From an uncultured Bacteroidales bacterium (GTDB taxonomy: Bacteria; Bacteroidota; Bacteroidia; Bacteroidales; F082), in assembly GCA_905234645.1 (NCBI GenBank), contig CAJOIS010000008.1:1-64000 (forward strand): 64,000 nucleotides of DNA. The letters are read 5' to 3'. A program made the position numbers and the translations under genes. Below the pieces are notes generated by a model. That model was given only the letters and a program-made list of their open reading frames with translations, searched no databases and was not told the DNA's origin. Below are positions 1 to 64,000 of this stretch, in pieces; within the stretch, counting starts at the first letter, position 1, and every line of letters begins with the position of its first letter.

Positions 1-1432
1 AGTAGCGCAGATGGCCGCTCTTCATATCGAGCACACCACAGAAAAAGGTGACAAACATCGTGCTCTCGTTCATATCCGACATACTCTCGTTCATCGCCGC
101 GACAATACGTCCCGGACTTTTCTCGTGGACGGCCAGCGTACGGAAAAGGCTGCGGGTGACTGCCATCACCAAGGAAGCGGGAACGCCCTTGCCACTCACG
201 TCGCCGATGCAGAAGTATAGTTTCTCGTCGGTAATGAAGAAATCGAAGAGGTCGCCGCCCACTTCCTTGGCCGGAACGATGGAAGCATAGATGTCGATGT
301 CGCTACGCTCGGGATAGGGCGGGAAGATCTTGGGTATCATTGACATCTGGATTTCCTTGGCTATCTCCAGCTCTTTCCCCATCCGCTCTTTCTGGGTATT
401 GAGTGCCTTATATTTCATTTGGTTTTTGACGGTCACACGGAGAATGATGACAATCATGATTACGCCCAGCAGCTGGAGTATGGCCACAATCCCTCCAATC
501 TGACGTACGCCGGCGAACATCTCTTTCTCAGGCACCACGATGGAAAGCGACCATCCCGTCCGCTCTACCGGGGCGAAATAGATTCTGTTCTCCTCCCCTT
601 TGTATCGCACCGCCATCTCGCCCTCCTGGCCGGAAAGCATAGCTTCGTTGAGGTCATTCAGCACTTCGTAGTCGGCCGACCCGGCGGCAAACTGGGCAAC
701 GTTTTTGTTCATCACCAAGGTCTCGAGGGGACAGACCATAATCTGTCCGCAGCGGCTCACCACCGTGCTGAAGGCGTTGGGATAGACCTTGATGCTCCCC
801 ATCAGTTCAGTGAGCCATTCCAGCGATATGTCGGCGGTAAGGACGGCAGCCACCTCGCCGTTGCTATCCGTCACGGGCATCGAGAAGGTGGTCATCAGCA
901 TATTGCCGCCGCCCTCGTCGAAATAAGGCTCCGACCAGTAGCCGTCCTGAAGCTCCAGCGGCTTAGTGAACCATTCCTGCGAAGGATAGTCGTATTCGTC
1001 GGTAGCCAGCGAGAGGGTTTGTATCTCGCCCGTCTCGCGATTGCGGGTGGCGTAGGGAGCACAAAGCGGGTATTTCTCGCTGTAGCCGGGCTTCAGGGCG
1101 ATAGTCGAGCCAACCACCACAGGATTATTGGCCACTATGCGTTGCGGCACGCGTGCCAGACTGTCGGGGTTCTCCATGCACCACTCGGCCACCCAAAGGC
1201 TGTTGCGGACGGCACTTTCGGCCTGACCCACAATACCCATTATCTCGTTTTCGGCGCTTCTCAGTTCACTCTGAGCCCTCATTGAAGCCTCCTGCTTGAT
1301 GCCGCGCTGCGAATAGTAATATTGTATAAGGCCGGTAGCCTCAAGTGTGATGATGGCCACCACCACCAGCAGCAGGCCGACGCGGGTGGACATACTCTGC
1401 ACCTTCTTTTCGGTTCTTTCTTTGTCCTTCAT
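1..1432 (-). CDS. SpoIIE-type PP2C phosphatase with extracytoplasmic sensor domain (C-terminus cut by window edge)
   Basis: Read on the minus strand from ATG at 1432 (start MKDKERTEKK); it runs off the left edge. An N-terminal membrane segment (about residues 18-36) is followed by a roughly 260-residue Cache-like sensor part, a second membrane segment (ends near VIILRVTVKN), a short coiled linker with MGKELEIAKEIQMSM, and the start of a SpoIIE/PP2C domain with the metal-binding motif VGGDLFDFF and GDVSGKGVPASL. Family knowledge: such proteins dephosphorylate anti-sigma-factor antagonists in partner-switch systems. Here the substrate is unknown. The start codon overlaps the stop of the upstream HD hydrolase gene (ATGA), so the two are translationally coupled and belong to one operon with the alarmone synthetase. 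The domain call is firm; the signal sensed is not known. Confidence 0.88.
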   Translation of the reverse strand, partial: MKDKERTEKKVQSMSTRVGLLLVVVAIITLEATGLIQYYYSQRGIKQEASMRAQSELRSAENEIMGIVGQAESAVRNSLWVAEWCMENPDSLARVPQRIVANNPVVVGSTIALKPGYSEKYPLCAPYATRNRETGEIQTLSLATDEYDYPSQEWFTKPLELQDGYWSEPYFDEGGGNMLMTTFSMPVTDSNGEVAAVLTADISLEWLTELMGSIKVYPNAFSTVVSRCGQIMVCPLETLVMNKNVAQFAAGSADYEVLNDLNEAMLSGQEGEMAVRYKGEENRIYFAPVERTGWSLSIVVPEKEMFAGVRQIGGIVAILQLLGVIMIVIILRVTVKNQMKYKALNTQKERMGKELEIAKEIQMSMIPKIFPPYPERSDIDIYASIVPAKEVGGDLFDFFITDEKLYFCIGDVSGKGVPASLVMAVTRSLFRTLAVHEKSPGRIVAAMNESMSDMNESTMFVTFFCGVLDMKSGHLRY

Positions 1433-2007
1433 TTTGTGAAAACTTGATTGATTAACGATTCGAATTCTCGATAGGCCTCAGTCCCCTTCAGCTCGCTGAG
1501 AGCTTCGGCCAAGCCCTGGTAGTGCCATTCGTGGTCTTTGGGGTCTTTGGCGTGAAAGCGGCTCCAGAGGGCATCGCCAATATCGGCATAGTCTCGGGCG
1601 ATGGCTCGCATGTTGGAGAGCTTGTCGCCCAAAGCCACTATCTTGGCATCGTGGCTGGCTTTTGCGAGGCGGTCGATGGCAGCCTGCTTGCGTTGGTGCC
1701 AGCTGGCTTCTTCGGTCATGCCTTCAGGCATCACATCGCTTTCGTCAGCCACCAGAGAGGCGATGCGCTCGCTGAACTCAGCCCTAAGTTGCTCCACGGT
1801 CACCTCGGTATCCTCCACTGTGTCGTGAAGGGCGGCAGCGGCCAACAACTCTTGGTCGGCGGTCATGGTGGCCACAATCTCCATCGCTTCCATGGGGTGG
1901 ACAATATAGGGATAGCCTTTTCCGCGACGTTCGGTGCCCGCATGGGCGTGGACGGCGAAAATGATGGCGTGGTCCAACAGTTCTGTATTCAAAGGTTTGT
2001 TTGCCAT
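1429..2007 (-). CDS. Small HD-domain (p)ppGpp hydrolase-like protein (MESH1/SAH type)
   Basis: 192 aa, made almost entirely of an HD domain. Visible metal and catalytic positions are H37 (IVHPME), H61-D62 (LHDTVEDT) and D128 (GDKLSN), which match the hydrolase half of RelA/SpoT and the stand-alone MESH1 family. Expected activity is removal of the 3' pyrophosphate from ppGpp or a related alarmone in the cytoplasm. It starts 3 bp after the stop of the RelA/SpoT-domain synthetase gene and overlaps the next gene by ATGA. Synthesis and hydrolysis are therefore encoded side by side, an arrangement also known from toxic alarmone synthetases paired with hydrolase antitoxins. Whether the substrate is (p)ppGpp or another pyrophosphorylated nucleotide cannot be read from the sequence. 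Confidence 0.85.
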   Translation of the reverse strand: MANKPLNTELLDHAIIFAVHAHAGTERRGKGYPYIVHPMEAMEIVATMTADQELLAAAALHDTVEDTEVTVEQLRAEFSERIASLVADESDVMPEGMTEEASWHQRKQAAIDRLAKASHDAKIVALGDKLSNMRAIARDYADIGDALWSRFHAKDPKDHEWHYQGLAEALSELKGTEAYREFESLINQVFTK

Positions 2008-2010
2008 AGC

Positions 2011-3078
2011 TTATTGATTCATAAAAGGAAGGTCTTTCGTTTGTTCCATCAGGAGTTCGGCCATTGCTTTGTTGACTTCGGAGGGGCCGTTCAACGTGTC
2101 GAGCATCCACACCAACCCAAGGCAGCCTCCACCTTTTTTAAGGATATAGGCCGTGCAGAGGTTTTGAGGTGCCACGGATGAGGAAAGGATGTCGATGTCG
2201 GTCAGGCCGATTTGGAAGCAGGCAATTTGATAAGCCGCATCGGAATAGTCTTTTATCATCTTATCGACATCGCCAAGGGTCTGGAATCCCATCGCCTTGA
2301 ATAACGGTAGGAAATTGGACAGATCCACGGGCTGGATTTCCGCCTGGTTGATGGCAGCAATCTGGCGCATCAATGCGTCGAAAGGCCCTATCTGGAGATA
2401 GCTCTTGAAGGCATCGCCGTCGAGCGGCACTTCGCCCAAGTTACCCGATGCCACCAAGTTCTGTACCTGTCGGCGATAGTCGGTGAGCTCCTGACGGATG
2501 CGGCTGAACTCATCGTCAACCAGCTCCAGCATTCCCGCAAGGCGACTCAGATTGCGCTTATATATTTTTGGAATCTCCACTCCGCTCTTGTAGCCCGTGT
2601 CGTGGTTCATGTTGGCCCAGGCATGTTGGAGGACGGTGCGCATCTGCACCTCAAAACGGATTAGGTTCAGCTCTGGATGCTCCGGGTTGGTGTAGGCCGA
2701 CTCGGGGATGCGGCAGATGTAATGCAGGGAAAGATAGCCGAAGCTGTCGATTTCATGAGCCTTACGCTTGTCGATAGAGTTCTCCCAGTCGATTTCGAAC
2801 AGTCGTTCCAAGACGGAAGCCACCTTGTCCACGTCATCGTTATAGAAAGTGATCACGCGGATGCCCACCAGGTCGGTAATGTCGTAGATGCAATGATATT
2901 TGTCTCCTTTCAGTTGGAGCTTTCCTGCGAGTGAGCTCTCCGTCTTCACGCGATGTTCCACGGCGGCCACGATGATGCCCGCCTCAGCGAAGAAACCCTT
3001 CAGCTTCTCCGGGATGATCTCCGCCATTTGTTCGTATACCGGCAGCAGGTCACGGTACTGCGCAAGCACTTCATTCAT
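2011..3078 (-). CDS. RelA/SpoT-domain alarmone synthetase with C-terminal extension
   Basis: 355 aa. The synthetase domain lies at about residues 35-200: R43/K45/S49/K53 (EHRVKTESSLAGKL), DITDLVGIRV at 66-75, GYLSLHY at 114-120, EVQMRT at 143-148 and HAWANMNHDTGYK at 152-164. These match the ATP- and GTP-binding motifs of the RelA_SpoT family, so it is probably active. There is no TGS, ACT or HD domain, so it is a small-synthetase-like enzyme; the last 150 residues are unassigned. It is the first gene of a three-gene operon with an HD hydrolase and a SpoIIE phosphatase. A -7-like box lies at 3107-3114. It could be a stress synthetase or a toxSAS-like toxin with the downstream hydrolase as antidote; sequence alone does not decide. 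Confidence 0.87.
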   Translation of the reverse strand: MNEVLAQYRDLLPVYEQMAEIIPEKLKGFFAEAGIIVAAVEHRVKTESSLAGKLQLKGDKYHCIYDITDLVGIRVITFYNDDVDKVASVLERLFEIDWENSIDKRKAHEIDSFGYLSLHYICRIPESAYTNPEHPELNLIRFEVQMRTVLQHAWANMNHDTGYKSGVEIPKIYKRNLSRLAGMLELVDDEFSRIRQELTDYRRQVQNLVASGNLGEVPLDGDAFKSYLQIGPFDALMRQIAAINQAEIQPVDLSNFLPLFKAMGFQTLGDVDKMIKDYSDAAYQIACFQIGLTDIDILSSSVAPQNLCTAYILKKGGGCLGLVWMLDTLNGPSEVNKAMAELLMEQTKDLPFMNQ

Positions 3079-3106
3079 TGGACTGAGTGTGTTGGTTTTT
3101 CAATTG

Positions 3107-3114
3107 CAAAGATA
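3107..3114 (-). promoter_or_regulatory. Bacteroidota -7 box (TATCTTTG) for the alarmone operon
   Basis: The minus strand reads TATCTTTG, a match to TAnnTTTG, about 30 bp before the synthetase start codon at 3078. No clear -33 TTTG was found. Confidence 0.55.
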
Positions 3115-3161
3115 AATTTTCTTGGAAAACTACAACTTCGCTTACCATAAATTTGTGGAAA

Positions 3162-3548
3162 TTATATCTCAGGGTGTTGCACAGACATAGGCAGACCCTC
3201 CTGTGAGAGGTAAAACATATAGAGGACGACGGGCTTGGTGCCGCGGTTCTCACCATGGTGGATGGTACCGACCATCTCGACTACAGCCTCACCCTCATGC
3301 ACCACTTTCTCTGTGCCATCCAAGCTGACGATGGTCAGCTCGCCCTGCACCAATATGCCGTGATTCATCACGGGATGATGGTGCCACCCCAGTTTCTGTC
3401 CAGCGGGGATTTCGTATTTCACTGCCACTATTTCAGGGCGACCCTGAAGGTAGTCGGGCAGTTCGGCACCGTCCCAACTCTGGCTGGTACGTATCAGCTC
3501 AGTAGTCTTCACCGATGAGGCAGGATGATCTGTTGCGCGACTACACAT
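3162..3548 (-). CDS. Cupin-domain protein
   Basis: 128 aa with one cupin barrel. Motif 1 is seen as GWHHHPVMNHGILVQGE and motif 2 as the later GTIHHGENRG stretch; the histidines and glutamate fit a metal-binding cupin. Function within this superfamily (dioxygenase, isomerase, sensor) cannot be chosen. Its start overlaps the end of the upstream DUF985 cupin gene by 8 bp, so the two cupins are probably co-translated. No signal peptide is seen. Confidence 0.75.
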   Translation of the reverse strand: MCSRATDHPASSVKTTELIRTSQSWDGAELPDYLQGRPEIVAVKYEIPAGQKLGWHHHPVMNHGILVQGELTIVSLDGTEKVVHEGEAVVEMVGTIHHGENRGTKPVVLYMFYLSQEGLPMSVQHPEI

Positions 3549-3993
3549 GACTCAGTCTTTCAATTATTGCCTTATGTTGTGGAAAATCACGTAACAGCTC
3601 CTTCTTCGCCAACTCGAAGTTCCCAAAGGTAAAAGCAGGAGCCACGGCGCAGCCTACGAGAGAGAATCCCGTTTTGCCAGGCAACTCTGCCGCGAACCAT
3701 TGTTCAGGCTCAATGACAACCTGCATTTCGCCATCGGGTGACAGATGATGTACTGTCAATTCGCCATCGGGTGAAATGACATAGATGTCGAGCGGTTCCC
3801 CGGCGTGGTAATACCAAATTTCCACCATGTTGTGTAGCCGATGAAAGGCCGAGAAATCCACATCGCAGAGCATATAATAGATGGTGGAAATCTGTTTTTC
3901 ACCGTTTTCGTCATTGCCATACACTTGACGATACCACCCCCCTTCGGGATGGGGTGTGAGGCTAAGTTTTTGGATATAATCTTTTGCGTCCAT
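3541..3993 (-). CDS. DUF985/Cupin_5 family protein
   Basis: 150 aa from ATG at 3993 (MDAKDYIQKL); a TTG two codons earlier is less likely. It opens with the family hallmark LxLxPHPEGGWYRQVY and contains STIYYML, EIWYYHAGEPLDIY and GCAVAPAFTFGNFE, all typical of the Cupin_5 (DUF985) family. The biochemical role of the family is not established. It overlaps the second cupin gene by 8 bp. Downstream and upstream neighbours on this strand are not obviously in the same pathway. Confidence 0.82.
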   Translation of the reverse strand: MDAKDYIQKLSLTPHPEGGWYRQVYGNDENGEKQISTIYYMLCDVDFSAFHRLHNMVEIWYYHAGEPLDIYVISPDGELTVHHLSPDGEMQVVIEPEQWFAAELPGKTGFSLVGCAVAPAFTFGNFELAKKELLRDFPQHKAIIERLSHV

Positions 3994-4014
3994 AATCAAA
4001 GCAAACTCATTTTA

Positions 4015-4215
4015 TTAAACGTCTTGATGCGTTCCAGCATAGCGGCAGCCCATCTCGAGGGCAAAGAGGTCGTCGGTCGACGAGCCGATGTCGGTGTCGA
4101 GGATGACGAGCGGTACGCCGGTGTATTCCTCCTACGGATCGTCGTTTTTGTTGCACGACATCATCAGCATAGAACCGCAGATGGTGGCAGCGAGCACCAT
4201 GAAAAGCTTCTTCAT
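4015..4215 (-). pseudogene. Remnant of a lipoprotein nucleoside hydrolase (IUNH family)
   Basis: Read from ATG at 4215, the strand encodes a lipoprotein signal peptide (MKKLFMVLAATICG, then MMSCNKNDD), an in-frame TAG at codon 28 (4132-4134), and then VPLVILDTDIGSSTDDLFAL. The DTDIGSSTDD stretch is the calcium/ribose-binding signature of inosine-uridine-type nucleoside hydrolases. The frame ends at codon 67, while intact family members have about 300 residues or more. In another frame the last bases read MLERIKTFNK, which could be the old C-terminus, so the gene has probably suffered a large internal deletion plus a stop. No function is expected. Identification rests on the short DTDIG motif. 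Confidence 0.7.
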
Positions 4216-4268
4216 TGTCGATTGGGTTTTCTTTTATAGTTCAAGACATTTATTCCTCCTTTGCAATT

Positions 4269-4901
4269 TCATTCCATTTCCATTCTACGGCGGAGGTGCT
4301 CGGCCAGAAAGGTGGCGACCTCCTCGGCGGTGAAACGGCTCACGTTGATAGAGAAGTCGTAGTTGCGGGTGTCGTAGATCGAGTTGCCGGCAAAGTATTT
4401 GGTGAAATTCTCGCGGGCTTTGTCGACCTCGTCAATATACTCGACGGCACCCTTCTCATCCAGCTTCTTAGTCTCCACAATACGGCGGATGCGCACGTCG
4501 CGGTCGGCGTGGATGAAGATCTTCACGGCATCAGGGTTGTCCTTGAAGACGCTGAAGCCGCATCGGCCGAGGATGATGCACGAGCCCTGCGCGGCCAGGT
4601 TGCGCATGATTTCCGACTCGGCATAGTACAGTTCTCTAGAAGTCGTCTTACGGCTCTCGGGCAGATAGCTCTTGCCGCTGACGTCGAACTGGCGGCAGAA
4701 CTGGCTTAAGTCGTCCCACAAGTTGAGTTTCTTGGCCTTGATACGGTCGATTTCTTGTTTGGAAAGGTGGTATTTCTCCGAAACGGCTTCAAAGATGGTC
4801 TTGTCGTAAACATGCAAGCCGAGTTTTTCGCCCAAACGGCAGGCGATATCCCTGCCTCCTGTCCCGCATTCGCGGCTGATGGTGATAATCACTTTTCTCA
4901 T
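4269..4901 (-). CDS. Cytidylate-kinase-like family protein
   Basis: 210 aa from ATG at 4901 (MRKVIITISRECGTGGRDIA). A start seven codons upstream is possible, but it would sit inside the likely promoter. The N-terminal SRECGTGGRDIA is the degenerate P-loop of the cytidylate-kinase-like family (AAA_26 in Pfam), followed by YDKTIF and the LID-like arginines in RDVRIRRIV. It is probably a cytosolic nucleotide-binding kinase-like enzyme; the substrate is unknown, since true Cmk proteins differ. It is a single gene with a -7 box at 4920-4927. Confidence 0.75.
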   Translation of the reverse strand: MRKVIITISRECGTGGRDIACRLGEKLGLHVYDKTIFEAVSEKYHLSKQEIDRIKAKKLNLWDDLSQFCRQFDVSGKSYLPESRKTTSRELYYAESEIMRNLAAQGSCIILGRCGFSVFKDNPDAVKIFIHADRDVRIRRIVETKKLDEKGAVEYIDEVDKARENFTKYFAGNSIYDTRNYDFSINVSRFTAEEVATFLAEHLRRRMEME

Positions 4902-4919
4902 ATCGCAAATATATTTGTG

Positions 4920-4927
4920 CAAATATA
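4920..4927 (-). promoter_or_regulatory. -7 box (TATATTTG) for the cytidylate-kinase-like gene
   Basis: The minus strand reads TATATTTG about 19 bp before the start codon at 4901. A second copy of the same octamer lies at 4906-4913, too close to the start to be useful. Confidence 0.5.
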
Positions 4928-5095
4928 CCTTAAATCATTAATAGGCACGATATGCAAAATGTATTGTCAAGCCCTTTGACACGAATTGTCAAAAGACATA
5001 ATTTCACCAAACTGATAATCAGTGGTTAAGAAAAACAGAAAAATCTTAGAAAATACAAATTGCAAAACGAAAGCACCCTCAAAGCCGCACCTTCA

Positions 5096-6862
5096 TCAGG
5101 ACTTTCTGTCAATTTTCGAGGCCATTTGTTCGCGGTAGTAGGTGGGGGTGACTTCCAGTTTGCGTTTGAACTCGCGGCTGAAAACGGAGAGGCTCGAGAA
5201 GCCCGAGGCGGCAGCAATGTCGCCTATGCTCTTCTCGGGTTGTTCGACAAGCATTTGGCAGGCATATTCCACACGCAGTTCGCGGATGAAATCGGGCAAC
5301 GAGCCCGCATGCGCGAAGGCGGCGCCGATGCGGCGCTCGGTGAGGTGGAAACGGTCGACGAGGGTCTGACGCCCAAAATTGGGGTCGGTGAAGAGCCGCT
5401 CGCGACGGATGGTCTCGCTCAGCATGACAAAGAGCTGCCCGTCGGCACTCTCCAGCTTGGCCTCCTTCCCTACTCCGCTCACTCCCGACGGTTCGTTCCT
5501 CTCGCCCAGTTCCTCGTTCTTTTTCTTGTATTTCATCGCTTCGGCAATCTGTTCAACGAGCACACGGTTCTTGCGGTTGATGGCTCGATGCTGGACGAGC
5601 AGCCAGACGATGAATCCGACGGCCAATAAGACGAGGATAAATCCCGCTATGGCCAAGTTCCTGTTGTTCTGTGCTTTGGCTTGCTCACGCTCGGTGTTCA
5701 TACGCTCCTCCTGCAGTTGATAGCGGGTGGCGTATTCGTAGGCCCGGCTCTCGAGCAACTCCTTGTTGAGCAAAGTGTTGAGCCTTGCATAGCGCTGCCA
5801 GTAGGCTGAGCTGGCGGCGAAGTCGCCAGCGGCTTGGGCAGCTTGGGCATAGCCGTAGAGCATCTCGGCGAAGTCGCCGTTAAGGGTGTCGGTGCCCATC
5901 TGTTCCTCCAACTCTTGGAAGGTGGCGAGCATCTTGTCGTATTCGCCCAGCAGGCGCCAGACGGGGGCAACCATCTTGCGGCTGCCCAACGTTGCGCCGT
6001 AGTCGCTCTGCTCGAGGAGGCTCAGGTAGTGACGGGCGTTGTCCTTATCGTCCAGTTGGGCGTAAGCTCTGGACAAAAAGGCCTGTGCCTGAGCGGTGTA
6101 AAAGTTACAGTATTGCTCGGTCTGCTGCTCTTCGTGAGGCAGACGGTAGGCGTTGTCGGTGTATTCGGTATAATGCTCACGGTAGTCATCGGCGATGGCG
6201 ATGATACGCTGTGCGAGCGGTATGACCTCTTCGTAGCGCCCGAGTTGGCTGAGGACGGTGATCTTGCGTTTGATGGCAATGATGCAGGCGTCCATCTCGT
6301 CGGTATGGCGTTGTCCGTCGAGGGTGGCGATGACGCCGTTGAGCTTGGCGAGACCTTTCTCCTCTTCGCCCAGGTTGGCGAGGAGGTAGCCTATCTCGGC
6401 CTCGGTGCGCAGGGCTTCGGTCTCGCGCCCCTGCTCGCGGCAACATTCGACCTTAAAGGTGGCCCAATGGAGCTGTCGCTCAATCTGATATTGGTCTCGT
6501 GCGATGGTCCCCAGCAGGTCGAGCACCACCTCGCGGTTGTGGAGGTCCTTGGCGTAGTCGCTCTCCAGCAACTCCAACAGCATCTGCTGCGCCGTATCCA
6601 TCCGCTGCTCCACCAGTGACTGGCTATAGACCTTCGCCCGCAGCAGTTTTGCGACATCCTCATCGATATTACCCACGAAGAGGGCCGAGTCGATGAAGGT
6701 CAGCGCCCGCTCCGGCTCGTATGCATACACCCTCATGGCGGCCTCAGCAGTGTAAAGCGTGTCGCTCGCCTGCGGTTGATACTGCGGGGCGCGGTTTTTT
6801 ACACAGCCTACCGTCAGCGCCACCAGCGCGATTAATAGAACAAGATGTCTAAAACTTCGCAT
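5096..6862 (-). CDS. Membrane-anchored TPR / AraC-family transcriptional regulator
   Basis: 588 aa from ATG at 6862, chosen because it opens with a lipoprotein-like signal (MRSFRHLVLLIALVALTVGC, Cys20) and because this ATG overlaps the gltS stop (TAATG). Residues 35-385 are helical TPR-like repeats. A membrane span lies at 402-424, followed by a basic linker and an AraC-type DNA-binding domain at 482-580 (IGDIAAASGFSSLSVFSREF). The layout fits the Bacteroidota regulators in which a periplasmic TPR part senses something and a cytoplasmic AraC domain acts on DNA. Coupling to gltS suggests glutamate uptake or nearby genes as targets; this is inference. An N-terminal lipid anchor together with an internal span is unusual, so the cysteine may not be lipidated. 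Confidence 0.82.
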   Translation of the reverse strand: MRSFRHLVLLIALVALTVGCVKNRAPQYQPQASDTLYTAEAAMRVYAYEPERALTFIDSALFVGNIDEDVAKLLRAKVYSQSLVEQRMDTAQQMLLELLESDYAKDLHNREVVLDLLGTIARDQYQIERQLHWATFKVECCREQGRETEALRTEAEIGYLLANLGEEEKGLAKLNGVIATLDGQRHTDEMDACIIAIKRKITVLSQLGRYEEVIPLAQRIIAIADDYREHYTEYTDNAYRLPHEEQQTEQYCNFYTAQAQAFLSRAYAQLDDKDNARHYLSLLEQSDYGATLGSRKMVAPVWRLLGEYDKMLATFQELEEQMGTDTLNGDFAEMLYGYAQAAQAAGDFAASSAYWQRYARLNTLLNKELLESRAYEYATRYQLQEERMNTEREQAKAQNNRNLAIAGFILVLLAVGFIVWLLVQHRAINRKNRVLVEQIAEAMKYKKKNEELGERNEPSGVSGVGKEAKLESADGQLFVMLSETIRRERLFTDPNFGRQTLVDRFHLTERRIGAAFAHAGSLPDFIRELRVEYACQMLVEQPEKSIGDIAAASGFSSLSVFSREFKRKLEVTPTYYREQMASKIDRKS

Positions 6863-8268
6863 TACTTTTTCTTCCGCTTGAAGATCTTCGTCCGCAGCAT
6901 AAAGACCGTGAGCGCGGCCCAGAAAACGACCAGGATGCCCAAGGTAATCCATGCGGATTGCATACTCTGTGGCGCAACGCCCATCAGCAGCAGCACTGGG
7001 AACCCCAAGACGATGGCAGCCAAGGCCTGCAAGACGAGGTTGTTGGCGGCAGGGGTCTCAAACTTCGGGTCGATTTCACGCAACAGAATCATGCCATTGC
7101 TGGCTGTACCCGTCAGCATGCCGAACATCGAGAAAAAGCCTTCATACTTGTAGTTGGGATACAAGTGCTTGCTGATGGCCAGCACATAGAAGAAGGTGGC
7201 GATGGTGCCCAAGGTGATGATGATGATGAAAGGCAGGACGAACTTGCCAAACTCCTCGAAATTGATAGCTGCGGTGCCTGCCACAATCATGATGTCGAAG
7301 CAGAAGCCACTGATACGGTTGAGCATATAGTTGTTGATGTACTCTCGCTTCACGATTCTAGCCTTTTTGAAGCGGTTCAAAATCGTCTTAAAAAGAACAC
7401 CGAACAACGTACCGATTAGGAAGTTGAAGCCCCAAAGCATGGGTTTCAGCGTGTTTTCGCCGAAATTACCCAGTTCCAGGCCTTGGATCCAATTGGTGAA
7501 TAAATACACAAGGAAATAAACAAACAACACCATGCAGATCTGCACAGAGAGTTTGTCGATGGACTCGGCATCAGGGATTTCGCCCTCTCCTTCATAGTCT
7601 TCCAGCTTGTTCACCTGTGCCTCGGCAATTTTCTTTCTCGACAGGATGCCCTTTCTCCTTAGGATGTTCATATAAACGACACCCACCACGCTACCCACGA
7701 TGAAGCCCGTCGCAGCAATGGAGAGGCCAAAGTCAGCACCTGGGAAATCAATGCCCTGTTGGGAGGCCCAGCCCGTGAAAATCTTGCCAAAGTTCAAGGC
7801 CTGTCCCGGTCCCTGGCCGAAACCCATAGGTAACAGAAGGCCTGCGGCATAGAACAGCTTTTTGCCGACAAGGAAGAAAACGATGGAGACGATCAAACCC
7901 ACTATGCCTTGGATGACATAGGTGGAGGCCGTCAAAGCGCCCGTCTCGATCACCTTCATCGGCGTGGACTTCGACTCTATCTTGTTGTTTTTCAACGCTA
8001 AGGCTACAAAGCCCAAACCTAAGGCATGATAGGTCACAATTTCCATCATCGGCTTGTTGATGATGTTTTCGCAACCAGGTATCGCCTTGAAAATCAACAA
8101 CAACAAGCCGCCTAACAAGGCTGAGGGCAGCAGGCTTTTGTTCAGGAAAGGCACCTTGGTTCGTAGCACATTACCCACCAGCAGTGCCGTCGCCAAAATG
8201 CAGAATTGCACCAACCATTGCCAGGCTTCCGGCCGGTCAAAGGTCATTACGGAAACATCTAAAAGCAT
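6862..8268 (-). CDS. gltS: Sodium/glutamate symporter, GltS family
   Basis: 468 aa with about ten to eleven hydrophobic spans. The family motif GFGQGPGQALN is present in the first half and a re-entrant-like FGMLTGTASNGMIL in the second. GltS couples inward sodium flow to glutamate uptake across the inner membrane. The last base of its stop is the first base of the regulator start (TAATG). It begins 23 bp after the end of ybjQ on the same strand, so read-through is possible. The gene is slightly longer than E. coli GltS because of a charged cytoplasmic loop near residue 220. Confidence 0.85.
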   Translation of the reverse strand: MLLDVSVMTFDRPEAWQWLVQFCILATALLVGNVLRTKVPFLNKSLLPSALLGGLLLLIFKAIPGCENIINKPMMEIVTYHALGLGFVALALKNNKIESKSTPMKVIETGALTASTYVIQGIVGLIVSIVFFLVGKKLFYAAGLLLPMGFGQGPGQALNFGKIFTGWASQQGIDFPGADFGLSIAATGFIVGSVVGVVYMNILRRKGILSRKKIAEAQVNKLEDYEGEGEIPDAESIDKLSVQICMVLFVYFLVYLFTNWIQGLELGNFGENTLKPMLWGFNFLIGTLFGVLFKTILNRFKKARIVKREYINNYMLNRISGFCFDIMIVAGTAAINFEEFGKFVLPFIIIITLGTIATFFYVLAISKHLYPNYKYEGFFSMFGMLTGTASNGMILLREIDPKFETPAANNLVLQALAAIVLGFPVLLLMGVAPQSMQSAWITLGILVVFWAALTVFMLRTKIFKRKKK

Positions 8269-8291
8269 AATACTAAAATTTGATTATCGAC

Positions 8292-8612
8292 TCATTGCAG
8301 CTTAACAGCAGTACCCGATGCGGAGACCATCAGCATCGAACCGTTTTGGCCTAACACCTCATAATCCAAATCGATGCCAACCACAGCATCTGCATTCATT
8401 TGACGTGCCCGTTCTTCCAACTCTTTCAGAGCTTGGGTACGAGCATTAATGAGCTCTCCTTCGTATGAGCCTGAACGTCCGCCAACAATATCGCGGAGAC
8501 TGGCCTTAAAATCTTTGATAAAATTCACTCCAGAAATCACTTCTCCAAACACAACACCTTTGTATTCTGTGATAGTGCGACCTTCAATGGTCGGTGTGGT
8601 TGTAAGTATCAT
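8292..8612 (-). CDS. YbjQ/UPF0145 family protein
   Basis: 106 aa, the full usual length of the family. It contains the hallmark [16 protein letters not shown], the block [29 protein letters not shown], and a C-terminal [11 protein letters not shown]. These small proteins form pentameric rings and were once called heavy-metal binding, but their role is unknown. It has its own -7 box at 8641-8648 and is divergent from the chromate transporter genes. Confidence 0.85.
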
Positions 8613-8640
8613 AATGCAATAATTTTATTAAATCTGACCG

Positions 8641-8648
8641 CAAAGATA
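8641..8648 (-). promoter_or_regulatory. -7 box (TATCTTTG) for ybjQ/gltS
   Basis: The minus strand reads TATCTTTG, 29 bp before the ybjQ start codon. It lies 32 bp from the oppositely oriented box for the chromate transporter. Confidence 0.5.
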
Positions 8649-8679
8649 ATGTATTTTTCAATCATTGAGTGAAAACCTG

Positions 8680-8687
8680 TAATTTTG
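8680..8687 (+). promoter_or_regulatory. -7 box (TAATTTTG) for the chromate transporter genes
   Basis: TAATTTTG ends 4 bp before the ATG at 8692, so the transcript would be almost leaderless. Confidence 0.55.
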
Positions 8688-8691
8688 CAGC

Positions 8692-9255
8692 ATGAAAAAG
8701 CCACTGCAACTATTCCTGACCTTCTTCAAAATCGGGGCTTTCACCCTAGGTGGCGGTTATGCCATGCTGTCGATGGTGGAGAAGGCCGTCGTCGACCAGA
8801 AGAAGTGGATTCCCACGGATGAGTTTTGGGACATGATTGCCGTGGTTCAGTCGTTGCCGGGTGTGTTTGCCGTCAACACGGCCTTGTATGTCGGGCATCG
8901 TGTGGCGGGTACCAAGGGGGCCTTTGCCGCCATGCTGGGCGCCATCATCCCGTCCATCACCATCATCCTGCTGTTGGCCACCATCTTCCGCGAGTACCGC
9001 GACCAACCCGTGGTGGAGCGCATCTTCAAGGGCATCCGTCCCTGCGTGGTGGCCCTCATCCTCGCTCCTTCCCTGCGCATGATCAAATCCGCCAAAGTGA
9101 CCTGGAAGACCGCCATCATCCCCATCGCCACGGTGTTTCTGATTTGGTGGTGCAAGATTTCTCCCGCCTATGTCATCCTTGCCGCCATTGCAGGAAGTCT
9201 AATCTACGCATTGATTGTCAACAAAAAAGCCAAAGGAAAGGAGGTAAAGCGATGA
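8692..9255 (+). CDS. Chromate transporter, short-chain subunit 1
   Basis: 187 aa, one CHR domain. The signature FKIGAFTLGGGYAML is at the N-terminus, followed by VVQSLPGVFAVNTALYVGH and several hydrophobic spans. Short-chain CHR proteins work as pairs that together equal one full ChrA, which exports chromate; in many anaerobes the natural substrate is uncertain. It overlaps the second subunit by ATGA. Confidence 0.88.
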   Translation: MKKPLQLFLTFFKIGAFTLGGGYAMLSMVEKAVVDQKKWIPTDEFWDMIAVVQSLPGVFAVNTALYVGHRVAGTKGAFAAMLGAIIPSITIILLLATIFREYRDQPVVERIFKGIRPCVVALILAPSLRMIKSAKVTWKTAIIPIATVFLIWWCKISPAYVILAAIAGSLIYALIVNKKAKGKEVKR

Positions 9256-9791
9256 TTTACCTTCAACTGCTTTGGGTTTTCGTAAAGATTGGCGTGCTAG
9301 GTTTCGGTGGCGGCTATGCCATGCTTTCGCTCATCCAGCATGAGGTGGTAGACCATTACGCCTGGATGACGACCACCGAGTTTGCCGATATGGTGGCCAT
9401 CTCGCAGATGACGCCAGGCCCCATCTCCATCAACTTGGCGACCTATGTAGGCTATACCGCAGGTGGCTTCGGCGGCTCGTTGCTGGCCTCCTTTGCGCTC
9501 TGCCTGCCTTCCATCATCATGGTGTATCTCATCATCAAGTTGTTCATGAGTAAGAGAAGCAATGCCTTGATGGAAAACACCTTGAAAGGTCTGAAGCCCG
9601 CCATCGCGGGACTCATTTTCGCTGCCGGACTTTCGATGATGAACCTTCAGAACTTCCCCGACTTCGGGCGCGGACAATACAACATCAGCGTCATCATCTG
9701 TGTGCTGGCGTTCGTGGCCTCGTATTTCTTCAAGGCGAATCCGATATTGCTGATAGTTTTATCAGGGATGGTGGGCTTTTTTGCTTATTAG
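9252..9791 (+). CDS. Chromate transporter, short-chain subunit 2
   Basis: 179 aa from ATG at 9252 (MIYLQLLWVFVKIG), overlapping the stop of subunit 1 by 4 bp. It shows FGGGYAMLSLIQHEVV and the MTPGPISINLATYVGY motif, the counterpart of the PGxxxxN block in subunit 1. Membrane spans continue to the C-terminus. The two subunits are homologous but clearly diverged, as expected for antiparallel short-chain CHR pairs. Confidence 0.88.
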   Translation: MIYLQLLWVFVKIGVLGFGGGYAMLSLIQHEVVDHYAWMTTTEFADMVAISQMTPGPISINLATYVGYTAGGFGGSLLASFALCLPSIIMVYLIIKLFMSKRSNALMENTLKGLKPAIAGLIFAAGLSMMNLQNFPDFGRGQYNISVIICVLAFVASYFFKANPILLIVLSGMVGFFAY

Positions 9792-9843
9792 TTTGTTATT
9801 TGAGATTTGATAACTAGCATCTAAAAAAAACAAGAAACAAAAC

Positions 9844-10608
9844 ATGGGCAAACACAAACTAACATTCGGCAAAAGCATTATTCTTAATAGGTTAGTGTCA
9901 ATTAACGAAGTTGAAAGAGGTTTAAATTGTAATTGTATTTGTCCATATGAATTATGCAACGAACCTTTAGAAGCATGCAAAGGCATAGTTAGGACACCTT
10001 ATTTTAGACATAAATCCAAAAAGAATTGCCTTGGTGCTTTTGAATCTCAATTACATTTGCTTTGTAAAAAGATTATTGTGGATAATAAGTCGGTATGCAT
10101 TCCGGAATACAAAAAGGGGAGCTTATTTTTCACATCTGAAATAGTTAAATTTGACTCAGTCCAATCTGAAGTTATTATTGGTGGCAGAAAGCCTGATGTA
10201 ATTGGAATTTATACTGACAGCAAAGGAAACGAGCAAAAGCTGTGGATAGAGATTCGTTACACTCATGCGGTAGATGAATGCAAAACCCGTTACATTAAAG
10301 AATCGAATGTAAATTGTCTTGAGATTGACGTTCGACAATTCTTAAAAGATGAAACCATAGACAAGGAAAAGTTAAGTGTTTTCCTTCTAAAAGAACCTCT
10401 AAATAGAGAATGGATCAATTGTCATTTTAGAGATACTGAAATCAATAAAATACTCAGCATAGTAAATGAGATAAAAACAGGCGGAAAAAACATATTGGAC
10501 TTTGTAAAACAATATACCGATGACGAACACCTAAGGCTTGAACTAGGAACAATTCTGTTTACATTGTATCAAACAAAACCTAATCGTAATGATTATTTCA
10601 TTGTTTAG
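9844..10608 (+). CDS. CoiA-like zinc-ribbon / PD-(D/E)XK nuclease protein
   Basis: 254 aa, strongly AT-rich compared with both neighbours. The N-terminal part has a cysteine-rich ribbon (C29, C31, C33, C39, C45) followed by TPYFRHKSKKNC, the layout seen in competence CoiA-like proteins. The core has a candidate nuclease site with D118 (RKPDVIGIY) and E136 in LWIEIRYTHAVDECK; the usual lysine of E-x-K is arginine here, as in related proteins with a WIEIxxTH block. No operon partner is clear. Base composition suggests recent acquisition. DNA processing or defence is plausible but not shown. Confidence 0.6.
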   Translation: MGKHKLTFGKSIILNRLVSINEVERGLNCNCICPYELCNEPLEACKGIVRTPYFRHKSKKNCLGAFESQLHLLCKKIIVDNKSVCIPEYKKGSLFFTSEIVKFDSVQSEVIIGGRKPDVIGIYTDSKGNEQKLWIEIRYTHAVDECKTRYIKESNVNCLEIDVRQFLKDETIDKEKLSVFLLKEPLNREWINCHFRDTEINKILSIVNEIKTGGKNILDFVKQYTDDEHLRLELGTILFTLYQTKPNRNDYFIV

Positions 10609-10865
10609 AATACATATATAATAAAGTTTCAAAAAACCATAGTATTATTGAGAATCTTAGTATTAAAGGTAGACAAAGATATATAAGTCTAGTTCACTTA
10701 CTATATTTTGAAATTATTAGATGGGACAGATATAACAACCAATATTATCAAGATAAAATGGCGGCATATAAAGATTGTTCTTTAAAAAGAAAAGTAATTG
10801 ATGATGATCTACAAAAATACGCCACAGAAGCCCTCTCTCTATGCAAAGATTTATTAGAAATCTGA
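10593..10865 (+). pseudogene. Coding remnant after the CoiA-like gene (no start codon)
   Basis: A frame open from 10593 to a TGA at 10863-10865, different from the frame of the preceding gene. It reads charged, protein-like sequence (for example HSIIENLSIKGRQRYISLVH and KRKVIDDDLQKYATEALSLC) but has no start codon until an internal ATG. It may be the former C-terminal part of the CoiA-like protein after a frameshift, or a fragment of another gene. The whole stretch shares the low GC of its neighbour. From here to 10898 there is no other feature. Confidence 0.4.
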
Positions 10866-10898
10866 ACCATGTTATTACAACACCCTTTGCAACAAACA

Positions 10899-11909
10899 CT
10901 ATATTTGTAACATCATCATCTCATCCACCGTCACCAAGGCCGCCAGAGCCTCCACGAGCACCAATGCCCTCGGCAAGGCGCACACATCATGCCGTCCTTC
11001 GATGGTAATTTCACAAGGTTCTCCTGCCCTGTTCACGGTTTGTTGCGGCTTAGCTATACTCGGTATCGGCTTGATAGCCACACGGAAAACGACATCGTTT
11101 CCATTGGTAATACCGCCTTGGATGCCGCCAGAGTGGTTGGTCAAAGTAGTAATATTGACTCGGGACTCGGGACTTGTCTCGCGTCTCGCGTCTCTTAGTC
11201 CCGCGTCCATTTTATTAATAAAGGTGTCGTTGACCTCAGAGCCTTTCATCTTCGCCAAAGCGAAACCGTCGCCGACCTCAAAGCCTTTCACGGCAGGCAA
11301 GCTAAACATGGCGTGAGCTAATTCAGCAGAGAACTTGTTGAACATCGGCTCGCCTAAACCTGCTGGCACGCCCGTAATACGGCATTCCACGATGCCACCT
11401 ACCGTATCGTCGTCTTTTCGGGCTTGGTCTGCATCGCCCATAGCAGTTATCTCAGATGATATGGCGATGTCTTTTTCTTTAAGGATCTGCTTGGCAATGG
11501 CCCCTGCCACCACGATGGGCAAGGTCGTTCTTGCCGACGCCCTGCCACCGCCGCGCCAGTCGCGGATGCCGTATTTCTGTTCGTAGGTAAAATCAGCGTG
11601 GGAAGGACGATAAACGTCTTTTATTGCTTCGTAATCCTCCGGCTTACAATCTTCATTGCGCACCATGAAAGCGATTGGAGAACCCAAGGTAACACCATCG
11701 AGCAAGCCTGAGAGCCACTCAATTTTATCGGATTCCTTACGCTGCGAAGCGGTGGCATTTTGCGCCGTCTTGCGCCTACGCAGTTCGCTTTCAATGAAGT
11801 CAAAATCCAACTTCAACTGCGAGGGGCAGCCGTCGATGACACCGCCAATGGCCGTGCCGTGCGACTCGCCGAAGGTGGTGAGCCTGAAAAGATGTCCTAT
11901 CGTGTTCAT
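10899..11909 (-). CDS. aroC: Chorismate synthase
   Basis: 336 aa from ATG at 11909 ([20 protein letters not shown]). It carries the AroC signatures [31 protein letters not shown] block, and the C-terminal [19 protein letters not shown]. It catalyses the last step of the shikimate pathway, EPSP to chorismate, with reduced FMN. The sequence contains an insertion near [12 protein letters not shown] in the middle but is otherwise standard length. It is divergent from smpB with only about 50 bp between them. Confidence 0.96.
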
Positions 11910-11944
11910 GGGGGCAAAAATATGAAAAATCGGCAAGATTTTTG

Positions 11945-11952
11945 TAATTTTG
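11945..11952 (+). promoter_or_regulatory. -7 box (TAATTTTG) for smpB
   Basis: TAATTTTG ends 8 bp before the smpB ATG. A TATG at 11921-11924, 20 bp upstream, may serve as a weak -33 element. Confidence 0.55.
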
Positions 11953-11960
11953 CAGCCGCA

Positions 11961-12425
11961 ATGGATAAAAAGACAGCAAATAACAACATCAAGATAAAGA
12001 ACAAGCGCGCCACGTTCGAGTATTTCCTCGTGGAGACGCTGACGGCGGGTATTGTGCTGACAGGAACGGAGATCAAATCTATCCGTAGCGGCAAGGCGAG
12101 CCTGGCGGATTCGTATTGCAGCTTCAAAGGCAACGAGCTGTTTGTCATAGGGATGCACATCGCCGAATACGCCCAAGGCACCTACAACAACCACGACCCG
12201 AAGCGCGACCGCAAGCTACTACTCAACGCCCGCGAACTCCGCAAACTGAAGAACAAGGTGCAAGAAAAAGGCTTCACCATCGTGCCCGTCGTGCTGTTCA
12301 TCAACGAGAACGGCCTGGCCAAGCTCGACATTGCCTTGGCGCGAGGCAAGCACTACTACGACAAGCGCGAATCCTTGAAAACAAAAGACTCGAAACGCGA
12401 ATTGGAACGCATGGAAAGGTATTAA
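11961..12425 (+). CDS. smpB: SsrA-binding protein SmpB
   Basis: 154 aa, ATG at 11961. It shows the SmpB pattern: [59 protein letters not shown] and the basic tail [20 protein letters not shown]. SmpB binds tmRNA and brings it to stalled ribosomes for trans-translation. The tmRNA gene is not in this window. Its stop overlaps that of the convergent barrel gene by 2 bp. Confidence 0.97.
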
Positions 12426-12982
12426 AAGCAGAAGCCGACACGCAACACCAGCGGCGAGACATAAGGATATAGTCCGCCCGTCGCGACAGGTGAGTTGCCA
12501 TAGCTGAGGTTGTAAAGCAGCATCAAATAATAATAGCTGCCACCTTCGGAATACGTGCGGTACCCGCCTCCGACGAAGATACTCCTATACCACTCTCCGC
12601 CATAGGTCTCGTGGTTATAACGTTCAAGCCCGTACAGGTTCTCATACTCCGCATGGACAAACAAGCCCTTGTAAAACTGAAAGTTAGTATAAGGTGCAAC
12701 GCCGAAATAATGGCAAAATGAATTGCCATAGGTGGAATCGAAATAGCAATACAAGTTGTATACGCCACGCACGCCAACTTCCCATGGGCTGAAGATACGG
12801 TAACCCACTTGAGGCGCAATGGCAAAATTCAGATAACGCCCGTACATCCCGAAATCGAAATCACCGCCATAAGTGAACTTCCCTTTCATATTGGGCACGT
12901 CGGGAAGCCACTGCGCAGAAGCCTTGCCCGTAAAGCCAAAAAGCATCAAACCAATAGCCACAATAATTCCAAATCGTCTCAT
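12422..12982 (-). CDS. Small outer-membrane beta-barrel protein
   Basis: 186 aa from ATG at 12982 ([24 protein letters not shown]), a clear Sec signal peptide with cleavage after ASA. The mature part is rich in alternating aromatic strands (for example [15 protein letters not shown] and YEVGV-type repeats) and ends in a phenylalanine (LRVGFCF), the usual ending of BAM-inserted barrels. An 8- to 10-strand barrel is likely. No enzymatic motif is visible. A -7 box lies at 12999-13006. It converges on smpB, and the two coding ends share 4 bp. Confidence 0.72.
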
Positions 12983-12998
12983 TTTTCTTATTTTTCCG

Positions 12999-13006
12999 CA
13001 AAAATA
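12999..13006 (-). promoter_or_regulatory. -7 box (TATTTTTG) for the barrel gene
   Basis: The minus strand reads TATTTTTG 17 bp before the start at 12982. Confidence 0.5.
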
Positions 13007-13043
13007 CAATAAAAACCTATTCCGCTCGTATCCAAAAATAGTT

Positions 13044-13051
13044 TACTTTTG
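13044..13051 (+). promoter_or_regulatory. -7 box (TACTTTTG) for the beta-helix lipoprotein gene
   Basis: TACTTTTG fits TAnnTTTG and lies 18 bp before the ATG at 13069. Confidence 0.5.
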
Positions 13052-13068
13052 CTTTTTCAAATTGCACC

Positions 13069-14532
13069 ATGAGAAATCGACATATCCTATTCATAATCAC
13101 CCTTTTGCTATTGGTTGCCTCTTCCTGCCGGAAAAACAACCAAATCAATACGGATTCCAACCTGAAGCTTACCTTTTCTGCGGATACCGTTTTATTTGAC
13201 ACGGTTTTCACCTCATTGGGTTCGGCCACACACGAACTGAGGATCTATAACAACAATAGTGACGACCTGAGAATCAGCTCTATACGTCTTGTTCAAGGCG
13301 ATGCCTCCCCTTTCCGCCTCAATCTTGACGGAGAAAGCGCCACCGAGATCTACGACAAGGTCATCCCGGCAGAAGACAGCCTGTTCTCTTTCCTGCGCGT
13401 CACCATCAACCCCAACGACCTCAACACACCTTTCGTGGTGGAAGACGAACTGGAATTCATCACCAACGGCAACACACAGATTGTCAAGTTGTTGGCGTGG
13501 GGACAGAATGCCAACTATATCGTGGCCGACAGGGTCGTATACATCGGCGGCGAGCCCTATCCCTATCATATCGTCGCGGATAGCCTGCATACCACGGTTT
13601 GGACTAATGAAAAACCCTATGTCATCTATGGCTATGCGCTCATCAACTCGTATGGAACCCTAAAAATCAAGGAAGGCACACACATCTATTGCCATCAGGG
13701 TGGCGGCATCCTCTCGTGGAGCGACGGCCAACTCCTCATCGAAGGCACTGAAGAGGAGCCCGTCATCGTTCAAGGCGACCGCTTGGAGTCCTATTACGAC
13801 CACACGCCCGGGCAATGGGAACAGATATTGATGATGGACGGTCGCGCCGGTGCCGACCACCGCATCAGCTACGCCATCATCCGCAACGGCACCATCGGCC
13901 TCAACTGCCAACCCACCGTGAAAGCCACGGACTGCGCCCTTTTCATTGACAACACCATCATCGAAAACCAGAGCGGCTACGGATTGTTTTCCATCCTATA
14001 CCCTGTCGAGGCCAAGAACTTTGTCATCGCCAACTGCGGCTATGCCAACTTCTGGGCTTTGGGCGGCTACTACCACTTTATGCACGGCACCATCGCCAAC
14101 TATTGGAACGCCAACGAACACAATAACAATGAAAATGCCGTTTCGGTGGCCAACTGCGCCACAGATGCCAACAACGAAATCTTCTATTGTCCCTTCAGCA
14201 TGGAGATGGACAATTGCATCATCTACGGCAAACAAAAAGACGAGTTCAAAGCCACTTTCGGTCCAGGTGCCGACTCCATCTATGTTTTCGACCACTGTCT
14301 GATCAAGTCGGAGACATACAACGCCAACATGGAGGGTTTCAACCACTGCCTCTTTAACCTCGACCCGTTCTTTGCCGACCCGATGACGCCTGACTGCCAC
14401 ATCGACAGCATTGCATCGCCCGCCATCGGAACAGGCAACCCGCTGATTGGCAACGAGGTGCCACACGATTTGGATGGCGTCTCACGGGTAGGTGCGCCCG
14501 ACATGGGAGCCTATCAGTTTGTGGGGAATTAA
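13069..14532 (+). CDS. Lipoprotein with right-handed beta-helix domain
   Basis: 487 aa. A lipoprotein signal peptide (MRNRHILFIITLLLLVASSC, Cys20) is followed by an Ig-like region to about residue 150 (FDTVFTSLGSATHELRIYNN) and then stacked beta-helix repeats (residues 160-440), such as INSYGTLKIKEGTHIYCH and similar turns. The end, GVSRVGAPDMGAYQF, is the conserved tail seen in choice-of-anchor-Q type proteins, where it anchors or closes the helix. It is surface or outer-membrane associated. The substrate or partner is unknown. It may be a binding protein or an inactive relative of polysaccharide-acting beta-helices. Confidence 0.75.
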   Translation: MRNRHILFIITLLLLVASSCRKNNQINTDSNLKLTFSADTVLFDTVFTSLGSATHELRIYNNNSDDLRISSIRLVQGDASPFRLNLDGESATEIYDKVIPAEDSLFSFLRVTINPNDLNTPFVVEDELEFITNGNTQIVKLLAWGQNANYIVADRVVYIGGEPYPYHIVADSLHTTVWTNEKPYVIYGYALINSYGTLKIKEGTHIYCHQGGGILSWSDGQLLIEGTEEEPVIVQGDRLESYYDHTPGQWEQILMMDGRAGADHRISYAIIRNGTIGLNCQPTVKATDCALFIDNTIIENQSGYGLFSILYPVEAKNFVIANCGYANFWALGGYYHFMHGTIANYWNANEHNNNENAVSVANCATDANNEIFYCPFSMEMDNCIIYGKQKDEFKATFGPGADSIYVFDHCLIKSETYNANMEGFNHCLFNLDPFFADPMTPDCHIDSIASPAIGTGNPLIGNEVPHDLDGVSRVGAPDMGAYQFVGN

Positions 14533-16238
14533 TACACCACCTTCAAGTTCAAGGTCTTTTTGTTGCCAACCCCGTCGGTCACCACGACCTTCACGTTGTT
14601 GGTGCCTTTCTTCATCTTTTCATCGATTTCGTAATAGAGCAAGGCATTCTTGGCATCATACTGGCCTAACACCCAAACGTCATCCAAATAGATGTCATAG
14701 GTCTCGATGCCTGTCATGTCGTCCGAGATCTTGAATCGCAGTGACTTGAGCGTGCTCACCGTTTGGCCGTCCTTAAAGTTGGATGCTTTGACAGAAGGTG
14801 CCACCGAGTCGATTTTGATGGTAAATTCGCCCATGGAACGCGTCTCCACCTCCATAAAACCGTTCTTCATCTTGCCGCCAAGCGACGACACCTTGCCACT
14901 ATTGTCAATATAGGCAATATATTTCTTGGGATGATCGGCCCATTCCTCATTGGGGCGGATACGGATAGTGAATTGCTTGAAAGTGGTCATCTCTTCGTTT
15001 CCGAAACGATAAATGCGTGAGCAGCAGCCTTTCTCATCACGTTGTCCGGTTTGAATCCATTCATCGCGGAAGAGGGTGCCTCTCTCCATCGAAACATTGA
15101 AATCCTCTATCGTGATGCTACTGTTGAGCGTACCATCGGCCTTCACGAGATACTCGCTGCGACGGTGCATCGGGCGTTCCACCTCCACGGGAGCCGTGCC
15201 TACAAGTTTGAACTTGATTCGCGAGCTGTTTCCCGCATAGTCAGAAATCTTGAAGCACACATTCACCGTGTCGCCCTCTTCCACCAAAATCTTGCCATCC
15301 CTAACTTCAATCATATGCAGTTTGTTGAACGGGTCGGTCTCTGTGCGAACATAGCTTGTCTTTTTCTGCTTGTAATGGCGATAGTCCAAGAGACTGTTCA
15401 CATAACGCGGCTCGCTATAGGAGAAACTGTCAGCCTCCACTTGGAAAGCCAGCCTATCATCGAGATAAAGCTCATAAAGATAAGGGCCATTCTTGTTGGT
15501 GGACGTGCCTACTTGGTCGTAAGTACTGATGCCAAACGAGATTTCGCCGTTTGCGTGGACGAATTCCCTGTCTTTTATCCTATATAGTCCTTTCTCACCA
15601 CCCGTCACTGAGAAATACATCGGCTTGATGCCGCCTTCCAGCGTCGACTCCTCGCCCAGAGGATAGACCGCAACACCTTGGATGAGCGGCCGCACATTGT
15701 CTTCAATCTTATAGCCGAAATACATCGGGTTGACAGGCTTTTCACTCACCGTGTGACGGATCTCGAAATGCAAGTGTGGTCCGCCCGAGCCACCCGAGTT
15801 GCCCGAATAGGCAATCAAATCGCCCTTCTTGATGGGAAACTTGTCGGGTTCAGGATAAATCTGCGAAGTGAATTTTTTGTGCTTGTATTGGTACTGCTTC
15901 ACATACCTCGCAATCTCGCCTGAGAAACGTTGCAGGTGTGCATACACAGAGGTATAGCCATCGTAATGCGTGATATACAACACATTACCATAGCCGTATG
16001 GTGACACGCCGATGCGGCTGATGTAGCCATCGGCCACAGCATAGACCTTCTTCCCCTCTACTCCCTGGGTCTTGATATCTAGACCGGCATGAAGGTGATT
16101 GGGACGCAACTCGCCGAAAGTGGCAGAGAGATAGATAGGAATGTCAAGAGGGCTCCCATACTTTGGAAACTGTTCTTGCGCCATGAGACTCACGGCGAGA
16201 AAGGATAGCAGCAACGCCAAGGAGGAACGGGGTTTCAT
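14529..16238 (-). CDS. M23-family metallopeptidase (LytM-like), secreted
   Basis: 569 aa with a signal peptide ending near SLMAQ. The LytM domain is at the N-terminus (about residues 30-175): NHLHAGLDI gives the first His/Asp pair and PHLHFEIRH the second H-x-H. Downstream, from 180 to 569, are beta-rich Ig-like modules rather than the usual N-terminal coiled coil, so the domain order is catalytic domain first. The expected role is peptidoglycan peptide hydrolysis in the periplasm. It shares a short divergent promoter region (16239-16319) with the LTA-synthase-like gene, and the 3' end overlaps the beta-helix gene by 4 bp. Confidence 0.87.
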   Translation of the reverse strand: MKPRSSLALLLSFLAVSLMAQEQFPKYGSPLDIPIYLSATFGELRPNHLHAGLDIKTQGVEGKKVYAVADGYISRIGVSPYGYGNVLYITHYDGYTSVYAHLQRFSGEIARYVKQYQYKHKKFTSQIYPEPDKFPIKKGDLIAYSGNSGGSGGPHLHFEIRHTVSEKPVNPMYFGYKIEDNVRPLIQGVAVYPLGEESTLEGGIKPMYFSVTGGEKGLYRIKDREFVHANGEISFGISTYDQVGTSTNKNGPYLYELYLDDRLAFQVEADSFSYSEPRYVNSLLDYRHYKQKKTSYVRTETDPFNKLHMIEVRDGKILVEEGDTVNVCFKISDYAGNSSRIKFKLVGTAPVEVERPMHRRSEYLVKADGTLNSSITIEDFNVSMERGTLFRDEWIQTGQRDEKGCCSRIYRFGNEEMTTFKQFTIRIRPNEEWADHPKKYIAYIDNSGKVSSLGGKMKNGFMEVETRSMGEFTIKIDSVAPSVKASNFKDGQTVSTLKSLRFKISDDMTGIETYDIYLDDVWVLGQYDAKNALLYYEIDEKMKKGTNNVKVVVTDGVGNKKTLNLKVVY

Positions 16239-16270
16239 AGTTTCTGGTTTCTAATTGGTGGAATATTTCG

Positions 16271-16278
16271 CAAAGATA
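16271..16278 (-). promoter_or_regulatory. -7 box (TATCTTTG) for the M23 peptidase
   Basis: Minus-strand TATCTTTG 32 bp before the start codon at 16238. It is back to back with the plus-strand box at 16292-16299, so the two promoters share their upstream DNA. Confidence 0.5.
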
Positions 16279-16291
16279 CACCTTTTTTCTC

Positions 16292-16299
16292 TATTTTTG
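16292..16299 (+). promoter_or_regulatory. -7 box (TATTTTTG) for the LTA-synthase-like gene
   Basis: TATTTTTG lies 20 bp before the ATG at 16320, facing away from the M23 promoter 13 bp to the left. Confidence 0.5.
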
Positions 16300-16319
16300 C
16301 AACGATAAAGGAACAAATA

Positions 16320-18314
16320 ATGCGCCGCAAGACTCCCAAAGAGAAAATCCATGAATGGCTTTCGAGGCCATACATGCTGCTGGTATATAGGCTGCTCGCC
16401 ACCTTATTGGCGCTCAGCATCAGCCGTTGGATGCTCTATTTGTTCAATATCCAGCTATTCCACCAGCTCAACATCAGGCAAGCCTTGGCGCTTTATTTCT
16501 ATGGGATGCGATTTGACCTGCCCATCGTCTTTGGCATCAACCTTTTGAACATCCTTTACTGTTGTTTCCCATCACGCATCATCTACAACAAAGGGCTTCA
16601 AGGCTTTGTTGACATTGTTTATATCGTCGCCAATGCCGTCGCCATCTTGTTGAATTTCCTAGACATCGTCTGTTTCCATTTCTTCGGCAAGCACCTCACT
16701 GTGGATTTCATCAAGCTGCTAAGCCAGTCCGACGAGGTGTCGTTTGGCATGGTCCGACAAGTCTTCTTCGACTATTGGTACCTGTCGGTTATCTTCATAC
16801 TATTTGTGCTGATTATCAGCGTCGTGGCACAAAACACAAGGCTTTCCGCGCCAGAAAAGAAGGAACAGCCCCGTTGGCATCTCCGACAAGCCATCAGTTT
16901 GGTAGTCATGGCTTTGCTTACTATTGTTGCTGTTCGTGGAGGCATCCAAGCCAAGCCTATCACCATTGAAACGGCCATGCGATACACTGACCCACAAAAC
17001 GCTCCCATTCTGCTTAACACGCCTTTCTGCCTCATTACCACACACGAGACCGAGTTGAAAGAACGTACTGGAGAATACCAGAGCGGCTTCTCCCCCATTC
17101 ATAAAGACCTGACCACCAATCGTTTCATCGAAAGCGACACCTTGAATGTCGACACCATCCCGAGCAATGTGGTCATCATCATCCTGAAAAGCATGGGACA
17201 GGAAATGCTAGGCTATTATAGCCATGACCGTCATTACCAACTCACCCCGTTCCTCGATTCCATCCTCGGCCAAAGCCTTACCTTCAACGGCATGTCGAAC
17301 AGCAGGAGAAGCCTCGAAGTATTGCCCTCCATCTTGGCCGGCATCCCCGCAATGATGGAGAACGACTTCGTGAGGTCGCCATACGCCGACAACGACTTTG
17401 ACGCTTTCTGCCAACACCTGCAACGGCATGGCTACACCACCGTTTTCATGCATGGCGGCAGAAATGGCGTACAAGGCTTTGACGAATTCTCGCGCCGTGC
17501 CGGTTTCAGCAAATACTTCGGGCGCATAGAATATGGCGACGACAGCGACTACGATGGACAATGGGGCATCTATGACGGGCCTTTCCTGAAATACGCCGTC
17601 CAAACCATGAGTCGCATCCACGAACCGTTTGCCACTGCCATCTACACGTTGTCGTCACGCTATCCCTACAGGGTCCCAAAAGACTTTAAATTGCCCGAGG
17701 AGAGCTATTATTGGACTGGTTTCGAAAAGACCGTCCATTATGTCGACTGCGCAATGAAAGATTTCTTCGATGCTGCTTCACAAACGGCCTGGTTCGACCA
17801 CACCTTGTTCGTCATCACGGCCGACTATTCCAACAGCGAGCACTTCCAGCCAGAATACGGCAATGTCTGGGGCATGTACTCCATTCCCATCGCTTTCTAT
17901 TATCCAAGCAAAATCAAGCCTCTACATTGCGATGAGATCGCCCAGCAAATCGACCTTGGGCCTTCCATCCTCTCCGTACTTGAGGTCAACGACACGCTGT
18001 TTTCCTTCGGACGCAACCTGTTCGACACGCTCAGCGAGCCCGCTTTCGCCAGTTATTACAACCTTACCTACCAGTATTGTGACGGCACCTATCTCGTACA
18101 GTCCGATGGTGAGAATCCCTTCGGCATTTTCAAACCCATCAACGACTCGCTGTTGAGCGACAACCTCATCGACCGGCTCCAGTGCCCCGACGTGTTCGAC
18201 AAGTTGTACCGTTTTTTGCAGGTATACAACAACAGAATGATTAACAACGAGTTATATATCATCCCAACCGACACTATCATTAAGCGCGACACCATCCATG
18301 AAACACAAAAGTGA
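16320..18314 (+). CDS. LTA-synthase/sulfatase-family membrane protein, apparently without metal ligands
   Basis: 664 aa. Five N-terminal membrane spans (to about residue 235) precede an extracytoplasmic alkaline-phosphatase-fold domain resembling LtaS. Alignment by eye to family motifs shows substitutions at key places. The usual LES is LKS (K290). The HHP block is SRYPY (R447). The ADH(T/S) metal site is ADYS (D502, Y503). The phosphotransfer region SNSRRSLEVLPSI keeps a serine. Family members transfer phosphoglycerol or phosphoethanolamine-type groups. With three ligand positions changed this copy is probably inactive or has a different role. The gene overlaps the downstream SUI1 gene by 17 bp. 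Confidence 0.8.
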   Translation: MRRKTPKEKIHEWLSRPYMLLVYRLLATLLALSISRWMLYLFNIQLFHQLNIRQALALYFYGMRFDLPIVFGINLLNILYCCFPSRIIYNKGLQGFVDIVYIVANAVAILLNFLDIVCFHFFGKHLTVDFIKLLSQSDEVSFGMVRQVFFDYWYLSVIFILFVLIISVVAQNTRLSAPEKKEQPRWHLRQAISLVVMALLTIVAVRGGIQAKPITIETAMRYTDPQNAPILLNTPFCLITTHETELKERTGEYQSGFSPIHKDLTTNRFIESDTLNVDTIPSNVVIIILKSMGQEMLGYYSHDRHYQLTPFLDSILGQSLTFNGMSNSRRSLEVLPSILAGIPAMMENDFVRSPYADNDFDAFCQHLQRHGYTTVFMHGGRNGVQGFDEFSRRAGFSKYFGRIEYGDDSDYDGQWGIYDGPFLKYAVQTMSRIHEPFATAIYTLSSRYPYRVPKDFKLPEESYYWTGFEKTVHYVDCAMKDFFDAASQTAWFDHTLFVITADYSNSEHFQPEYGNVWGMYSIPIAFYYPSKIKPLHCDEIAQQIDLGPSILSVLEVNDTLFSFGRNLFDTLSEPAFASYYNLTYQYCDGTYLVQSDGENPFGIFKPINDSLLSDNLIDRLQCPDVFDKLYRFLQVYNNRMINNELYIIPTDTIIKRDTIHETQK

Positions 18315-18639
18315 CAACAACGGCACCGTTTATTCCACCAATCCCGACTTCGTCTTCGAATACGGCGAAAAGGAAGCCGTGACTCTAGAGCCCGCCAAGC
18401 AAAACCTACGTGTGATGCTCGACAAGAAACAACGTGCCGGAAAAAAAGTGACCCTTATCACGGGTTTTCAAGGCTCCGACTTCGACTTGGCCGTCTTGGG
18501 CAAGGAACTGAAATCGGCCTGCGGCGTTGGCGGCAGCGTCAAGGATGGGGAGATACTGCTGCAAGGCGAATTCCGTGAGAAGGTGCTCGGCATCTTGCTT
18601 CAAAAAGGATATACGAAAACCAAAATCAGCGGGATATGA
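18298..18639 (+). CDS. SUI1/YciH-family translation factor
   Basis: 113 aa. The C-terminal half has the SUI1 fold motif: GKKVTLITGFQG, LAVLGKELKSACGVGGSVKDGEILLQG-type block and a final KGYTKTKISG. The bacterial homologue YciH is thought to affect start-codon fidelity. It begins inside the end of the LTA-like gene and its stop overlaps the mscS start (ATGA), so it sits in a three-gene operon. Confidence 0.9.
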   Translation: MKHKSDNNGTVYSTNPDFVFEYGEKEAVTLEPAKQNLRVMLDKKQRAGKKVTLITGFQGSDFDLAVLGKELKSACGVGGSVKDGEILLQGEFREKVLGILLQKGYTKTKISGI

Positions 18640-19856
18640 TTGAAAAATACATAGGCATACTCAACGGCATTGGCGAGAGCATGCATCTTGGGAAAGCCAT
18701 GTCACTAGCCATTGCAGAAGGTCTCGCTTTGGTCACTCTATTGCTATTAGGCATTCTGCTCTGTTTATTGGCGCGCTTCATCGTCAGCAAAAGCATCCAT
18801 GTGCTCATCAAAAAGACGCCATCGAAATATGACGACTTACTCATCAAAAACAAGGTGTTTGTGCGCATCTGCCTGCTCATCCCGGCCATCCTCATCAGGT
18901 TCTACATTAAGGACACCCTGCCTGACTTCCCTGGCGCTGCCGCCGTTATCGTCAAGATTACAAAGATCTATGAAATCACGGTTTATACGTCCATTCTGTT
19001 AGCCTTGGTGAACACCGCCCACGAGCTCTACAACTCGTTCGAGATGTCAAAGTTGAAGCCTATCGAAGGGCTTGTACAAGTCATCAAAGGGCTGTTGATT
19101 GCCGTGTGTGTGCTACTCATCACCACCTTCCTTTTGGGCAAGAGCCTTAGCAGCATCATCATAGGTTTGGGCACCATCTCTGCCGTGCTTATGCTTATCT
19201 TCCAGGACTCCATTAAGGGTTTTGTGGGCAGCATCCAACTATCCATCAACGACATGCTCCGCATTGGCGACTGGATTGTGACCGGACCCGCCGATGGTGT
19301 CGTGCAGGAAATCAACCTGACCACCGTCAAGGTGCAAAACTGGGACAACACCATTACCACCATCCCAACCTACACTATGGTTTCGGCACCTTTCACCAAT
19401 TGGCGCGGCATGTCGGAATCGGGAGGACGCCGCATCGCTCGCACCATCAACATCGACGTGAACACGATACGTTACTGCACGCCTGAGATGTTGGAGAAAT
19501 ACAAGCATTATTCCTTGGTGAAAGATTATATCATTCAGCGCGAGGCCGACATCACAGAATACAACAAGGCCAACAACATCGACACATCGGAGATTATGAA
19601 TGGCCGCCAACAGACCAACATCGGCATTTTCCGCGCCTATATCAAGGCTTATATCCATAACAACCCGAAGTTGAACCACAACCTCACCATGATGGTGCGG
19701 CAGCTGCAGCCCACTGAGTTCGGCGTACCGCTTCAAATCTACGCCTTCAGCAATGACAAGCAATGGGTCAATTACGAAGAGATCCAAAGCGACATCTTCG
19801 ACCATGTCATCGCGGCTGCCGAAATGTTTGACCTTAAAATTTACCAAAAGCGTTAG
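18636..19856 (+). CDS. Mechanosensitive ion channel, MscS/YbdG type
   Basis: 406 aa. Several N-terminal spans are followed by the pore helix and MscS beta domain. GKSLSSIIIGLGTISAVLML-like pore sequence is followed by FQDSIKGFVGSIQLSINDML, GDWIVTGPADGVVQEI and NWDNTITTIPTY. The extra C-terminal domain (residues 280-406) resembles E. coli YbdG (MscM). It releases solutes upon osmotic down-shock at the inner membrane. It overlaps the SUI1 gene by 4 bp. Confidence 0.92.
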   Translation: MIEKYIGILNGIGESMHLGKAMSLAIAEGLALVTLLLLGILLCLLARFIVSKSIHVLIKKTPSKYDDLLIKNKVFVRICLLIPAILIRFYIKDTLPDFPGAAAVIVKITKIYEITVYTSILLALVNTAHELYNSFEMSKLKPIEGLVQVIKGLLIAVCVLLITTFLLGKSLSSIIIGLGTISAVLMLIFQDSIKGFVGSIQLSINDMLRIGDWIVTGPADGVVQEINLTTVKVQNWDNTITTIPTYTMVSAPFTNWRGMSESGGRRIARTINIDVNTIRYCTPEMLEKYKHYSLVKDYIIQREADITEYNKANNIDTSEIMNGRQQTNIGIFRAYIKAYIHNNPKLNHNLTMMVRQLQPTEFGVPLQIYAFSNDKQWVNYEEIQSDIFDHVIAAAEMFDLKIYQKR

Positions 19857-19915
19857 TTGAGAGTTTAGAGTTGAGAGTTTAGAGTCAGTTGAAAGTTGAG
19901 AGTTGAAAGTATCGA
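19857..19915. repeat. Degenerate heptamer repeat
   Basis: The gap after mscS is made of 7-mers of the type GTTGAGA/GTTTAGA/GTTGAAA repeated about seven times. The same kind of heptamer tract occurs at 41941-42036, 42460-42575 and 60808-60944. Confidence 0.7.
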
Positions 19916-19918
19916 GAT

Positions 19919-20824
19919 ATGAATGCAGGAAAAGTTTTCACGGAGCGCTATTTGAAGATGATGTTCAAGTCGTTGCGCGACGCCACCCCCGAGGAGGTGG
20001 ACGCCGAGTTGGAGCATTGCCGCCGTGAGAACCGTCGCCCTGTCAAGGTGCCTCGGTATTTCAGAGGCTATTTCACGGAGAACGAGAAATATCAAGCCTC
20101 TACGGGATTCGAGATGCAAGTTTTCAGCCACAACGAAGGCTCATACAAACTCATCCTTTACCTCCATGGCGGCGCCTTTATCTACCCGCCTGTGTTCTTC
20201 CACTGGCGCTTCCTGCACGACCTCTGCCTGCGCACGCATTGTGATGCCTTATTGCCTGTCTATCCCAAGTCGCCGGAATATGACTGTGAATATTCCGTGA
20301 AAACGCTATTGGAGTACTATCAGCGCATCTCTGAATCCAAGCAATACGACGAAATCCATCTTGTCGGCGACTCGGCTGGCGCATGCTTGTGCTTAGTTTT
20401 AGCGCAAGAGGCCCACAAAAACGGCTGGCGGAAACCAGCGACCACTACCCTTCTTTCGCCCTGTGTCGACCTCAGCCACACCAAGGAAAAGGAAATGCGT
20501 GCCTTACAGGACAAAGACAACATGCTTCAACTTGACCGTGTCATCGCCCTCAACGCCATCTGGCAAGGCAGCCTTTCTAACAAACACCCTTGGGTCAGCC
20601 CTGTCTTCGGTGACTTCAGAGGCGTGGACAATCTCCATGTCTATTATGGCTCAGACGAAATCCTACAGCCCGATGACCTTTTCCTTAAAGAAGTCTACGA
20701 GAAAGCGGGAAAAGTCGGACAATTCCATGAATATCAAGGCATGTTCCACACCTTCCCGATGTTCCCAATACTAGACGGGTTCAAGGCGGTGAGAGAAATA
20801 GTCAACACCATAAAGCAGCAATAA
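19919..20824 (+). CDS. Alpha/beta hydrolase, hormone-sensitive-lipase type esterase
   Basis: 301 aa without signal peptide, so cytosolic. The oxyanion motif YLHGGAFIYPP, the nucleophile elbow VGDSAGACL, the acid in YYGSDEILQPDD and the histidine in GMFHTFPMF complete the catalytic triad of HSL/GDXG esterases. The substrate is probably a small acyl ester. It is followed after 1 bp by pnuC, in operon-like spacing. Confidence 0.88.
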   Translation: MNAGKVFTERYLKMMFKSLRDATPEEVDAELEHCRRENRRPVKVPRYFRGYFTENEKYQASTGFEMQVFSHNEGSYKLILYLHGGAFIYPPVFFHWRFLHDLCLRTHCDALLPVYPKSPEYDCEYSVKTLLEYYQRISESKQYDEIHLVGDSAGACLCLVLAQEAHKNGWRKPATTTLLSPCVDLSHTKEKEMRALQDKDNMLQLDRVIALNAIWQGSLSNKHPWVSPVFGDFRGVDNLHVYYGSDEILQPDDLFLKEVYEKAGKVGQFHEYQGMFHTFPMFPILDGFKAVREIVNTIKQQ

Positions 20825-20825
20825 A

Positions 20826-21536
20826 ATGAAGAAATTCAAAGACTTAATACACGAAGAACTATCGGGATGGAAGCCTTTCGACATTATTTGGCTGGTGACG
20901 GTGAGCGTCATCATCACGGTGATGTCCATCCTGTTCAAATACGACAAGACCGACCAGTTCTATTGGATTCACATCGTGGCGGCAGCCTGCGGTATCATCA
21001 ACGTAGTGCTGGGTGGCAAGGGCAAACTCTCCAACTACCTCTTCGGCTTTATCCATTGCTGCCTGATGATATACATCACCTTGATTTCCAGACTATATGC
21101 CGACTTTGTCGTGACTGTCTACAACTTCGTCATGCAGTTCATCGGTTTCTTCACCTGGTCGAGAAACATGAACCACGAAACCCACGAGGTGATGAAAATA
21201 CACATGTCGAACAAAGCACGTCTCATTAGTCTCGCCATCATCGTGGTCGGCACCGTGGGCTTCGGACTGCTGATGAAGCATTTCACCAACGACATCGCTC
21301 CCTTCGCCGACTCGGCCAAGGCCGTGATGCAGGTCGTGGCCATGATACTGATGGTCAGGATGTTCAGCGAACAGTGGTGGCTTTGGATCGCCATCAACTG
21401 CGTCAGCATCTTCATGTATATCAAGGCAGGCAACTTCCCCATTACGATGATGTATGCCGTTTATCTCGTCAACTCCATCATCATGTGCGTGCGCTGGGAG
21501 AAAGAGGCCATCGCCAATGACAAATTACTGAAATGA
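20826..21536 (+). CDS. pnuC: Nicotinamide riboside transporter PnuC
   Basis: 236 aa, seven predicted spans. Typical PnuC features are W-rich segments and the motif SEQWWLWIAINCVSIFMYIK near the C-terminus, plus NYLFGFIHCCLMIYI. It imports nicotinamide riboside (and possibly related vitamins) by facilitated diffusion. Its stop overlaps the start of the EamA gene (ATGA). No thiamine or NAD-related riboswitch is visible upstream because the gene is internal to an operon. Confidence 0.9.
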   Translation: MKKFKDLIHEELSGWKPFDIIWLVTVSVIITVMSILFKYDKTDQFYWIHIVAAACGIINVVLGGKGKLSNYLFGFIHCCLMIYITLISRLYADFVVTVYNFVMQFIGFFTWSRNMNHETHEVMKIHMSNKARLISLAIIVVGTVGFGLLMKHFTNDIAPFADSAKAVMQVVAMILMVRMFSEQWWLWIAINCVSIFMYIKAGNFPITMMYAVYLVNSIIMCVRWEKEAIANDKLLK

Positions 21537-22450
21537 AAGAAAACCGACAAAATACAAAACTCATCGGGGCTTTGGCAGTAGCCCTTTCCGCCATGCTGTG
21601 GGGTGTGGACGGCATCCTATTGACGCCTCAGCTCTACAACCTCAACACGGCATTCGTGGTCTTCGTCATCCACCTTTTCCCCTTCCTGCTGATGAACGTG
21701 TTCTTCTTTCGGGAATACCGTCATCTGAAGACCATGACGCGCTCCGACCTGATTTATTTCATCCTCATCGCCTTGTTCGGCGGTGCCTTGGGCACCTTGG
21801 CCATCGTCAAGTCGCTGTTTTTGCTGCATTTCAACAACCTTTCCGTCGTGGTGCTGCTCCAAAAGCTGCAGCCCGTATTTGCCGTCATTTTGGCACGCAT
21901 CATCCTGAAAGAGAAGATCAAAAGGCATTTCGCACTATGGGCTTGCGTCGCCCTCGTTGGAGGTTATTTCCTTACCTTCGGCTGGTCGCTGCCCGACTTC
22001 AGTACCGAAGGCATCACTACGATTTATGCAGCCTTGCTATCGCTGTTGGCCGCTTTCTCTTTCGGCAGCTCCACGGTGTTTTCCAAGAAGATCTTGGGCA
22101 ACTATTCCTTTGTCAGTTCCACCTTCTTCCGCTATGGCTTCACCACGCTGATCATGCTGGTCATCGTGTTGTTCGCAGGCCACATCGGCGACTTCTCGCA
22201 AGTCACGCCGCGCAACTGGCTCTTCATCGCCCTCATCGGCGTGACCACGGGTTCGGGAGCCATCTTCTTGTATTACTACGGCCTGCGTCACGTGAAGGCC
22301 TCACTGTCCACCTTCCTTGAGCTTATGTACCCCATCACCGCAGTGGTACTAGATTACTTCGTCAACGGCACTAAGTATTCGCCAGTACAGTGGGTTGCGG
22401 CTTTTGTGATGCTGTTTGCCATTGTGATGTTGAATGCGAAAAAAGACTAA
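21533..22450 (+). CDS. EamA/DMT-superfamily transporter
   Basis: 305 aa with ten hydrophobic spans in two homologous EamA halves (LSAMLWGVDGILL in the first half; LLSLLAAFSFGSSTVFSKKI in the second). The substrate cannot be told; family members export amino acids, nucleosides or metabolites. It is last in the esterase-pnuC-eamA operon and ends at a strong hairpin terminator. Confidence 0.9.
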   Translation: MKENRQNTKLIGALAVALSAMLWGVDGILLTPQLYNLNTAFVVFVIHLFPFLLMNVFFFREYRHLKTMTRSDLIYFILIALFGGALGTLAIVKSLFLLHFNNLSVVVLLQKLQPVFAVILARIILKEKIKRHFALWACVALVGGYFLTFGWSLPDFSTEGITTIYAALLSLLAAFSFGSSTVFSKKILGNYSFVSSTFFRYGFTTLIMLVIVLFAGHIGDFSQVTPRNWLFIALIGVTTGSGAIFLYYYGLRHVKASLSTFLELMYPITAVVLDYFVNGTKYSPVQWVAAFVMLFAIVMLNAKKD

Positions 22451-22483
22451 AAAAAATGGGAGCCGAATGGCTCCCATTTTTTT
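22449..22483. terminator. Bidirectional intrinsic terminator
   Basis: Stem ATGGGAGCC / GGCTCCCAT with loop GAAT, flanked by an A run on the left and a T run on the right, so it can end transcription from both the EamA gene and the convergent clpB. Confidence 0.9.
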
Positions 22484-25070
22484 AGTTCCTGAAAATCAGG
22501 TTATTGTCACCCACATCGACGATGATGGTCTTCGTCTTATCCACCGACTCGGCCAGGATCATCTTCGAGAGCGAGTTGAGCAACTCACGCTGCATCATAC
22601 GCTTCACGGGACGCGCACCGTACTGCGGGTTGTAGCTCTGCTTTGCGATGAAGTCGACGGCGGCATCAGTGATGTCGATCTTAATATCGTTGGCAGCCAA
22701 CGTTTTCTGCACGCTACGGAACTGCATCCTCACGATGTCGGCAATCTGGCTCTCGTCCAAAGGCTTGAACATGATGATGTCGTCGACACGGTTCAGGAAC
22801 TCAGGCCGCATGAACTGCTTCAGCTGCTCCATCACCTCATTACGGGTCTTCTCGAAGACTTCCTCGGCGTTATTGTCGGTCAGATGGGCGAAATTGTCCT
22901 GGATGACGTTGGCGCCGATGTTGGAGGTCATAATGACGATGGTGTTCTTGAAGTCCACCGTACGGCCCTTGTTGTCGGTCAGACGGCCGTCGTCAAGTAC
23001 CTGCAGTAGGATGTTGAACACATCGGGGTGTGCCTTCTCGATTTCATCCAGCAGGATGACAGAATACGGCTTACGCCTTACGGCTTCGGTCAGCTGGCCG
23101 CTCTCTTCGTAGCCCACATATCCTGGAGGCGCTCCGATGAGTCGCGACACCGTGTGACGCTCCTGGTACTCCGACATGTCGATACGCACCATGGCGTTCT
23201 CGTCGTCGAACAGAAACTCAGCCAAAGCCTTGGCCAACTCGGTCTTACCCACGCCCGTGGTACCCATGAAGATGAAGGAACCGATAGGACGTTTGGCATC
23301 CTGCAAGCCCGCACGGCTACGCCTGATGGCATCGCTGACGGCGGTGATGGCCTCGTCTTGACCCACCACACGCTTGTGCAGCTCATCCTCAAGGTGCAGC
23401 AACTTCTCGCGCTCGCTTTGCATCATTTTGTTGACTGGGATGCCCGTCCAACGCGAGACGATTTCAGCCACGTCGTCAGAGCCGACTTCCTCGTCCACCA
23501 ACGGGTGGTCGCCTTGCGCTTCAAGCAAATCGGCTTTGGCCTTCGCTATGGCGGCCTCGGCCTCGCGGATCTTGCCGTAACGCAGCTCTGCCACACGGCC
23601 ATAGTCGCCGTCACGCTCGGCCACCTCAGCCTGGTGCTTGTAGGTTTCTATGTTGTTCTTTTCCTTTTGGATCAGTTCCACATAGTTACGCTCAGTCTCC
23701 CACTTGGCCTTGATGGCAGTGCGCTTGTCGTTGAGTTCGGCCAGCTCCTTCCCTATCTCCTCCACCTTCTTGGTGTCGTTCTCGCGCTTGATGGCCTCGC
23801 GCTCAATCTCCAACTGGCGAATGGCACGTTCGACGTCCTCAAGCTCTTCAGGCACCGAGTCGATTTGCAACCTCAGACGCGAAGCGGCTTCATCGATCAA
23901 GTCGATGGCCTTGTCGGGCAGGAAACGGTCGGAGATGTAACGCACCGACAGCTGCACGGCAGCGATGATGGCCTCGTCCAAGATACGGATGTGGTGGTGG
24001 GTCTCATAACGTTCCTTCAAGCCACGGAGGATACTGATGGCAGAGGCCTCGTCAGGCTCGTCGACCATGACCTTCTGGAAACGACGCTCCAGTGCCTTGT
24101 CCTTCTCGAAATACTGCTGGTATTCCTTCAAAGTGGTGGCACCGATGGCACGCAGTTCGCCACGCGACAGGGCCGGCTTCAGGATGTTGGCCGCATCCAT
24201 GGCGCCTTCGCCGCCGCCCGCACCAACCAAGGTGTGGATCTCATCGATGAACAGGATGACCTCGCCATCGCTGTCGACCACTTCCTTGACGACGTTTTTC
24301 AGACGTTCCTCAAACTCGCCCTTGTATTTGGCGCCAGCCAGCAAAGCACCCATGTCCAAACTGAACACGGTCTTACTCTTCAGGTTCTCCGGCACGTCGC
24401 GGTTGACGATACGCTGGGCCAGACCCTCCACGATGGCGGTCTTACCCACGCCAGGCTCACCTATTAAGATAGGGTTGTTCTTGGTGCGTCGGCTCAAGAT
24501 CTGCAACACACGACGGATCTCCTCGTCACGGCCGATGACCGGGTCGAGCTTACCTTGCTGGGCCAGTTCGTTCAAGTTCTTTGCGAAACGGTTCAGGCTG
24601 TCGTAGTTCTGCTCGGCATCTTGCGAGTCGACCTTCTTGCCCTTACGGAACTGCGTGATGGCTTTTTCGAGTTCATCCTTACGGATACCTTGATCTTTCA
24701 TCAGTTGCGAGGTCATGCCGTTGCTTTCGAAGACAGCCAGCAACAGGTGCTCAATGGAGACATATTCGTCGCCCATCTTCTTGGCCATTGAGATGGCGTC
24801 GTTGAAGGTCTTGCTGACCTCGGAGGAATAATACAATTCGGAGCCGCTGCTACGCGGTTGGCTGTTGATGACCTGATCGAGGGTATCATTGAGTCGCGAT
24901 AGGTTGACGCCCAGCTTCTTCATCAGGTTGGGCACCAGATAGTCGTCGCTCAAAATCATACCCTTCAGCAGGTGGTAGTTCTCCACGGTCTGGCTCTGGT
25001 GGCTTTGCGCTATCTCTTGAGCCTTCCCAATGGCTTCCTGTGATTTGATTGTGAATTGGTTGATGTTCAT
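22482..25070 (-). CDS. clpB: ATP-dependent chaperone ClpB
   Basis: 862 aa, full length. An N-terminal Clp domain (two repeats, residues 1-145) is followed by NBD1 with GEPGVGKT and the coiled-coil middle domain around 405-525. NBD2 carries [20 protein letters not shown], and a C-terminal ClpB-small domain closes the protein. It rescues aggregated proteins together with DnaK. There is no P-element IGF loop for ClpP, as expected for ClpB. It is a single gene. No TAnnTTTG box was found in its upstream region, but a palindrome at 25203-25217 lies there. Confidence 0.97.
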
Positions 25071-25202
25071 ATTTTAGGTTCTCCTTTCTTTCGTTTTGAC
25101 TATGGGACTGAGGGACGGGGGACATAAGACGTCTCGCAGACTCGGGTTCTGGTTCATCAAATTCCCAACCAAATTCATAGCTTTGAAAAAAAGGCATAAT
25201 TT

Positions 25203-25217
25203 GTGACAAAATGTCAC
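25203..25217. promoter_or_regulatory. Palindrome GTGAC-AAAAT-GTCAC upstream of clpB
   Basis: A perfect 5+5 dyad with 5-bp spacer, 133 bp before the clpB start. A related half-matching word (GACAAAATGACA) follows about 40 bp later. Such a site could be an operator, but no regulator is known from the sequence. Confidence 0.35.
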
Positions 25218-25377
25218 TAAATCAAGGGATTAAGGATTGAATTTACGACAAAATGACAATCAAGCTTTAGGGGTCTTTGCAACAGTCGTTGTTTAATTGG
25301 CCGCTAGCAGGCATGTCATTATCTCACTTCGTATCGATGAAATGCTAAGCATTAACTACGTTGAAATCTCTGATTCA

Positions 25378-25420
25378 GCGAAGCTAATCTTCGATTTCGG
25401 CGAAGCCAATCTTCGATTTC
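25378..25420. repeat. Direct repeat, two 21-bp copies, 22-bp period
   Basis: Copies at 25378-25398 and 25400-25420 differ at one base; each ends in AATCTTCGATTTC. Confidence 0.7.
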
Positions 25421-25471
25421 CTGCGCTGGCCCGTGTGGTGGCATGGGATCTATGCCTGCGGATTGGCCGCG

Positions 25472-25526
25472 CCTTCTATATGCCTTCTATATGCCTTCTA
25501 TGTGCCTTCTATGTGCCTTGTATCTG
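25472..25526. repeat. Tandem repeat, five 11-bp units
   Basis: Units CCTTCTATATG (twice), CCTTCTATGTG (twice) and CCTTGTATCTG follow each other without gaps. Confidence 0.9.
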
Positions 25527-25540
25527 GGCAGGAGGTTCTC

Positions 25541-25594
25541 GGCTGCCATGTCATGCCGACGTGGGCTTGTGCGATGGCGGGCATCTATGGCGGC
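25541..25594. repeat. REP-like dyad, family 2
   Basis: An imperfect inverted repeat with outer arms GCTGCCATGTCATGCC and GGCGGGCATCTATGGC. A close relative sits inside the DUF2779 gene at 62636-62690. Confidence 0.6.
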
Positions 25595-25602
25595 GATATT
25601 AT

Positions 25603-28600
25603 TTATTGCGCTTGCAAATAATCCAAGTCGCCCAACATCCTGGTGATGACACTTCGGAAGTCGGCCTTAAAGCCTTCGTTTTGTTGATATTCCTTGTACA
25701 ACGAGTTGTCGCCTTTGCGTTTCTTTCTCATGATCTTGTCGATGATGGTTATCATAAGATCATCAACGGCCTGCTGGTCGGGATTGCCCACCACCAAGGT
25801 CTGGTAATCCTCATCGGCGGCTACAGCTTGTGCGACGCTGACCAATTTCATCTTCTGGTCGTCGGGGGTGGCCTCCCAGCCGTTGAACCAACGGTTGTTG
25901 AACTCTTGAAGGATCACGTCCAAGGGGTCTTTGACTTCCTCCTCCGAGCCTGCGTTGACCATCGTTGGCTTCAGTGGGTCGATAGTGGTCTCACCGGCAT
26001 CCAAGGTGATGGCCTCGTTCAAGGCGGTGCGGCGCAGTCCGTAGGTGTTCAGATCCACCGAATCCAACAAGTCTTTCAAGTTGTCGATGTCAGGGCCTGC
26101 GATGTGTAGGCCCGGAATGAGATAACGCAAGAACCAGAAGAGCTTTTCCCAGTCCTTCATCTCGAAAGGCATGATGGCTGCCACCCTAGAATAGATCTTC
26201 ACAAACTGCTTGCACTTCATCTTGAAATCAGCCTTGCCGTTTTCGGGCCAATCGATCTCAAAGTTGAAACGGTCGGCGGCAGCATCAATGATGGGTGCCC
26301 ATTGGTCGGCAGTGGCGCCATGGATGTACAAACCGATGAATGCGTCAACCTCATCCATGTCGAATACGCCAAACGAGAGCAAAGTGTTCTTCAACTCATG
26401 CAGGATATTGACATCCGTGGCTTCCGACAAAGTCGTGGAGGTGTAGAACGGGTCAAAGGCTTCCTTGATGTCGTCTTGGGTGTTGTAGAAGTCAAGGATA
26501 AACAGGTCTTCACTCAACTTGCCCAAGTCGGGAGCGGAACGGTTGAGACGCGAAAGGGCCTGCACGGCCAACACGCCAGCCAAAGGCTTGTCGACATACA
26601 TGGCGCAGAGCTTGGGTTGGTCGAAGCCGGTCAGGTATTTGTTGGCCACCACCAAAATGCGGTAATCATCAGAGTCGAATTTCTCGGCCGTCTGACTATC
26701 GGGGAAGCCATTCATGCCCGCTTCGGTATAGTCAGACCAAGCAGTCCCGCTATCTTCGGCGGCGATTGAGCCATACAGGTTCTCCGTGATGGGATAGATA
26801 GAGGCCTCTTGATGCTGAAGGCGTTTCTCTCCACTGAAGGCAATCAGAATCTTGTAGGGCAGCTCTTTGTCCGCCACAATCCGATTCAATGCCTGATAAT
26901 ACTTGATGGCGCATTCAATGTCCTTGGTCACCACCATGGCCTTGGCCTTGCCTTTCAGCTTGTGGCTGCGGAACACCTTGGCGTCGAAATGGGTCAGCAT
27001 CACGTCGGCCTTGGCCGCTATGGTCTTCGGGTCGCGTTCCACGGCCCCACGCAACTTCTTCTGCGCCCGCTCGTTGTTGTATTCCGGATTGTCTTCGATG
27101 CTCTTGGTGAGTTCGTAATAGCTACGATAGGTGGTGTAGTTGGTCAGCACGTCGAGGATGAAGCCTTCCTCGATGGCTTGTTTCATGCTGTAGAGATGGT
27201 AAGGATGGAACTTGCCTTCGGCATCCTCGCTGCCAAAACGCTCCAATGTCTCCCTCTTCGGCGTGGCCGTGAAGGCGAAATAGGAGCAGTTGGTGCTCAT
27301 CTTGCGGTCTTTCATCAGTTTCTCCAGCAAGGCGTCGGTGTCGCTGCCGTCGGTGTCGGCATCTTTTTGCACCGTGGCGTTGAGCTTGTCGGCGGCGATG
27401 CCGCTCTGCGAGCTATGCGCCTCGTCGATGATGACGGCAAAGTTATGGTCGCTCACGTCGCTGATAGCGTCGCAGATAAAGGGAAACTTCTGTATCGTGG
27501 TGATGATGATACGTTTGTTGTTCTCAATGGCTTCCTTCAAATCCTTCGAGGTGTCGGCATGGGCCACGATTTTGGCGCTTTGCCCGAACATCTTGATGTT
27601 GTCGGAGATCTGCTTGTCGAGCAGGCGGCGGTCGGTGACCACGATGACGGAGTTGAACAAAGGCGCATCCACGGCTTTGGCTCTCACTGCCTCCATTGTA
27701 TTAGGGCAAGTCTTGATGAGTTTGTAGGCCAGCCAAGTGAGCGAGTTGGACTTGCCCGAACCGGCAGAATGCTCGATGAGGTAGGTCTTCCCCACTCCCA
27801 TTTCCGCCACATCGTTGACCAACTTGCTTACCACATCCAGTTGATGGTAGCGCGGAAAGATCAGCTTCTTGGCGTTCTTCATGATGTGCGGCACCTTCTT
27901 CTGGGTCTTGGCCTCGTCGTAGTCGAAGCAGACGTAGTTCATGATGATGTCGGCCACGGTGTCCTTTTGCAGGATTTGTTCCCACATATACGAGGTCTTG
28001 TAGCTACCTTCGGCGTTCATGGGATTGCCTGCGCCCTGGCCGTTGGGCAGACCCTTGTTGAAAGGCATGAAATAGGTCTTGTCGAGGTTGAGACGTGTGG
28101 TGAAAAACACCTCGTCCTTGTCCATGGTGAAATGGGCGAGGCAACGGCCGAAGTTGAGCAAGGTCTCTTTGGGGTTGCGTTCCGTGGACTTGTATTGCTT
28201 TTGCCCGTCGTATTTGGCGGTTTGGTGTGTCCAAGGGTTCTTAAGCTCGAAGGTGAAGATAGGCAAACCGTTGACGAACAGTACCATGTCGATTTCCAGA
28301 CCTGGGTTGGCGACCGAGAACGTCTGCTGGCGGGTGAGCGAGAACTGGTTTTGGGCATATTTCAGCTTTGAGGTCTCGCTGTCGGCAGCCGAGGGTTTGG
28401 GGTAGAACAGCGAAAGATGGATGTTGTCCACATCCACGCCTTCGCGCAGCACCTTGATGATGCCGAAGGTCTCGATGTCCTTCGAGATGCGCTTAGGCAG
28501 TTCGGTTTTCAGGTCCTTGCCTTTGTATTCTTTCAGCACATCGTTTTGTGTGCTCTCAAGAAAAGCCCACAGCCGCCGCAGGTCGATGGCCAGTTTCTTG

Positions 28601-28779
28601 TCCATGTCCTTGGGCAGGCCCCAATAGTATTGTTGCGCGTTGGGCGACTGGGCTTCCACGTCGTTCTGCCCGCTCGCCGTGCGTTCCTCGTGGGTGCTGC
28701 CCACTAGGGCTTTCTCTATCAGTGCCTCGAAGGCTTGTTCGTTGGTTTTGGATAAGTTCATCATTAGCTTCAAATTCAT
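25603..28779 (-). CDS. hsdR: Type I restriction enzyme R subunit HsdR
   Basis: 1058 aa from ATG at 28779, chosen because it overlaps the upstream stop by ATGA; an earlier in-frame TTG is less likely. The N-terminal nuclease site is D164, E178 and K180 (EIDMVLFVNG...FTFELKN). Walker A is HSAGSGKSNSL (339-344), the DEAH box VIIDEAHSSQ (452-455), and FTATPK follows, completing a superfamily-2 translocase. It cleaves unmethylated DNA after ATP-driven translocation, together with HsdM2S. It is the last gene of the seven-gene operon and keeps the GC of the core genome, unlike the four genes just upstream. The gene appears intact. Confidence 0.95.
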   Translation of the reverse strand: MNLKLMMNLSKTNEQAFEALIEKALVGSTHEERTASGQNDVEAQSPNAQQYYWGLPKDMDKKLAIDLRRLWAFLESTQNDVLKEYKGKDLKTELPKRISKDIETFGIIKVLREGVDVDNIHLSLFYPKPSAADSETSKLKYAQNQFSLTRQQTFSVANPGLEIDMVLFVNGLPIFTFELKNPWTHQTAKYDGQKQYKSTERNPKETLLNFGRCLAHFTMDKDEVFFTTRLNLDKTYFMPFNKGLPNGQGAGNPMNAEGSYKTSYMWEQILQKDTVADIIMNYVCFDYDEAKTQKKVPHIMKNAKKLIFPRYHQLDVVSKLVNDVAEMGVGKTYLIEHSAGSGKSNSLTWLAYKLIKTCPNTMEAVRAKAVDAPLFNSVIVVTDRRLLDKQISDNIKMFGQSAKIVAHADTSKDLKEAIENNKRIIITTIQKFPFICDAISDVSDHNFAVIIDEAHSSQSGIAADKLNATVQKDADTDGSDTDALLEKLMKDRKMSTNCSYFAFTATPKRETLERFGSEDAEGKFHPYHLYSMKQAIEEGFILDVLTNYTTYRSYYELTKSIEDNPEYNNERAQKKLRGAVERDPKTIAAKADVMLTHFDAKVFRSHKLKGKAKAMVVTKDIECAIKYYQALNRIVADKELPYKILIAFSGEKRLQHQEASIYPITENLYGSIAAEDSGTAWSDYTEAGMNGFPDSQTAEKFDSDDYRILVVANKYLTGFDQPKLCAMYVDKPLAGVLAVQALSRLNRSAPDLGKLSEDLFILDFYNTQDDIKEAFDPFYTSTTLSEATDVNILHELKNTLLSFGVFDMDEVDAFIGLYIHGATADQWAPIIDAAADRFNFEIDWPENGKADFKMKCKQFVKIYSRVAAIMPFEMKDWEKLFWFLRYLIPGLHIAGPDIDNLKDLLDSVDLNTYGLRRTALNEAITLDAGETTIDPLKPTMVNAGSEEEVKDPLDVILQEFNNRWFNGWEATPDDQKMKLVSVAQAVAADEDYQTLVVGNPDQQAVDDLMITIIDKIMRKKRKGDNSLYKEYQQNEGFKADFRSVITRMLGDLDYLQAQ

Positions 28780-29360
28780 CTGCAATAAGCAACAGGACGA
28801 AATTCAGAATGGCATTTGTGAAGATTCACGGCCTCCAAATCAAAGTTTTCCACTTCATTGTCCTTGGTCATTCTCTTATTACTTCTCTCTTCTTTGATGA
28901 TAATTCTACGAAACTGAACTTTATTCGAATCAAAATCTGGAAGTCCATTTTCCTCTCTTATACGCTCCGCCGATTGCAAAATGAAATCAAAAAAAGTACA
29001 TGATGCCTCTATTTGTTTATCTGCACCATCAGTATCACCACGCTTCATTTCTAGAAAGAACACAAACAATCCTTTAATGTGCTGTACTAGCAATATATAG
29101 TCACAAAAACGGTTTAATCCTTCTGGTGCCTTAGGCTCAACACTTCTCTGATTGAAAAAAGGGAAGAGATTATTCACATTTTTGTCCGCGGTATTGAAAC
29201 AATAAAGTTTCATATCCAAAATAGACCGAGTATCATTTTTAATGTCCACCCGTTGCTCTTCATGTAACAAATCGAAAGGCTCAACCATTGTCAATGCGTC
29301 ATCCCCTTTTTGCAAGAAGTCTGAGTTAAGAATCCACTCAAAATAATCTATGTATTGCAT
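28776..29360 (-). CDS. Small protein with PD-(D/E)XK-like core, partner of AAA15 ATPase
   Basis: 194 aa, not recognised as a named family. It contains a candidate nuclease core: D87 in FCDYILLV, then E104 and K106 in LFVFFLEMKRGDT, followed by a helix with Q116 (DKQIEAS). This order (D, E-x-K, then Q in a helix) matches restriction-endonuclease-like folds. The C-terminal part (VQFRRIIIKEER) is basic. It starts 3 bp after the ATPase stop and overlaps the hsdR start by 4 bp, so ATPase, this protein and HsdR are co-translated. The likely role is the effector of the ATPase. The nuclease assignment is inference from motif order and needs a fold prediction. Confidence 0.6.
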   Translation of the reverse strand: MQYIDYFEWILNSDFLQKGDDALTMVEPFDLLHEEQRVDIKNDTRSILDMKLYCFNTADKNVNNLFPFFNQRSVEPKAPEGLNRFCDYILLVQHIKGLFVFFLEMKRGDTDGADKQIEASCTFFDFILQSAERIREENGLPDFDSNKVQFRRIIIKEERSNKRMTKDNEVENFDLEAVNLHKCHSEFRPVAYCR

Positions 29361-29363
29361 AAC

Positions 29364-30632
29364 TCAGTTATTTGGGTGGTCGTACTTCAAAACTTCATAG
29401 AAGGTGTTCGTCACATCGTTTTGGCTATTGATGGCCTCGTCAATGGAAGGCATGTTGAATCCATACCTATCCACTTCAAGCGGTTCCACTTTCACTTTGC
29501 CATTTTCGCTCTTTTGGAACAGATAAGGAGCAAACTTGTCTTGTGACAAACAAAGGCTTTCATCATACCCCTTGTTTGTAAAAATCTTGTCACCAGCCTT
29601 GTTCAACCCATCAGCCATAATCATATTGTTGATTTCACGAATGATATAGTCACTATGGGTGCTGATAACCAAACGCAGACCCGCATTAATCATCTTGACG
29701 AAAACTTTGGCCAAAAGAATCTGATTCTTCGGATGAAGATTCAGTTCGGGCTCATCTACAAACAAGAGGTTGAATTGTCCTGCTGAATAGCGCAAATAAA
29801 ACACCAGCGGTGCTAGTGTTTTGATTGCTGACGAGGACTCATTGAAGCCGAGCTCGGTATCTTCTGAAACATGGTATGAAATCTCGCCTTCATCCGAAAC
29901 AGTTAGATTGCCATGCAAAATCATCCGTTCAATCTCAGCAGCAAAAGCACCATCGTCAAAGGTAATTCTATTTTTACTCGTCAAATCGGCTGCATCTGCC
30001 AATCCATCTGCAATAGGTCTAGGATATCGAACATTAAGCCGCTCTTCAGGATTTCTAAGTCTTCCCACTGACAATTCCTTGCTGAAAGTATAGATGCCGC
30101 TACGTTCAGCAGTAAACATTTTGGCAAGAATTATACCATCAAAATACAAAGCTGTTATCAAGAAAGATTGCATAACCTGCAGTTCACTTCCACCTACCCC
30201 TCGCAATTCAATATGATAATTCAAAGAATTTGATTTTTTTACAACCTCATCGGACCATAATGACACAGCCCTTTTCAACAATTCCTCTCTCCATTCTTCT
30301 TTTGTAGTAACAATTTCACATTTGAACGAATCTTTCTGGATATTCAAATTCATATACGATAGAATATCATTCTGTCGATTCTTAAGAAATGTATCTAATG
30401 AATCATATAATTCATCAGCATTCAATTCCCCCTCAATATTATTTTCAAATCTTTGTAATACATGCAACCCTAGTGAATCAATATATACAGAAATCATGGA
30501 AATCAAGGTGTAAAGATAAGTCGCCGCATAGGTTTTCCCCGTTCCATTGTCGCCAGCAAAAAGGATAAATGGTTTCGACATATCAATTACCATCGAATCA
30601 ATAGGGCCGAGATTTGAGATTTTCAATTTCAT
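29364..30632 (-). CDS. AAA15/ABC-type ATPase in the type I R-M operon
   Basis: 422 aa. Walker A is GDNGTGKT (27-34); FNESSSAI (263-270) is at the signature position; Walker B is LLFVDEPELNLHP (289-301); the switch histidine is H326 in VISTHSD. This is the SMC/RecF-like, AAA15 type of ATPase with an inserted helical region at 60-250. No TOPRIM domain is attached, so it is not a classical OLD nuclease. Such ATPases act as sensors that release a nuclease (for example in PARIS and Septu systems, and RloA in Campylobacter type I loci). Here the adjacent 194-aa protein is the natural effector candidate. A promoter-like box at 30661-30668 suggests independent expression. Confidence 0.85.
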   Translation of the reverse strand: MKLKISNLGPIDSMVIDMSKPFILFAGDNGTGKTYAATYLYTLISMISVYIDSLGLHVLQRFENNIEGELNADELYDSLDTFLKNRQNDILSYMNLNIQKDSFKCEIVTTKEEWREELLKRAVSLWSDEVVKKSNSLNYHIELRGVGGSELQVMQSFLITALYFDGIILAKMFTAERSGIYTFSKELSVGRLRNPEERLNVRYPRPIADGLADAADLTSKNRITFDDGAFAAEIERMILHGNLTVSDEGEISYHVSEDTELGFNESSSAIKTLAPLVFYLRYSAGQFNLLFVDEPELNLHPKNQILLAKVFVKMINAGLRLVISTHSDYIIREINNMIMADGLNKAGDKIFTNKGYDESLCLSQDKFAPYLFQKSENGKVKVEPLEVDRYGFNMPSIDEAINSQNDVTNTFYEVLKYDHPNN

Positions 30633-30660
30633 AACTATTCAGTTTTATCACTCGAATTTG

Positions 30661-30668
30661 CAAAAATA
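30661..30668 (-). promoter_or_regulatory. Internal -7 box (TATTTTTG) before the ATPase gene
   Basis: Minus-strand TATTTTTG, 29 bp before the ATPase start, in the only sizeable gap (80 bp) of the defence operon. It would allow ATPase, 194-aa protein and HsdR to be made separately from the upstream genes. Confidence 0.5.
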
Positions 30669-30712
30669 GTATTTTTTCATTTACTACGCTCTAGCATTGT
30701 ATTTTATCACAA

Positions 30713-33700
30713 CTAATACTCTAAATCATCAATACGTGATTCATTGTCCATCTGCACCGCCATTCTTCTATTCTCATTAATCAAATCTTCAAATATTCTG
30801 GTCATTCTTGGATATAACAGTTTCGTCTTTTCTTTATACTTCTCTAACTCTGATACCATAGCACGTTCTTGATTTCCTCCTCCCCCACAAAAATGCATTC
30901 CTCGGCTATTTAATCTAATTCTAATATGTAGGTCAACTTTATCACTACCCAATCGTTCAACTATCTCGCATAATGCTTTGGGCGGATAATTATCATCCCT
31001 TGGAATGTCGCCCAAAATACTGCCAACCACAGAATCAATAACCTTTAGCCTTTTCCTTTCTTTTGCCAACTTATACAATTGGTCAATGTATTGATTCATA
31101 AATTGTTCATTCAGTGTCCCCTTGTCATCTATAAATGAAACCAGATTTCGACCAAACAACATAATATGAATAGCGCACTCACCTAATGTTTTTCTGTTTG
31201 TAGCAGCAACGCCTTCCAATTGCTCCACTATTCCATCATCAGGAACATAAGCCAACTCCACAAGCTGTATCATCAATTCGGGATTACGTGACAATTCTTT
31301 TACAAATCGTGTATTGGACATATTCATCCGCTCATGTTCCAAAACCCTATACAAAAGAAACTCGACATACACCAAAATCCTTATTACTTCCGGGTCTTCT
31401 GATTTGTCCAAATCTTTCAAAAATGACACAATATAATGTGTGTCTAATTGAGACTTTGCCGATGCACTTTTCATAAGATAAGAATAGAGTATTTTAACAA
31501 TCTCTAAATCATCCATTTGAAGCGATTCGCGAGAAAAGTACATGGTAGTCAGTGCCTGTGAAAATCTGTTTGCCTTCATCAATTCACGAACAACGTTGTC
31601 AACATCATCTTTAACTAAGCCAACATTAACAGATTCCCAATAGAGGCGTTTGGTTTCTTCACCACGATCTGCTGCGATTTTTGCCAATCCTTCAACATAT
31701 CTTGGCGCATATAAAACTATTGTCAAATCAGCATTCTTTGCAATAATCTGTGCCGCCAATTCTTGGTATTTTGCTATGTCATTATAGCATAAAACATTCA
31801 GGAAGGACCTCGTAAAACTCTCGCTTAATTCATCAGCCTGATATTTTTGACAAACCTCATCTAAAAGGCTGTCACCAAAAACTGAAACAAGGCTTTCCGA
31901 AACACGTTCAGGACATTTCACGATTTTGAGGAGTTCCCAAATGCTGTCACGCCCCATCGAATCAATTATTTCCACAACCACCTTAATACGAGCTTCTCTC
32001 AATCTTTGAACTTCTTTGTCATAATCCCAATCACCTTCAAGAGGCAATTGCACATAAAAATCCTCAAACAGCCATGCGTTTTTATGCATAATGTCTTTTG
32101 GTCCTATCTCGTCAAGCAAGGCTTGATAAGGTTTCAATTCCATTTCGCTTAACGACCAATCAGTATCAGGATATGACAAATGATGGTTGATGTCTTTCCT
32201 CAACACATCCACAACGACTTGAACGTCATCTGACCCCGCCAAATGCTCACGTACCGTTCCCAATATCAACATTCTAACATCACCCATACTCACTTGAGTA
32301 GATAATGTTATTAAATCCTTGATTGCTTCGGTCGAATAGTCACAACGCTGTAACATAAGTGCCACTACATTTTTCAATTGTTCAAGGGACATTCGATCGA
32401 CGTTTTTTGATGAGTTTAACTCGCCAAACAATCTCCATCTATAATGATGATTTGTATCTAACACACATCCAGATAAAGATTCACATATCTTCTTACAAAT
32501 CTCATAAACAATGCTTTGATATTTTGACGCGTATGCATTCAGAATTGTCATTCGTTCTTTATACGAGGCATAAGTCTGTGGCATAAATACACGAAAGATG
32601 TTATACAAGGAATTAACTGGTTTGTTATCGAAATTGCTTTCATTCTTATACTCCGAATACTGAAATAGAAGATTTGTAACACGGTTAAGATAATCCACAT
32701 CCCAAGCAAGCATCTCAAGTGAAAGCAGGACTTCCGTATACGAAATCTCCCATCCAAATAATGAATGCTCTGGCTGTCGAGGAGTAAAAACCACATCAAG
32801 AATGTCCTTAGGCAATTGTTCCAAAAAACTAAGGAATTCTTTTGGAGAAGCCTCTGCCAATTCAGTCAAATAATGCTTATTCGACAAGAACCTTGACAAA
32901 TTCCAACCTTTTAACAATTCTTTTACTGTTTCATCAACCCCAAATGTAAGTTTTTTGTCGTTAGAATCATCAACTATTGACAACAAACAAAGGCTTTGAT
33001 AAACACCCTCTTTAATGGTTTTGGAATACTTTTGTTCGAATTGCCTGAATTGAAAATCGCCAGTATTAGCTCTGTCAACGGCTTCTGGGTCATCATCTTG
33101 AATTAAACAATGACAAACATCCCTAAACTTGTCCAGAATTGATGTTGTCAACATGGCTTTGGCATATTCTATCGATTCAAAGGGTGAGCGAATACGCCAC
33201 ATATTTCCAATGTGAATCAAAGGCGTCTCTTCTTCCAATAATAACGCTTTTAGTTTTAATTCGTATTGGTCATAATCCATACCCGATAAAGCCGCCAATA
33301 CCGTTTTGTCTCCTTCTATGTTAGCTAACCATTTTCCAACAAGAAAAGCTGGGAGCAGTTCAGCAAGCGTGTTTGGATCAGCCCAGTTAGGTTTGTCTAA
33401 TTCTATCTTTTCCCTTCTTCTAAACACATTGATGTCGCGGGCCGTATCTTGTGCAATTACCCTTGCCTTTGCATCATCAATTCCAATCTTTACCAACGCT
33501 TTGACGAACCCCTCTTTTTCAATAATGGGCAAAGTAACAGCATCTTTTATCTGGTCAGCTGGCGTTGATGCGACAATAACAGAATGCCCACGATTTGTTG
33601 TATAATTAAGACTTTCTGTAACCGTAGTCAAAAGAGCAAGATTGTCATAATGCTCCACCAAGTCTTCGTATGCATTCTTTTCTGTTACAACAACAATTCT

Positions 33701-34414
33701 TGCCTTTAGCTTTTCCGCGTTTTCATTAGTCAAAATGCTGGCTATCGCAAATGCTACTCCTTCACTTTGAGTAAGCGCATTAAGAACCAGCGAACCAGCC
33801 ACCTTACAAGTATCCACAACTTGTTTACTAACATCTTCCCTTCCAGGCAAGATTATTTCATATGGCAAAGCCAGTTTCTTACCCTGTGCCCATCTGTTCC
33901 AATATGTTTCAGGAAGCATATAACCGCCTGATGGCAGAATTCTCAATTTCTCGGCTAACCACATTCCAACAGGTGGCCTATTCTCTATCCATCGCTCCAA
34001 TTCAACCGCAGTATAGACAATGACTTTCTTCCATCCATTTTGATGGTCTCGCATCCATTCATCAGCACCTTCCCATATTCTCGGAGTAACTAACACAAAC
34101 GTAGAGATACTTTTATCATAGCCCAAAGGATCATTTTCTCTAACGCCAAAATCATGATTGATTTTTCCTTGCTTATCCTTTGTCGCACCGCACTCCCATA
34201 ACGAAATGCCCTCTGGAACAACATCTATGCCTTCATTACATGACACAATGCCGTCCCATCCATGAACACTTACCGCATCCCCTGACGGGAACGACAACCT
34301 ATCAACACTTGTCACAGAAGTCTCAATCAATCGTCTAACAAGTTCTGGTAACAATTGTTGGCATTCTTTTGTATCTGCCCACTGCTTCAAATGTGTTGAA
34401 GTGATGAATTTCAT
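30713..34414 (-). CDS. Large defence-island protein with candidate N-terminal PD-(D/E)XK domain
   Basis: 1233 aa, AT-rich. The first 150 residues contain SVHGWDGIV (D54), ISLWECGATKD (E74, with lysines at 79, 81 and 84), and a later VTPRIW and VYTAVELERWIENRP block. I have seen this arrangement in large bacterial defence-type proteins, where a nuclease-like domain is joined to a long NTPase-like or helical region. Residues 190-330 look Rossmann-like (KARIVVVTE, GHSVIVAST), but no Walker A motif is visible. The remaining 850 residues are helical and repeat-like. It is probably a sensor with a fused nuclease. It follows apeA by 23 bp and is separated from the ATPase by a gap with its own promoter. 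The family name is uncertain. Confidence 0.6.
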   Translation of the reverse strand: MKFITSTHLKQWADTKECQQLLPELVRRLIETSVTSVDRLSFPSGDAVSVHGWDGIVSCNEGIDVVPEGISLWECGATKDKQGKINHDFGVRENDPLGYDKSISTFVLVTPRIWEGADEWMRDHQNGWKKVIVYTAVELERWIENRPPVGMWLAEKLRILPSGGYMLPETYWNRWAQGKKLALPYEIILPGREDVSKQVVDTCKVAGSLVLNALTQSEGVAFAIASILTNENAEKLKARIVVVTEKNAYEDLVEHYDNLALLTTVTESLNYTTNRGHSVIVASTPADQIKDAVTLPIIEKEGFVKALVKIGIDDAKARVIAQDTARDINVFRRREKIELDKPNWADPNTLAELLPAFLVGKWLANIEGDKTVLAALSGMDYDQYELKLKALLLEEETPLIHIGNMWRIRSPFESIEYAKAMLTTSILDKFRDVCHCLIQDDDPEAVDRANTGDFQFRQFEQKYSKTIKEGVYQSLCLLSIVDDSNDKKLTFGVDETVKELLKGWNLSRFLSNKHYLTELAEASPKEFLSFLEQLPKDILDVVFTPRQPEHSLFGWEISYTEVLLSLEMLAWDVDYLNRVTNLLFQYSEYKNESNFDNKPVNSLYNIFRVFMPQTYASYKERMTILNAYASKYQSIVYEICKKICESLSGCVLDTNHHYRWRLFGELNSSKNVDRMSLEQLKNVVALMLQRCDYSTEAIKDLITLSTQVSMGDVRMLILGTVREHLAGSDDVQVVVDVLRKDINHHLSYPDTDWSLSEMELKPYQALLDEIGPKDIMHKNAWLFEDFYVQLPLEGDWDYDKEVQRLREARIKVVVEIIDSMGRDSIWELLKIVKCPERVSESLVSVFGDSLLDEVCQKYQADELSESFTRSFLNVLCYNDIAKYQELAAQIIAKNADLTIVLYAPRYVEGLAKIAADRGEETKRLYWESVNVGLVKDDVDNVVRELMKANRFSQALTTMYFSRESLQMDDLEIVKILYSYLMKSASAKSQLDTHYIVSFLKDLDKSEDPEVIRILVYVEFLLYRVLEHERMNMSNTRFVKELSRNPELMIQLVELAYVPDDGIVEQLEGVAATNRKTLGECAIHIMLFGRNLVSFIDDKGTLNEQFMNQYIDQLYKLAKERKRLKVIDSVVGSILGDIPRDDNYPPKALCEIVERLGSDKVDLHIRIRLNSRGMHFCGGGGNQERAMVSELEKYKEKTKLLYPRMTRIFEDLINENRRMAVQMDNESRIDDLEY

Positions 34415-34437
34415 ATTCTTCCCTCCTTTTCTAACGA

Positions 34438-35730
34438 TTATTCAAATCCAAACAAATGAGTTTCTATCATCTTACTAATTGGTGAATCCTCACAACACAA
34501 ATTAATCTCTTCATTTGACAAGTCCATCATGCTAAGGATGCAGCATGCCAACAGTATCTTGCACTTTTCCGTAAGCCAATACAATTCATCACCGTCAACA
34601 GCTAATGATTTCTCGTCATCTGGATAGAGGTGAGAGTATTTATTGCGGGTATCACACAGTACTTTGGGATCGATATTGCACTTTTGAACCATTTCAACAT
34701 CTTTGAATTGTTTCAAGAGTATCTCTATCTGTTTTTCGTATTTCCTATGATCCTTACCGTTTTTCTTATTGACAAAACGCTTGTGAAAACCGTCAAGAGC
34801 CTGAGCAATAATTAAGAAATCAGGGACATTAAACGTCTTCTTCTTTTGAAGAGATTCTATCAAATAGCTACTGATTGGTGCAATTTTGTCATAACACTCA
34901 TGCCATAACTTAAGCATAGTTGGCACTTTGTCTTTTAACTTTTCAAATTTTATCAATTTGCTATTTAATGGATCAACGGACTTATCCACCTCATAAAGCA
35001 GCATCATTTCTACATTTTTCGCTTTATTGGCAAACCTTATCTTATTTGGATTTTGTTCACCATATAAAGCTATGGACAAGAACTGACAAAACTCCCCGAT
35101 ATGATTTAGAAATCCCTCTATTGAAACGGGTTTTGTGGATTCTATCAACAACTCAGTTGTTTGGGTGATATTCAAGTCATAGGACGTGCGGTTTTGGTAG
35201 AACTTATCTCGTAACACCCATTTCATGCCATCCTCAACTTGCGATTCGATCAAACGATTATCAGCTCCTGGATCTACAAGAACATGGCTGTGGGTATTCC
35301 CGTTTCTTGTATCAATCAAATTATCACGAAAAGCCCAATTTCTTAAGTAAGGGAATTGCACAATACATTTGTCATAGTGAGGTTTTCTCATCGAAATCAA
35401 ATGTTCTCCAACTAAAATCAACCCAACAATAAACTTGGTTTTCGTGAAATCGCCCTTGAACTCTTTCTCCATCACCACGTTAAATAAAGAGAAAACCGCT
35501 CCGTTAGCTGTCACACCCCACATAACATTGTTATAACCATCCAACATTGCATGAAAATCACTTGGGATATGATATAGCTCCAACGTAGATTCTCCGTCTT
35601 CGCAATAAGTCAAAGTACCCACATGACGCTTCTCGTGCCCGACAGGGATAGTCAGAAAAAGTTGATTGCGAGGATTCGACTGTGCTGGCACCCACCATTC
35701 ACCATGAAATATTTTTGGTTCACCGCTCAT
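34438..35730 (-). CDS. apeA: ApeA-type HEPN anti-phage protein
   Basis: 430 aa, AT-rich. The N-terminus (FHGEWWVPAQSN, VGTLTYCEDGESTLELYHI) matches the ApeA N-terminal domain, which begins with a similar GxWW block and a beta-rich fold. The C-terminal HEPN domain has the catalytic R-x4-H motif at R362-H367 (DTRNKYSHLYP). ApeA is known as a single-gene abortive-infection system whose HEPN RNase acts on infection. Here it sits inside a type I R-M operon: its start overlaps the hsdS stop by 4 bp (ATGA), so it is translated together with HsdS. The call is firm for the HEPN motif and good for ApeA. Confidence 0.8.
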   Translation of the reverse strand: MSGEPKIFHGEWWVPAQSNPRNQLFLTIPVGHEKRHVGTLTYCEDGESTLELYHIPSDFHAMLDGYNNVMWGVTANGAVFSLFNVVMEKEFKGDFTKTKFIVGLILVGEHLISMRKPHYDKCIVQFPYLRNWAFRDNLIDTRNGNTHSHVLVDPGADNRLIESQVEDGMKWVLRDKFYQNRTSYDLNITQTTELLIESTKPVSIEGFLNHIGEFCQFLSIALYGEQNPNKIRFANKAKNVEMMLLYEVDKSVDPLNSKLIKFEKLKDKVPTMLKLWHECYDKIAPISSYLIESLQKKKTFNVPDFLIIAQALDGFHKRFVNKKNGKDHRKYEKQIEILLKQFKDVEMVQKCNIDPKVLCDTRNKYSHLYPDDEKSLAVDGDELYWLTEKCKILLACCILSMMDLSNEEINLCCEDSPISKMIETHLFGFE

Positions 35731-36998
35731 ACCACCTTCACCTTTCCCGTCACCACTTCATTGATGATGATCTGCTTCCGCTCCTGAAGAAGGGAGATTT
35801 GATTTTTACAATTCCTAACAACTTGGTTTATTTTGCCTGTCTCTACATCAAGATGCTTTACGATGTCTTTCTGTTCCTTTATCGAAGGTAATGTGATTTG
35901 AAGATTTGCATATTTTTCAGCACCAATATTTGGAATTGTGGCCTGAATAAAAATGCTCTTTTTCCAATTATCGTAAATTCCTGACTTGGTATAATAATCC
36001 AAATATTCAGGTAAAAGGGGTTCTTTCAAACTGGCTTTAATTAGGTAGCCAGCAAAGCAGGCTTTAATATCTTCATTAAAAAGATATGTCTTTCCTGCCG
36101 TCGCACCACTTCTCGCAAACAACAATTCTCCTTTCTTCAACAAATAGGGTTCCGCCTTTTTTGGTGGCAAAGAACGAAAAGTGTCAGGTCTTAATTTACC
36201 ATCTTCATCAATATCTGTAATCCTGATATATCTTGGATACGATTCATCTTCGCTTTCTGCACTTTCATTTGCGCCATACATTAAACTAGCTTTTAGCAGG
36301 TGTTTCAATCTCCTCACTTCCCACCCCTCCGGCACCTCTCCAATCCATTCCACGCCGCTGTCTTTCATTTTCGCGTTGGGGTTGAGGCCTTTGGTTACGG
36401 CACGGTTGATGATGATTTGCTTGCGCTCGTTCAAGAGGTCGATCATCTTCTGCTGCTGCGCTATGGCGGTGTCTATCTTCGCCATTTTTTCATCAAGATA
36501 TTCTACAATCGCATCTTGTTCTTTGCGTGGCGGCAGCAACGAAACGACTTGGCCAAAATCATCCGTGTACATACGCCATCTCGAAGGTATCACTCCCGAT
36601 GAGTGTCTGGCAAACTCCGCCAAATAAAGAGGTGTTTTGTACAGATAATGAAGATATTTAGGATTGGAATCTTTTGTAAGTTTATAAACACAATATGCTG
36701 GGCTGACAATTCCATCATATTTTGAAACTCCCAAACCACCCATCCAAGCAAGCATTATATTTATAACGAGGTCATTCTCCGAAACAATTTTGTATCCTTT
36801 CAAAGACTCACTTCTTGAATCGCCTTTTGCGGGGGTAATGCCATCGTATTGCGAAACAGACAATAATTCTTCATTTCCGTTCTCCGAGATAGAAAACGAC
36901 TCTTTCCATAAGTACTTGGATTTAATCATTTCCCAATGGCTTGGGATCTCTCCGAGCCATTTCACGCCGCTGTCCTTGTATGTATTGTATCGTTGCAT
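35727..36998 (-). CDS. hsdS: Type I restriction enzyme specificity subunit HsdS
   Basis: 423 aa with the expected two-fold layout. Target recognition domain 1 (about 20-150) and domain 2 (about 225-360) are separated by conserved helices. The repeat KDSGVxWxGExPxxWE occurs at both N-terminal halves (residues 11 and 212), and ERKQIIIN ends both conserved helices. The two recognition domains are AT-rich while the conserved helix is GC-rich, as is common where recognition domains are exchanged. It recognises a split DNA site and gives the methylase and nuclease their specificity. The gene lies 5 bp after hsdM and overlaps apeA by 4 bp. Confidence 0.95.
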   Translation of the reverse strand: MQRYNTYKDSGVKWLGEIPSHWEMIKSKYLWKESFSISENGNEELLSVSQYDGITPAKGDSRSESLKGYKIVSENDLVINIMLAWMGGLGVSKYDGIVSPAYCVYKLTKDSNPKYLHYLYKTPLYLAEFARHSSGVIPSRWRMYTDDFGQVVSLLPPRKEQDAIVEYLDEKMAKIDTAIAQQQKMIDLLNERKQIIINRAVTKGLNPNAKMKDSGVEWIGEVPEGWEVRRLKHLLKASLMYGANESAESEDESYPRYIRITDIDEDGKLRPDTFRSLPPKKAEPYLLKKGELLFARSGATAGKTYLFNEDIKACFAGYLIKASLKEPLLPEYLDYYTKSGIYDNWKKSIFIQATIPNIGAEKYANLQITLPSIKEQKDIVKHLDVETGKINQVVRNCKNQISLLQERKQIIINEVVTGKVKVV

Positions 36999-37003
36999 AA
37001 GGC

Positions 37004-39334
37004 TTACATCAGATTAAACAATGACTGGATAAACCCTTGGCTCTGGCGGTCGAGTTCGAGGATGTCGCGCTCGTTCTCTTCAAGCGTGCGCAACGGCACG
37101 GGCTTGTAGAAATACTTGTTGAACGAGATTTCGCAGCCTATCTTGGTCGGTGGCAGATTGATCCACGCATCGGCCACATAGGGACACACCTCGCGCTGGA
37201 AATATGCATAGATGTCTTCCTTCACAGGAATCTTCTCCGTGTCGCGCAGGTCGCTGTCACTTTCGTATTCTACATATTGGCAAATGTAGCTACCCTTCTC
37301 GCCAGGATAATAGCCATAGTCCGCCAAACGCTTCTCATCCACACCGAAGGTGGTCAGCAGTTTCTCCACCTCCTTGCTGCCCACTTTGTGTTGCTTCTTG
37401 ACGACAGGAGCAGCCTCGGGGTCGGTCACCGACATGGCTCGGGCGATGGCATTCAACTTGTTGCCTTTCACGTCCAACTTCAATGTCTTGGCCGCAGCCT
37501 CAATCTTGGCGACAAACAGGTTGTAGTCCATGAAGACTTCAGTGCCGATGGCATGCATCAGTTGCTTGGCCGCATCCATCAAGTCGCGGCGGCCCTGCCA
37601 TTCCTTGACGCTGATGAGTTTCGCCAGCTTCTTGTCGGTCAGCTTTATCTCGTTGTCGTTCAAATACTCCTTGATGTTCGGGATTTCAGCGTCCAAACCT
37701 TCAAACACTTGATTGCCGTAGGTTTGGTACAGCCATTTCGAGAGTTCGAGTTCGCCGTTGTCGTATAGCATCTCATCGATTTTCAGGGCACTGAACTGGC
37801 TCTTCAAGCGCAACGGCCGCTCGATGGTGACATTGTAGAAGCGGAAGTCATCGCCGTCGAAAATCTTGGAGGCCACCTTGTCGCCATCGGCTTCCTTTTC
37901 CACGAAGTCCATGTAGGTCTTCAGGATGGTAGAACGATGTTCGGGCGTGATGGTGCAGTTGCGCGAGCCTTGGTTTTTCCTCAGTTTCTCAAAGGCCTGC
38001 GATGCGTCGATCAGTTGCACCTTGCCTTTGCGGTTTTCAGCTTTTTTGTTTGTGAGCAGCCAAACGTAAGTAGTGATGCCTGTGTTATAGAAGATGTTGT
38101 TCGGCAATTGGATGATGGCATCCACCAGGTCATTCTCAATCAGATAGCGACGGATGTTGCTCTCGCCGCTGCCCGCGTCGCCCGTAAATAATGACGACCC
38201 GTTGTGGATGGAAGCCACGCGGCTGCCTTGGGGCTGGAATTCCAAAGGCTTCATCTTGTCGACCTCTTCAAGCATAAACAGCAGTTGTCCGTCGGAAGTG
38301 CGTGGTGTGCTGTCAAGCACCTCTTCTTCGCCGGCGAAATTGGTCAACAGCAGTTCAAAACGGTGATCGAGCAGCGTCTTCTCGTGGTAAATTTTTTCCT
38401 TGTCGGTCTTCCATGACTTGCCGTATGGCGGATTGGTGATCATGTAGCCAAACGACTTGTCGGAAAAGGCGTTGTCGGTGATGGTGTTGCCCAAGTGCAT
38501 CCCACCCGGGTCGACGCCCTTGATAATCAAGTCGGACTTGCAAATGGCGTAGGTCTCCGGGTTGATTTCGGTTCCCGACAGTTGTATGGCCGCACTCCTA
38601 ACGCCAATATCCATAAGGTATTCGCGACTTTCCGTCAACATTCCACCAGAGCCACATGCCGGGTCGTACAATGAGATAATCTTGGGAAGGTTGTCCTTCA
38701 CGGGTTCAAAAACAAGGTGGGCCAATAACGAGATGGCATCGCGGGGCGTAAAGTGCTCGCCAGCTTCCTCGTTGTTCTCCTCGTTGAAACGACGCAGCAA
38801 CTCCTCAAACACAGTGCCCATGCCGATGTTGGTCATGGCGGGCAGCATGATGCCATCGGGGTCTTTCACCTCCTTGTCCGTCAGGTTAATGCGCGGGTCA
38901 GTGATTTTCTCGATGATGGACAAGAGCCTATCGTTATCGGCCAGTTTGCGTGCCTTGTTGTAATACTCGAAGTTCTTCAACACATCGCGCACGTTCTCGC
39001 TGAAGCCGTTAAGGTATTCTATGAAATTATCGTAAAGGATGTCGTTGTTGTCCGAAGCCTGTGATTTCAGTCGGTTCAGCGTCCATTTGCTGGTATTGAA
39101 GAAACTCAAGCCAGTGATGTCTTTCAGCACGCCTTCGTCCAGATTCTCCAACCCACTTTCCTTGATTTCCTGTTCCACTTCTTCCTTGGTAGGCTCAAGC
39201 AAGGCATCCAAACGGCGCAACACCACCATGGGCAAAATCACATCACGGTATTGGCCACGCAAAAACACATCGCGCAGCACATCGTCGGCTATCGACCAAA
39301 TAAAAGAGACTATTTGATTATGAGAGGTTTCCAT
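37004..39334 (-). CDS. hsdM: Type I restriction enzyme methyltransferase HsdM, with long C-terminus
   Basis: 776 aa. The HsdM N-terminal helical domain (1-165) is followed by EHFTPRDA (193-200), the SAM motif DPACGSGGML (224-233) and the catalytic NPPYG (301-305), which identify an N6-adenine methylase. After the usual domain ends near residue 490 there are nearly 290 more residues, much longer than classical 500-550 aa HsdM; related long forms exist in Bacteroidota. It methylates host DNA at the site chosen by HsdS. It is the first gene of the seven-gene leftward operon, with a -7 box at 39365-39372. Confidence 0.94.
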   Translation of the reverse strand: METSHNQIVSFIWSIADDVLRDVFLRGQYRDVILPMVVLRRLDALLEPTKEEVEQEIKESGLENLDEGVLKDITGLSFFNTSKWTLNRLKSQASDNNDILYDNFIEYLNGFSENVRDVLKNFEYYNKARKLADNDRLLSIIEKITDPRINLTDKEVKDPDGIMLPAMTNIGMGTVFEELLRRFNEENNEEAGEHFTPRDAISLLAHLVFEPVKDNLPKIISLYDPACGSGGMLTESREYLMDIGVRSAAIQLSGTEINPETYAICKSDLIIKGVDPGGMHLGNTITDNAFSDKSFGYMITNPPYGKSWKTDKEKIYHEKTLLDHRFELLLTNFAGEEEVLDSTPRTSDGQLLFMLEEVDKMKPLEFQPQGSRVASIHNGSSLFTGDAGSGESNIRRYLIENDLVDAIIQLPNNIFYNTGITTYVWLLTNKKAENRKGKVQLIDASQAFEKLRKNQGSRNCTITPEHRSTILKTYMDFVEKEADGDKVASKIFDGDDFRFYNVTIERPLRLKSQFSALKIDEMLYDNGELELSKWLYQTYGNQVFEGLDAEIPNIKEYLNDNEIKLTDKKLAKLISVKEWQGRRDLMDAAKQLMHAIGTEVFMDYNLFVAKIEAAAKTLKLDVKGNKLNAIARAMSVTDPEAAPVVKKQHKVGSKEVEKLLTTFGVDEKRLADYGYYPGEKGSYICQYVEYESDSDLRDTEKIPVKEDIYAYFQREVCPYVADAWINLPPTKIGCEISFNKYFYKPVPLRTLEENERDILELDRQSQGFIQSLFNLM

Positions 39335-39364
39335 TGGGGAAAGAATTCAAAATGATTAATTTTA

Positions 39365-39372
39365 CAAATATA
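39365..39372 (-). promoter_or_regulatory. -7 box (TATATTTG) for the hsd/defence operon
   Basis: Minus-strand TATATTTG 31 bp before the hsdM start. It lies in an AT-rich 120-bp gap shared with the divergent DUF3667 gene. Confidence 0.55.
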
Positions 39373-39426
39373 CAATTTTTTCTACAAACACAATCATTTA
39401 CAGCCAAAAACAATCGTTATTTTCCC

Positions 39427-39434
39427 TACCTTTG
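39427..39434 (+). promoter_or_regulatory. -7 box (TACCTTTG) for the DUF3667 gene
   Basis: TACCTTTG fits TAnnTTTG and lies 21 bp before the ATG at 39455. Confidence 0.5.
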
Positions 39435-39454
39435 CCTCGAAAAACCCGACTGTT

Positions 39455-40366
39455 ATGGAAAACGAAATACAGAATATAGCGCAAATCGACGAAATACAGA
39501 CTGAGTCTCAGACCGATATACAACCCGAAACCCAACCCGAACACAACACCACCAAATGCCTCAACTGCGGCACCGAGTTCGAAGGCAATTTCTGCCCCGA
39601 GTGCGGACAGAAAGCCGACACAGGGCGCTTCACGATGCGTTTCATCATCGAGAACCTCATCGCGGCTTTCACAAGCAAGGACGGCGGACTCTGGTTCACG
39701 CTCAAGAACCTCTTTAGCCGCCCGGGGGCGATGATTGTCGAAATCCTCAACGGCAAGCGCAGAAGCTACTTCTCCCCCTTCCCGATGCTGTTTTTCGCCC
39801 TCACGGTCTATATCCTGCTGTTCACTTTCACAGGCAGTCAAGGCAATATCCAAGCAATGGAGCAAGAGATTAGGGAATCCGAAATAACGGCCAGCTCCGA
39901 TATGGACGAGAAAACCCAAATGGCATTTTCACGCTTCAATGAGATACAAAGGTTAGTCGGTCAAGGATTCAAGATATACTACACCCACTACACTACCGTC
40001 ACCATGCTGACGATTCCCCTTTTCCTTTTCGCCACCAGGGCATGGTACGGTAAAAACAACAGAAAACGCTATTACAGGGCCGAGTATATGGTCGCCATCG
40101 CCTATTCGATGGTCATGGTGGTCCTCTACCGATGTCTGACCAGCCTGGTGTTTCTCTTTTCGAAGGATGCCGAGGATACCATGCTTATCTTTATCCCCTT
40201 TGTCACCATTGTGGCCTTTACCGCCTGCTTCCGACGGATGCTGGGGTTCAGCATCGCCAAAACCGCTTGGAGAAGCATATTGGCGTTGGTGTTGTATTAC
40301 ATAATTCTAGGGATTATTCTCCTTATCGCATGCTTTGCCATATATGCCATCCTCTTCAATGGCTGA
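39455..40366 (+). CDS. DUF3667 zinc-ribbon membrane protein
   Basis: 303 aa. An N-terminal acidic, glutamine-rich stretch precedes a zinc ribbon (CLNCGTEFEGNFCPECGQK, four cysteines), the conserved RFTMRFIIENLI block, and about five membrane spans in the C-terminal two thirds. This matches the DUF3667 family common in Bacteroidota. The function is unknown; it is probably an inner-membrane protein. It is divergent from hsdM. Confidence 0.8.
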   Translation: MENEIQNIAQIDEIQTESQTDIQPETQPEHNTTKCLNCGTEFEGNFCPECGQKADTGRFTMRFIIENLIAAFTSKDGGLWFTLKNLFSRPGAMIVEILNGKRRSYFSPFPMLFFALTVYILLFTFTGSQGNIQAMEQEIRESEITASSDMDEKTQMAFSRFNEIQRLVGQGFKIYYTHYTTVTMLTIPLFLFATRAWYGKNNRKRYYRAEYMVAIAYSMVMVVLYRCLTSLVFLFSKDAEDTMLIFIPFVTIVAFTACFRRMLGFSIAKTAWRSILALVLYYIILGIILLIACFAIYAILFNG

Positions 40367-40387
40367 ATTGCGGTAGGATAATTACGC

Positions 40388-41890
40388 TTATTTCGCCCTC
40401 CAGAAGCTACGGGTGAACAGCAGCAAAATCGTGAAGATTTCCAGACGACCTACCATCATGTCGAAGGAAAGCAGCCACTTAGCGGCGACGGGGATGTTGG
40501 CAAAGGTGCCGCTCGGCCCCGTGATGCCCGTGCCTGGACCGTAGTTGCTGAAACAAGTCAGGAACGAGATGGCGCCCTCCTCAAGGCTCATACCTGCAGC
40601 CGAAAGACCCACCACATTGAGCATGAAGACGATGAGGAACAGCGAGAAAAACGACATGACACGCTTCAAACTGAGGTCTTCGACGATCTGGCCCGAAATC
40701 TTGACGGTGTACATGCTCGAGGAGTGTATCAGCTCATTGACGGTCTTCTTGATATACTTGAACAACACGATGACGCGCACCATCTTAATACCACCACTAG
40801 TGGAGCCTGCACAGCCGCCCACCACCATCAGCAACACGGTTGGGATGAGGAAGAGCCTGCCCCATGTGTCGTAGTCGCAGTTGCTGCTTTGGAAGCCCGT
40901 GTTCGACAGCAAGGCTACCACATGGAAAGCCGAAATGCGGATGCGTTCCCACCAGGTCTGGGGATGCGAGGCCAGCTGATCTTCGGTAATGGTCCTGAAA
41001 TGCGGTGCAAAGTAAAAACGGCCTACAAAAATCAAAATGAAAACCAAGGTGGCAATCAAGTACCAGCGCAGTTCCTCATTACGCCGAATCACGTCGAAAC
41101 GGCGGTTAAACAGGAAGTGGTACATCGCGAAGTTGACACCCGAAAGCAGCATGAACAAGGTGCAGATCCACTCGAGATAAGTCGAATGGTAGTAACCTAT
41201 GCTGGCCTGATGCGTGCTGAAGCCGCCGGTACCAATCGTCGTAAGGGCATGGCACACAGCGTCAAACCGATCCATGGGGCCCAGATAATAGGCCAGGGCA
41301 CACAACAGCGTCAAGAAGATATAGATAATCCACAGCAGACGCGAGGTAGCGCCCATGGTTGGAGCCAGCTTTTCCACGCTTAAACCCGGTGCCTCGGCAG
41401 CGAAGAGCGATACCTTTTTCGAGCCCTTGGCCACCGATGGGAGAAATGCCAATGTGAACACCACGACACCCAAGCCACCCATCCACTGCATCAGGCTGCG
41501 CCAAAACAGGATGCCATGCGGCTGCTGGTCGATGTTATTGAGGACGGTGGCACCCGTCGTCGAGAAGCCCGACATGGTCTCAAAGAAGGCGTCCGTGACA
41601 TTGTCGACGGTGCCGTACATGAGGAAAGGCAGCATCCCAAAGAGGGAGAACAGCATCCATGACAAGGCCACCACCATGAAGGTGTCGCGGATTTGCATAT
41701 TACCGTGCTTGTTCATCTTACCGAAGCTGTAAAGCAACAAGCCCACGGCACCTGTCAAACCCGCCGTCAAAAGAAAGCAACGGGCATCGGTCTCCCCTGC
41801 CACACGCTGATAGTACAATGCCACCGCCGACGTCAGCAAAAGCGCCGCCGCCTCAATCAGTAACAACACACCAAACAGCTTGCTTTTCAT
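40388..41890 (-). CDS. trkH: Potassium uptake protein TrkH
   Basis: 500 aa with repeated membrane-pore-membrane units. Selectivity-filter-like segments are seen, such as SGFSTTGATVLNN (first), TIGTGGFSTHQA (second) and TCFSNYGPGTG (fourth). TrkH carries potassium across the inner membrane together with a cytosolic TrkA regulator. No trkA lies beside it in this window, so the partner must be elsewhere. Upstream are heptamer repeats and the DUF2750 gene. A promoter was not recognised. Confidence 0.93.
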   Translation of the reverse strand: MKSKLFGVLLLIEAAALLLTSAVALYYQRVAGETDARCFLLTAGLTGAVGLLLYSFGKMNKHGNMQIRDTFMVVALSWMLFSLFGMLPFLMYGTVDNVTDAFFETMSGFSTTGATVLNNIDQQPHGILFWRSLMQWMGGLGVVVFTLAFLPSVAKGSKKVSLFAAEAPGLSVEKLAPTMGATSRLLWIIYIFLTLLCALAYYLGPMDRFDAVCHALTTIGTGGFSTHQASIGYYHSTYLEWICTLFMLLSGVNFAMYHFLFNRRFDVIRRNEELRWYLIATLVFILIFVGRFYFAPHFRTITEDQLASHPQTWWERIRISAFHVVALLSNTGFQSSNCDYDTWGRLFLIPTVLLMVVGGCAGSTSGGIKMVRVIVLFKYIKKTVNELIHSSSMYTVKISGQIVEDLSLKRVMSFFSLFLIVFMLNVVGLSAAGMSLEEGAISFLTCFSNYGPGTGITGPSGTFANIPVAAKWLLSFDMMVGRLEIFTILLLFTRSFWRAK

Positions 41891-41940
41891 TTGTTATTCG
41901 TTTTTTTTACTACGAGACTGCGAGACTACGGGACGCAAAC

Positions 41941-42036
41941 CAACTCCTAACTCCTAACCGAACAACTATCAATTGTCAATTGTCAATTGTCAATTATCAA
42001 CTCTCAACTGACTCTAAACTCTAAACTCTAAACTAA
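41941..42036. repeat. Heptamer repeat tracts between trkH and DUF2750
   Basis: Consecutive tracts of 7-mers: CTCCTAA (twice), AATTGTC (about four times) and CTCTAAA (three times), with small irregular joints. Confidence 0.8.
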
Positions 42037-42443
42037 GACCAAGGTTGCTCCCATCCCTCGCCGTAGTCGAAATCATCCTCGTCTTCGTCGTCCTTTTCCT
42101 TGTAGGAATGGTCGTCGTACGGCTTCAGCCAGTTCCTGAACTTATATGAAGGTATCGCCGTAATCTCACCGTCAGCCATAGGCGAGATGGCGATGTCGAT
42201 TTCATCGGCAGCCAACTCTTTCAGCCAGTGGCCCAGCTCCGAGAAGCCCATGTCGGTCACGGTATAGCCCTCCCAATCGCCTTGGGCGGCCTTCTTTGCC
42301 AGTTCCTCAGACTCCCAAAGCGGCACATAAGATTCCCCATCATTGTCTTCCAACATAGCAAAGAAGCCTTCTTTGGCCTCAAGCAGCCACACCTTGCGCG
42401 ACTCAAGGATAGCTTTCAGGAATATTTCAAGTTTGTTTTCCAT
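42033..42443 (-). CDS. DUF2750 family protein
   Basis: 136 aa from ATG at 42443; a TTG two codons earlier is less likely. It has the family signs KVWLLEAKEGFFAM, VPLWESEELAKKAAQGDW, and a middle YKFRNWLKPYDD. The C-terminus is very acidic (KEKDDEDEDDFDYGEGWEQ). DUF2750 proteins resemble SMI1/KNR4-like immunity or small cytosolic proteins, but the role is not established. The gene is flanked on both sides by heptamer repeats. Confidence 0.7.
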   Translation of the reverse strand: MENKLEIFLKAILESRKVWLLEAKEGFFAMLEDNDGESYVPLWESEELAKKAAQGDWEGYTVTDMGFSELGHWLKELAADEIDIAISPMADGEITAIPSYKFRNWLKPYDDHSYKEKDDEDEDDFDYGEGWEQPWS

Positions 42444-42459
42444 TTTCAAGTCTTTTTGA

Positions 42460-42575
42460 CATTGGCTTCTGGCTTCTGGCCTTTGGCCTCTGGCAGTTCG
42501 TTCGGCTGTTAGCTATTAGCTTTTGTAGCTCCAGGGCTAACAGCTAATGGCTAATAGCCGACTGCCTTTCAGCCA
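42460..42575. repeat. Heptamer repeats between DUF2750 and yidC
   Basis: Tracts such as GGCTTCT, GGCCTTT, GGCCTCT and GCTAATG/GCTAATA. The two halves are partly complementary (TAGCTATTAGC and GCTAATGGCTAATAGC) and could fold. Confidence 0.7.
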
Positions 42576-42581
42576 TAAGCC

Positions 42582-44522
42582 TCAACGTTTCTTTTGTTGT
42601 TGCTGCAGCTTGGCCTGTTGCTTCTGGGCCTCTTCGAGACGCTTCATGAAGTTAGATTTCTTCTGCGGCTTCTTCTTGTTGGCCTCGATGGTGGCGCGGA
42701 CCTTGTCCTCGTTGATCATCTTACGGAAGATGAACATCTGGATGAAGGTGATGATGTTGACCAGCATGTAGTAATAGCTCAAGCCCGAAGAATAGTTGTT
42801 GAAGATTCCGAAGAACATGATAGGCATGAGGTACATCATCCATTTCATGGGCTTCATCTGCGGGTTGCTCGAATAGTCCATCTGCTTGTTGTTCACATAG
42901 GTATATATGAAAGTCGTGATGGTCATCAGAAGGGTGAACAAGCTGAGGTGGTCCATGCCGAGGAATTTCGGGAACTCGATGATGCTATCGTAAGTCGAGA
43001 GGTCGTCGGCCCAAAGGAAAGGCTGCTGACGTAATTCGATACTGGCGGGGAAGAAACGGAAGATGGCGATAAGGATGGGGAACTGCAGCAAGGCAGGCAG
43101 ACAGCCCGAAGCGGGGCTCACGCCGGCTTGCTTCTGCAAGTTCAGCACCGCCTGTTGTTTCTTCATGGCGTCCTCCTCCTTGGGGTATTTCTCATTGATA
43201 GCTTGCATCTCAGGCTTCAACACGCGGGTGATGGCCGACGACTTGTAAGACTTGAACGCCAAGGGGAAGAGCAAGGTCTTGATGAGAATGGTCAGAATCA
43301 GAATGACAATGCCATAGTTCCAGCCGTAGCTGCTCAGCCAGTTGAACACAGCGATGACGCCATAGTTGATCCATCGGATCAGGAAGAAGTTACCCAAGTT
43401 GATCTGGTCCTGCAAACCAATGCCATAGCTGCGCAAGGTCTTGAAATGGTTGGGGCCGAAATACAACTGCATTGGGATGACGTTGGTCTCGGCAGTGATG
43501 TCGTATGGCACTTCGATATTGGCCGACATCGACTTGAAGTAACGAGGATTGTCGGAATTGCGTGTCTTCGTTGCCATCTTGGCGTTCTCGAACTCCTCCT
43601 TGGCCACAATCACATTGCAGAAGAAACGCTGTTTGAATGACACCCATTTCAGCTTGTTGTTGACAACCTGTTCGCTATCCTTCTGTTCGTTGAGATGATC
43701 CACATCCTTGTCGGTCAGCGACTTGTAGTATACCGACTCACCAGCGAAGCGGTCGGTGCTCTTTTCCTGTTTCAGGAGGTCGACTTCCCAATCCAGGCTC
43801 ATGTAATCGGCATTGGAGGCAATCACATCCTTCAGTCCCACCGTGCGTATGTCGAAGTCCATCATGTAGTTGTCGTAACGGATGGTGTAGACATACTCCA
43901 AATACTTATCCGCCTCCGAGGTAGGCATACGCATGGCAAACACAATGCTATCCCCTTCTGCCACCATCATGTCACCACCTGCATAAGGCTGACCATTCAT
44001 ATAGGGTTGGAAATAGAACTGCGAGGTGTTGACGATGCGGTTTTGGGCGAAAAACGACAAGTCAAATTTCGCCGTCTCAGGATCGAAAGAAATCAGCGGC
44101 AGCGAGTCGTAGGTCTTGTAATCTTTCAGCTCCACGTTCTTCAAGAAACCACCCTTGCTGGTGAAAGTCAGCTTCTGAAGCTTGTTCTCGATGGTCCACG
44201 TCTGTTCGGCACCTTCCGAGGCGACGGCGAAAATGCCGTATTTGTCGCGAAGGGCGTTTTGCTGCAACTGAGCCAAACCCAAGGAATCGAGGCCTGCCAA
44301 TTGAGCTGTGTCGGCTTGCAGAGATGCCAGTTGGGCTTCGGCTTGCAGTTCTGCCTGTCGCAAAGAATCTGCCGCCATCTGCTCCATGCGCGCCCGACGG
44401 ATAGAATCCTGAATACGCTGTTGCTCAGCGATTTGTTCCTTTGACGGACTCATAAAGTACATCCAGCCAAAGAGGATGGCAGCGATGAGAATGAAACCAA
44501 TTAAAGTGTTTTTATTGTTCAT
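42582..44522 (-). CDS. yidC: Membrane protein insertase YidC
   Basis: 646 aa. An N-terminal membrane anchor (IGFILIAAILFGWMYF) is followed by a large periplasmic beta domain (70-360) and the conserved five-span insertase core (GVSPASGCLPALLQFPILIA, then the KPMKWMMYLMPIMFFGIFNNY block) and a basic C-terminal tail. YidC inserts proteins into the inner membrane with or without SecYEG. It is a single gene, with a -7 box at 44549-44556 and the gap terminator just upstream. Confidence 0.96.
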   Translation of the reverse strand: MNNKNTLIGFILIAAILFGWMYFMSPSKEQIAEQQRIQDSIRRARMEQMAADSLRQAELQAEAQLASLQADTAQLAGLDSLGLAQLQQNALRDKYGIFAVASEGAEQTWTIENKLQKLTFTSKGGFLKNVELKDYKTYDSLPLISFDPETAKFDLSFFAQNRIVNTSQFYFQPYMNGQPYAGGDMMVAEGDSIVFAMRMPTSEADKYLEYVYTIRYDNYMMDFDIRTVGLKDVIASNADYMSLDWEVDLLKQEKSTDRFAGESVYYKSLTDKDVDHLNEQKDSEQVVNNKLKWVSFKQRFFCNVIVAKEEFENAKMATKTRNSDNPRYFKSMSANIEVPYDITAETNVIPMQLYFGPNHFKTLRSYGIGLQDQINLGNFFLIRWINYGVIAVFNWLSSYGWNYGIVILILTILIKTLLFPLAFKSYKSSAITRVLKPEMQAINEKYPKEEDAMKKQQAVLNLQKQAGVSPASGCLPALLQFPILIAIFRFFPASIELRQQPFLWADDLSTYDSIIEFPKFLGMDHLSLFTLLMTITTFIYTYVNNKQMDYSSNPQMKPMKWMMYLMPIMFFGIFNNYSSGLSYYYMLVNIITFIQMFIFRKMINEDKVRATIEANKKKPQKKSNFMKRLEEAQKQQAKLQQQQKKR

Positions 44523-44548
44523 TATGCTTTAGTTTTCGTATAAGGCGG

Positions 44549-44556
44549 CAAAAATA
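44549..44556 (-). promoter_or_regulatory. -7 box (TATTTTTG) for yidC
   Basis: Minus-strand TATTTTTG 27 bp before the yidC start codon, immediately downstream of the gap terminator. Confidence 0.5.
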
Positions 44557-44557
44557 C

Positions 44558-44587
44558 AAAAAAAAGTGTCCCGCAGGACACTTTTTT
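44558..44587 (-). terminator. Intrinsic terminator after gap
   Basis: Stem GTGTCC / GGACAC with 4-base loop, extended by A and T runs on both sides. It lies between the gap stop (44624) and yidC, so it separates the two leftward genes. Confidence 0.85.
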
Positions 44588-44623
44588 CGACGAATACTAA
44601 TTAAAGTGTTGTAAACCAAGTAA

Positions 44624-46078
44624 TTAGTAATACCTATAACTCTTCACCTGGCCGATGTGGCGGGCGAGGCGGACCACCTGGTTGCTGTAGCCGAACTCAT
44701 TGTCGTACCACAGATACAGGATTACGGTCTTGCCGTCTTCGCTGACCTTAGTGGCAGGAGCGTCGAAGATACAGGCGCAGCTGTCGCCGATGCCGTCACT
44801 CGAGACGAATTCGGTGTTGTTGCTGAAGCGGATCTGCTCGATGAGGTTGCCCTCCAAGCAGGCCTTGCGGAAGGCTTCGTTCACTTCTTCGACAGTGGTC
44901 TCGCGCTCAAGGTCGAGGGCGAGGACCGCCAAGGAGACATCAGGTGTAGGCACACGCACGGCATTGCTCGTCAGCTTGCCCTTCAGTTCAGGGATGGCCT
45001 TGGCAGCAGCCTTGCCGGCACCCGTCTCGGTGATGACCATGTTCAACGGGGCCGAACGACCACGACGCTCTTTCTTGTGGTAGTTGTCCAGCAGGTTCTG
45101 GTCATTGGTGTAGCTGTGGATGGTCTCGATGTGGCCCTTCACGATGCCGAAGTTCTTCAGCATAACTTCAAGGCCAGGCACGATGGCATTAGTGGTGCAG
45201 CTGGCTGCCGAGAAGATAGTCTCGTTGTCAAGGTCGAGCGTATCTTGATTGACGCCATAGACCACATTCGGGATGTCACCCTTGCCAGGAGCGGTAAGCA
45301 ACACCTTGGCCACACCCTTTGCCTGTAGGTGGCGGGCCAATGACTCACGGTCACGGAAGGCACCCGTGTTGTCGATCAACAAAGCATCGTTGATGCCATA
45401 TTGCGTGTAGTCGAGATCCTCGGGGTTCTTGGATTCAAGGAAGAGTATCTTCTGGCCGTTGACCATCATGGCGTTCTCGCCTTCGATAGGCGTGCACACA
45501 CCATGGAAGTAGCGGTGTACCGAGTCCGTACGGAACAGGTTGATACGCTTAGCGATGTCCTCAGGTGAGTTCTTGCGTGTGACGATGGCACGTACGCGGA
45601 GAGCATCTCCCCTACCCGCCATCTCCGTCATCTCACGACAGAGGATACGACCGATACGACCGAAACCGTAAAGGATGACATCCTGCACCTTGCTGCTGCG
45701 CGGGTTGGCATCGATGATATAGCTGAGTTTGTCGCGAACAAATGCAGTCACATTGTTGTTATACTTTTCTTTTTCATCCGTCCACTCCGAGTTGAGACGA
45801 CCGAGGTCAATACGGGCGGGGGCAAGGTTCTCAGCAAGAAGTGCCTTTGCGATAAGCAGCGAATCTTGCACGCGGACAGGCTTGCCCAACACATTTGCGG
45901 CACGGAGGTGCTTGTTCAGGATCTTACCCGAACCACGGTTGACCAACAATGAGCGGAGCATAATCAGCTCGACTGACTTGTCGTACCAAAGTCTGCCGAC
46001 GATGTTGATGAGCTCGTTGGCGGCTTTTTCATTTTCATTCCATGCCTTCAATGAGGCTTCGAAATTGTCGTTGTTCAT
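44624..46078 (-). CDS. gap: Glyceraldehyde-3-phosphate dehydrogenase, long form
   Basis: 484 aa; classical GAPDH is about 330, and the extra 130 residues are N-terminal helices, as in many Bacteroidota. The Rossmann start VILYGFGRIGRILCREM is followed by the catalytic-cysteine motif ASCTTNAI and the substrate-binding region RVPTPDVSLAVL. It oxidises glyceraldehyde 3-phosphate in glycolysis, with NAD as the likely cofactor. It is divergent from cyuA and ends at the terminator at 44558-44587. Confidence 0.93.
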   Translation of the reverse strand: MNNDNFEASLKAWNENEKAANELINIVGRLWYDKSVELIMLRSLLVNRGSGKILNKHLRAANVLGKPVRVQDSLLIAKALLAENLAPARIDLGRLNSEWTDEKEKYNNNVTAFVRDKLSYIIDANPRSSKVQDVILYGFGRIGRILCREMTEMAGRGDALRVRAIVTRKNSPEDIAKRINLFRTDSVHRYFHGVCTPIEGENAMMVNGQKILFLESKNPEDLDYTQYGINDALLIDNTGAFRDRESLARHLQAKGVAKVLLTAPGKGDIPNVVYGVNQDTLDLDNETIFSAASCTTNAIVPGLEVMLKNFGIVKGHIETIHSYTNDQNLLDNYHKKERRGRSAPLNMVITETGAGKAAAKAIPELKGKLTSNAVRVPTPDVSLAVLALDLERETTVEEVNEAFRKACLEGNLIEQIRFSNNTEFVSSDGIGDSCACIFDAPATKVSEDGKTVILYLWYDNEFGYSNQVVRLARHIGQVKSYRYY

Positions 46079-46175
46079 ACTTGTAATTTTTATTCCACAT
46101 TTAGTTTAAGTGTCTATAATTTGGGCAAAGTTAGGCATTATTTTTATCCAAACAAACGAAAAAGGACTTTTTTTG

Positions 46176-46183
46176 TATTTTTG
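46176..46183 (+). promoter_or_regulatory. -7 box (TATTTTTG) for cyuA
   Basis: TATTTTTG, 19 bp before the ATG at 46203. Confidence 0.5.
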
Positions 46184-46202
46184 CCGAAAATTAAAACCTG
46201 CG

Positions 46203-47474
46203 ATGGAAAAAAGCGACTGTCTGTACGATGCCTATCTGAGCATCTTGAAGGAAGAACTTGTACCTGCCATGGGCTGCACCGAGCCGATTTGTCTGGCATA
46301 CGCTGCCGCCAAAGCCCACGAAATTTTGGGCACCATGCCGAAACGCGTTGAAATCAAAGCCAGCGGCAACATCATCAAAAACGTGAAAAGTGTCATCGTG
46401 CCCAACACCAAGGGCATGAAAGGCCTAAAGGCCTCCGTGGCAGCGGGTATCGTTGCCGGCAACCCCAAGAAAGCCCTTGAGGTCATAGCCGAGGTCACGC
46501 CAGAGCAGAAAAAGGCCATCGCCGACTTCCTCGACACCACACTAATGACCATCGTGCCGTTGAATGTCATCGCGCAACTCGACGTGACGGTCACCTTATA
46601 TAATGAAGAGCACTCTTCCAGCGTCCGCATTGCGGGTTTTCACACCAACATTGTGAAGATGGAAAAGGATGGCGAGGTGCTGTTCGACTCAGGCTATGCC
46701 GAGACGGGCGCCACCAAGCTCACCGACCGCAGTTGCCTCAGTATGAAGGACATCTACGACTTCGCCAACACGGTGGACATCGAAGACCTCAAGCCCATCA
46801 TCAAGCCGCAAATTGAATGCAACAAGGCCATCTCGCAGGAAGGCCTGAAGAACAACTGGGGTGCCAACATCGGCAGCACCATTATGAGCTTTGGAACGGA
46901 TGTGCGCATCAAAGCCCGTGCCTGGGCGGCAGCGGGTTCCGACGCCCGCATGAGCGGATGCGAGATGCCCGTCATCATCAACTCGGGCAGCGGCAACCAA
47001 GGCATGACGGTCAGCCTGCCCATCCTCGCCTACGCCGAGGAATACGGCATCGATGAGGAACGCACGATACGTGCCTTGGCGCTCTCCAACCTCGTCGCCA
47101 TCCACCAGAAGACCGGCATCGGTAGGCTCTCGGCTTACTGCGGCGCCGTCAGCGCCGGCTGTGCCTCGGGCTGCGGCATCGCCTACCTCCTCAACGAGCC
47201 TTTGAACATCATCGAGCACACCCTTGAAAATGCACTCGGCATGGCCGCCGGCATCGTCTGCGACGGCGCCAAGCCTTCTTGTGCCGGCAAGATCGCCCTC
47301 TCTGTGGAGGCAGGCATCCTCGGCTACGAGATGAGCAAACAGGGCTGTAACCTCCTCGGTGGCGACGGCATCATCGGCAAGGACGTCGAAGAGACCATCG
47401 ACCACATCGGCTGCCTCGGCCGTTTGGGAATGAAAGAGACGGATGTGGAGATTTTGAAGATTATGGTGGAATAA
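46203..47474 (+). CDS. cyuA: L-cysteine desulfidase / UPF0597 family (CyuA/YhaM)
   Basis: 423 aa from ATG at 46203 (MEKSDCLYDAYLSILKEELV); earlier in-frame starts precede the promoter box. The family block ELVPAMGCTEPICLAYAAAKA and the C-terminal cysteine cluster (CGAVSAGCASGCG, CDGAKPSCAGK) give an iron-sulfur cluster site. CyuA cleaves L-cysteine to pyruvate, ammonia and sulfide in anaerobes. It is often annotated as serine dehydratase alpha family, so the exact substrate is a reasonable inference rather than certain. Confidence 0.85.
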   Translation: MEKSDCLYDAYLSILKEELVPAMGCTEPICLAYAAAKAHEILGTMPKRVEIKASGNIIKNVKSVIVPNTKGMKGLKASVAAGIVAGNPKKALEVIAEVTPEQKKAIADFLDTTLMTIVPLNVIAQLDVTVTLYNEEHSSSVRIAGFHTNIVKMEKDGEVLFDSGYAETGATKLTDRSCLSMKDIYDFANTVDIEDLKPIIKPQIECNKAISQEGLKNNWGANIGSTIMSFGTDVRIKARAWAAAGSDARMSGCEMPVIINSGSGNQGMTVSLPILAYAEEYGIDEERTIRALALSNLVAIHQKTGIGRLSAYCGAVSAGCASGCGIAYLLNEPLNIIEHTLENALGMAAGIVCDGAKPSCAGKIALSVEAGILGYEMSKQGCNLLGGDGIIGKDVEETIDHIGCLGRLGMKETDVEILKIMVE

Positions 47475-47541
47475 TCGTTTATTCCCATTTATCCGATTTT
47501 TCATTTCGACAATTATTAAATAACAATAACGAATCGTATTT

Positions 47542-47620
47542 GTAGGGGCGCACCCGCGTGTACGCCCTGAATAACGGATACGCACATATCAAATGGGCGG
47601 ACACATGGGTCCGCCCCTAC
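47542..47620. repeat. 79-bp REP-like element, copy 1 (family 1)
   Basis: Begins GTAGGGGCGCACCCGCGTG and ends CATGGGTCCGCCCCTAC, so the outer ends are inverted. It lies 58 bp before copy 2. Between cyuA and the mrr gene (47475-47774) nothing else was seen. Confidence 0.85.
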
Positions 47621-47677
47621 AATTCGAACATAAATCGACAATCGATTCCGTCATCATACAATGTCGGATTGCGCCGT

Positions 47678-47756
47678 GTAGGGGCGCACCTGCGTGTGCG
47701 CCCTATATAACGGACACGCACAATTAAAAAGGGCGCACACATGGGTGCGCCCCTAC
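47678..47756. repeat. 79-bp REP-like element, copy 2 (family 1)
   Basis: The same length and orientation as copy 1, with several base changes that keep the ends complementary (GTAGGGGCGCACC and GGGTGCGCCCCTAC). Compensating changes suggest selection on the hairpin. Confidence 0.85.
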
Positions 47757-47774
47757 ATTATTCTCGATTAATAT

Positions 47775-48674
47775 TCATTCGTTGTTTCCCAAAAACGAGA
47801 TCCGTTTCAACGGCAACATGTTTTTGTCGTCATCGCTCATTTTGTCGTAATAATTCTGCCACATCTCGATGAATTCGTCGCCGTCTATCAGGCGAATAAA
47901 TTCACGGGAACTGGCCGCTGTATTCTTCGCATCGGGTGAATAGGTTCCCGAGGTGACAAAGAGGGCAATGTCACCTGAACGAAGAATGCCCAACAAGGCA
48001 CGAATATCGGAAGCGCCGATGACCGCTTCTGGTCTGTGTTTGACCTGCACCTTGATACGAGGGGTCTGGGCTCCCAACGGATCAACATAGGCGACCACAT
48101 CCACACCACCATCCTTCCCCTTCGGCGCCACCGACTGGATATAATAACCCATCGCCTTGAGGAGAGCAGCCACCATGTCTTGGAATTCGTAAGGATTCTT
48201 GCTACGTATATAATCTCGAATGCCATTGTTAGCATGTTCTTCGAGGTTTTCAAGTTCTATAATGGTTTCCTTAACAGAATCTGAAGTCTCCTCTGAAACA
48301 CTGGCAGGCATATCACGCTTGCCCTCTTTTGAGGCGTTCCACGCACGATATTGTTGTTCTGCTTCATCATGCATCTTTTCAGCTCCTAGTTTTAATACCT
48401 TCTCCCCTTCGGGAGTAATAGTCCAATGCCCTTTCTTTTTTACAAGATAACCAGCTTTTACATAGTCTACAGAAGAAAAGTACATAATACTTTGCCACCG
48501 TATATTACCCGTATTCTCAAGAACTTCTCTCTCCCAATCGGACAGTTCAACCGTTTTTTCGATTTCTACCGTAAGATCACGGATAGCCATACTACCTCCA
48601 TTCTTGGAGAGGATGCTCATTGCTGCATACATAGTTTTGGCCGCAGTCTGATAAGATTTCGATCTTGTTTTCAT
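47775..48674 (-). CDS. Mrr-type restriction endonuclease (type IV)
   Basis: 299 aa. An N-terminal winged-helix-like domain (1-95: MYAAMSILSKNGGSMAIRDL, GYLVKKKGHWTITPEGEKVL) is followed by an Mrr catalytic domain: E164 (YEFQDMV), D192 (GGVDVVAYVD) and Q210-V-K212 (KVQVKHRP). This is the classical D, QxK core. Mrr enzymes cut modified DNA. It is not linked to a methylase here, as expected for type IV. It stands alone with a -7 box at 48740-48747. Confidence 0.88.
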   Translation of the reverse strand: MKTRSKSYQTAAKTMYAAMSILSKNGGSMAIRDLTVEIEKTVELSDWEREVLENTGNIRWQSIMYFSSVDYVKAGYLVKKKGHWTITPEGEKVLKLGAEKMHDEAEQQYRAWNASKEGKRDMPASVSEETSDSVKETIIELENLEEHANNGIRDYIRSKNPYEFQDMVAALLKAMGYYIQSVAPKGKDGGVDVVAYVDPLGAQTPRIKVQVKHRPEAVIGASDIRALLGILRSGDIALFVTSGTYSPDAKNTAASSREFIRLIDGDEFIEMWQNYYDKMSDDDKNMLPLKRISFLGNNE

Positions 48675-48739
48675 ATTGTAGTTTGTTTTATTGCAGAATT
48701 AGCAGCTCTAAATACCTATCATATTTATTGAAACAGTTG

Positions 48740-48747
48740 CAAATATA
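48740..48747 (-). promoter_or_regulatory. -7 box (TATATTTG) for the Mrr gene
   Basis: Minus-strand TATATTTG, 66 bp before the start codon; this leaves a longer leader than the other genes here. Confidence 0.4.
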
Positions 48748-48787
48748 CAAAAAAGAATACATCGCAGAAATGCGACAGAATTTTTCT

Positions 48788-48795
48788 TATCTTTG
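48788..48795 (+). promoter_or_regulatory. -7 box (TATCTTTG) for the RAYT gene
   Basis: TATCTTTG, 20 bp before the ATG at 48816. Confidence 0.45.
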
Positions 48796-48815
48796 TCCCA
48801 AAGCAACAATAGACC

Positions 48816-49531
48816 ATGTCCCCCTACAATCCAGACATCCACCACCGCCGTTCCATTCGCTTGCCAGGTTACGATTACGCCTCGGAAGGATTGTATTTCG
48901 TTACCATGTGTGTGCAAAACCGCGAATGCCTGTTCGGCGAAATCAAAAACAATGAAATGGTTTTGAACGACGCCGGTCACATGGTGGAAAAATGGTATCA
49001 CAAAACGCAAGAAAAATTCCCCGACATTGTATGCCACGAAATGGCAATCATGCCCAACCATTTCCATTGCATTTGGGAAAACGTGGGATTGCATGGTGCG
49101 TCGGCCGTAGGGGCGGACCCATGTGTCCGCCCTGTTGAAAACGGTGATGATCATATTAATGAGGGCGCACACGCGGGTAATGAAAACGTACAAATAATTT
49201 CGGAGGGCGGACACGCGGGTAATGAAAACGTACAAATAATTTCGGAGGGCGGACACGCGGGTCCGCCCCTACAAGACACGGAATTGGGACACATACGGGG
49301 TCACCGTTGTCGATGGTGGTGCGATGGTTCAAAACCATGTCCACTAACGAATATATCCGTGGGGTAAACGAATTGGGTTGGACACCGTTCGAACGGAAAT
49401 TATGGCAACGCAATTATTACGAACACATCATCCGCGACGATGCATCGTTGCAAAACATCGCATATTATATCGAAAGCAACGCCGCCAATTGGCAGGATGA
49501 TGATTTTTTCCAACCTCCAAAAATGATTTAA
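48816..49531 (+). pseudogene. REP-associated tyrosine transposase (RAYT), frameshifted and carrying a REP element
   Basis: The N-terminal half shows the Y1/RAYT pattern: GLYFVTMCVQNRECLFGEI and the HUH-type MPNHFHCIW. A REP-like element (49107-49272) then lies in frame. The C-terminal part, VVRWFKTMSTNEYIRGVNE and KLWQRNYYEHIIRDD, continues in another frame up to 49531. The break is at the GGGG run 49297-49300: one extra G would restore GHIRGSPLS and the whole 239-aa reading. So the gene is either recently disabled by one base or affected by a base-calling error. RAYTs mobilise or maintain REP elements in the host genome. Confidence 0.85.
49107..49272 (+). repeat. REP-like element (family 1) with 42-bp tandem repeats inside the RAYT gene
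   Basis: It has the same outer ends as the 79-bp copies at 47.5 kb (GTAGGGGCGGACCC and GGGTCCGCCCCTAC). Inside are two full 42-bp units plus a partial third, encoding a 14-residue repeat (GGHAGNENVQIISE) in frame. Confidence 0.85.
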
Positions 49532-49561
49532 TCTCTTCCCTATTTGCATTCTGATTTTCCA

Positions 49562-49569
49562 TATTTTTG
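49562..49569 (+). promoter_or_regulatory. -7 box (TATTTTTG) for the GDSL hydrolase
   Basis: TATTTTTG, 18 bp before the ATG at 49588. Confidence 0.5.
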
Positions 49570-49587
49570 CCCCAAATTTTCACCCTC

Positions 49588-50262
49588 ATGAAAAAAACAG
49601 CATTCATCATCATTCTATTAGCCATGTGGTTTTCAGGCTATTCACAAGACTGGTTCCGTTTCAACGACTACAAAGCTGACAACGAACGGATTATTGCTGA
49701 AGAAGCATTTCCGGAAGTGGTGTTTATGGGCAACTCCATCACCGAGAACTGGGCCTATTTCCATCCTGAGTTCTTCACGGCCCATAACTACCTCGGCAGG
49801 GGTATCGGTGGCCAGACCTCGGCCCATATGCTGGTGCGTTTCAAGACGGATGTCATTGACCTCCATCCCAAAGCGGTGGTCATCATGGCGGGCACCAACG
49901 ACGTGGCACACAACGATTATTGGGTCGAACCGGACCAGGTAGTCAACAACGTGATCTCGATGTGCGAACTGGCTCAAGCCCATGGCATCATCCCTATTAT
50001 CAGCTCCATCACACCCTGTGCAGCCTTTGTGTGGAGACCTGAAATCAAGGACGCTGCCCAAACCATCGTTGATATCAACAAAAATCTAAAAGCCTACGCC
50101 GAAGCCAACGGCATCAAATACGTGGACTACCACTCCGCCCTCGCAGACAAGGACAATGCCTTCCCCACATCGTTTAGTGAGGACGGCTGCCACCCCAACC
50201 CAGATACCTATAATACCATGGAAGCGATGGTGCTGAAAGCAATACAAGAAGCGCTGAAATAA
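49588..50262 (+). CDS. Secreted SGNH/GDSL-family hydrolase
   Basis: 224 aa from ATG at 49588 (MKKTAFIIILLAMWFSGYSQ), a signal peptide. Block I is VVFMGNSITENW (nucleophilic serine), block II GGQTSAHMLVRF, block III MAGTNDVA and block V SEDGCHPN. All four blocks of the SGNH family are intact, so an esterase or acetylhydrolase in the periplasm is likely. It lies 9 bp before the ABC permease gene, so it may be the first gene of that operon. Confidence 0.9.
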   Translation: MKKTAFIIILLAMWFSGYSQDWFRFNDYKADNERIIAEEAFPEVVFMGNSITENWAYFHPEFFTAHNYLGRGIGGQTSAHMLVRFKTDVIDLHPKAVVIMAGTNDVAHNDYWVEPDQVVNNVISMCELAQAHGIIPIISSITPCAAFVWRPEIKDAAQTIVDINKNLKAYAEANGIKYVDYHSALADKDNAFPTSFSEDGCHPNPDTYNTMEAMVLKAIQEALK

Positions 50263-50271
50263 AGACTCCCG

Positions 50272-51327
50272 ATGACTCCCACCAGCCCTGACATAGAACG
50301 CCGCCATAAAGCCCCTATCCTACTGATCTCCATCGGAATCGTAGCGGTCGGGCTCTTGCTTTTCGTGATGAACCTGTGCTTCGGCTCGGTGTCCATCCCG
50401 ATGAAGGAGATTTGGGCGGCCGTCTTCGGCAGTGACGACGCCACCTACCGCGCCATCATATTGGACTACCGTCTGCCGCAAGCCATCACTGCCTTGCTGG
50501 CAGGCATAGGCTTATCCATCTCAGGCCTTCTGATGCAGACGCTATTCCGTAACCCCCTCGCCGACCCTTCCCTGTTAGGCATCAGCAGCGGCTCGAGCCT
50601 TGGTGTAGCCTTGGTTATTTTGTTGGGCACGGCAACGGGTCTATCTGTCAATACGCTTTCGCTATGGTCCACCTTCGGTGTCACCGTGGCGGCCTTCGTG
50701 GGTGCCTTCGCGGTACTGCTGCTCATCCTTGCCCTGAGTTCGAGGCTGCGCAGCATGGTCAGCCTAGTGCTGGTAGGCATCATGATTGCCTACATCGCCG
50801 GCTCGGTCACGGACATTTTGAAGTTCTTCAGCCAAAAAGAAGGACTGCATTCCTTCGTCATCTGGGGAATGGGTAGCTTCTCCAATGTGAGCAAGGCCCA
50901 GTTGCCTTTCTTTGCTGTTGCCGTCGTGGCAGGCACCATTGGTTCATTCCTGTTGTTCAAAACTTTGAATCTCTTGTTGCTTGGTGAACGTTATGCCGAG
51001 AACCTTGGCGTCAACATCAGGCGCAGCAGCATGCTCATCATCTTAGCCTCGGGTTTCCTCACCGCCCTTATCACGGCCTTCTGCGGTCCCATCGCTTTCC
51101 TGGGTTTGGCTGTGCCGCACATCGCGCGCTTCCTCTTCAAGAGCAGCGACCACAAGCTGCTCATCCCCGCCACGGCTTTCATCGGCATGGACCTGGCCTT
51201 GTTCTGCAACCTCATCGCACGTCTGCCCTCGTTCGAAGGCAACCTACCCATCAACTCGGTCACGGCCCTCATCGGTGCGCCTATCGTGCTGTGGGTCATT
51301 TTCCGCCGTCAAAAAGTCCTGAAATGA
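50272..51327 (+). CDS. FecCD-family ABC transporter permease
   Basis: 351 aa with about nine to ten spans. Typical FecCD stretches are LDYRLPQAITALLAGIGLSI, FRNPLADPSLLGISSGSSLG and the C-terminal FCGPIAFLGLAVPHIARFL. It carries siderophores, haem or cobalamin across the inner membrane. Its stop overlaps the start of the ATPase gene (ATGA). No substrate-binding protein or TonB receptor is nearby, so the cargo is open. Confidence 0.92.
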   Translation: MTPTSPDIERRHKAPILLISIGIVAVGLLLFVMNLCFGSVSIPMKEIWAAVFGSDDATYRAIILDYRLPQAITALLAGIGLSISGLLMQTLFRNPLADPSLLGISSGSSLGVALVILLGTATGLSVNTLSLWSTFGVTVAAFVGAFAVLLLILALSSRLRSMVSLVLVGIMIAYIAGSVTDILKFFSQKEGLHSFVIWGMGSFSNVSKAQLPFFAVAVVAGTIGSFLLFKTLNLLLLGERYAENLGVNIRRSSMLIILASGFLTALITAFCGPIAFLGLAVPHIARFLFKSSDHKLLIPATAFIGMDLALFCNLIARLPSFEGNLPINSVTALIGAPIVLWVIFRRQKVLK

Positions 51328-52079
51328 ACGAGGTACTGCACACATATAACCTATTGATCGGCTACAAAGGCCAGCCGTTGCTCCCCGAGGTCAACGTCAG
51401 CCTCTGCGAGGGCGACATCGTAGCTTTGGCGGGACCCAACGGCTCGGGCAAGACGACGCTGTTCAAGACGCTATCGGCCAGCATCAAGCCCATCAGCGGT
51501 GAGGTCAAGCTGTTTGGGAAGGACTTGCGCGACTACCAACCCTCCGAACGCAGCTCGCTCTTCAGCCTCGTGCTTACCGAGAAACCTGACGACCTTTTCT
51601 TGAAGGTTTTCGACATCGTAGCAGCCGGACGCTATCCCCAACTCGGCCTCTTGGCACGCCTGAAAGATGAAGACGAGCAAATCATCTACGACAGCCTACA
51701 AACCGTTGGTATTGGCCACCTCACCAACCGCAATTTTGTCTCGTTGAGCGACGGCGAGAAGCAAAAAGTGATGATTGCCAAGGCTTTAGTGCAGGATACG
51801 CCCATCATCTTCATGGACGAGCCCGCCGCCTTCCTCGACTATCCGAGCAAAATCGAGCTGGTCAACATCATGCACAAGCTCTCGCGAGAGCAGCATAAGA
51901 CCATCCTCTTCAGCAGCCACGACCTCGACCTATTGCTCCGCCACTCCGACCAACTTTGGGTAATGGCGCCGCACCAACCTTTATGCCAAGGCACACCGAA
52001 AGAGCTCGTCGAGCAAGGTATCATCGACGATTATTTCAAGCCAATTGTGGCTAAGGAAGAGTTTTTCTGGATGAAATAA
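51324..52079 (+). CDS. FecE-type ABC transporter ATP-binding protein
   Basis: 251 aa from ATG at 51324 (MNEVLHTYNLLIGYKG), chosen for the ATGA overlap with the permease. Walker A is GPNGSGKTT, signature LSDGEKQKVMIAKAL, Walker B PIIFMDEPAAFLD and the switch histidine SSHDLDLL. The signature is LSDGE rather than LSGGE, a mild change. It energises uptake by the FecCD permease. Confidence 0.92.
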   Translation: MNEVLHTYNLLIGYKGQPLLPEVNVSLCEGDIVALAGPNGSGKTTLFKTLSASIKPISGEVKLFGKDLRDYQPSERSSLFSLVLTEKPDDLFLKVFDIVAAGRYPQLGLLARLKDEDEQIIYDSLQTVGIGHLTNRNFVSLSDGEKQKVMIAKALVQDTPIIFMDEPAAFLDYPSKIELVNIMHKLSREQHKTILFSSHDLDLLLRHSDQLWVMAPHQPLCQGTPKELVEQGIIDDYFKPIVAKEEFFWMK

Positions 52080-52101
52080 TCAAGCTATCGTTGCTTTTTT
52101 G

Positions 52102-52109
52102 TAATTTTG
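52102..52109 (+). promoter_or_regulatory. -7 box (TAATTTTG) for typA/bipA
   Basis: TAATTTTG, 32 bp before the ATG at 52142, preceded by a T run. Confidence 0.5.
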
Positions 52110-52141
52110 CGGCTTGAATTTTTAAGAAAATTTTTACTAAA

Positions 52142-53956
52142 ATGCAGAATATCAGAAATATAGCAATTATTGCCCACGTTGACCACGGCAAAACCACTCT
52201 CGTAGACCGTATTCTTTACCAATCTCAACTGTTCAAGGAATCGGACGAGGCTCCCGGCCAACTCATTTTGGACAACAACGACCTCGAGCGCGAACGCGGC
52301 ATCACCATCCTTTCGAAGAATGTCTCGGTGCGCTACAAGGACGTGAAAATCAACATCATAGACACCCCAGGCCACGCCGACTTTGGCGGTGAGGTGGAGC
52401 GCGTGCTCAACATGGCCGACGGCGTGCTGTTGCTCGTCGACGCCTTTGAAGGCCCCATGCCGCAGACCCGTTTCGTGCTGCAAAAGGCCATCGAACTCGG
52501 CTTGAAGCCCATCGTAGTCATCAACAAGGTGGACAAGCCCAACTGCCGTCCCGACGAAGTGCAAGAGGCCGTCTTCGACCTGATGTTCAATCTCGGCGCC
52601 ACCGAAGAACAGCTCGACTTCCCCACCGTCTATGGCTCGTCGAAACAAGGCTGGATGTCGGACCACTGGGAGAATGTCACCGACAACGTCTCCTACCTTC
52701 TGGATGTCATTATCGACACCATCCCGCCCGCGAAGTTCGAGGAAGGCACGCCTCAGATGCTCATCACCTCGTTGGACTACAGCTCATACGTGGGCCGTAT
52801 CGCCGTGGGCCGTTTGAAACGCGGCGTCCTGCAGGCCGGCATGAATGTCTCATTGGTGAAACGTGACGGCTCCGTCACCCGCAGCACCATCAAGGAGCTC
52901 TACACCTTTGAAGGTCTGGGCAAGGAACGCACTAAGAAGCCCGTCGAGGCCGGCGACATCATCGCGCTGATGGGCATCGACGACTTCGAGATCGGCGACA
53001 CCGTGGCCGACTACGAAAACCCCGAGGCATTGCCGCCTATCCACGTGGACGAGCCCACGATGAGCATGCTGTTCACCATCAACAATTCGCCTTTCTTCGG
53101 CAAGGAAGGCAAATACGTCACCTCGCGCCACCTGCGCGAACGCCTCTACAAGGAAACTGAGAAAAACCTCGCCTTGAAGGTGGAAGATACCGACTCGCCT
53201 GATTCTTTGATGGTCTACGGTCGTGGCATCCTGCACCTCAGCATCCTCGTTGAGACCATGCGCCGTGAGGGCTACGAGTTCCAACTCGGTCAACCCAAGG
53301 TCATCCTAAAATACATCGACGACGTGAAATGCGAGCCTATCGAGGCCCTCACCGTCTTGGTGCCAGAAGACTTCTCGGGCCGTGTCATCGAGCAGGTCAG
53401 CGCCCGCAAGGGTGAGATGACCCAGATGGAACCCAAGGGCGACCGCATGTGCCTCGATTTCGACATACCCGCACGCGGACTTATCGGACTCAGAAACGTG
53501 CTGTTGACCGTCACCGAAGGTGAAGCCATCGTCTCGCACCGTTTCAAGGACTACGAGCCTTGGAAGGGCGAGATGCCGCAGCGCAACACGGGTGCCTTGA
53601 TCTCGATGGAAACTGGTCAAGCCATCCCCTACGCCATCTGGAAACTGCAAGATCGTGGTATCTTCTTCGTCAACCCGAACGAAGATGTCTATGCCGGCGA
53701 GGTCATCGGCGAGAACACGCGTAGCAACGACATCGTCATCAACGTCTGCAAGACCAAGCACCTCACCAACGTGCGTGCCTCTGGCAGCGACGAGGCTATC
53801 CGTCTCATCCCGCCCGTACGTTTCTCGTTGGAGGAATACATGGAGTACATCCGCGACGACGAGTACCTTGAGGTCACGCCCAAGAGTCTGCGTCTGCGCA
53901 AGATCATCCTCGACGAGCTGGAACGCAAACGCGCCTCACGTCGTGGAGAGGAATAA
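52142..53956 (+). CDS. typA: Ribosome-associated GTPase TypA/BipA
   Basis: 604 aa, the usual length. G1 is [10 protein letters not shown] (residues 11-20), G2/G3 GITILSKNV and [13 protein letters not shown]4 NKVDKPN and G5 GSSKQGWM. The EF-G-like domains II, III and V follow, and the BipA-specific C-terminal domain ([24 protein letters not shown]) closes it. It acts in ribosome assembly and stress growth. It is a single gene ending at the hairpin terminator at 53975-54005. Confidence 0.96.
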
Positions 53957-53974
53957 AAACAGAAAAATATTTCC

Positions 53975-54005
53975 AAAAAGTCGGGCAACATGTCCGACTT
54001 TTTTT
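53975..54005 (+). terminator. Intrinsic terminator after typA
   Basis: Stem AAAAAGTCGG / CCGACTTTTT with a 9-base loop and a T run (54000-54005). Confidence 0.85.
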
Positions 54006-54098
54006 GTATTATTGCAGTTTTGAAGAAAACGAGTGATTGGAGGCATTCCTCTGTTTATTTTTACTTTTTATTATATTGAAAATCAAAAATTTAAGAAT

Positions 54099-54689
54099 AT
54101 GTCAAAGATTAAGAGAACCTTGTTAATCCTATTCGTCATGATGGGACTGACCTCATGCGAGGTATTGAACCAAGTGGCACAAATGGCCAACTTCGCCAAC
54201 TGCACCTTTAATTTCAACAGTGTCAACCAAATCCAAATGCTCGGCATCAACCTTACCAAAGGCATGACGAAGACCGACCTGAATGCGGCGCAGTTGCTTA
54301 ATCTTGCCAACGCTCTTATGAGAAGGGAACTCCCCGTGAGTTTTAATGTCAACGTCGACGTCACGAATCCCAACACCATCGCTGCCGCCATGTCCAAGAT
54401 GGACTACATCTTAAGCTTGAATGGCAAGCAGGTCATCAGCACCACGATGAACAATGCCATTAACGTGCCCGCCAACGGCAGCAGCGTTGTCACCATCCCC
54501 ATCACAACAGACCTCTTCCAATTGTTCAGTGGCGAGTCAGCAGAGGCCATCATGAACCTCGCCTTTAAGTTGGCTGGCGCCACCAGCGACCCTGTCAATG
54601 TCGGATTGCAGGTGAAGCCTTACATCAATATCAACGGTCAACAGCTCGCCTATCCCGACTTCATCACGATGAACAAGGTCTTGAACTAA
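54099..54689 (+). CDS. LEA-like lipoprotein
   Basis: 196 aa from ATG at 54099 (MSKIKRTLLILFVMMGLTSC, Cys20), a lipoprotein signal. The body has a water-stress LEA2-like pattern: LPVSFNVNVDVTNPNTIAAA, then MDYILSLNGKQVISTTMNNA, with paired beta strands around TNP. Such proteins are periplasmic or outer-membrane lipoproteins of unknown role. It stands just before the next small envelope gene (20 bp gap), which may share its transcript. Confidence 0.75.
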   Translation: MSKIKRTLLILFVMMGLTSCEVLNQVAQMANFANCTFNFNSVNQIQMLGINLTKGMTKTDLNAAQLLNLANALMRRELPVSFNVNVDVTNPNTIAAAMSKMDYILSLNGKQVISTTMNNAINVPANGSSVVTIPITTDLFQLFSGESAEAIMNLAFKLAGATSDPVNVGLQVKPYININGQQLAYPDFITMNKVLN

Positions 54690-54709
54690 CCCCATGAACA
54701 CGAAAGGAA

Positions 54710-55492
54710 ATGGCTGATTTCAAGGAAAGGCGATTCAGTATCGACCCTGGGAAAGGAAAGAAAATGGACGGCTGTCCCTACTCGGTTTTCGAGGACGGTC
54801 GTGATGTCCAAGAGTATATCATCCCTCCCCATGGTTATGTCTTCAAAGGCTTCCGTTTTGACCCCGATGCCAGCAACCAAATATACGACGGCAAACTCAT
54901 CGCAATCTATGAGAAAGAGTCGTTCAACCAAAAGATGATGTCACAGCTGTGGAAATTCATCCTGGCTTTTGCCATCATCGCGGTTATTGCCATCATCGCC
55001 ATTCTGGCCGCTGGGGTGTTTAAGGATCCCAGTCCAAAACCCAATCGTCCGGCCAATGAACCGGCAAGCGCAGTTCAAGCCCAAGAGTTGGAACCTTCTG
55101 CTGCTATCGACTCTACTGCAACTGAGACGGGAGCCCAAGAAAATCCAAGTGTTGCGCAGACCCTTCCTGCCGTAACAGAGCCCGAAGTGACTGAAATCCA
55201 GGAAGAAGAACCCTCACAACCCGTCACCGAAGACCCCAACGTGCAGTTCAAGCAAGCATTCTGGACTTTGATACATCAACGCACAATCTTAATGGACTCT
55301 TATGATACCTTGTTCAAAGACAACAAGGGCAAGGTGGAAGGCGATGAATACGATTACCTGCGTTATACCATATTGCAGAATTCAAGTGCCTTCAAGACAT
55401 GGACAGGAAAACTGCAAAAAATACCAGTCACAGAGTTGGAGTCCATCAACACCGTTAACGACTTGAAGAACAAAATTAAAGAAATTGAATAA
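54710..55492 (+). CDS. Unrecognised bitopic membrane protein
   Basis: 260 aa. An N-terminal cytosolic part (1-80) has the short pattern FSIDPGKGKKMDGCPYSVFEDGRD-like block and IIPPHGYVFKGFRFDP, also seen in other Bacteroidota proteins of unknown function. One membrane span lies at 82-104 (FILAFAIIAVIAIIAILAAG), then a proline/glutamate-rich linker (110-165), and a C-terminal helical part. No enzymatic motif is visible. It follows the LEA-like gene and precedes gcvP without a clear terminator. Confidence 0.5.
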   Translation: MADFKERRFSIDPGKGKKMDGCPYSVFEDGRDVQEYIIPPHGYVFKGFRFDPDASNQIYDGKLIAIYEKESFNQKMMSQLWKFILAFAIIAVIAIIAILAAGVFKDPSPKPNRPANEPASAVQAQELEPSAAIDSTATETGAQENPSVAQTLPAVTEPEVTEIQEEEPSQPVTEDPNVQFKQAFWTLIHQRTILMDSYDTLFKDNKGKVEGDEYDYLRYTILQNSSAFKTWTGKLQKIPVTELESINTVNDLKNKIKEIE

Positions 55493-55524
55493 CAATAATT
55501 TATAATTCTCAAATCGAATCGTAT

Positions 55525-58339
<2,815 letters not shown>

Positions 58340-58350
58340 TCTAAACCTTG

Positions 58351-58376
58351 TAGAGACGGTGCTTGCACCGTCTCTA
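58351..58376. repeat. Perfect 11-bp hairpin repeat after gcvP
   Basis: TAGAGACGGTG / CACCGTCTCTA with a CTTG loop. It may act as a REP-type hairpin or help end transcription of gcvP. Confidence 0.75.
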
Positions 58377-58383
58377 TTAACCT

Positions 58384-58415
58384 AAAAGAAACGCAGCCAT
58401 AGCTACGTTTCTTTT
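58384..58415 (+). terminator. Intrinsic terminator after gcvP
   Basis: Stem AAAAGAAACG / CGTTTCTTTT, a second inner stem (AGC/GCT), and a following T-rich stretch. Confidence 0.75.
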
Positions 58416-58429
58416 GTTTTATTCCTCCC

Positions 58430-58579
58430 ATCCCATCCTTCTACAAGGATCTCATAATCCTCGAAAACGATAATCTCGCCAGCGGTAATCTTGGCCCGCT
58501 TGCGGGTCTCCACCTCGCCGTTGCGGAGCACCATGCCCGCTAAAACGACCTCCTAGGCTTCGCTGCCGGAATACACTAC
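58430..58579 (-). pseudogene. 5'-truncated duplicate of the S4-domain gene
   Basis: The minus strand reads VVYSGSEA, an in-frame TAG (58553-58555), then EVVLAGMVLRNGEVETRKRA and AKITAGEIIVFEDYEILVEGWD. It is nearly identical to the C-terminal 50 residues of the intact S4-domain gene at 59907-60146, in the same orientation. The first about 30 residues are missing. This copy and the intact gene flank the AAA/DUF4143 gene, so a duplication or an insertion next to the S4 gene took place. Confidence 0.85.
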
Positions 58580-58596
58580 ATAACTTTGTGAATCGT

Positions 58597-59790
58597 CTAC
58601 ATCGATTCCAGCAATCGCTCCAAATTCCCTGTTAAGAAATCCTCAACGGGAATGCCACCACTGCCTACAACAAATGATAACTTAGGCTGGAACTTCTCTT
58701 TAAACAATGACAAGCCTTTGTTGTTGGTTTTGCGTCCGCTCTTGACCTCGATGGCCATACACTTCCGATTGTATTCCAGAATGAAATCCACCTCGTCGTC
58801 ACGCTCACGCCAATAATACATCTTGAAGCCTAACTCATCCGCTTGGTTGAGAAGGAATGCACCAACGGTCGATTCCACCCAACGCCCCCATTCCCTTGGA
58901 TTTGTGAAGGCCACCTCGAACTTCATTCCAGATTGCACCGAGAGCAATGCCGTGTTGTAAACCATCAGTTTGGGCACGGAATTATACTTCCTTGCCGTGT
59001 CTTTGGCATACTTTTGCATTCCGCACAATAGCATAGCCTCGTCCAGGGTATTTAGATAATTGGCGAGTGTGGTCACATTGCCCGCATCCTGCAACTGACC
59101 CAGCATTTTGTTGAGGGAAAGTTCCTTGCCTGAATAGGCACAGCCAAGGTCGAAAAGCTGTCGCATCAAAACAGGCTTATACACCGTCTTGGTCGAAAGC
59201 ACGTCACGCTCAATGGCAGGCGCAACAATGCTGTCCAAGATGTAGTGCCTCCATCTCCGATGGTCTTTAATCAAAGGAGCTCCGCCAGGATAACCACCAT
59301 AGTAAATATACTGGTTGACATCAAAGCCAAAGGCTTCACGCATCTCGGCAAGGCTCCAATGCGCCATGCGTATCAACTCGAAACGGCCTGCGAGGGTCTC
59401 GGTCAAACCGTCTTTCAACAAAAGCCGCGAAGAGCCTAACAACACCACCTTCAACGGAACATCGTTAAACGAATCCGCGTCCCATTCTTTCTTGACGGCT
59501 TCGCTCCATTGATCGATTTTGTGTACTTCATCGATGACCAACAAAAATTCGGGAGCTTGGAGCATTTGCATACGGGAACGCGCAGCAGCCCATGACTCGT
59601 TAATCCATGCGGTGTTTTCTGGCTTCACATTGTCGGCGGTAAAAAACAGATAAGGCATGGAAGATTCCTGCAACACCTGCTTAACCAAGGTAGACTTACC
59701 CACCTGTCGTGGTCCCGCCAGCACCTGAATAAAGCGACGAGGCTCTTCTATGCGCGATTGGAGTATTGAGAACTGAGGTCTTTTGAACAT
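58597..59790 (-). CDS. AAA ATPase with C-terminal DUF4143 domain
   Basis: 397 aa from ATG at 59790 (MFKRPQFSIL). Walker A is AGPRQVGKST (25-34), Walker B EFLLVIDEVHKI, and a helical middle region leads to a C-terminal DUF4143 domain with D (DDEVDFIL) and E-x-K (MAIEVKSG), a PD-(D/E)XK-like core. This AAA_14/DUF4143 family is large in Bacteroidota and mobile; the function is unknown. It has a -7 box at 59812-59819 directly next to a four-copy iteron array (59820-59900), suggesting regulated expression. An S4-gene duplicate sits behind it. Confidence 0.85.
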   Translation of the reverse strand: MFKRPQFSILQSRIEEPRRFIQVLAGPRQVGKSTLVKQVLQESSMPYLFFTADNVKPENTAWINESWAAARSRMQMLQAPEFLLVIDEVHKIDQWSEAVKKEWDADSFNDVPLKVVLLGSSRLLLKDGLTETLAGRFELIRMAHWSLAEMREAFGFDVNQYIYYGGYPGGAPLIKDHRRWRHYILDSIVAPAIERDVLSTKTVYKPVLMRQLFDLGCAYSGKELSLNKMLGQLQDAGNVTTLANYLNTLDEAMLLCGMQKYAKDTARKYNSVPKLMVYNTALLSVQSGMKFEVAFTNPREWGRWVESTVGAFLLNQADELGFKMYYWRERDDEVDFILEYNRKCMAIEVKSGRKTNNKGLSLFKEKFQPKLSFVVGSGGIPVEDFLTGNLERLLESM

Positions 59791-59811
59791 AATCACTTGA
59801 TATTTCGGCTG

Positions 59812-59819
59812 CAAAGATA
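59812..59819 (-). promoter_or_regulatory. -7 box (TATCTTTG) for the AAA/DUF4143 gene
   Basis: Minus-strand TATCTTTG, 22 bp before the start codon, abutting the first iteron. Confidence 0.6.
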
Positions 59820-59900
59820 TACAAAATTCTCAAAAGTTGATTACAAAATTCTCAAATCTCTGCTACAAAATTCTCAAATTTCTGCTACAAAATTCTCAAA
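59820..59900 (-). repeat. Four direct 15-bp iterons with exact 22-bp spacing
   Basis: On the minus strand each copy reads TTTGAGAATTTTGTA. Copies start on the plus strand at 59820, 59842, 59864 and 59886. The 22-bp step places them about two helical turns apart on one face. They lie directly upstream of the AAA/DUF4143 promoter box. Confidence 0.9.
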
Positions 59901-59906
59901 AGTACA

Positions 59907-60146
59907 TCAATCCCACCCCTCGACAAGGATTTCATAATTCTCAAAAACAATCACTTCCCCAGCGGTTATCTTGGCCCGCTTGCGGGTTTCTACTTCGCCG
60001 TTGCGGAGCACCATGCCTGCTGTGACGACCTCTTGGGCCTCGGCACCGGAATATACCACGTCGCATGCCTTAAGTAACGAAATCAGGGGAATGAAATCTT
60101 CGCCTTCGCGAAGGGTGAATTCGATTCTATTGAGTTTCTTTGCCAT
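59907..60146 (-). CDS. S4-domain RNA-binding protein, YbcJ-like
   Basis: 79 aa from ATG at 60146 (MAKKLNRIEFTLREGED). An S4-type fold is seen, with FIPLISLLKACDVVYSGAEA and the loop GMVLRNGEVETRKRAKI, which typically contacts RNA. The family is small and cytosolic; its RNA target is unknown. A truncated copy exists at 58430-58579. A -7 box lies at 60164-60171. Confidence 0.85.
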   Translation of the reverse strand: MAKKLNRIEFTLREGEDFIPLISLLKACDVVYSGAEAQEVVTAGMVLRNGEVETRKRAKITAGEVIVFENYEILVEGWD

Positions 60147-60163
60147 AACCATTTTATTTTCAG

Positions 60164-60171
60164 CAAAAATA
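60164..60171 (-). promoter_or_regulatory. -7 box (TATTTTTG) for the S4-domain gene
   Basis: Minus-strand TATTTTTG, 18 bp before the start codon. Confidence 0.5.
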
Positions 60172-60213
60172 GCAAAAACGGAACAATTCCTTGTCTCCTT
60201 CGGTGAAAATTCG

Positions 60214-60221
60214 TAATTTTG
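60214..60221 (+). promoter_or_regulatory. -7 box (TAATTTTG) for the DUF493/acylphosphatase genes
   Basis: TAATTTTG, 20 bp before the ATG at 60242, with CTTG at 60190-60193 as a possible weak -33. Confidence 0.55.
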
Positions 60222-60241
60222 CTCATTAAAGAAACCCCGAC

Positions 60242-60511
60242 ATGAACGAAAACAAAGAGAAACTCATCTTCCCGCAGAACTTCGACATCAAGGTCATCGT
60301 GGCTGCCATCATCCCCATCGAGGAAAGCAAGGCCAACATTAGCCGCGTGTTCAGCGAGTGTCGCACGGTGCACAGCTTCGTCAGTGCCCGAGCCAGTGCC
60401 AAAGGCAGCTACATCACCTATACTTACAACATCGACCTCGACAGCCAGGAGCAGATGAACGCCGTTTACGATGCCCTTAAGCAGGTGCCTGAAATCAAGT
60501 TCGCCCTATGA
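60242..60511 (+). CDS. DUF493 (YbeD-like) family protein
   Basis: 89 aa. It shows the YbeD-like pattern: LIFPQNFDIKVIVAAI, then SARASAKGSYITYTYNIDLDS and a terminal YDALKQVPEIKFAL. A small ferredoxin-like fold is expected; the role is unknown. Its stop overlaps the acylphosphatase start by ATGA. Confidence 0.85.
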   Translation: MNENKEKLIFPQNFDIKVIVAAIIPIEESKANISRVFSECRTVHSFVSARASAKGSYITYTYNIDLDSQEQMNAVYDALKQVPEIKFAL

Positions 60512-60786
60512 CAAAAGCCTACGACATAAGGATCTACGGTCGCGTGTTCAATGTCGGTTTTCGGCGTTATGTGCACCGCTACGGATTGCAATGCAACGTG
60601 GTGGGATATGTGGAGAATGACCGTGCCGATGGCAGTGTACACATCGTGGCCGAAGGCGAAGAAACAGATCTCGACCAATTCACCCTCCTCTGCGGCGAAG
60701 GCACACCTTATTCATATATTGTGGATATGAAAATCGAGGCGATTGAGGCGACAAGGAAATATGATGATTTTCAAGAGATAAGATGA
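60508..60786 (+). CDS. acyP: Acylphosphatase
   Basis: 92 aa. The phosphate-loop motif GRVFNVGFRRYV keeps the catalytic arginine (usual form GxVQGVGFR), and GYVENDRADGSVHIVAEGEE keeps the catalytic asparagine. It hydrolyses acyl phosphates in the cytosol. The FN in place of QG is a modest deviation. It is coupled to the DUF493 gene. Confidence 0.88.
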   Translation: MTKAYDIRIYGRVFNVGFRRYVHRYGLQCNVVGYVENDRADGSVHIVAEGEETDLDQFTLLCGEGTPYSYIVDMKIEAIEATRKYDDFQEIR

Positions 60787-60807
60787 CAAAAAAAAACTCA
60801 AAATATC

Positions 60808-60944
60808 AAACTATGGCCTATAGCTGATGGCCTATGGCTCACTCAGGCCAAAAGCTCAATAATGACCTTTGGGTGAAGCGAGCCATAGGCTATAGGCCAT
60901 AAGCCATAGTAACTGACAACTGAACAACTAAAAACTGACAACTG
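60808..60944. repeat. Heptamer repeats before the exonuclease gene
   Basis: 7-mers such as ATGGCCT, ATAGCTG, GCTATAG, GCCATAA and AACTGAC; two blocks of GGCCTATGG type are inverted and could pair. Confidence 0.7.
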
Positions 60945-60946
60945 AT

Positions 60947-61651
60947 ATGATAGATTTCTCCAAAATTCTATTCCTCGACATCGAGACCGTCTCGCAAAAG
61001 AAAACATTTGACGAATTAGACGAACGCATGCAGAAACTATGGGCTCACAAGGCAGAACAGATTGGCAAAGGCGACGAGGAGGCCTCACCCAAATCGCTTT
61101 ACGAACGAGCCGCCATTTATGCAGAATTTGGCAAAATTGTCTGCATCTCGGTGGGTTTCTTCAACGGCGACCGTTTCCGTCTGAAGTCATTCTACAGCCA
61201 CGATGAGAAGGCCTTGCTTACCGACTTTGCCGACATGCTGAACAAGCACTACGACTCCCCTTGCGCCCAACTCTGCGCCCACAACGGCAAGGAATTCGAC
61301 TTCCCCTACATCGCCCGCCGCATGATGATCAACGGCATACAAATCCCTAAAATCCTGCAAGTTGCAGGAAAGAAACCATGGGAGACCAACTTCATCGACA
61401 CCATGGAACTCTGGAAGTTCGGCGACTACAAGACTTTCACCTCTTTGGACTTGCTCTGCGCCATCTTGGACATTCCCACCCCGAAGGACGACATCAACGG
61501 CAGCGAAGTGGGCCGTGTGTACTGGCAAGAGAATGACATAGAGCGTATCAAGACCTATTGTCAGAAAGACGTGTTAGCCATTGCCCAACTCATGCGCCGC
61601 TACAACTACCAGCCACTCATCCCCGAAGATTGCGTGGACTACACCAACTGA
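60947..61651 (+). CDS. DEDD-type 3'-5' exonuclease, PolB-like
   Basis: 234 aa. ExoI motif is LFLDIETVS (D and E), ExoII CAHNGKEFDFPYIA with the aspartate, and ExoIII TYCQKDVLAIAQL with the final aspartate, preceded by the family stretch YRxxVARVYW-like GSEVGRVYW. It belongs to the predicted PolB-like 3'-5' exonucleases (PF10108). It probably trims DNA or RNA ends. The next gene begins 2 bp later, so the two are likely co-transcribed, and that partner is also nuclease-like. Confidence 0.85.
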   Translation: MIDFSKILFLDIETVSQKKTFDELDERMQKLWAHKAEQIGKGDEEASPKSLYERAAIYAEFGKIVCISVGFFNGDRFRLKSFYSHDEKALLTDFADMLNKHYDSPCAQLCAHNGKEFDFPYIARRMMINGIQIPKILQVAGKKPWETNFIDTMELWKFGDYKTFTSLDLLCAILDIPTPKDDINGSEVGRVYWQENDIERIKTYCQKDVLAIAQLMRRYNYQPLIPEDCVDYTN

Positions 61652-61653
61652 TC

Positions 61654-63103
61654 ATGCACATCCTCTCCAAATCCACGTATATCAAGGGCTTGCAGTGCGA
61701 AAAGGCGCTGTACATGCAGAAAAAGCATCCCTACCTGCGCGACAAACTCAGCATTGAGCAAAGGGCCAAGTTCCAACGCGGCACCGACGTTGGCGTATTG
61801 GCGCACGAGGTGTTTCCTGGCGGCATCGACATGTCGCCAAACTCGCCTTCACAATTCCCCAAGAAAGCGCAGGAGACGATGGGAAACCTCAACAACCCAG
61901 AGGTCAACGTGATGTATGAGGCTGTTTTTCAGTATAATGACACGCTCATTATGCTGGATATACTCGTCCGCGATGGCGACAAATGGCTAGCCGTGGAAGT
62001 AAAGAGTTCCCTTCGGCTCAGCGACACCTATTACAATGATGCCGCACTACAATACTATGTGCTGCACGGTTGCGGAGTACCGCTCAGCGATTTCCGTCTC
62101 ATGTACCTTAACGGCGATTACGTAAAGGACGGTCCCGTCGATGTGCAACAGCTGTTCAAAATGGAGTCGGTGATGGAATATGTCGTTGAAAGAGAGAAGT
62201 TTGTCGCAGAAGATGTGGAACGCTTGAAGACCGTGGTCGCCTTGCCACATTCTCCTGTCGTCAATATCGGGACGCAATGCCACGATCCCTACCCTTGTGA
62301 TTTTCAGGGCCATTGTTGGAAACTCATACCAAAGAACAGTTTCCTCTTCACCACGGCGATGGATGACGAAGCATTGTTCCAGTGCTATTTCAACGGTGTG
62401 AATACCAACGCCAAGATGCTGCAGCAAATCGAGCCTGATTCCGAGGAAGCGCATCAGATAGAGGCTTTGGAGACCAATTCGTATTATATTGATTACAAGA
62501 CGCTTTACTCGTTAGCACCGCAACCTAAGCCAAAATCGATTGCTTATCTCAACTTGCTCTTGAACCGTCCTTGGCACGAAGCCTTACGAGGAGATGATTT
62601 TGGCTTTTGCGTTGCAAGGTGAATACGAACCCTCAGCAGCCATGTCATCCCTGCGTGGGCAAGCGGGCGGCATGGGATCTATGGCTGCTGGTGATGATTG
62701 TTTCGTATGGGACTGTTTTGAGGATCACAGCAAGTGGAGAGAAGCCATTGATATACTGATAGATAAGCTTTCAAAATACGAACTCATCGTTTGTTTTACA
62801 CCACAAAACCTCACCACTACCCTGCTCCGTCACGAGATCATCCAGAACCAAACCGTGGGTTATAAGATATTCAATCTTTTCGAGGTGCTGCAACAGGCCC
62901 ATTTTTACCATCCAGCCATCAAACGCGGGCTGACTTTACAGCGCCTCGAAACGGCGCTCTTTGGTGAAGCTAACCTCTTCGAACACAGCCGAATCCTACT
63001 CGAAGCTACCAGCAACGACCTCTTAGGTTATCAACAAGCAAGAGAAGACTTAATTACTGAAAATGAAATCGTTGCGAAAACTTATCAACAGCTTTTCATG
63101 TAG
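61654..63103 (+). pseudogene. DUF2779 nuclease-like protein, frameshifted and carrying a REP-like element
   Basis: The first frame (ATG 61654 to stop at 62620) starts MHILSKSTYIKGLQCEKALY and contains the candidate nuclease site WLAVEVKSSLRLSD. It has a cysteine cluster (QCHDPYPCDFQGHC) as in Cas4-like proteins. The second frame, up to 63103, continues with the expected C-terminal sequence (PYEEMILAFALQGEY, then an RNase H-like region). The shift lies between 62564 and 62619, and a REP-like dyad follows immediately at 62636-62690. Joined, the protein would be about 480 aa, matching the family. It could be truly split, a pseudogene, or a base-calling error. Confidence 0.75.
62636..62690. repeat. 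REP-like dyad, family 2, inside DUF2779
   Basis: Imperfect inverted repeat with outer arms GCAGCCATGTCATCCC and GGGATCTATGGCTGC. It reads through as AAMSSLRGQAGG-type low-complexity residues in the second frame. Confidence 0.65.
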
Positions 63104-63149
63104 TTGATAACTTCCTTGACCGCTTCAAATCGGGTCGCAAAATAATCCG

Positions 63150-63157
63150 TAATTTTG
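63150..63157 (+). promoter_or_regulatory. -7 box (TAATTTTG) for dnaB
   Basis: TAATTTTG 97 bp before the ATG at 63255. The leader after it contains the dyad at 63172-63190. Confidence 0.45.
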
Positions 63158-63171
63158 CCATCTGAAATCAA

Positions 63172-63190
63172 GATTCGGATCGACCGAATC
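63172..63190. promoter_or_regulatory. Dyad GATTCGG-N5-CCGAATC in the dnaB leader
   Basis: A perfect 7-bp inverted repeat around a 5-bp spacer, between the -7 box and the dnaB start. It may be an operator or an mRNA hairpin. The following word (63196-63209) occurs inverted at 25352-25365. Confidence 0.4.
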
Positions 63191-63254
63191 GAAGATTCAA
63201 CGTAGTTAAATCGAAAACTTAACGGAATTAAAACGAGCAAAAAAAATCCTTTTT

Positions 63255-64000
63255 ATGCCAAACGATACCACTATGCGCCGTCCTTTCGGCGACACTGCTA
63301 AACGCAATATACTGACCCCTGAACAAGTCTTTGCCAACCAAGGACGCATCCCACCCCAAGCCACCGACCTCGAAGAAGTCGTACTTGGCGCCCTGATGTT
63401 GGAAAAGGAAGCCGTCAACGAGGTCATCGACATCCTATCGCCCGAAGCCTTCTATCTCGACAAGCACCAGAAGATCTTCGCCGCCATTAAATCGCTGTTC
63501 GGCAAGTCGGAGCCCATCGACATCATGACCGTCACCAACGAGTTGAAACAAAGTGGTGAGTTGGAGATGGTCGGCGGTGCCTATTACATTGCAAAGCTCA
63601 CCAATCGCGTCGTTTCGGCGGCCAACATCGAATACCACGCCCGCATCATCATGCAGAAACACATCCAGCGCCAGCTGATTCTGATTTCTTCCGACATGAT
63701 CCATGATGCCTTCGAAGACACCACCGACGTATTCGACCTGCTCGACAAGGCTGAGAACAACCTCTTCCAAATCAGCGAGAACAACCTGCGCCGCAGCTAC
63801 GACTCAATGCAGGACTTGGTCAGCAAGGCCATCAAGGAAATCCAAAATGCCAAGAATGCCGATGACAAGCTACGCGGCGTGCCTTCTGGCTACACCGAGC
63901 TCGACCGTATCACACAAGGCTGGCAGAAGTCGGACCTCATCATCTTGGCAGCACGTCCCAGCATGGGTAAGACCGCCTTCGCGTTGAATTTGGCCCGCAA
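63255..64000 (+). CDS. dnaB: Replicative DNA helicase DnaB (C-terminus cut by window edge)
   Basis: The first 248 residues, from ATG at 63255 (MPNDTTMRRPFGDTAKRN). The DnaB N-terminal domain (IPPQATDLEEVVLGALMLEK, FYLDKHQKIF, GAYYIAKLT) and the linker helix are followed by RGVPSGYTELDRITQGWQKS and the Walker A RPSMGKTAFAL. It unwinds DNA at the fork. The rest lies beyond 64000. Confidence 0.96.
   Translation, partial: MPNDTTMRRPFGDTAKRNILTPEQVFANQGRIPPQATDLEEVVLGALMLEKEAVNEVIDILSPEAFYLDKHQKIFAAIKSLFGKSEPIDIMTVTNELKQSGELEMVGGAYYIAKLTNRVVSAANIEYHARIIMQKHIQRQLILISSDMIHDAFEDTTDVFDLLDKAENNLFQISENNLRRSYDSMQDLVSKAIKEIQNAKNADDKLRGVPSGYTELDRITQGWQKSDLIILAARPSMGKTAFALNLAR

Follow-up and report, generated by a model that had tools for sequence, protein, structure and literature searches.

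Modules embedded in type I restriction-modification loci have already been published, namely prrC, rloAB, tgvAB and darTG2, as far as the portions of the sources considered here describe them. In the E. coli prr locus (EcoprrI/PrrC) an effector gene lies inside a type I operon (PMC3874165), and in the RptR-RMS-DarTG2 island of enteropathogenic E. coli a foreign defence module lies between hsdS and hsdR, at a site called a 'potential recombination hotspot' by its authors (PMC12255303). The VPI-2 type I cluster of Vibrio cholerae contains the two-gene defence system TgvAB, whose protection persists with an HsdR nuclease mutant (PMC11411939), and in Campylobacter jejuni M1 two genes, rloA and rloB, are numbered between hsdR and hsdS (PMC2928727). 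Spread of hsdMS with defence genes via lateral transduction has been shown in S. aureus (PMC12829572), and the PD-T4-4 system was reported from an ICE-like element (PMC9519451).

Here we analyze a type I operon with four genes inserted between hsdS and hsdR, found in a stretch of 64,000 nucleotides from an uncultured Bacteroidales bacterium (contig CAJOIS010000008.1 of assembly GCA_905234645.1, positions 1 to 64,000), hereafter called the window. Our main reading, to which we give a probability of roughly 0.6, is that the hsdS-hsdR gap is a swap site in the relatives of this operon, and that recombination between operons likely brought together the three modules in the window, which are predicted to work as independent layers of anti-phage defence alongside restriction. 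The family identities, the recurrence of the arrangement, the variability of the gap, the separate histories of the modules, the decayed hsd ends in relatives and the conserved box of the PD-T4-4 pair, all set out below, are direct observations.

Results

A type I operon with three inserted modules

The operon comprises seven ORFs (hsdM, hsdS, four inserted genes and hsdR) between 25603 and 39334, all on the minus strand. The gene hsdM (37004..39334, minus strand; 776 aa; Pfam N6_Mtase 8.5e-54 and HsdM_N 1e-25; PADLOC MTase_I 4e-245) encodes the type I N6-adenine methyltransferase, with a readable NPPY motif, and hsdS (35727..36998, minus strand; 423 aa; PADLOC Specificity_I 4e-119) encodes the specificity subunit. 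The restriction/translocase subunit is encoded by hsdR (25603..28785, minus strand; 1060 aa), which matches Pfam SWI2_SNF2, T1R_D3-like and HSDR_N, shows the D...ELK motif and scores 203 bits against TIGR00348, under the family cut-off of 284.55. With these motifs the three genes are type I restriction-modification genes, for which methylation and restriction activity is predicted. The start codon of hsdR is likely the ATG at 28779, giving a 4-base overlap with the gene of the 194-aa protein.

The preliminary description of this DNA had reported the seven-gene order on one strand with overlaps or short gaps, and the ORFs were found where it had placed them. Spacing is 5 bp between hsdM and hsdS, a 4-base overlap between hsdS and the ApeA gene, 23 bp between ApeA and X1233, 80 bp between X1233 and the AAA ATPase gene, which is the operon's longest gap and was not named in that description, 3 bp between the ATPase and 194-aa genes, and the overlap with hsdR. 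Its statement that the inserts are more AT-rich than hsdM and hsdR also holds, since GC content is 36.6–38.8% in the inserts (41.0% in hsdS) vs 51.3% in hsdM and 53.3% in hsdR. The hsdS gene is highly variable, with dN between loci of 0.24–0.66 vs 0.006–0.12 for hsdM.

The Bacteroidota-type -7 promoter box has the consensus TAnnTTTGy. A predicted promoter-like box of the form TAnnTTTG, TATATTTGT, is located 5′ of hsdM (39364..39372, minus strand), and TAnnTTTG precedes hsdM in all ten genus-level loci whose upstream stretches were inspected.

The four inserted genes, previously presented as four extra defence genes, do look like defence genes, but the AAA15 and 194-aa genes make up one system, so that on sequence grounds there are three modules: ApeA-like, X1233 and the two-gene PD-T4-4. 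In place of the 'at least two back-up effectors' of that description we count three modules with a putative back-up role, and one of these belongs to an Avs-like family that has no name.

The ApeA/PDC-S58-like HEPN protein (34438..35730, minus strand; 430 aa) matches Pfam ApeA_NTD1 (2.8e-22) and HEPN_Apea (2.9e-15), both above the Pfam cut-off, and its best PADLOC match is PDC-S58 (3e-35), followed by Cas13-ApeA. The Rx4H motif reads RNKYSH at residue 362 and RHKYSH in three relatives. Having the ApeA N-terminal domain together with a HEPN domain with Rx4H, the protein is by sequence a member of ApeA/PDC-S58. A comparison with solved-structure sequences gave nothing convincing (best E 0.096), and dS is saturated in all three pairs compared, so that no dN/dS value is obtained for it.

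The PD-T4-4 pair has its own conserved box

The AAA_15 ATPase gene (29364..30632, minus strand; 422 aa) matches PADLOC PD-T4-4_A (3.8e-59) and also AriA (2.4e-22); the Walker A and B motifs read GDNGTGKT and LLFVDEPE, and among solved-structure sequences the match is UvrA. The following gene (28776..29360, minus strand) encodes the 194-aa protein B194, which matches PD-T4-4_B (2.8e-11), carries its E-x-K motif as EMK at position 104, retained in 8/8 copies examined, and has no match among solved-structure sequences. Both genes match PDC-M47A/B in PADLOC more weakly. An AAA_15 ATPase gene followed by a PD-(D/E)xK-type gene, with both profiles matched, identifies the pair by sequence as PD-T4-4, and protection against T4 is predicted.

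The 80-bp gap 5′ of the pair contains a second predicted promoter-like box, TATTTTTGC (30660..30668, minus strand), of the form TAnnTTTGy. A box of this form lies 35–37 nt 5′ of the PD-T4-4 start codon in 8/8 close copies, whose upstream neighbour is X1233 in four, ApeA in two and an hsdS end in two. Shuffled gaps yield such a box in 2–5% per gap; the eight copies being related, their agreement is footprint evidence and not eight independent tests. In the distant copy L173 (36% identity) no box was found within 220 nt upstream. If the predicted box is active, the pair would be co-read with hsdR, separately from hsdM-hsdS-ApeA-X1233.

In locus L172 an intact PD-T4-4 pair with the box is flanked by pieces of the hsdS end on one side and by an interrupted piece of the hsdR 5′ region on the other; no hsdM match was found in the 15 kb examined, and hsdS and hsdR are present as fragments only. 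Because of this intact pair and of the pair's own box in 8/8 close copies (absent in L173), a single co-expression of the operon, as expressed in the preliminary description by the words 'expressed together', is doubtful.

X1233 is an Avs-like protein without a P-loop

The module between ApeA and PD-T4-4 is a single protein of 1233 aa, X1233 (30713..34414, minus strand; model pLDDT 87.3), with no family in Pfam and NCBIfam at E ≤ 0.01 and nothing convincing among solved-structure sequences (best E 0.61). The search of defence databases proposed earlier placed the ApeA, AAA15 and 194-aa proteins in PADLOC systems, but X1233 matched no Avs profile, its sole PADLOC match being PD-Lambda-4_A (4e-4 and 2e-3). 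Of the candidates scored, 251 are homologues at E ≤ 0.001.

According to the structural model, residues 1–148 (33971..34414, minus strand) would adopt a FokI-type PD-(D/E)xK nuclease fold, in which D54 and E74 are unchanged in 71/71 rows of the family alignment and K84 in 70/71. Nuclease activity is uncertain, because the usual place of the lysine after E74 is taken by G76. Structure matches predict an AAA+/STAND-type fold without P-loop for residues 163–340 (33395..33928, minus strand), and model secondary structure (to residue 1200) with HEAT-type matches predicts a long helical repeat array, the putative sensor, for residues 341–1233 (30716..33394, minus strand). The predicted models thus have the Avs-type layout in one chain, with an N-terminal effector-type domain, an AAA+-type domain and a C-terminal repeat array.

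When the whole chain was searched with Foldseek, Avs4 was the top match (E 9.1e-6, but with a TM-score of 0.15–0.17), and for the AAA+-type domain AVAST5, Avs3 and Avs4 rank first; TM-scores to Avs are low overall (0.07–0.32). VIA-align scored the same domain against ClpC (8.8), ClpB (8.7), Dark (8.2) and Apaf-1 (8.0), and with the N-terminal model ClpB/ClpC and clamp loaders reach equal or higher scores, with no Avs chain among the 50 rows listed; the domain may be of the STAND kind or of another AAA+ kind. The P-loop G-x4-G-K-S/T is absent from the window protein and from the copies in L145, L146 and L077, and occurs in 2/71 alignment rows at positions 443 and 155, off the expected strand. 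Lacking the P-loop, X1233 is therefore named Avs-like and not an Avs.

The family extends from Bacteroidota to Proteobacteria, Firmicutes and an archaeon, and scanning one genome per species with the alignment yielded 67 loci. Matches occur in 7/99 genus genomes including the window's: three, at ≥86% identity, all lie inside the hsdS-hsdR gap, and four, at 24–32%, lie outside this operon, one of them (L181) beside other hsdS- and hsdM-like genes. Kin on plasmids are distant only (22 records, each <60% identity), and phages gave one partial match. In 27/68 X1233-family loci there is no same-strand ORF of at least 100 aa within 300 nt, a count in which some loci are cut by contig ends, two (L097, L114) are near hsd genes, and L076, L077, L081, L107, L128, L139 and L142 were left out.

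These two modules bear on a guard model in which the restriction complex, or proximity to it, keeps the inserted proteins silent until a phage inhibits restriction, like PrrC in EcoprrI or like PARIS, which senses an anti-restriction protein. It has precedents, since prrC sits within a type I operon and PrrC is released upon T4 infection (PMC3874165), and PrrC and PARIS have been termed RM guardians in the part of the source considered (PMC12707154); moreover, the PD-T4-4 ATPase matches AriA of PARIS, and its gene pair adjoins hsdR. The intact, boxed pair amid mere hsd fragments in L172 and the X1233-family loci without a close same-strand neighbour argue against it and would partly contradict any dependence of the modules on restriction; a fixed interface with HsdMSR would also be hard to maintain given the fast-changing contents described below. 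We therefore consider such guarding unlikely.

The hsdS-hsdR gap is variable in related loci

HsdR relatives were found in 37/395 genomes of the class (threshold 1e-60), 32/393 of the order (1e-100) and 25/173 of the family (1e-100). The neighbourhoods examined (16 + 20 + 19, mostly the best-scoring HsdR matches with contig room, plus the window and L077, 57 in all) gave 47 complete loci after exclusion of eight incomplete ones, mostly at contig ends, and of L157 and L161 with a short hsdS; ORFs were called mechanically at ≥70 aa, and L145 and L146, whose contigs are those of L081 and L076, were each counted once. Of the 47 loci, 42 have ORFs in the hsdS-hsdR gap (40/45 without the window and L077, which had been selected by X1233) and 18 in the hsdM-hsdS gap, with 92 and 26 gap ORFs, respectively. 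The contents are diverse: 120 gap ORFs, including two from one excluded locus, fall into 60 clusters.

The window's gene order recurs in other Bacteroidota, as the preliminary description had proposed to check. It is identical (hsdM-hsdS-ApeA-X1233-AAA-B194-hsdR) in L076, from a genus-mate, so that the arrangement is not due to chance, and near variants are hsdM-hsdS-458aa-X1233-AAA-B-hsdR in L081, hsdM-327-hsdS-303-X1233-AAA (broken frame)-B-hsdR in L077 and, without X1233, hsdM-hsdS-458aa-ApeA-AAA-B-hsdR in L036 of the same genus, while L171 has AAA-B alone 3′ of hsdS. Across L036, L076, L077 and L081, identity is 94–99% for hsdM and 86–96% for hsdR, with greater differences in hsdS and most of the cargo. 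The window and ten other close loci together show nine distinct gap contents, one of those ten having the same content as the window.

The gap proteins were characterized with 84 of the 88 that are at least 150 aa long from the 46 non-window loci, near copies of the window's modules included. Among the 25 of 33 Pfam families listed, GmrSD_N (12), AAA_15 (7) and SLFN_AlbA_2 (5) are the most frequent, and RhuM, YhcG, PIN_8, ApeA and Fic are found three times each. One L144 gap protein is a TmtA match (PADLOC, 2e-212), and a PIN_8 gap protein has no PADLOC match at 1e-3. The 84 gap proteins match 239 PADLOC families vs 202 for 84 length-matched proteins taken from 199 flanking ORFs, and the commonest PADLOC family occurs in 8/84 gap proteins vs 3/84 flanking proteins.

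Modules of near-identical hsdM/hsdR loci have been shuffled and have separate histories. Between the window and L146, dS is 0.24 for hsdM, 0.33 for hsdR and 0.096 for X1233; between the window and L171 it is 0.84 for hsdM and 0.147 for the ATPase gene, and between the window and L143 it is 0.33 for hsdM, 0.93 for the ATPase gene and 0.056 for B194. For X1233, the ATPase and B194, dN/dS is 0.06–0.20 in 14 measurable pairs, that is, purifying selection; two further B194 pairs are saturated.

In most genus-mates the operon's outer flanks match poorly or not at all. In L147 and L148 the operon is at the window's site, between clpB and a DUF3667 gene, and in L186, L190, L196 and L198 (4/16 clpB loci of genus-mates) the site is operon-free, with clpB and the DUF3667 gene 33–181 nt apart. 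Insertion as a mobile element was considered and set aside: the window has no tRNA, the nine flanking genes include no integrase family, and the site is operon-free in those 4/16 loci.

Decayed hsd ends lie at cargo junctions in some related loci

Some gaps between cargo genes harbour non-coding copies of the 3′ end of hsdS or of the 5′ end of hsdR, here called scars. Using nhmmer with profiles of six gene ends (E ≤ 0.05), we detected hsdS 3′-end scars in the hsdS-hsdR gap of L036, L143 and L150 (E 1e-10 to 7e-10) and L037 (1.9e-4), and hsdR 5′-end scars in that of L144 (1.5e-17), L038 (6.6e-4) and, weakly, L145 (0.019). L143 has three hsdS 3′-end matches, two of them weak (0.006 and 0.007), one of the three being between hsdS and the first cargo gene. 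The hsdS-end copies in L036, L143, L150 and L037 end at most 3 nt from the next cargo start, and only 7 of the 23 loci with two or more gap ORFs show scars. The hsdM ends, the hsdR 3′ end and the hsdS 5′ end gave no nhmmer match in the hsdS-hsdR gap. The hsdM-hsdS gap contains hsdS 5′ ends (L143 and L150, and within hsdS-like pieces, hence uncounted, L072 and L037) and one hsdS 3′ match, inside the split hsdS of L037. A control with 51 segments of 90 nt taken from inside hsdM and hsdR yielded two same-strand matches in the hsdS-hsdR gap (E 0.043 and 0.0048) and one opposite-strand match in the hsdM-hsdS gap. A weak hsdS 3′-end match in L043 was not counted, and the hsdR 5′-end match in L037, just before a late-starting hsdR ORF, is probably the gene's own 5′ end.

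Plain defence-island clustering would explain the cargo as tolerated insertion into an expressed, dispensable operon, with no functional link and no special entry route. The flanks, which are also rich in PADLOC families, agree with it, but the unequal filling of the two gaps (42/47 vs 18/47) and the profile search, which gives for each gap only its adjacent hsd ends, bar the one match inside a split hsdS, make it quite unlikely, and recombination between operons remains our preferred reading.

When each locus was queried with its own ends, the hsdS 3′ end beat all 40 controls in 8/42 loci and the hsdR 5′ end in 7/42; the hsdS 5′ end and the hsdR 3′ end did so in none, and each hsdM end in 2/42. 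On inspection, 8 of these 15 matches lie in or across genes and were discarded as chance: those in L046, L052, L054, L048 and L073, the hsdR-end match of L036, the hsdS-end self-match of L143 and the hsdR-end match of the window; L143 was kept as a scar locus on its nhmmer matches at junctions. Internal hsdS 90-mers beat the controls in 21/454 cases vs about 11 expected, with scores below those of the strong scars, and the hsdS 3′-end rate is about four times this internal rate. It is very unlikely that the scars go back to duplication of hsdS or hsdR, of the kind seen in phase-variable type I loci with several hsdS copies, and are unrelated to cargo gain: duplicated hsdS genes are known (PMC7394358, in the part considered), L037 and L072 carry extra or split hsdS pieces and internal hsdS segments slightly exceed chance, but the excess at the hsdS 3′ end, the four copies ending next to a cargo start and the presence of hsdR 5′ ends, with no internal hsdR segments beyond two weak matches, speak against it.

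The preferred reading, gain of cargo by recombination between operons, is illustrated by two before/after pairs. In the window and L146 the hsdS end leads into ApeA, and in L036 and L143 a 458-aa gene and a scar precede ApeA; likewise, the hsdS end leads into PD-T4-4 in L171, and in L143 ApeA and a scar precede it. The window's hsdS 3′ end, reaching into the ApeA start codon (35727..35796, minus strand), is homologous to the non-coding scar 5′ of ApeA in L036 and L143 (nhmmer 1e-10 and 1.7e-10). Over 79 nt at the ApeA start, the window's true hsdS end shares 60 and 58 bases with L036 and L143, vs 4–33 for seven other cargo starts, and in the alignment of the L171 junction to the L143 PD-T4-4 scar 99 columns match, 19 mismatch and 27 contain gaps, one long stretch being nearly identical. 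In the window's own hsdS-hsdR gap a scar was not detected (hsdS end 28, hsdR end 35, top control 38). A polarity with the newest module beside hsdS is not claimed; the hsdS 3′ scars fit it and the hsdR 5′ scars are neutral.

Discussion

We infer that unequal recombination, or fusion in tandem, takes place between two related operons that carry different cargo. The intervening hsdR' and hsdS' sequence would then be lost, leaving cargo A, an hsdR 5′ end and/or an hsdS 3′ end, and cargo B, and the scars would decay over time. In the resulting operon HsdMSR would cut unmodified DNA, the HEPN domain of ApeA would cut RNA once triggered, the helical array of X1233 would bind a phage protein, releasing the nuclease domain as in Avs without ATP binding, and the E-x-K protein of PD-T4-4 would be under the control of its ATPase partner, so that a module could respond even when restriction is evaded.

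A bolder form of this proposal, which we hold tentatively and as somewhat short of an even chance, is that type I operons are accretion machines that fuse at hsdS 3′/hsdR 5′ ends, each fusion adding a module and often a new specificity gene, with scars recording the stacking, and that X1233 is a new Avs-like nuclease family that lost its P-loop. Junction scars made from the operon's own gene ends would physically record module gain without a dedicated integrase, and strain comparison could test module gain through such scars. The X1233 family is a large, conserved, unnamed candidate immune protein.

Comparison with known systems

In the literature searched for gap cargo, scars and families, as far as the parts considered go, we found no hsd-end scars, no survey of this Bacteroidales gap and no X1233 family. 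EcoprrI/PrrC differs from the window in having one gene tied to the restriction complex, where the window has three unrelated modules, one of which outlives hsd in L172. The RptR-RMS-DarTG2 island carries another module, and neither scars nor a module mosaic were found in the part of its description considered. TgvAB has, by its partial description here, a GmrSD-type effector, whereas the window has HEPN, Avs-like and PD-T4-4 modules. GmrSD genes are present in the hsdS-hsdR gap of the window's relatives. For rloA and rloB no function was inferred in the portion of the source considered, and they are likened to the window by position, not by sequence. X1233 resembles the STAND nucleases Avs4 and AVAST5, its top Foldseek matches, in the effector-type N-terminus, AAA+-type (possibly STAND) fold and long helical array predicted by its model, but differs from Avs by the missing P-loop, the low TM-scores and the lack of a solved-structure sequence match below E 0.6. 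Finally, the PD-T4-4 pair matches PADLOC with both subunits and differs from the described system by its setting in a type I operon, where hsdR overlaps its last gene.

In the window, the type I restriction-modification operon forms an insert of about 14 kb (within 22482-42000), with clpB on one side and a DUF3667 gene on the other; in a genus-mate (L190), the spacing between the clpB and DUF3667 edges is about 33 nt. Operons with different cargo occupy this same clpB/DUF3667 site at two further loci, L147 and L148. On the clpB side of the locus L193, a stretch resembling the 3′ end of the window hsdR adjoins clpB (the query stopped at window position 25700), and no HsdR match at 1e-100 was found in G836, the genus-mate genome holding this locus; the stretch looks like a trace left by loss or replacement of the operon at this site.

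In the hsdM-hsdS gap, cargo is flanked by copies of the hsdS 5′ end in L150 (operon-strand 8283-10411) and L143 (8332-8401), and this gap may thus fill by a route similar to the recombination between operons proposed for the hsdS-hsdR gap. At L172 (3361-6000), the PD-T4-4 pair is intact and retains its promoter-like box amid a ruined type I operon, of which only end pieces of hsdS and an interrupted 5′ piece of hsdR remain; an hsdM match was not found in the 15 kb fetched around the locus.

A 458-aa PIN_8 protein is a repeated gap cargo (L036, 7833-9209; L143, 10827-12203; L145, 8495-9871). PADLOC gave no match at 1e-3 for the L036 copy, and the gene is a candidate unlisted defence gene.

Relatives of X1233, the predicted Avs-like protein, sit behind a helicase and an Eco57I-type methylase in L078 (2553-13708), and behind a helicase and a PglZ protein in L080 (5077-13708). 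These neighbours suggest that the family is linked more widely with methylation-type defence.
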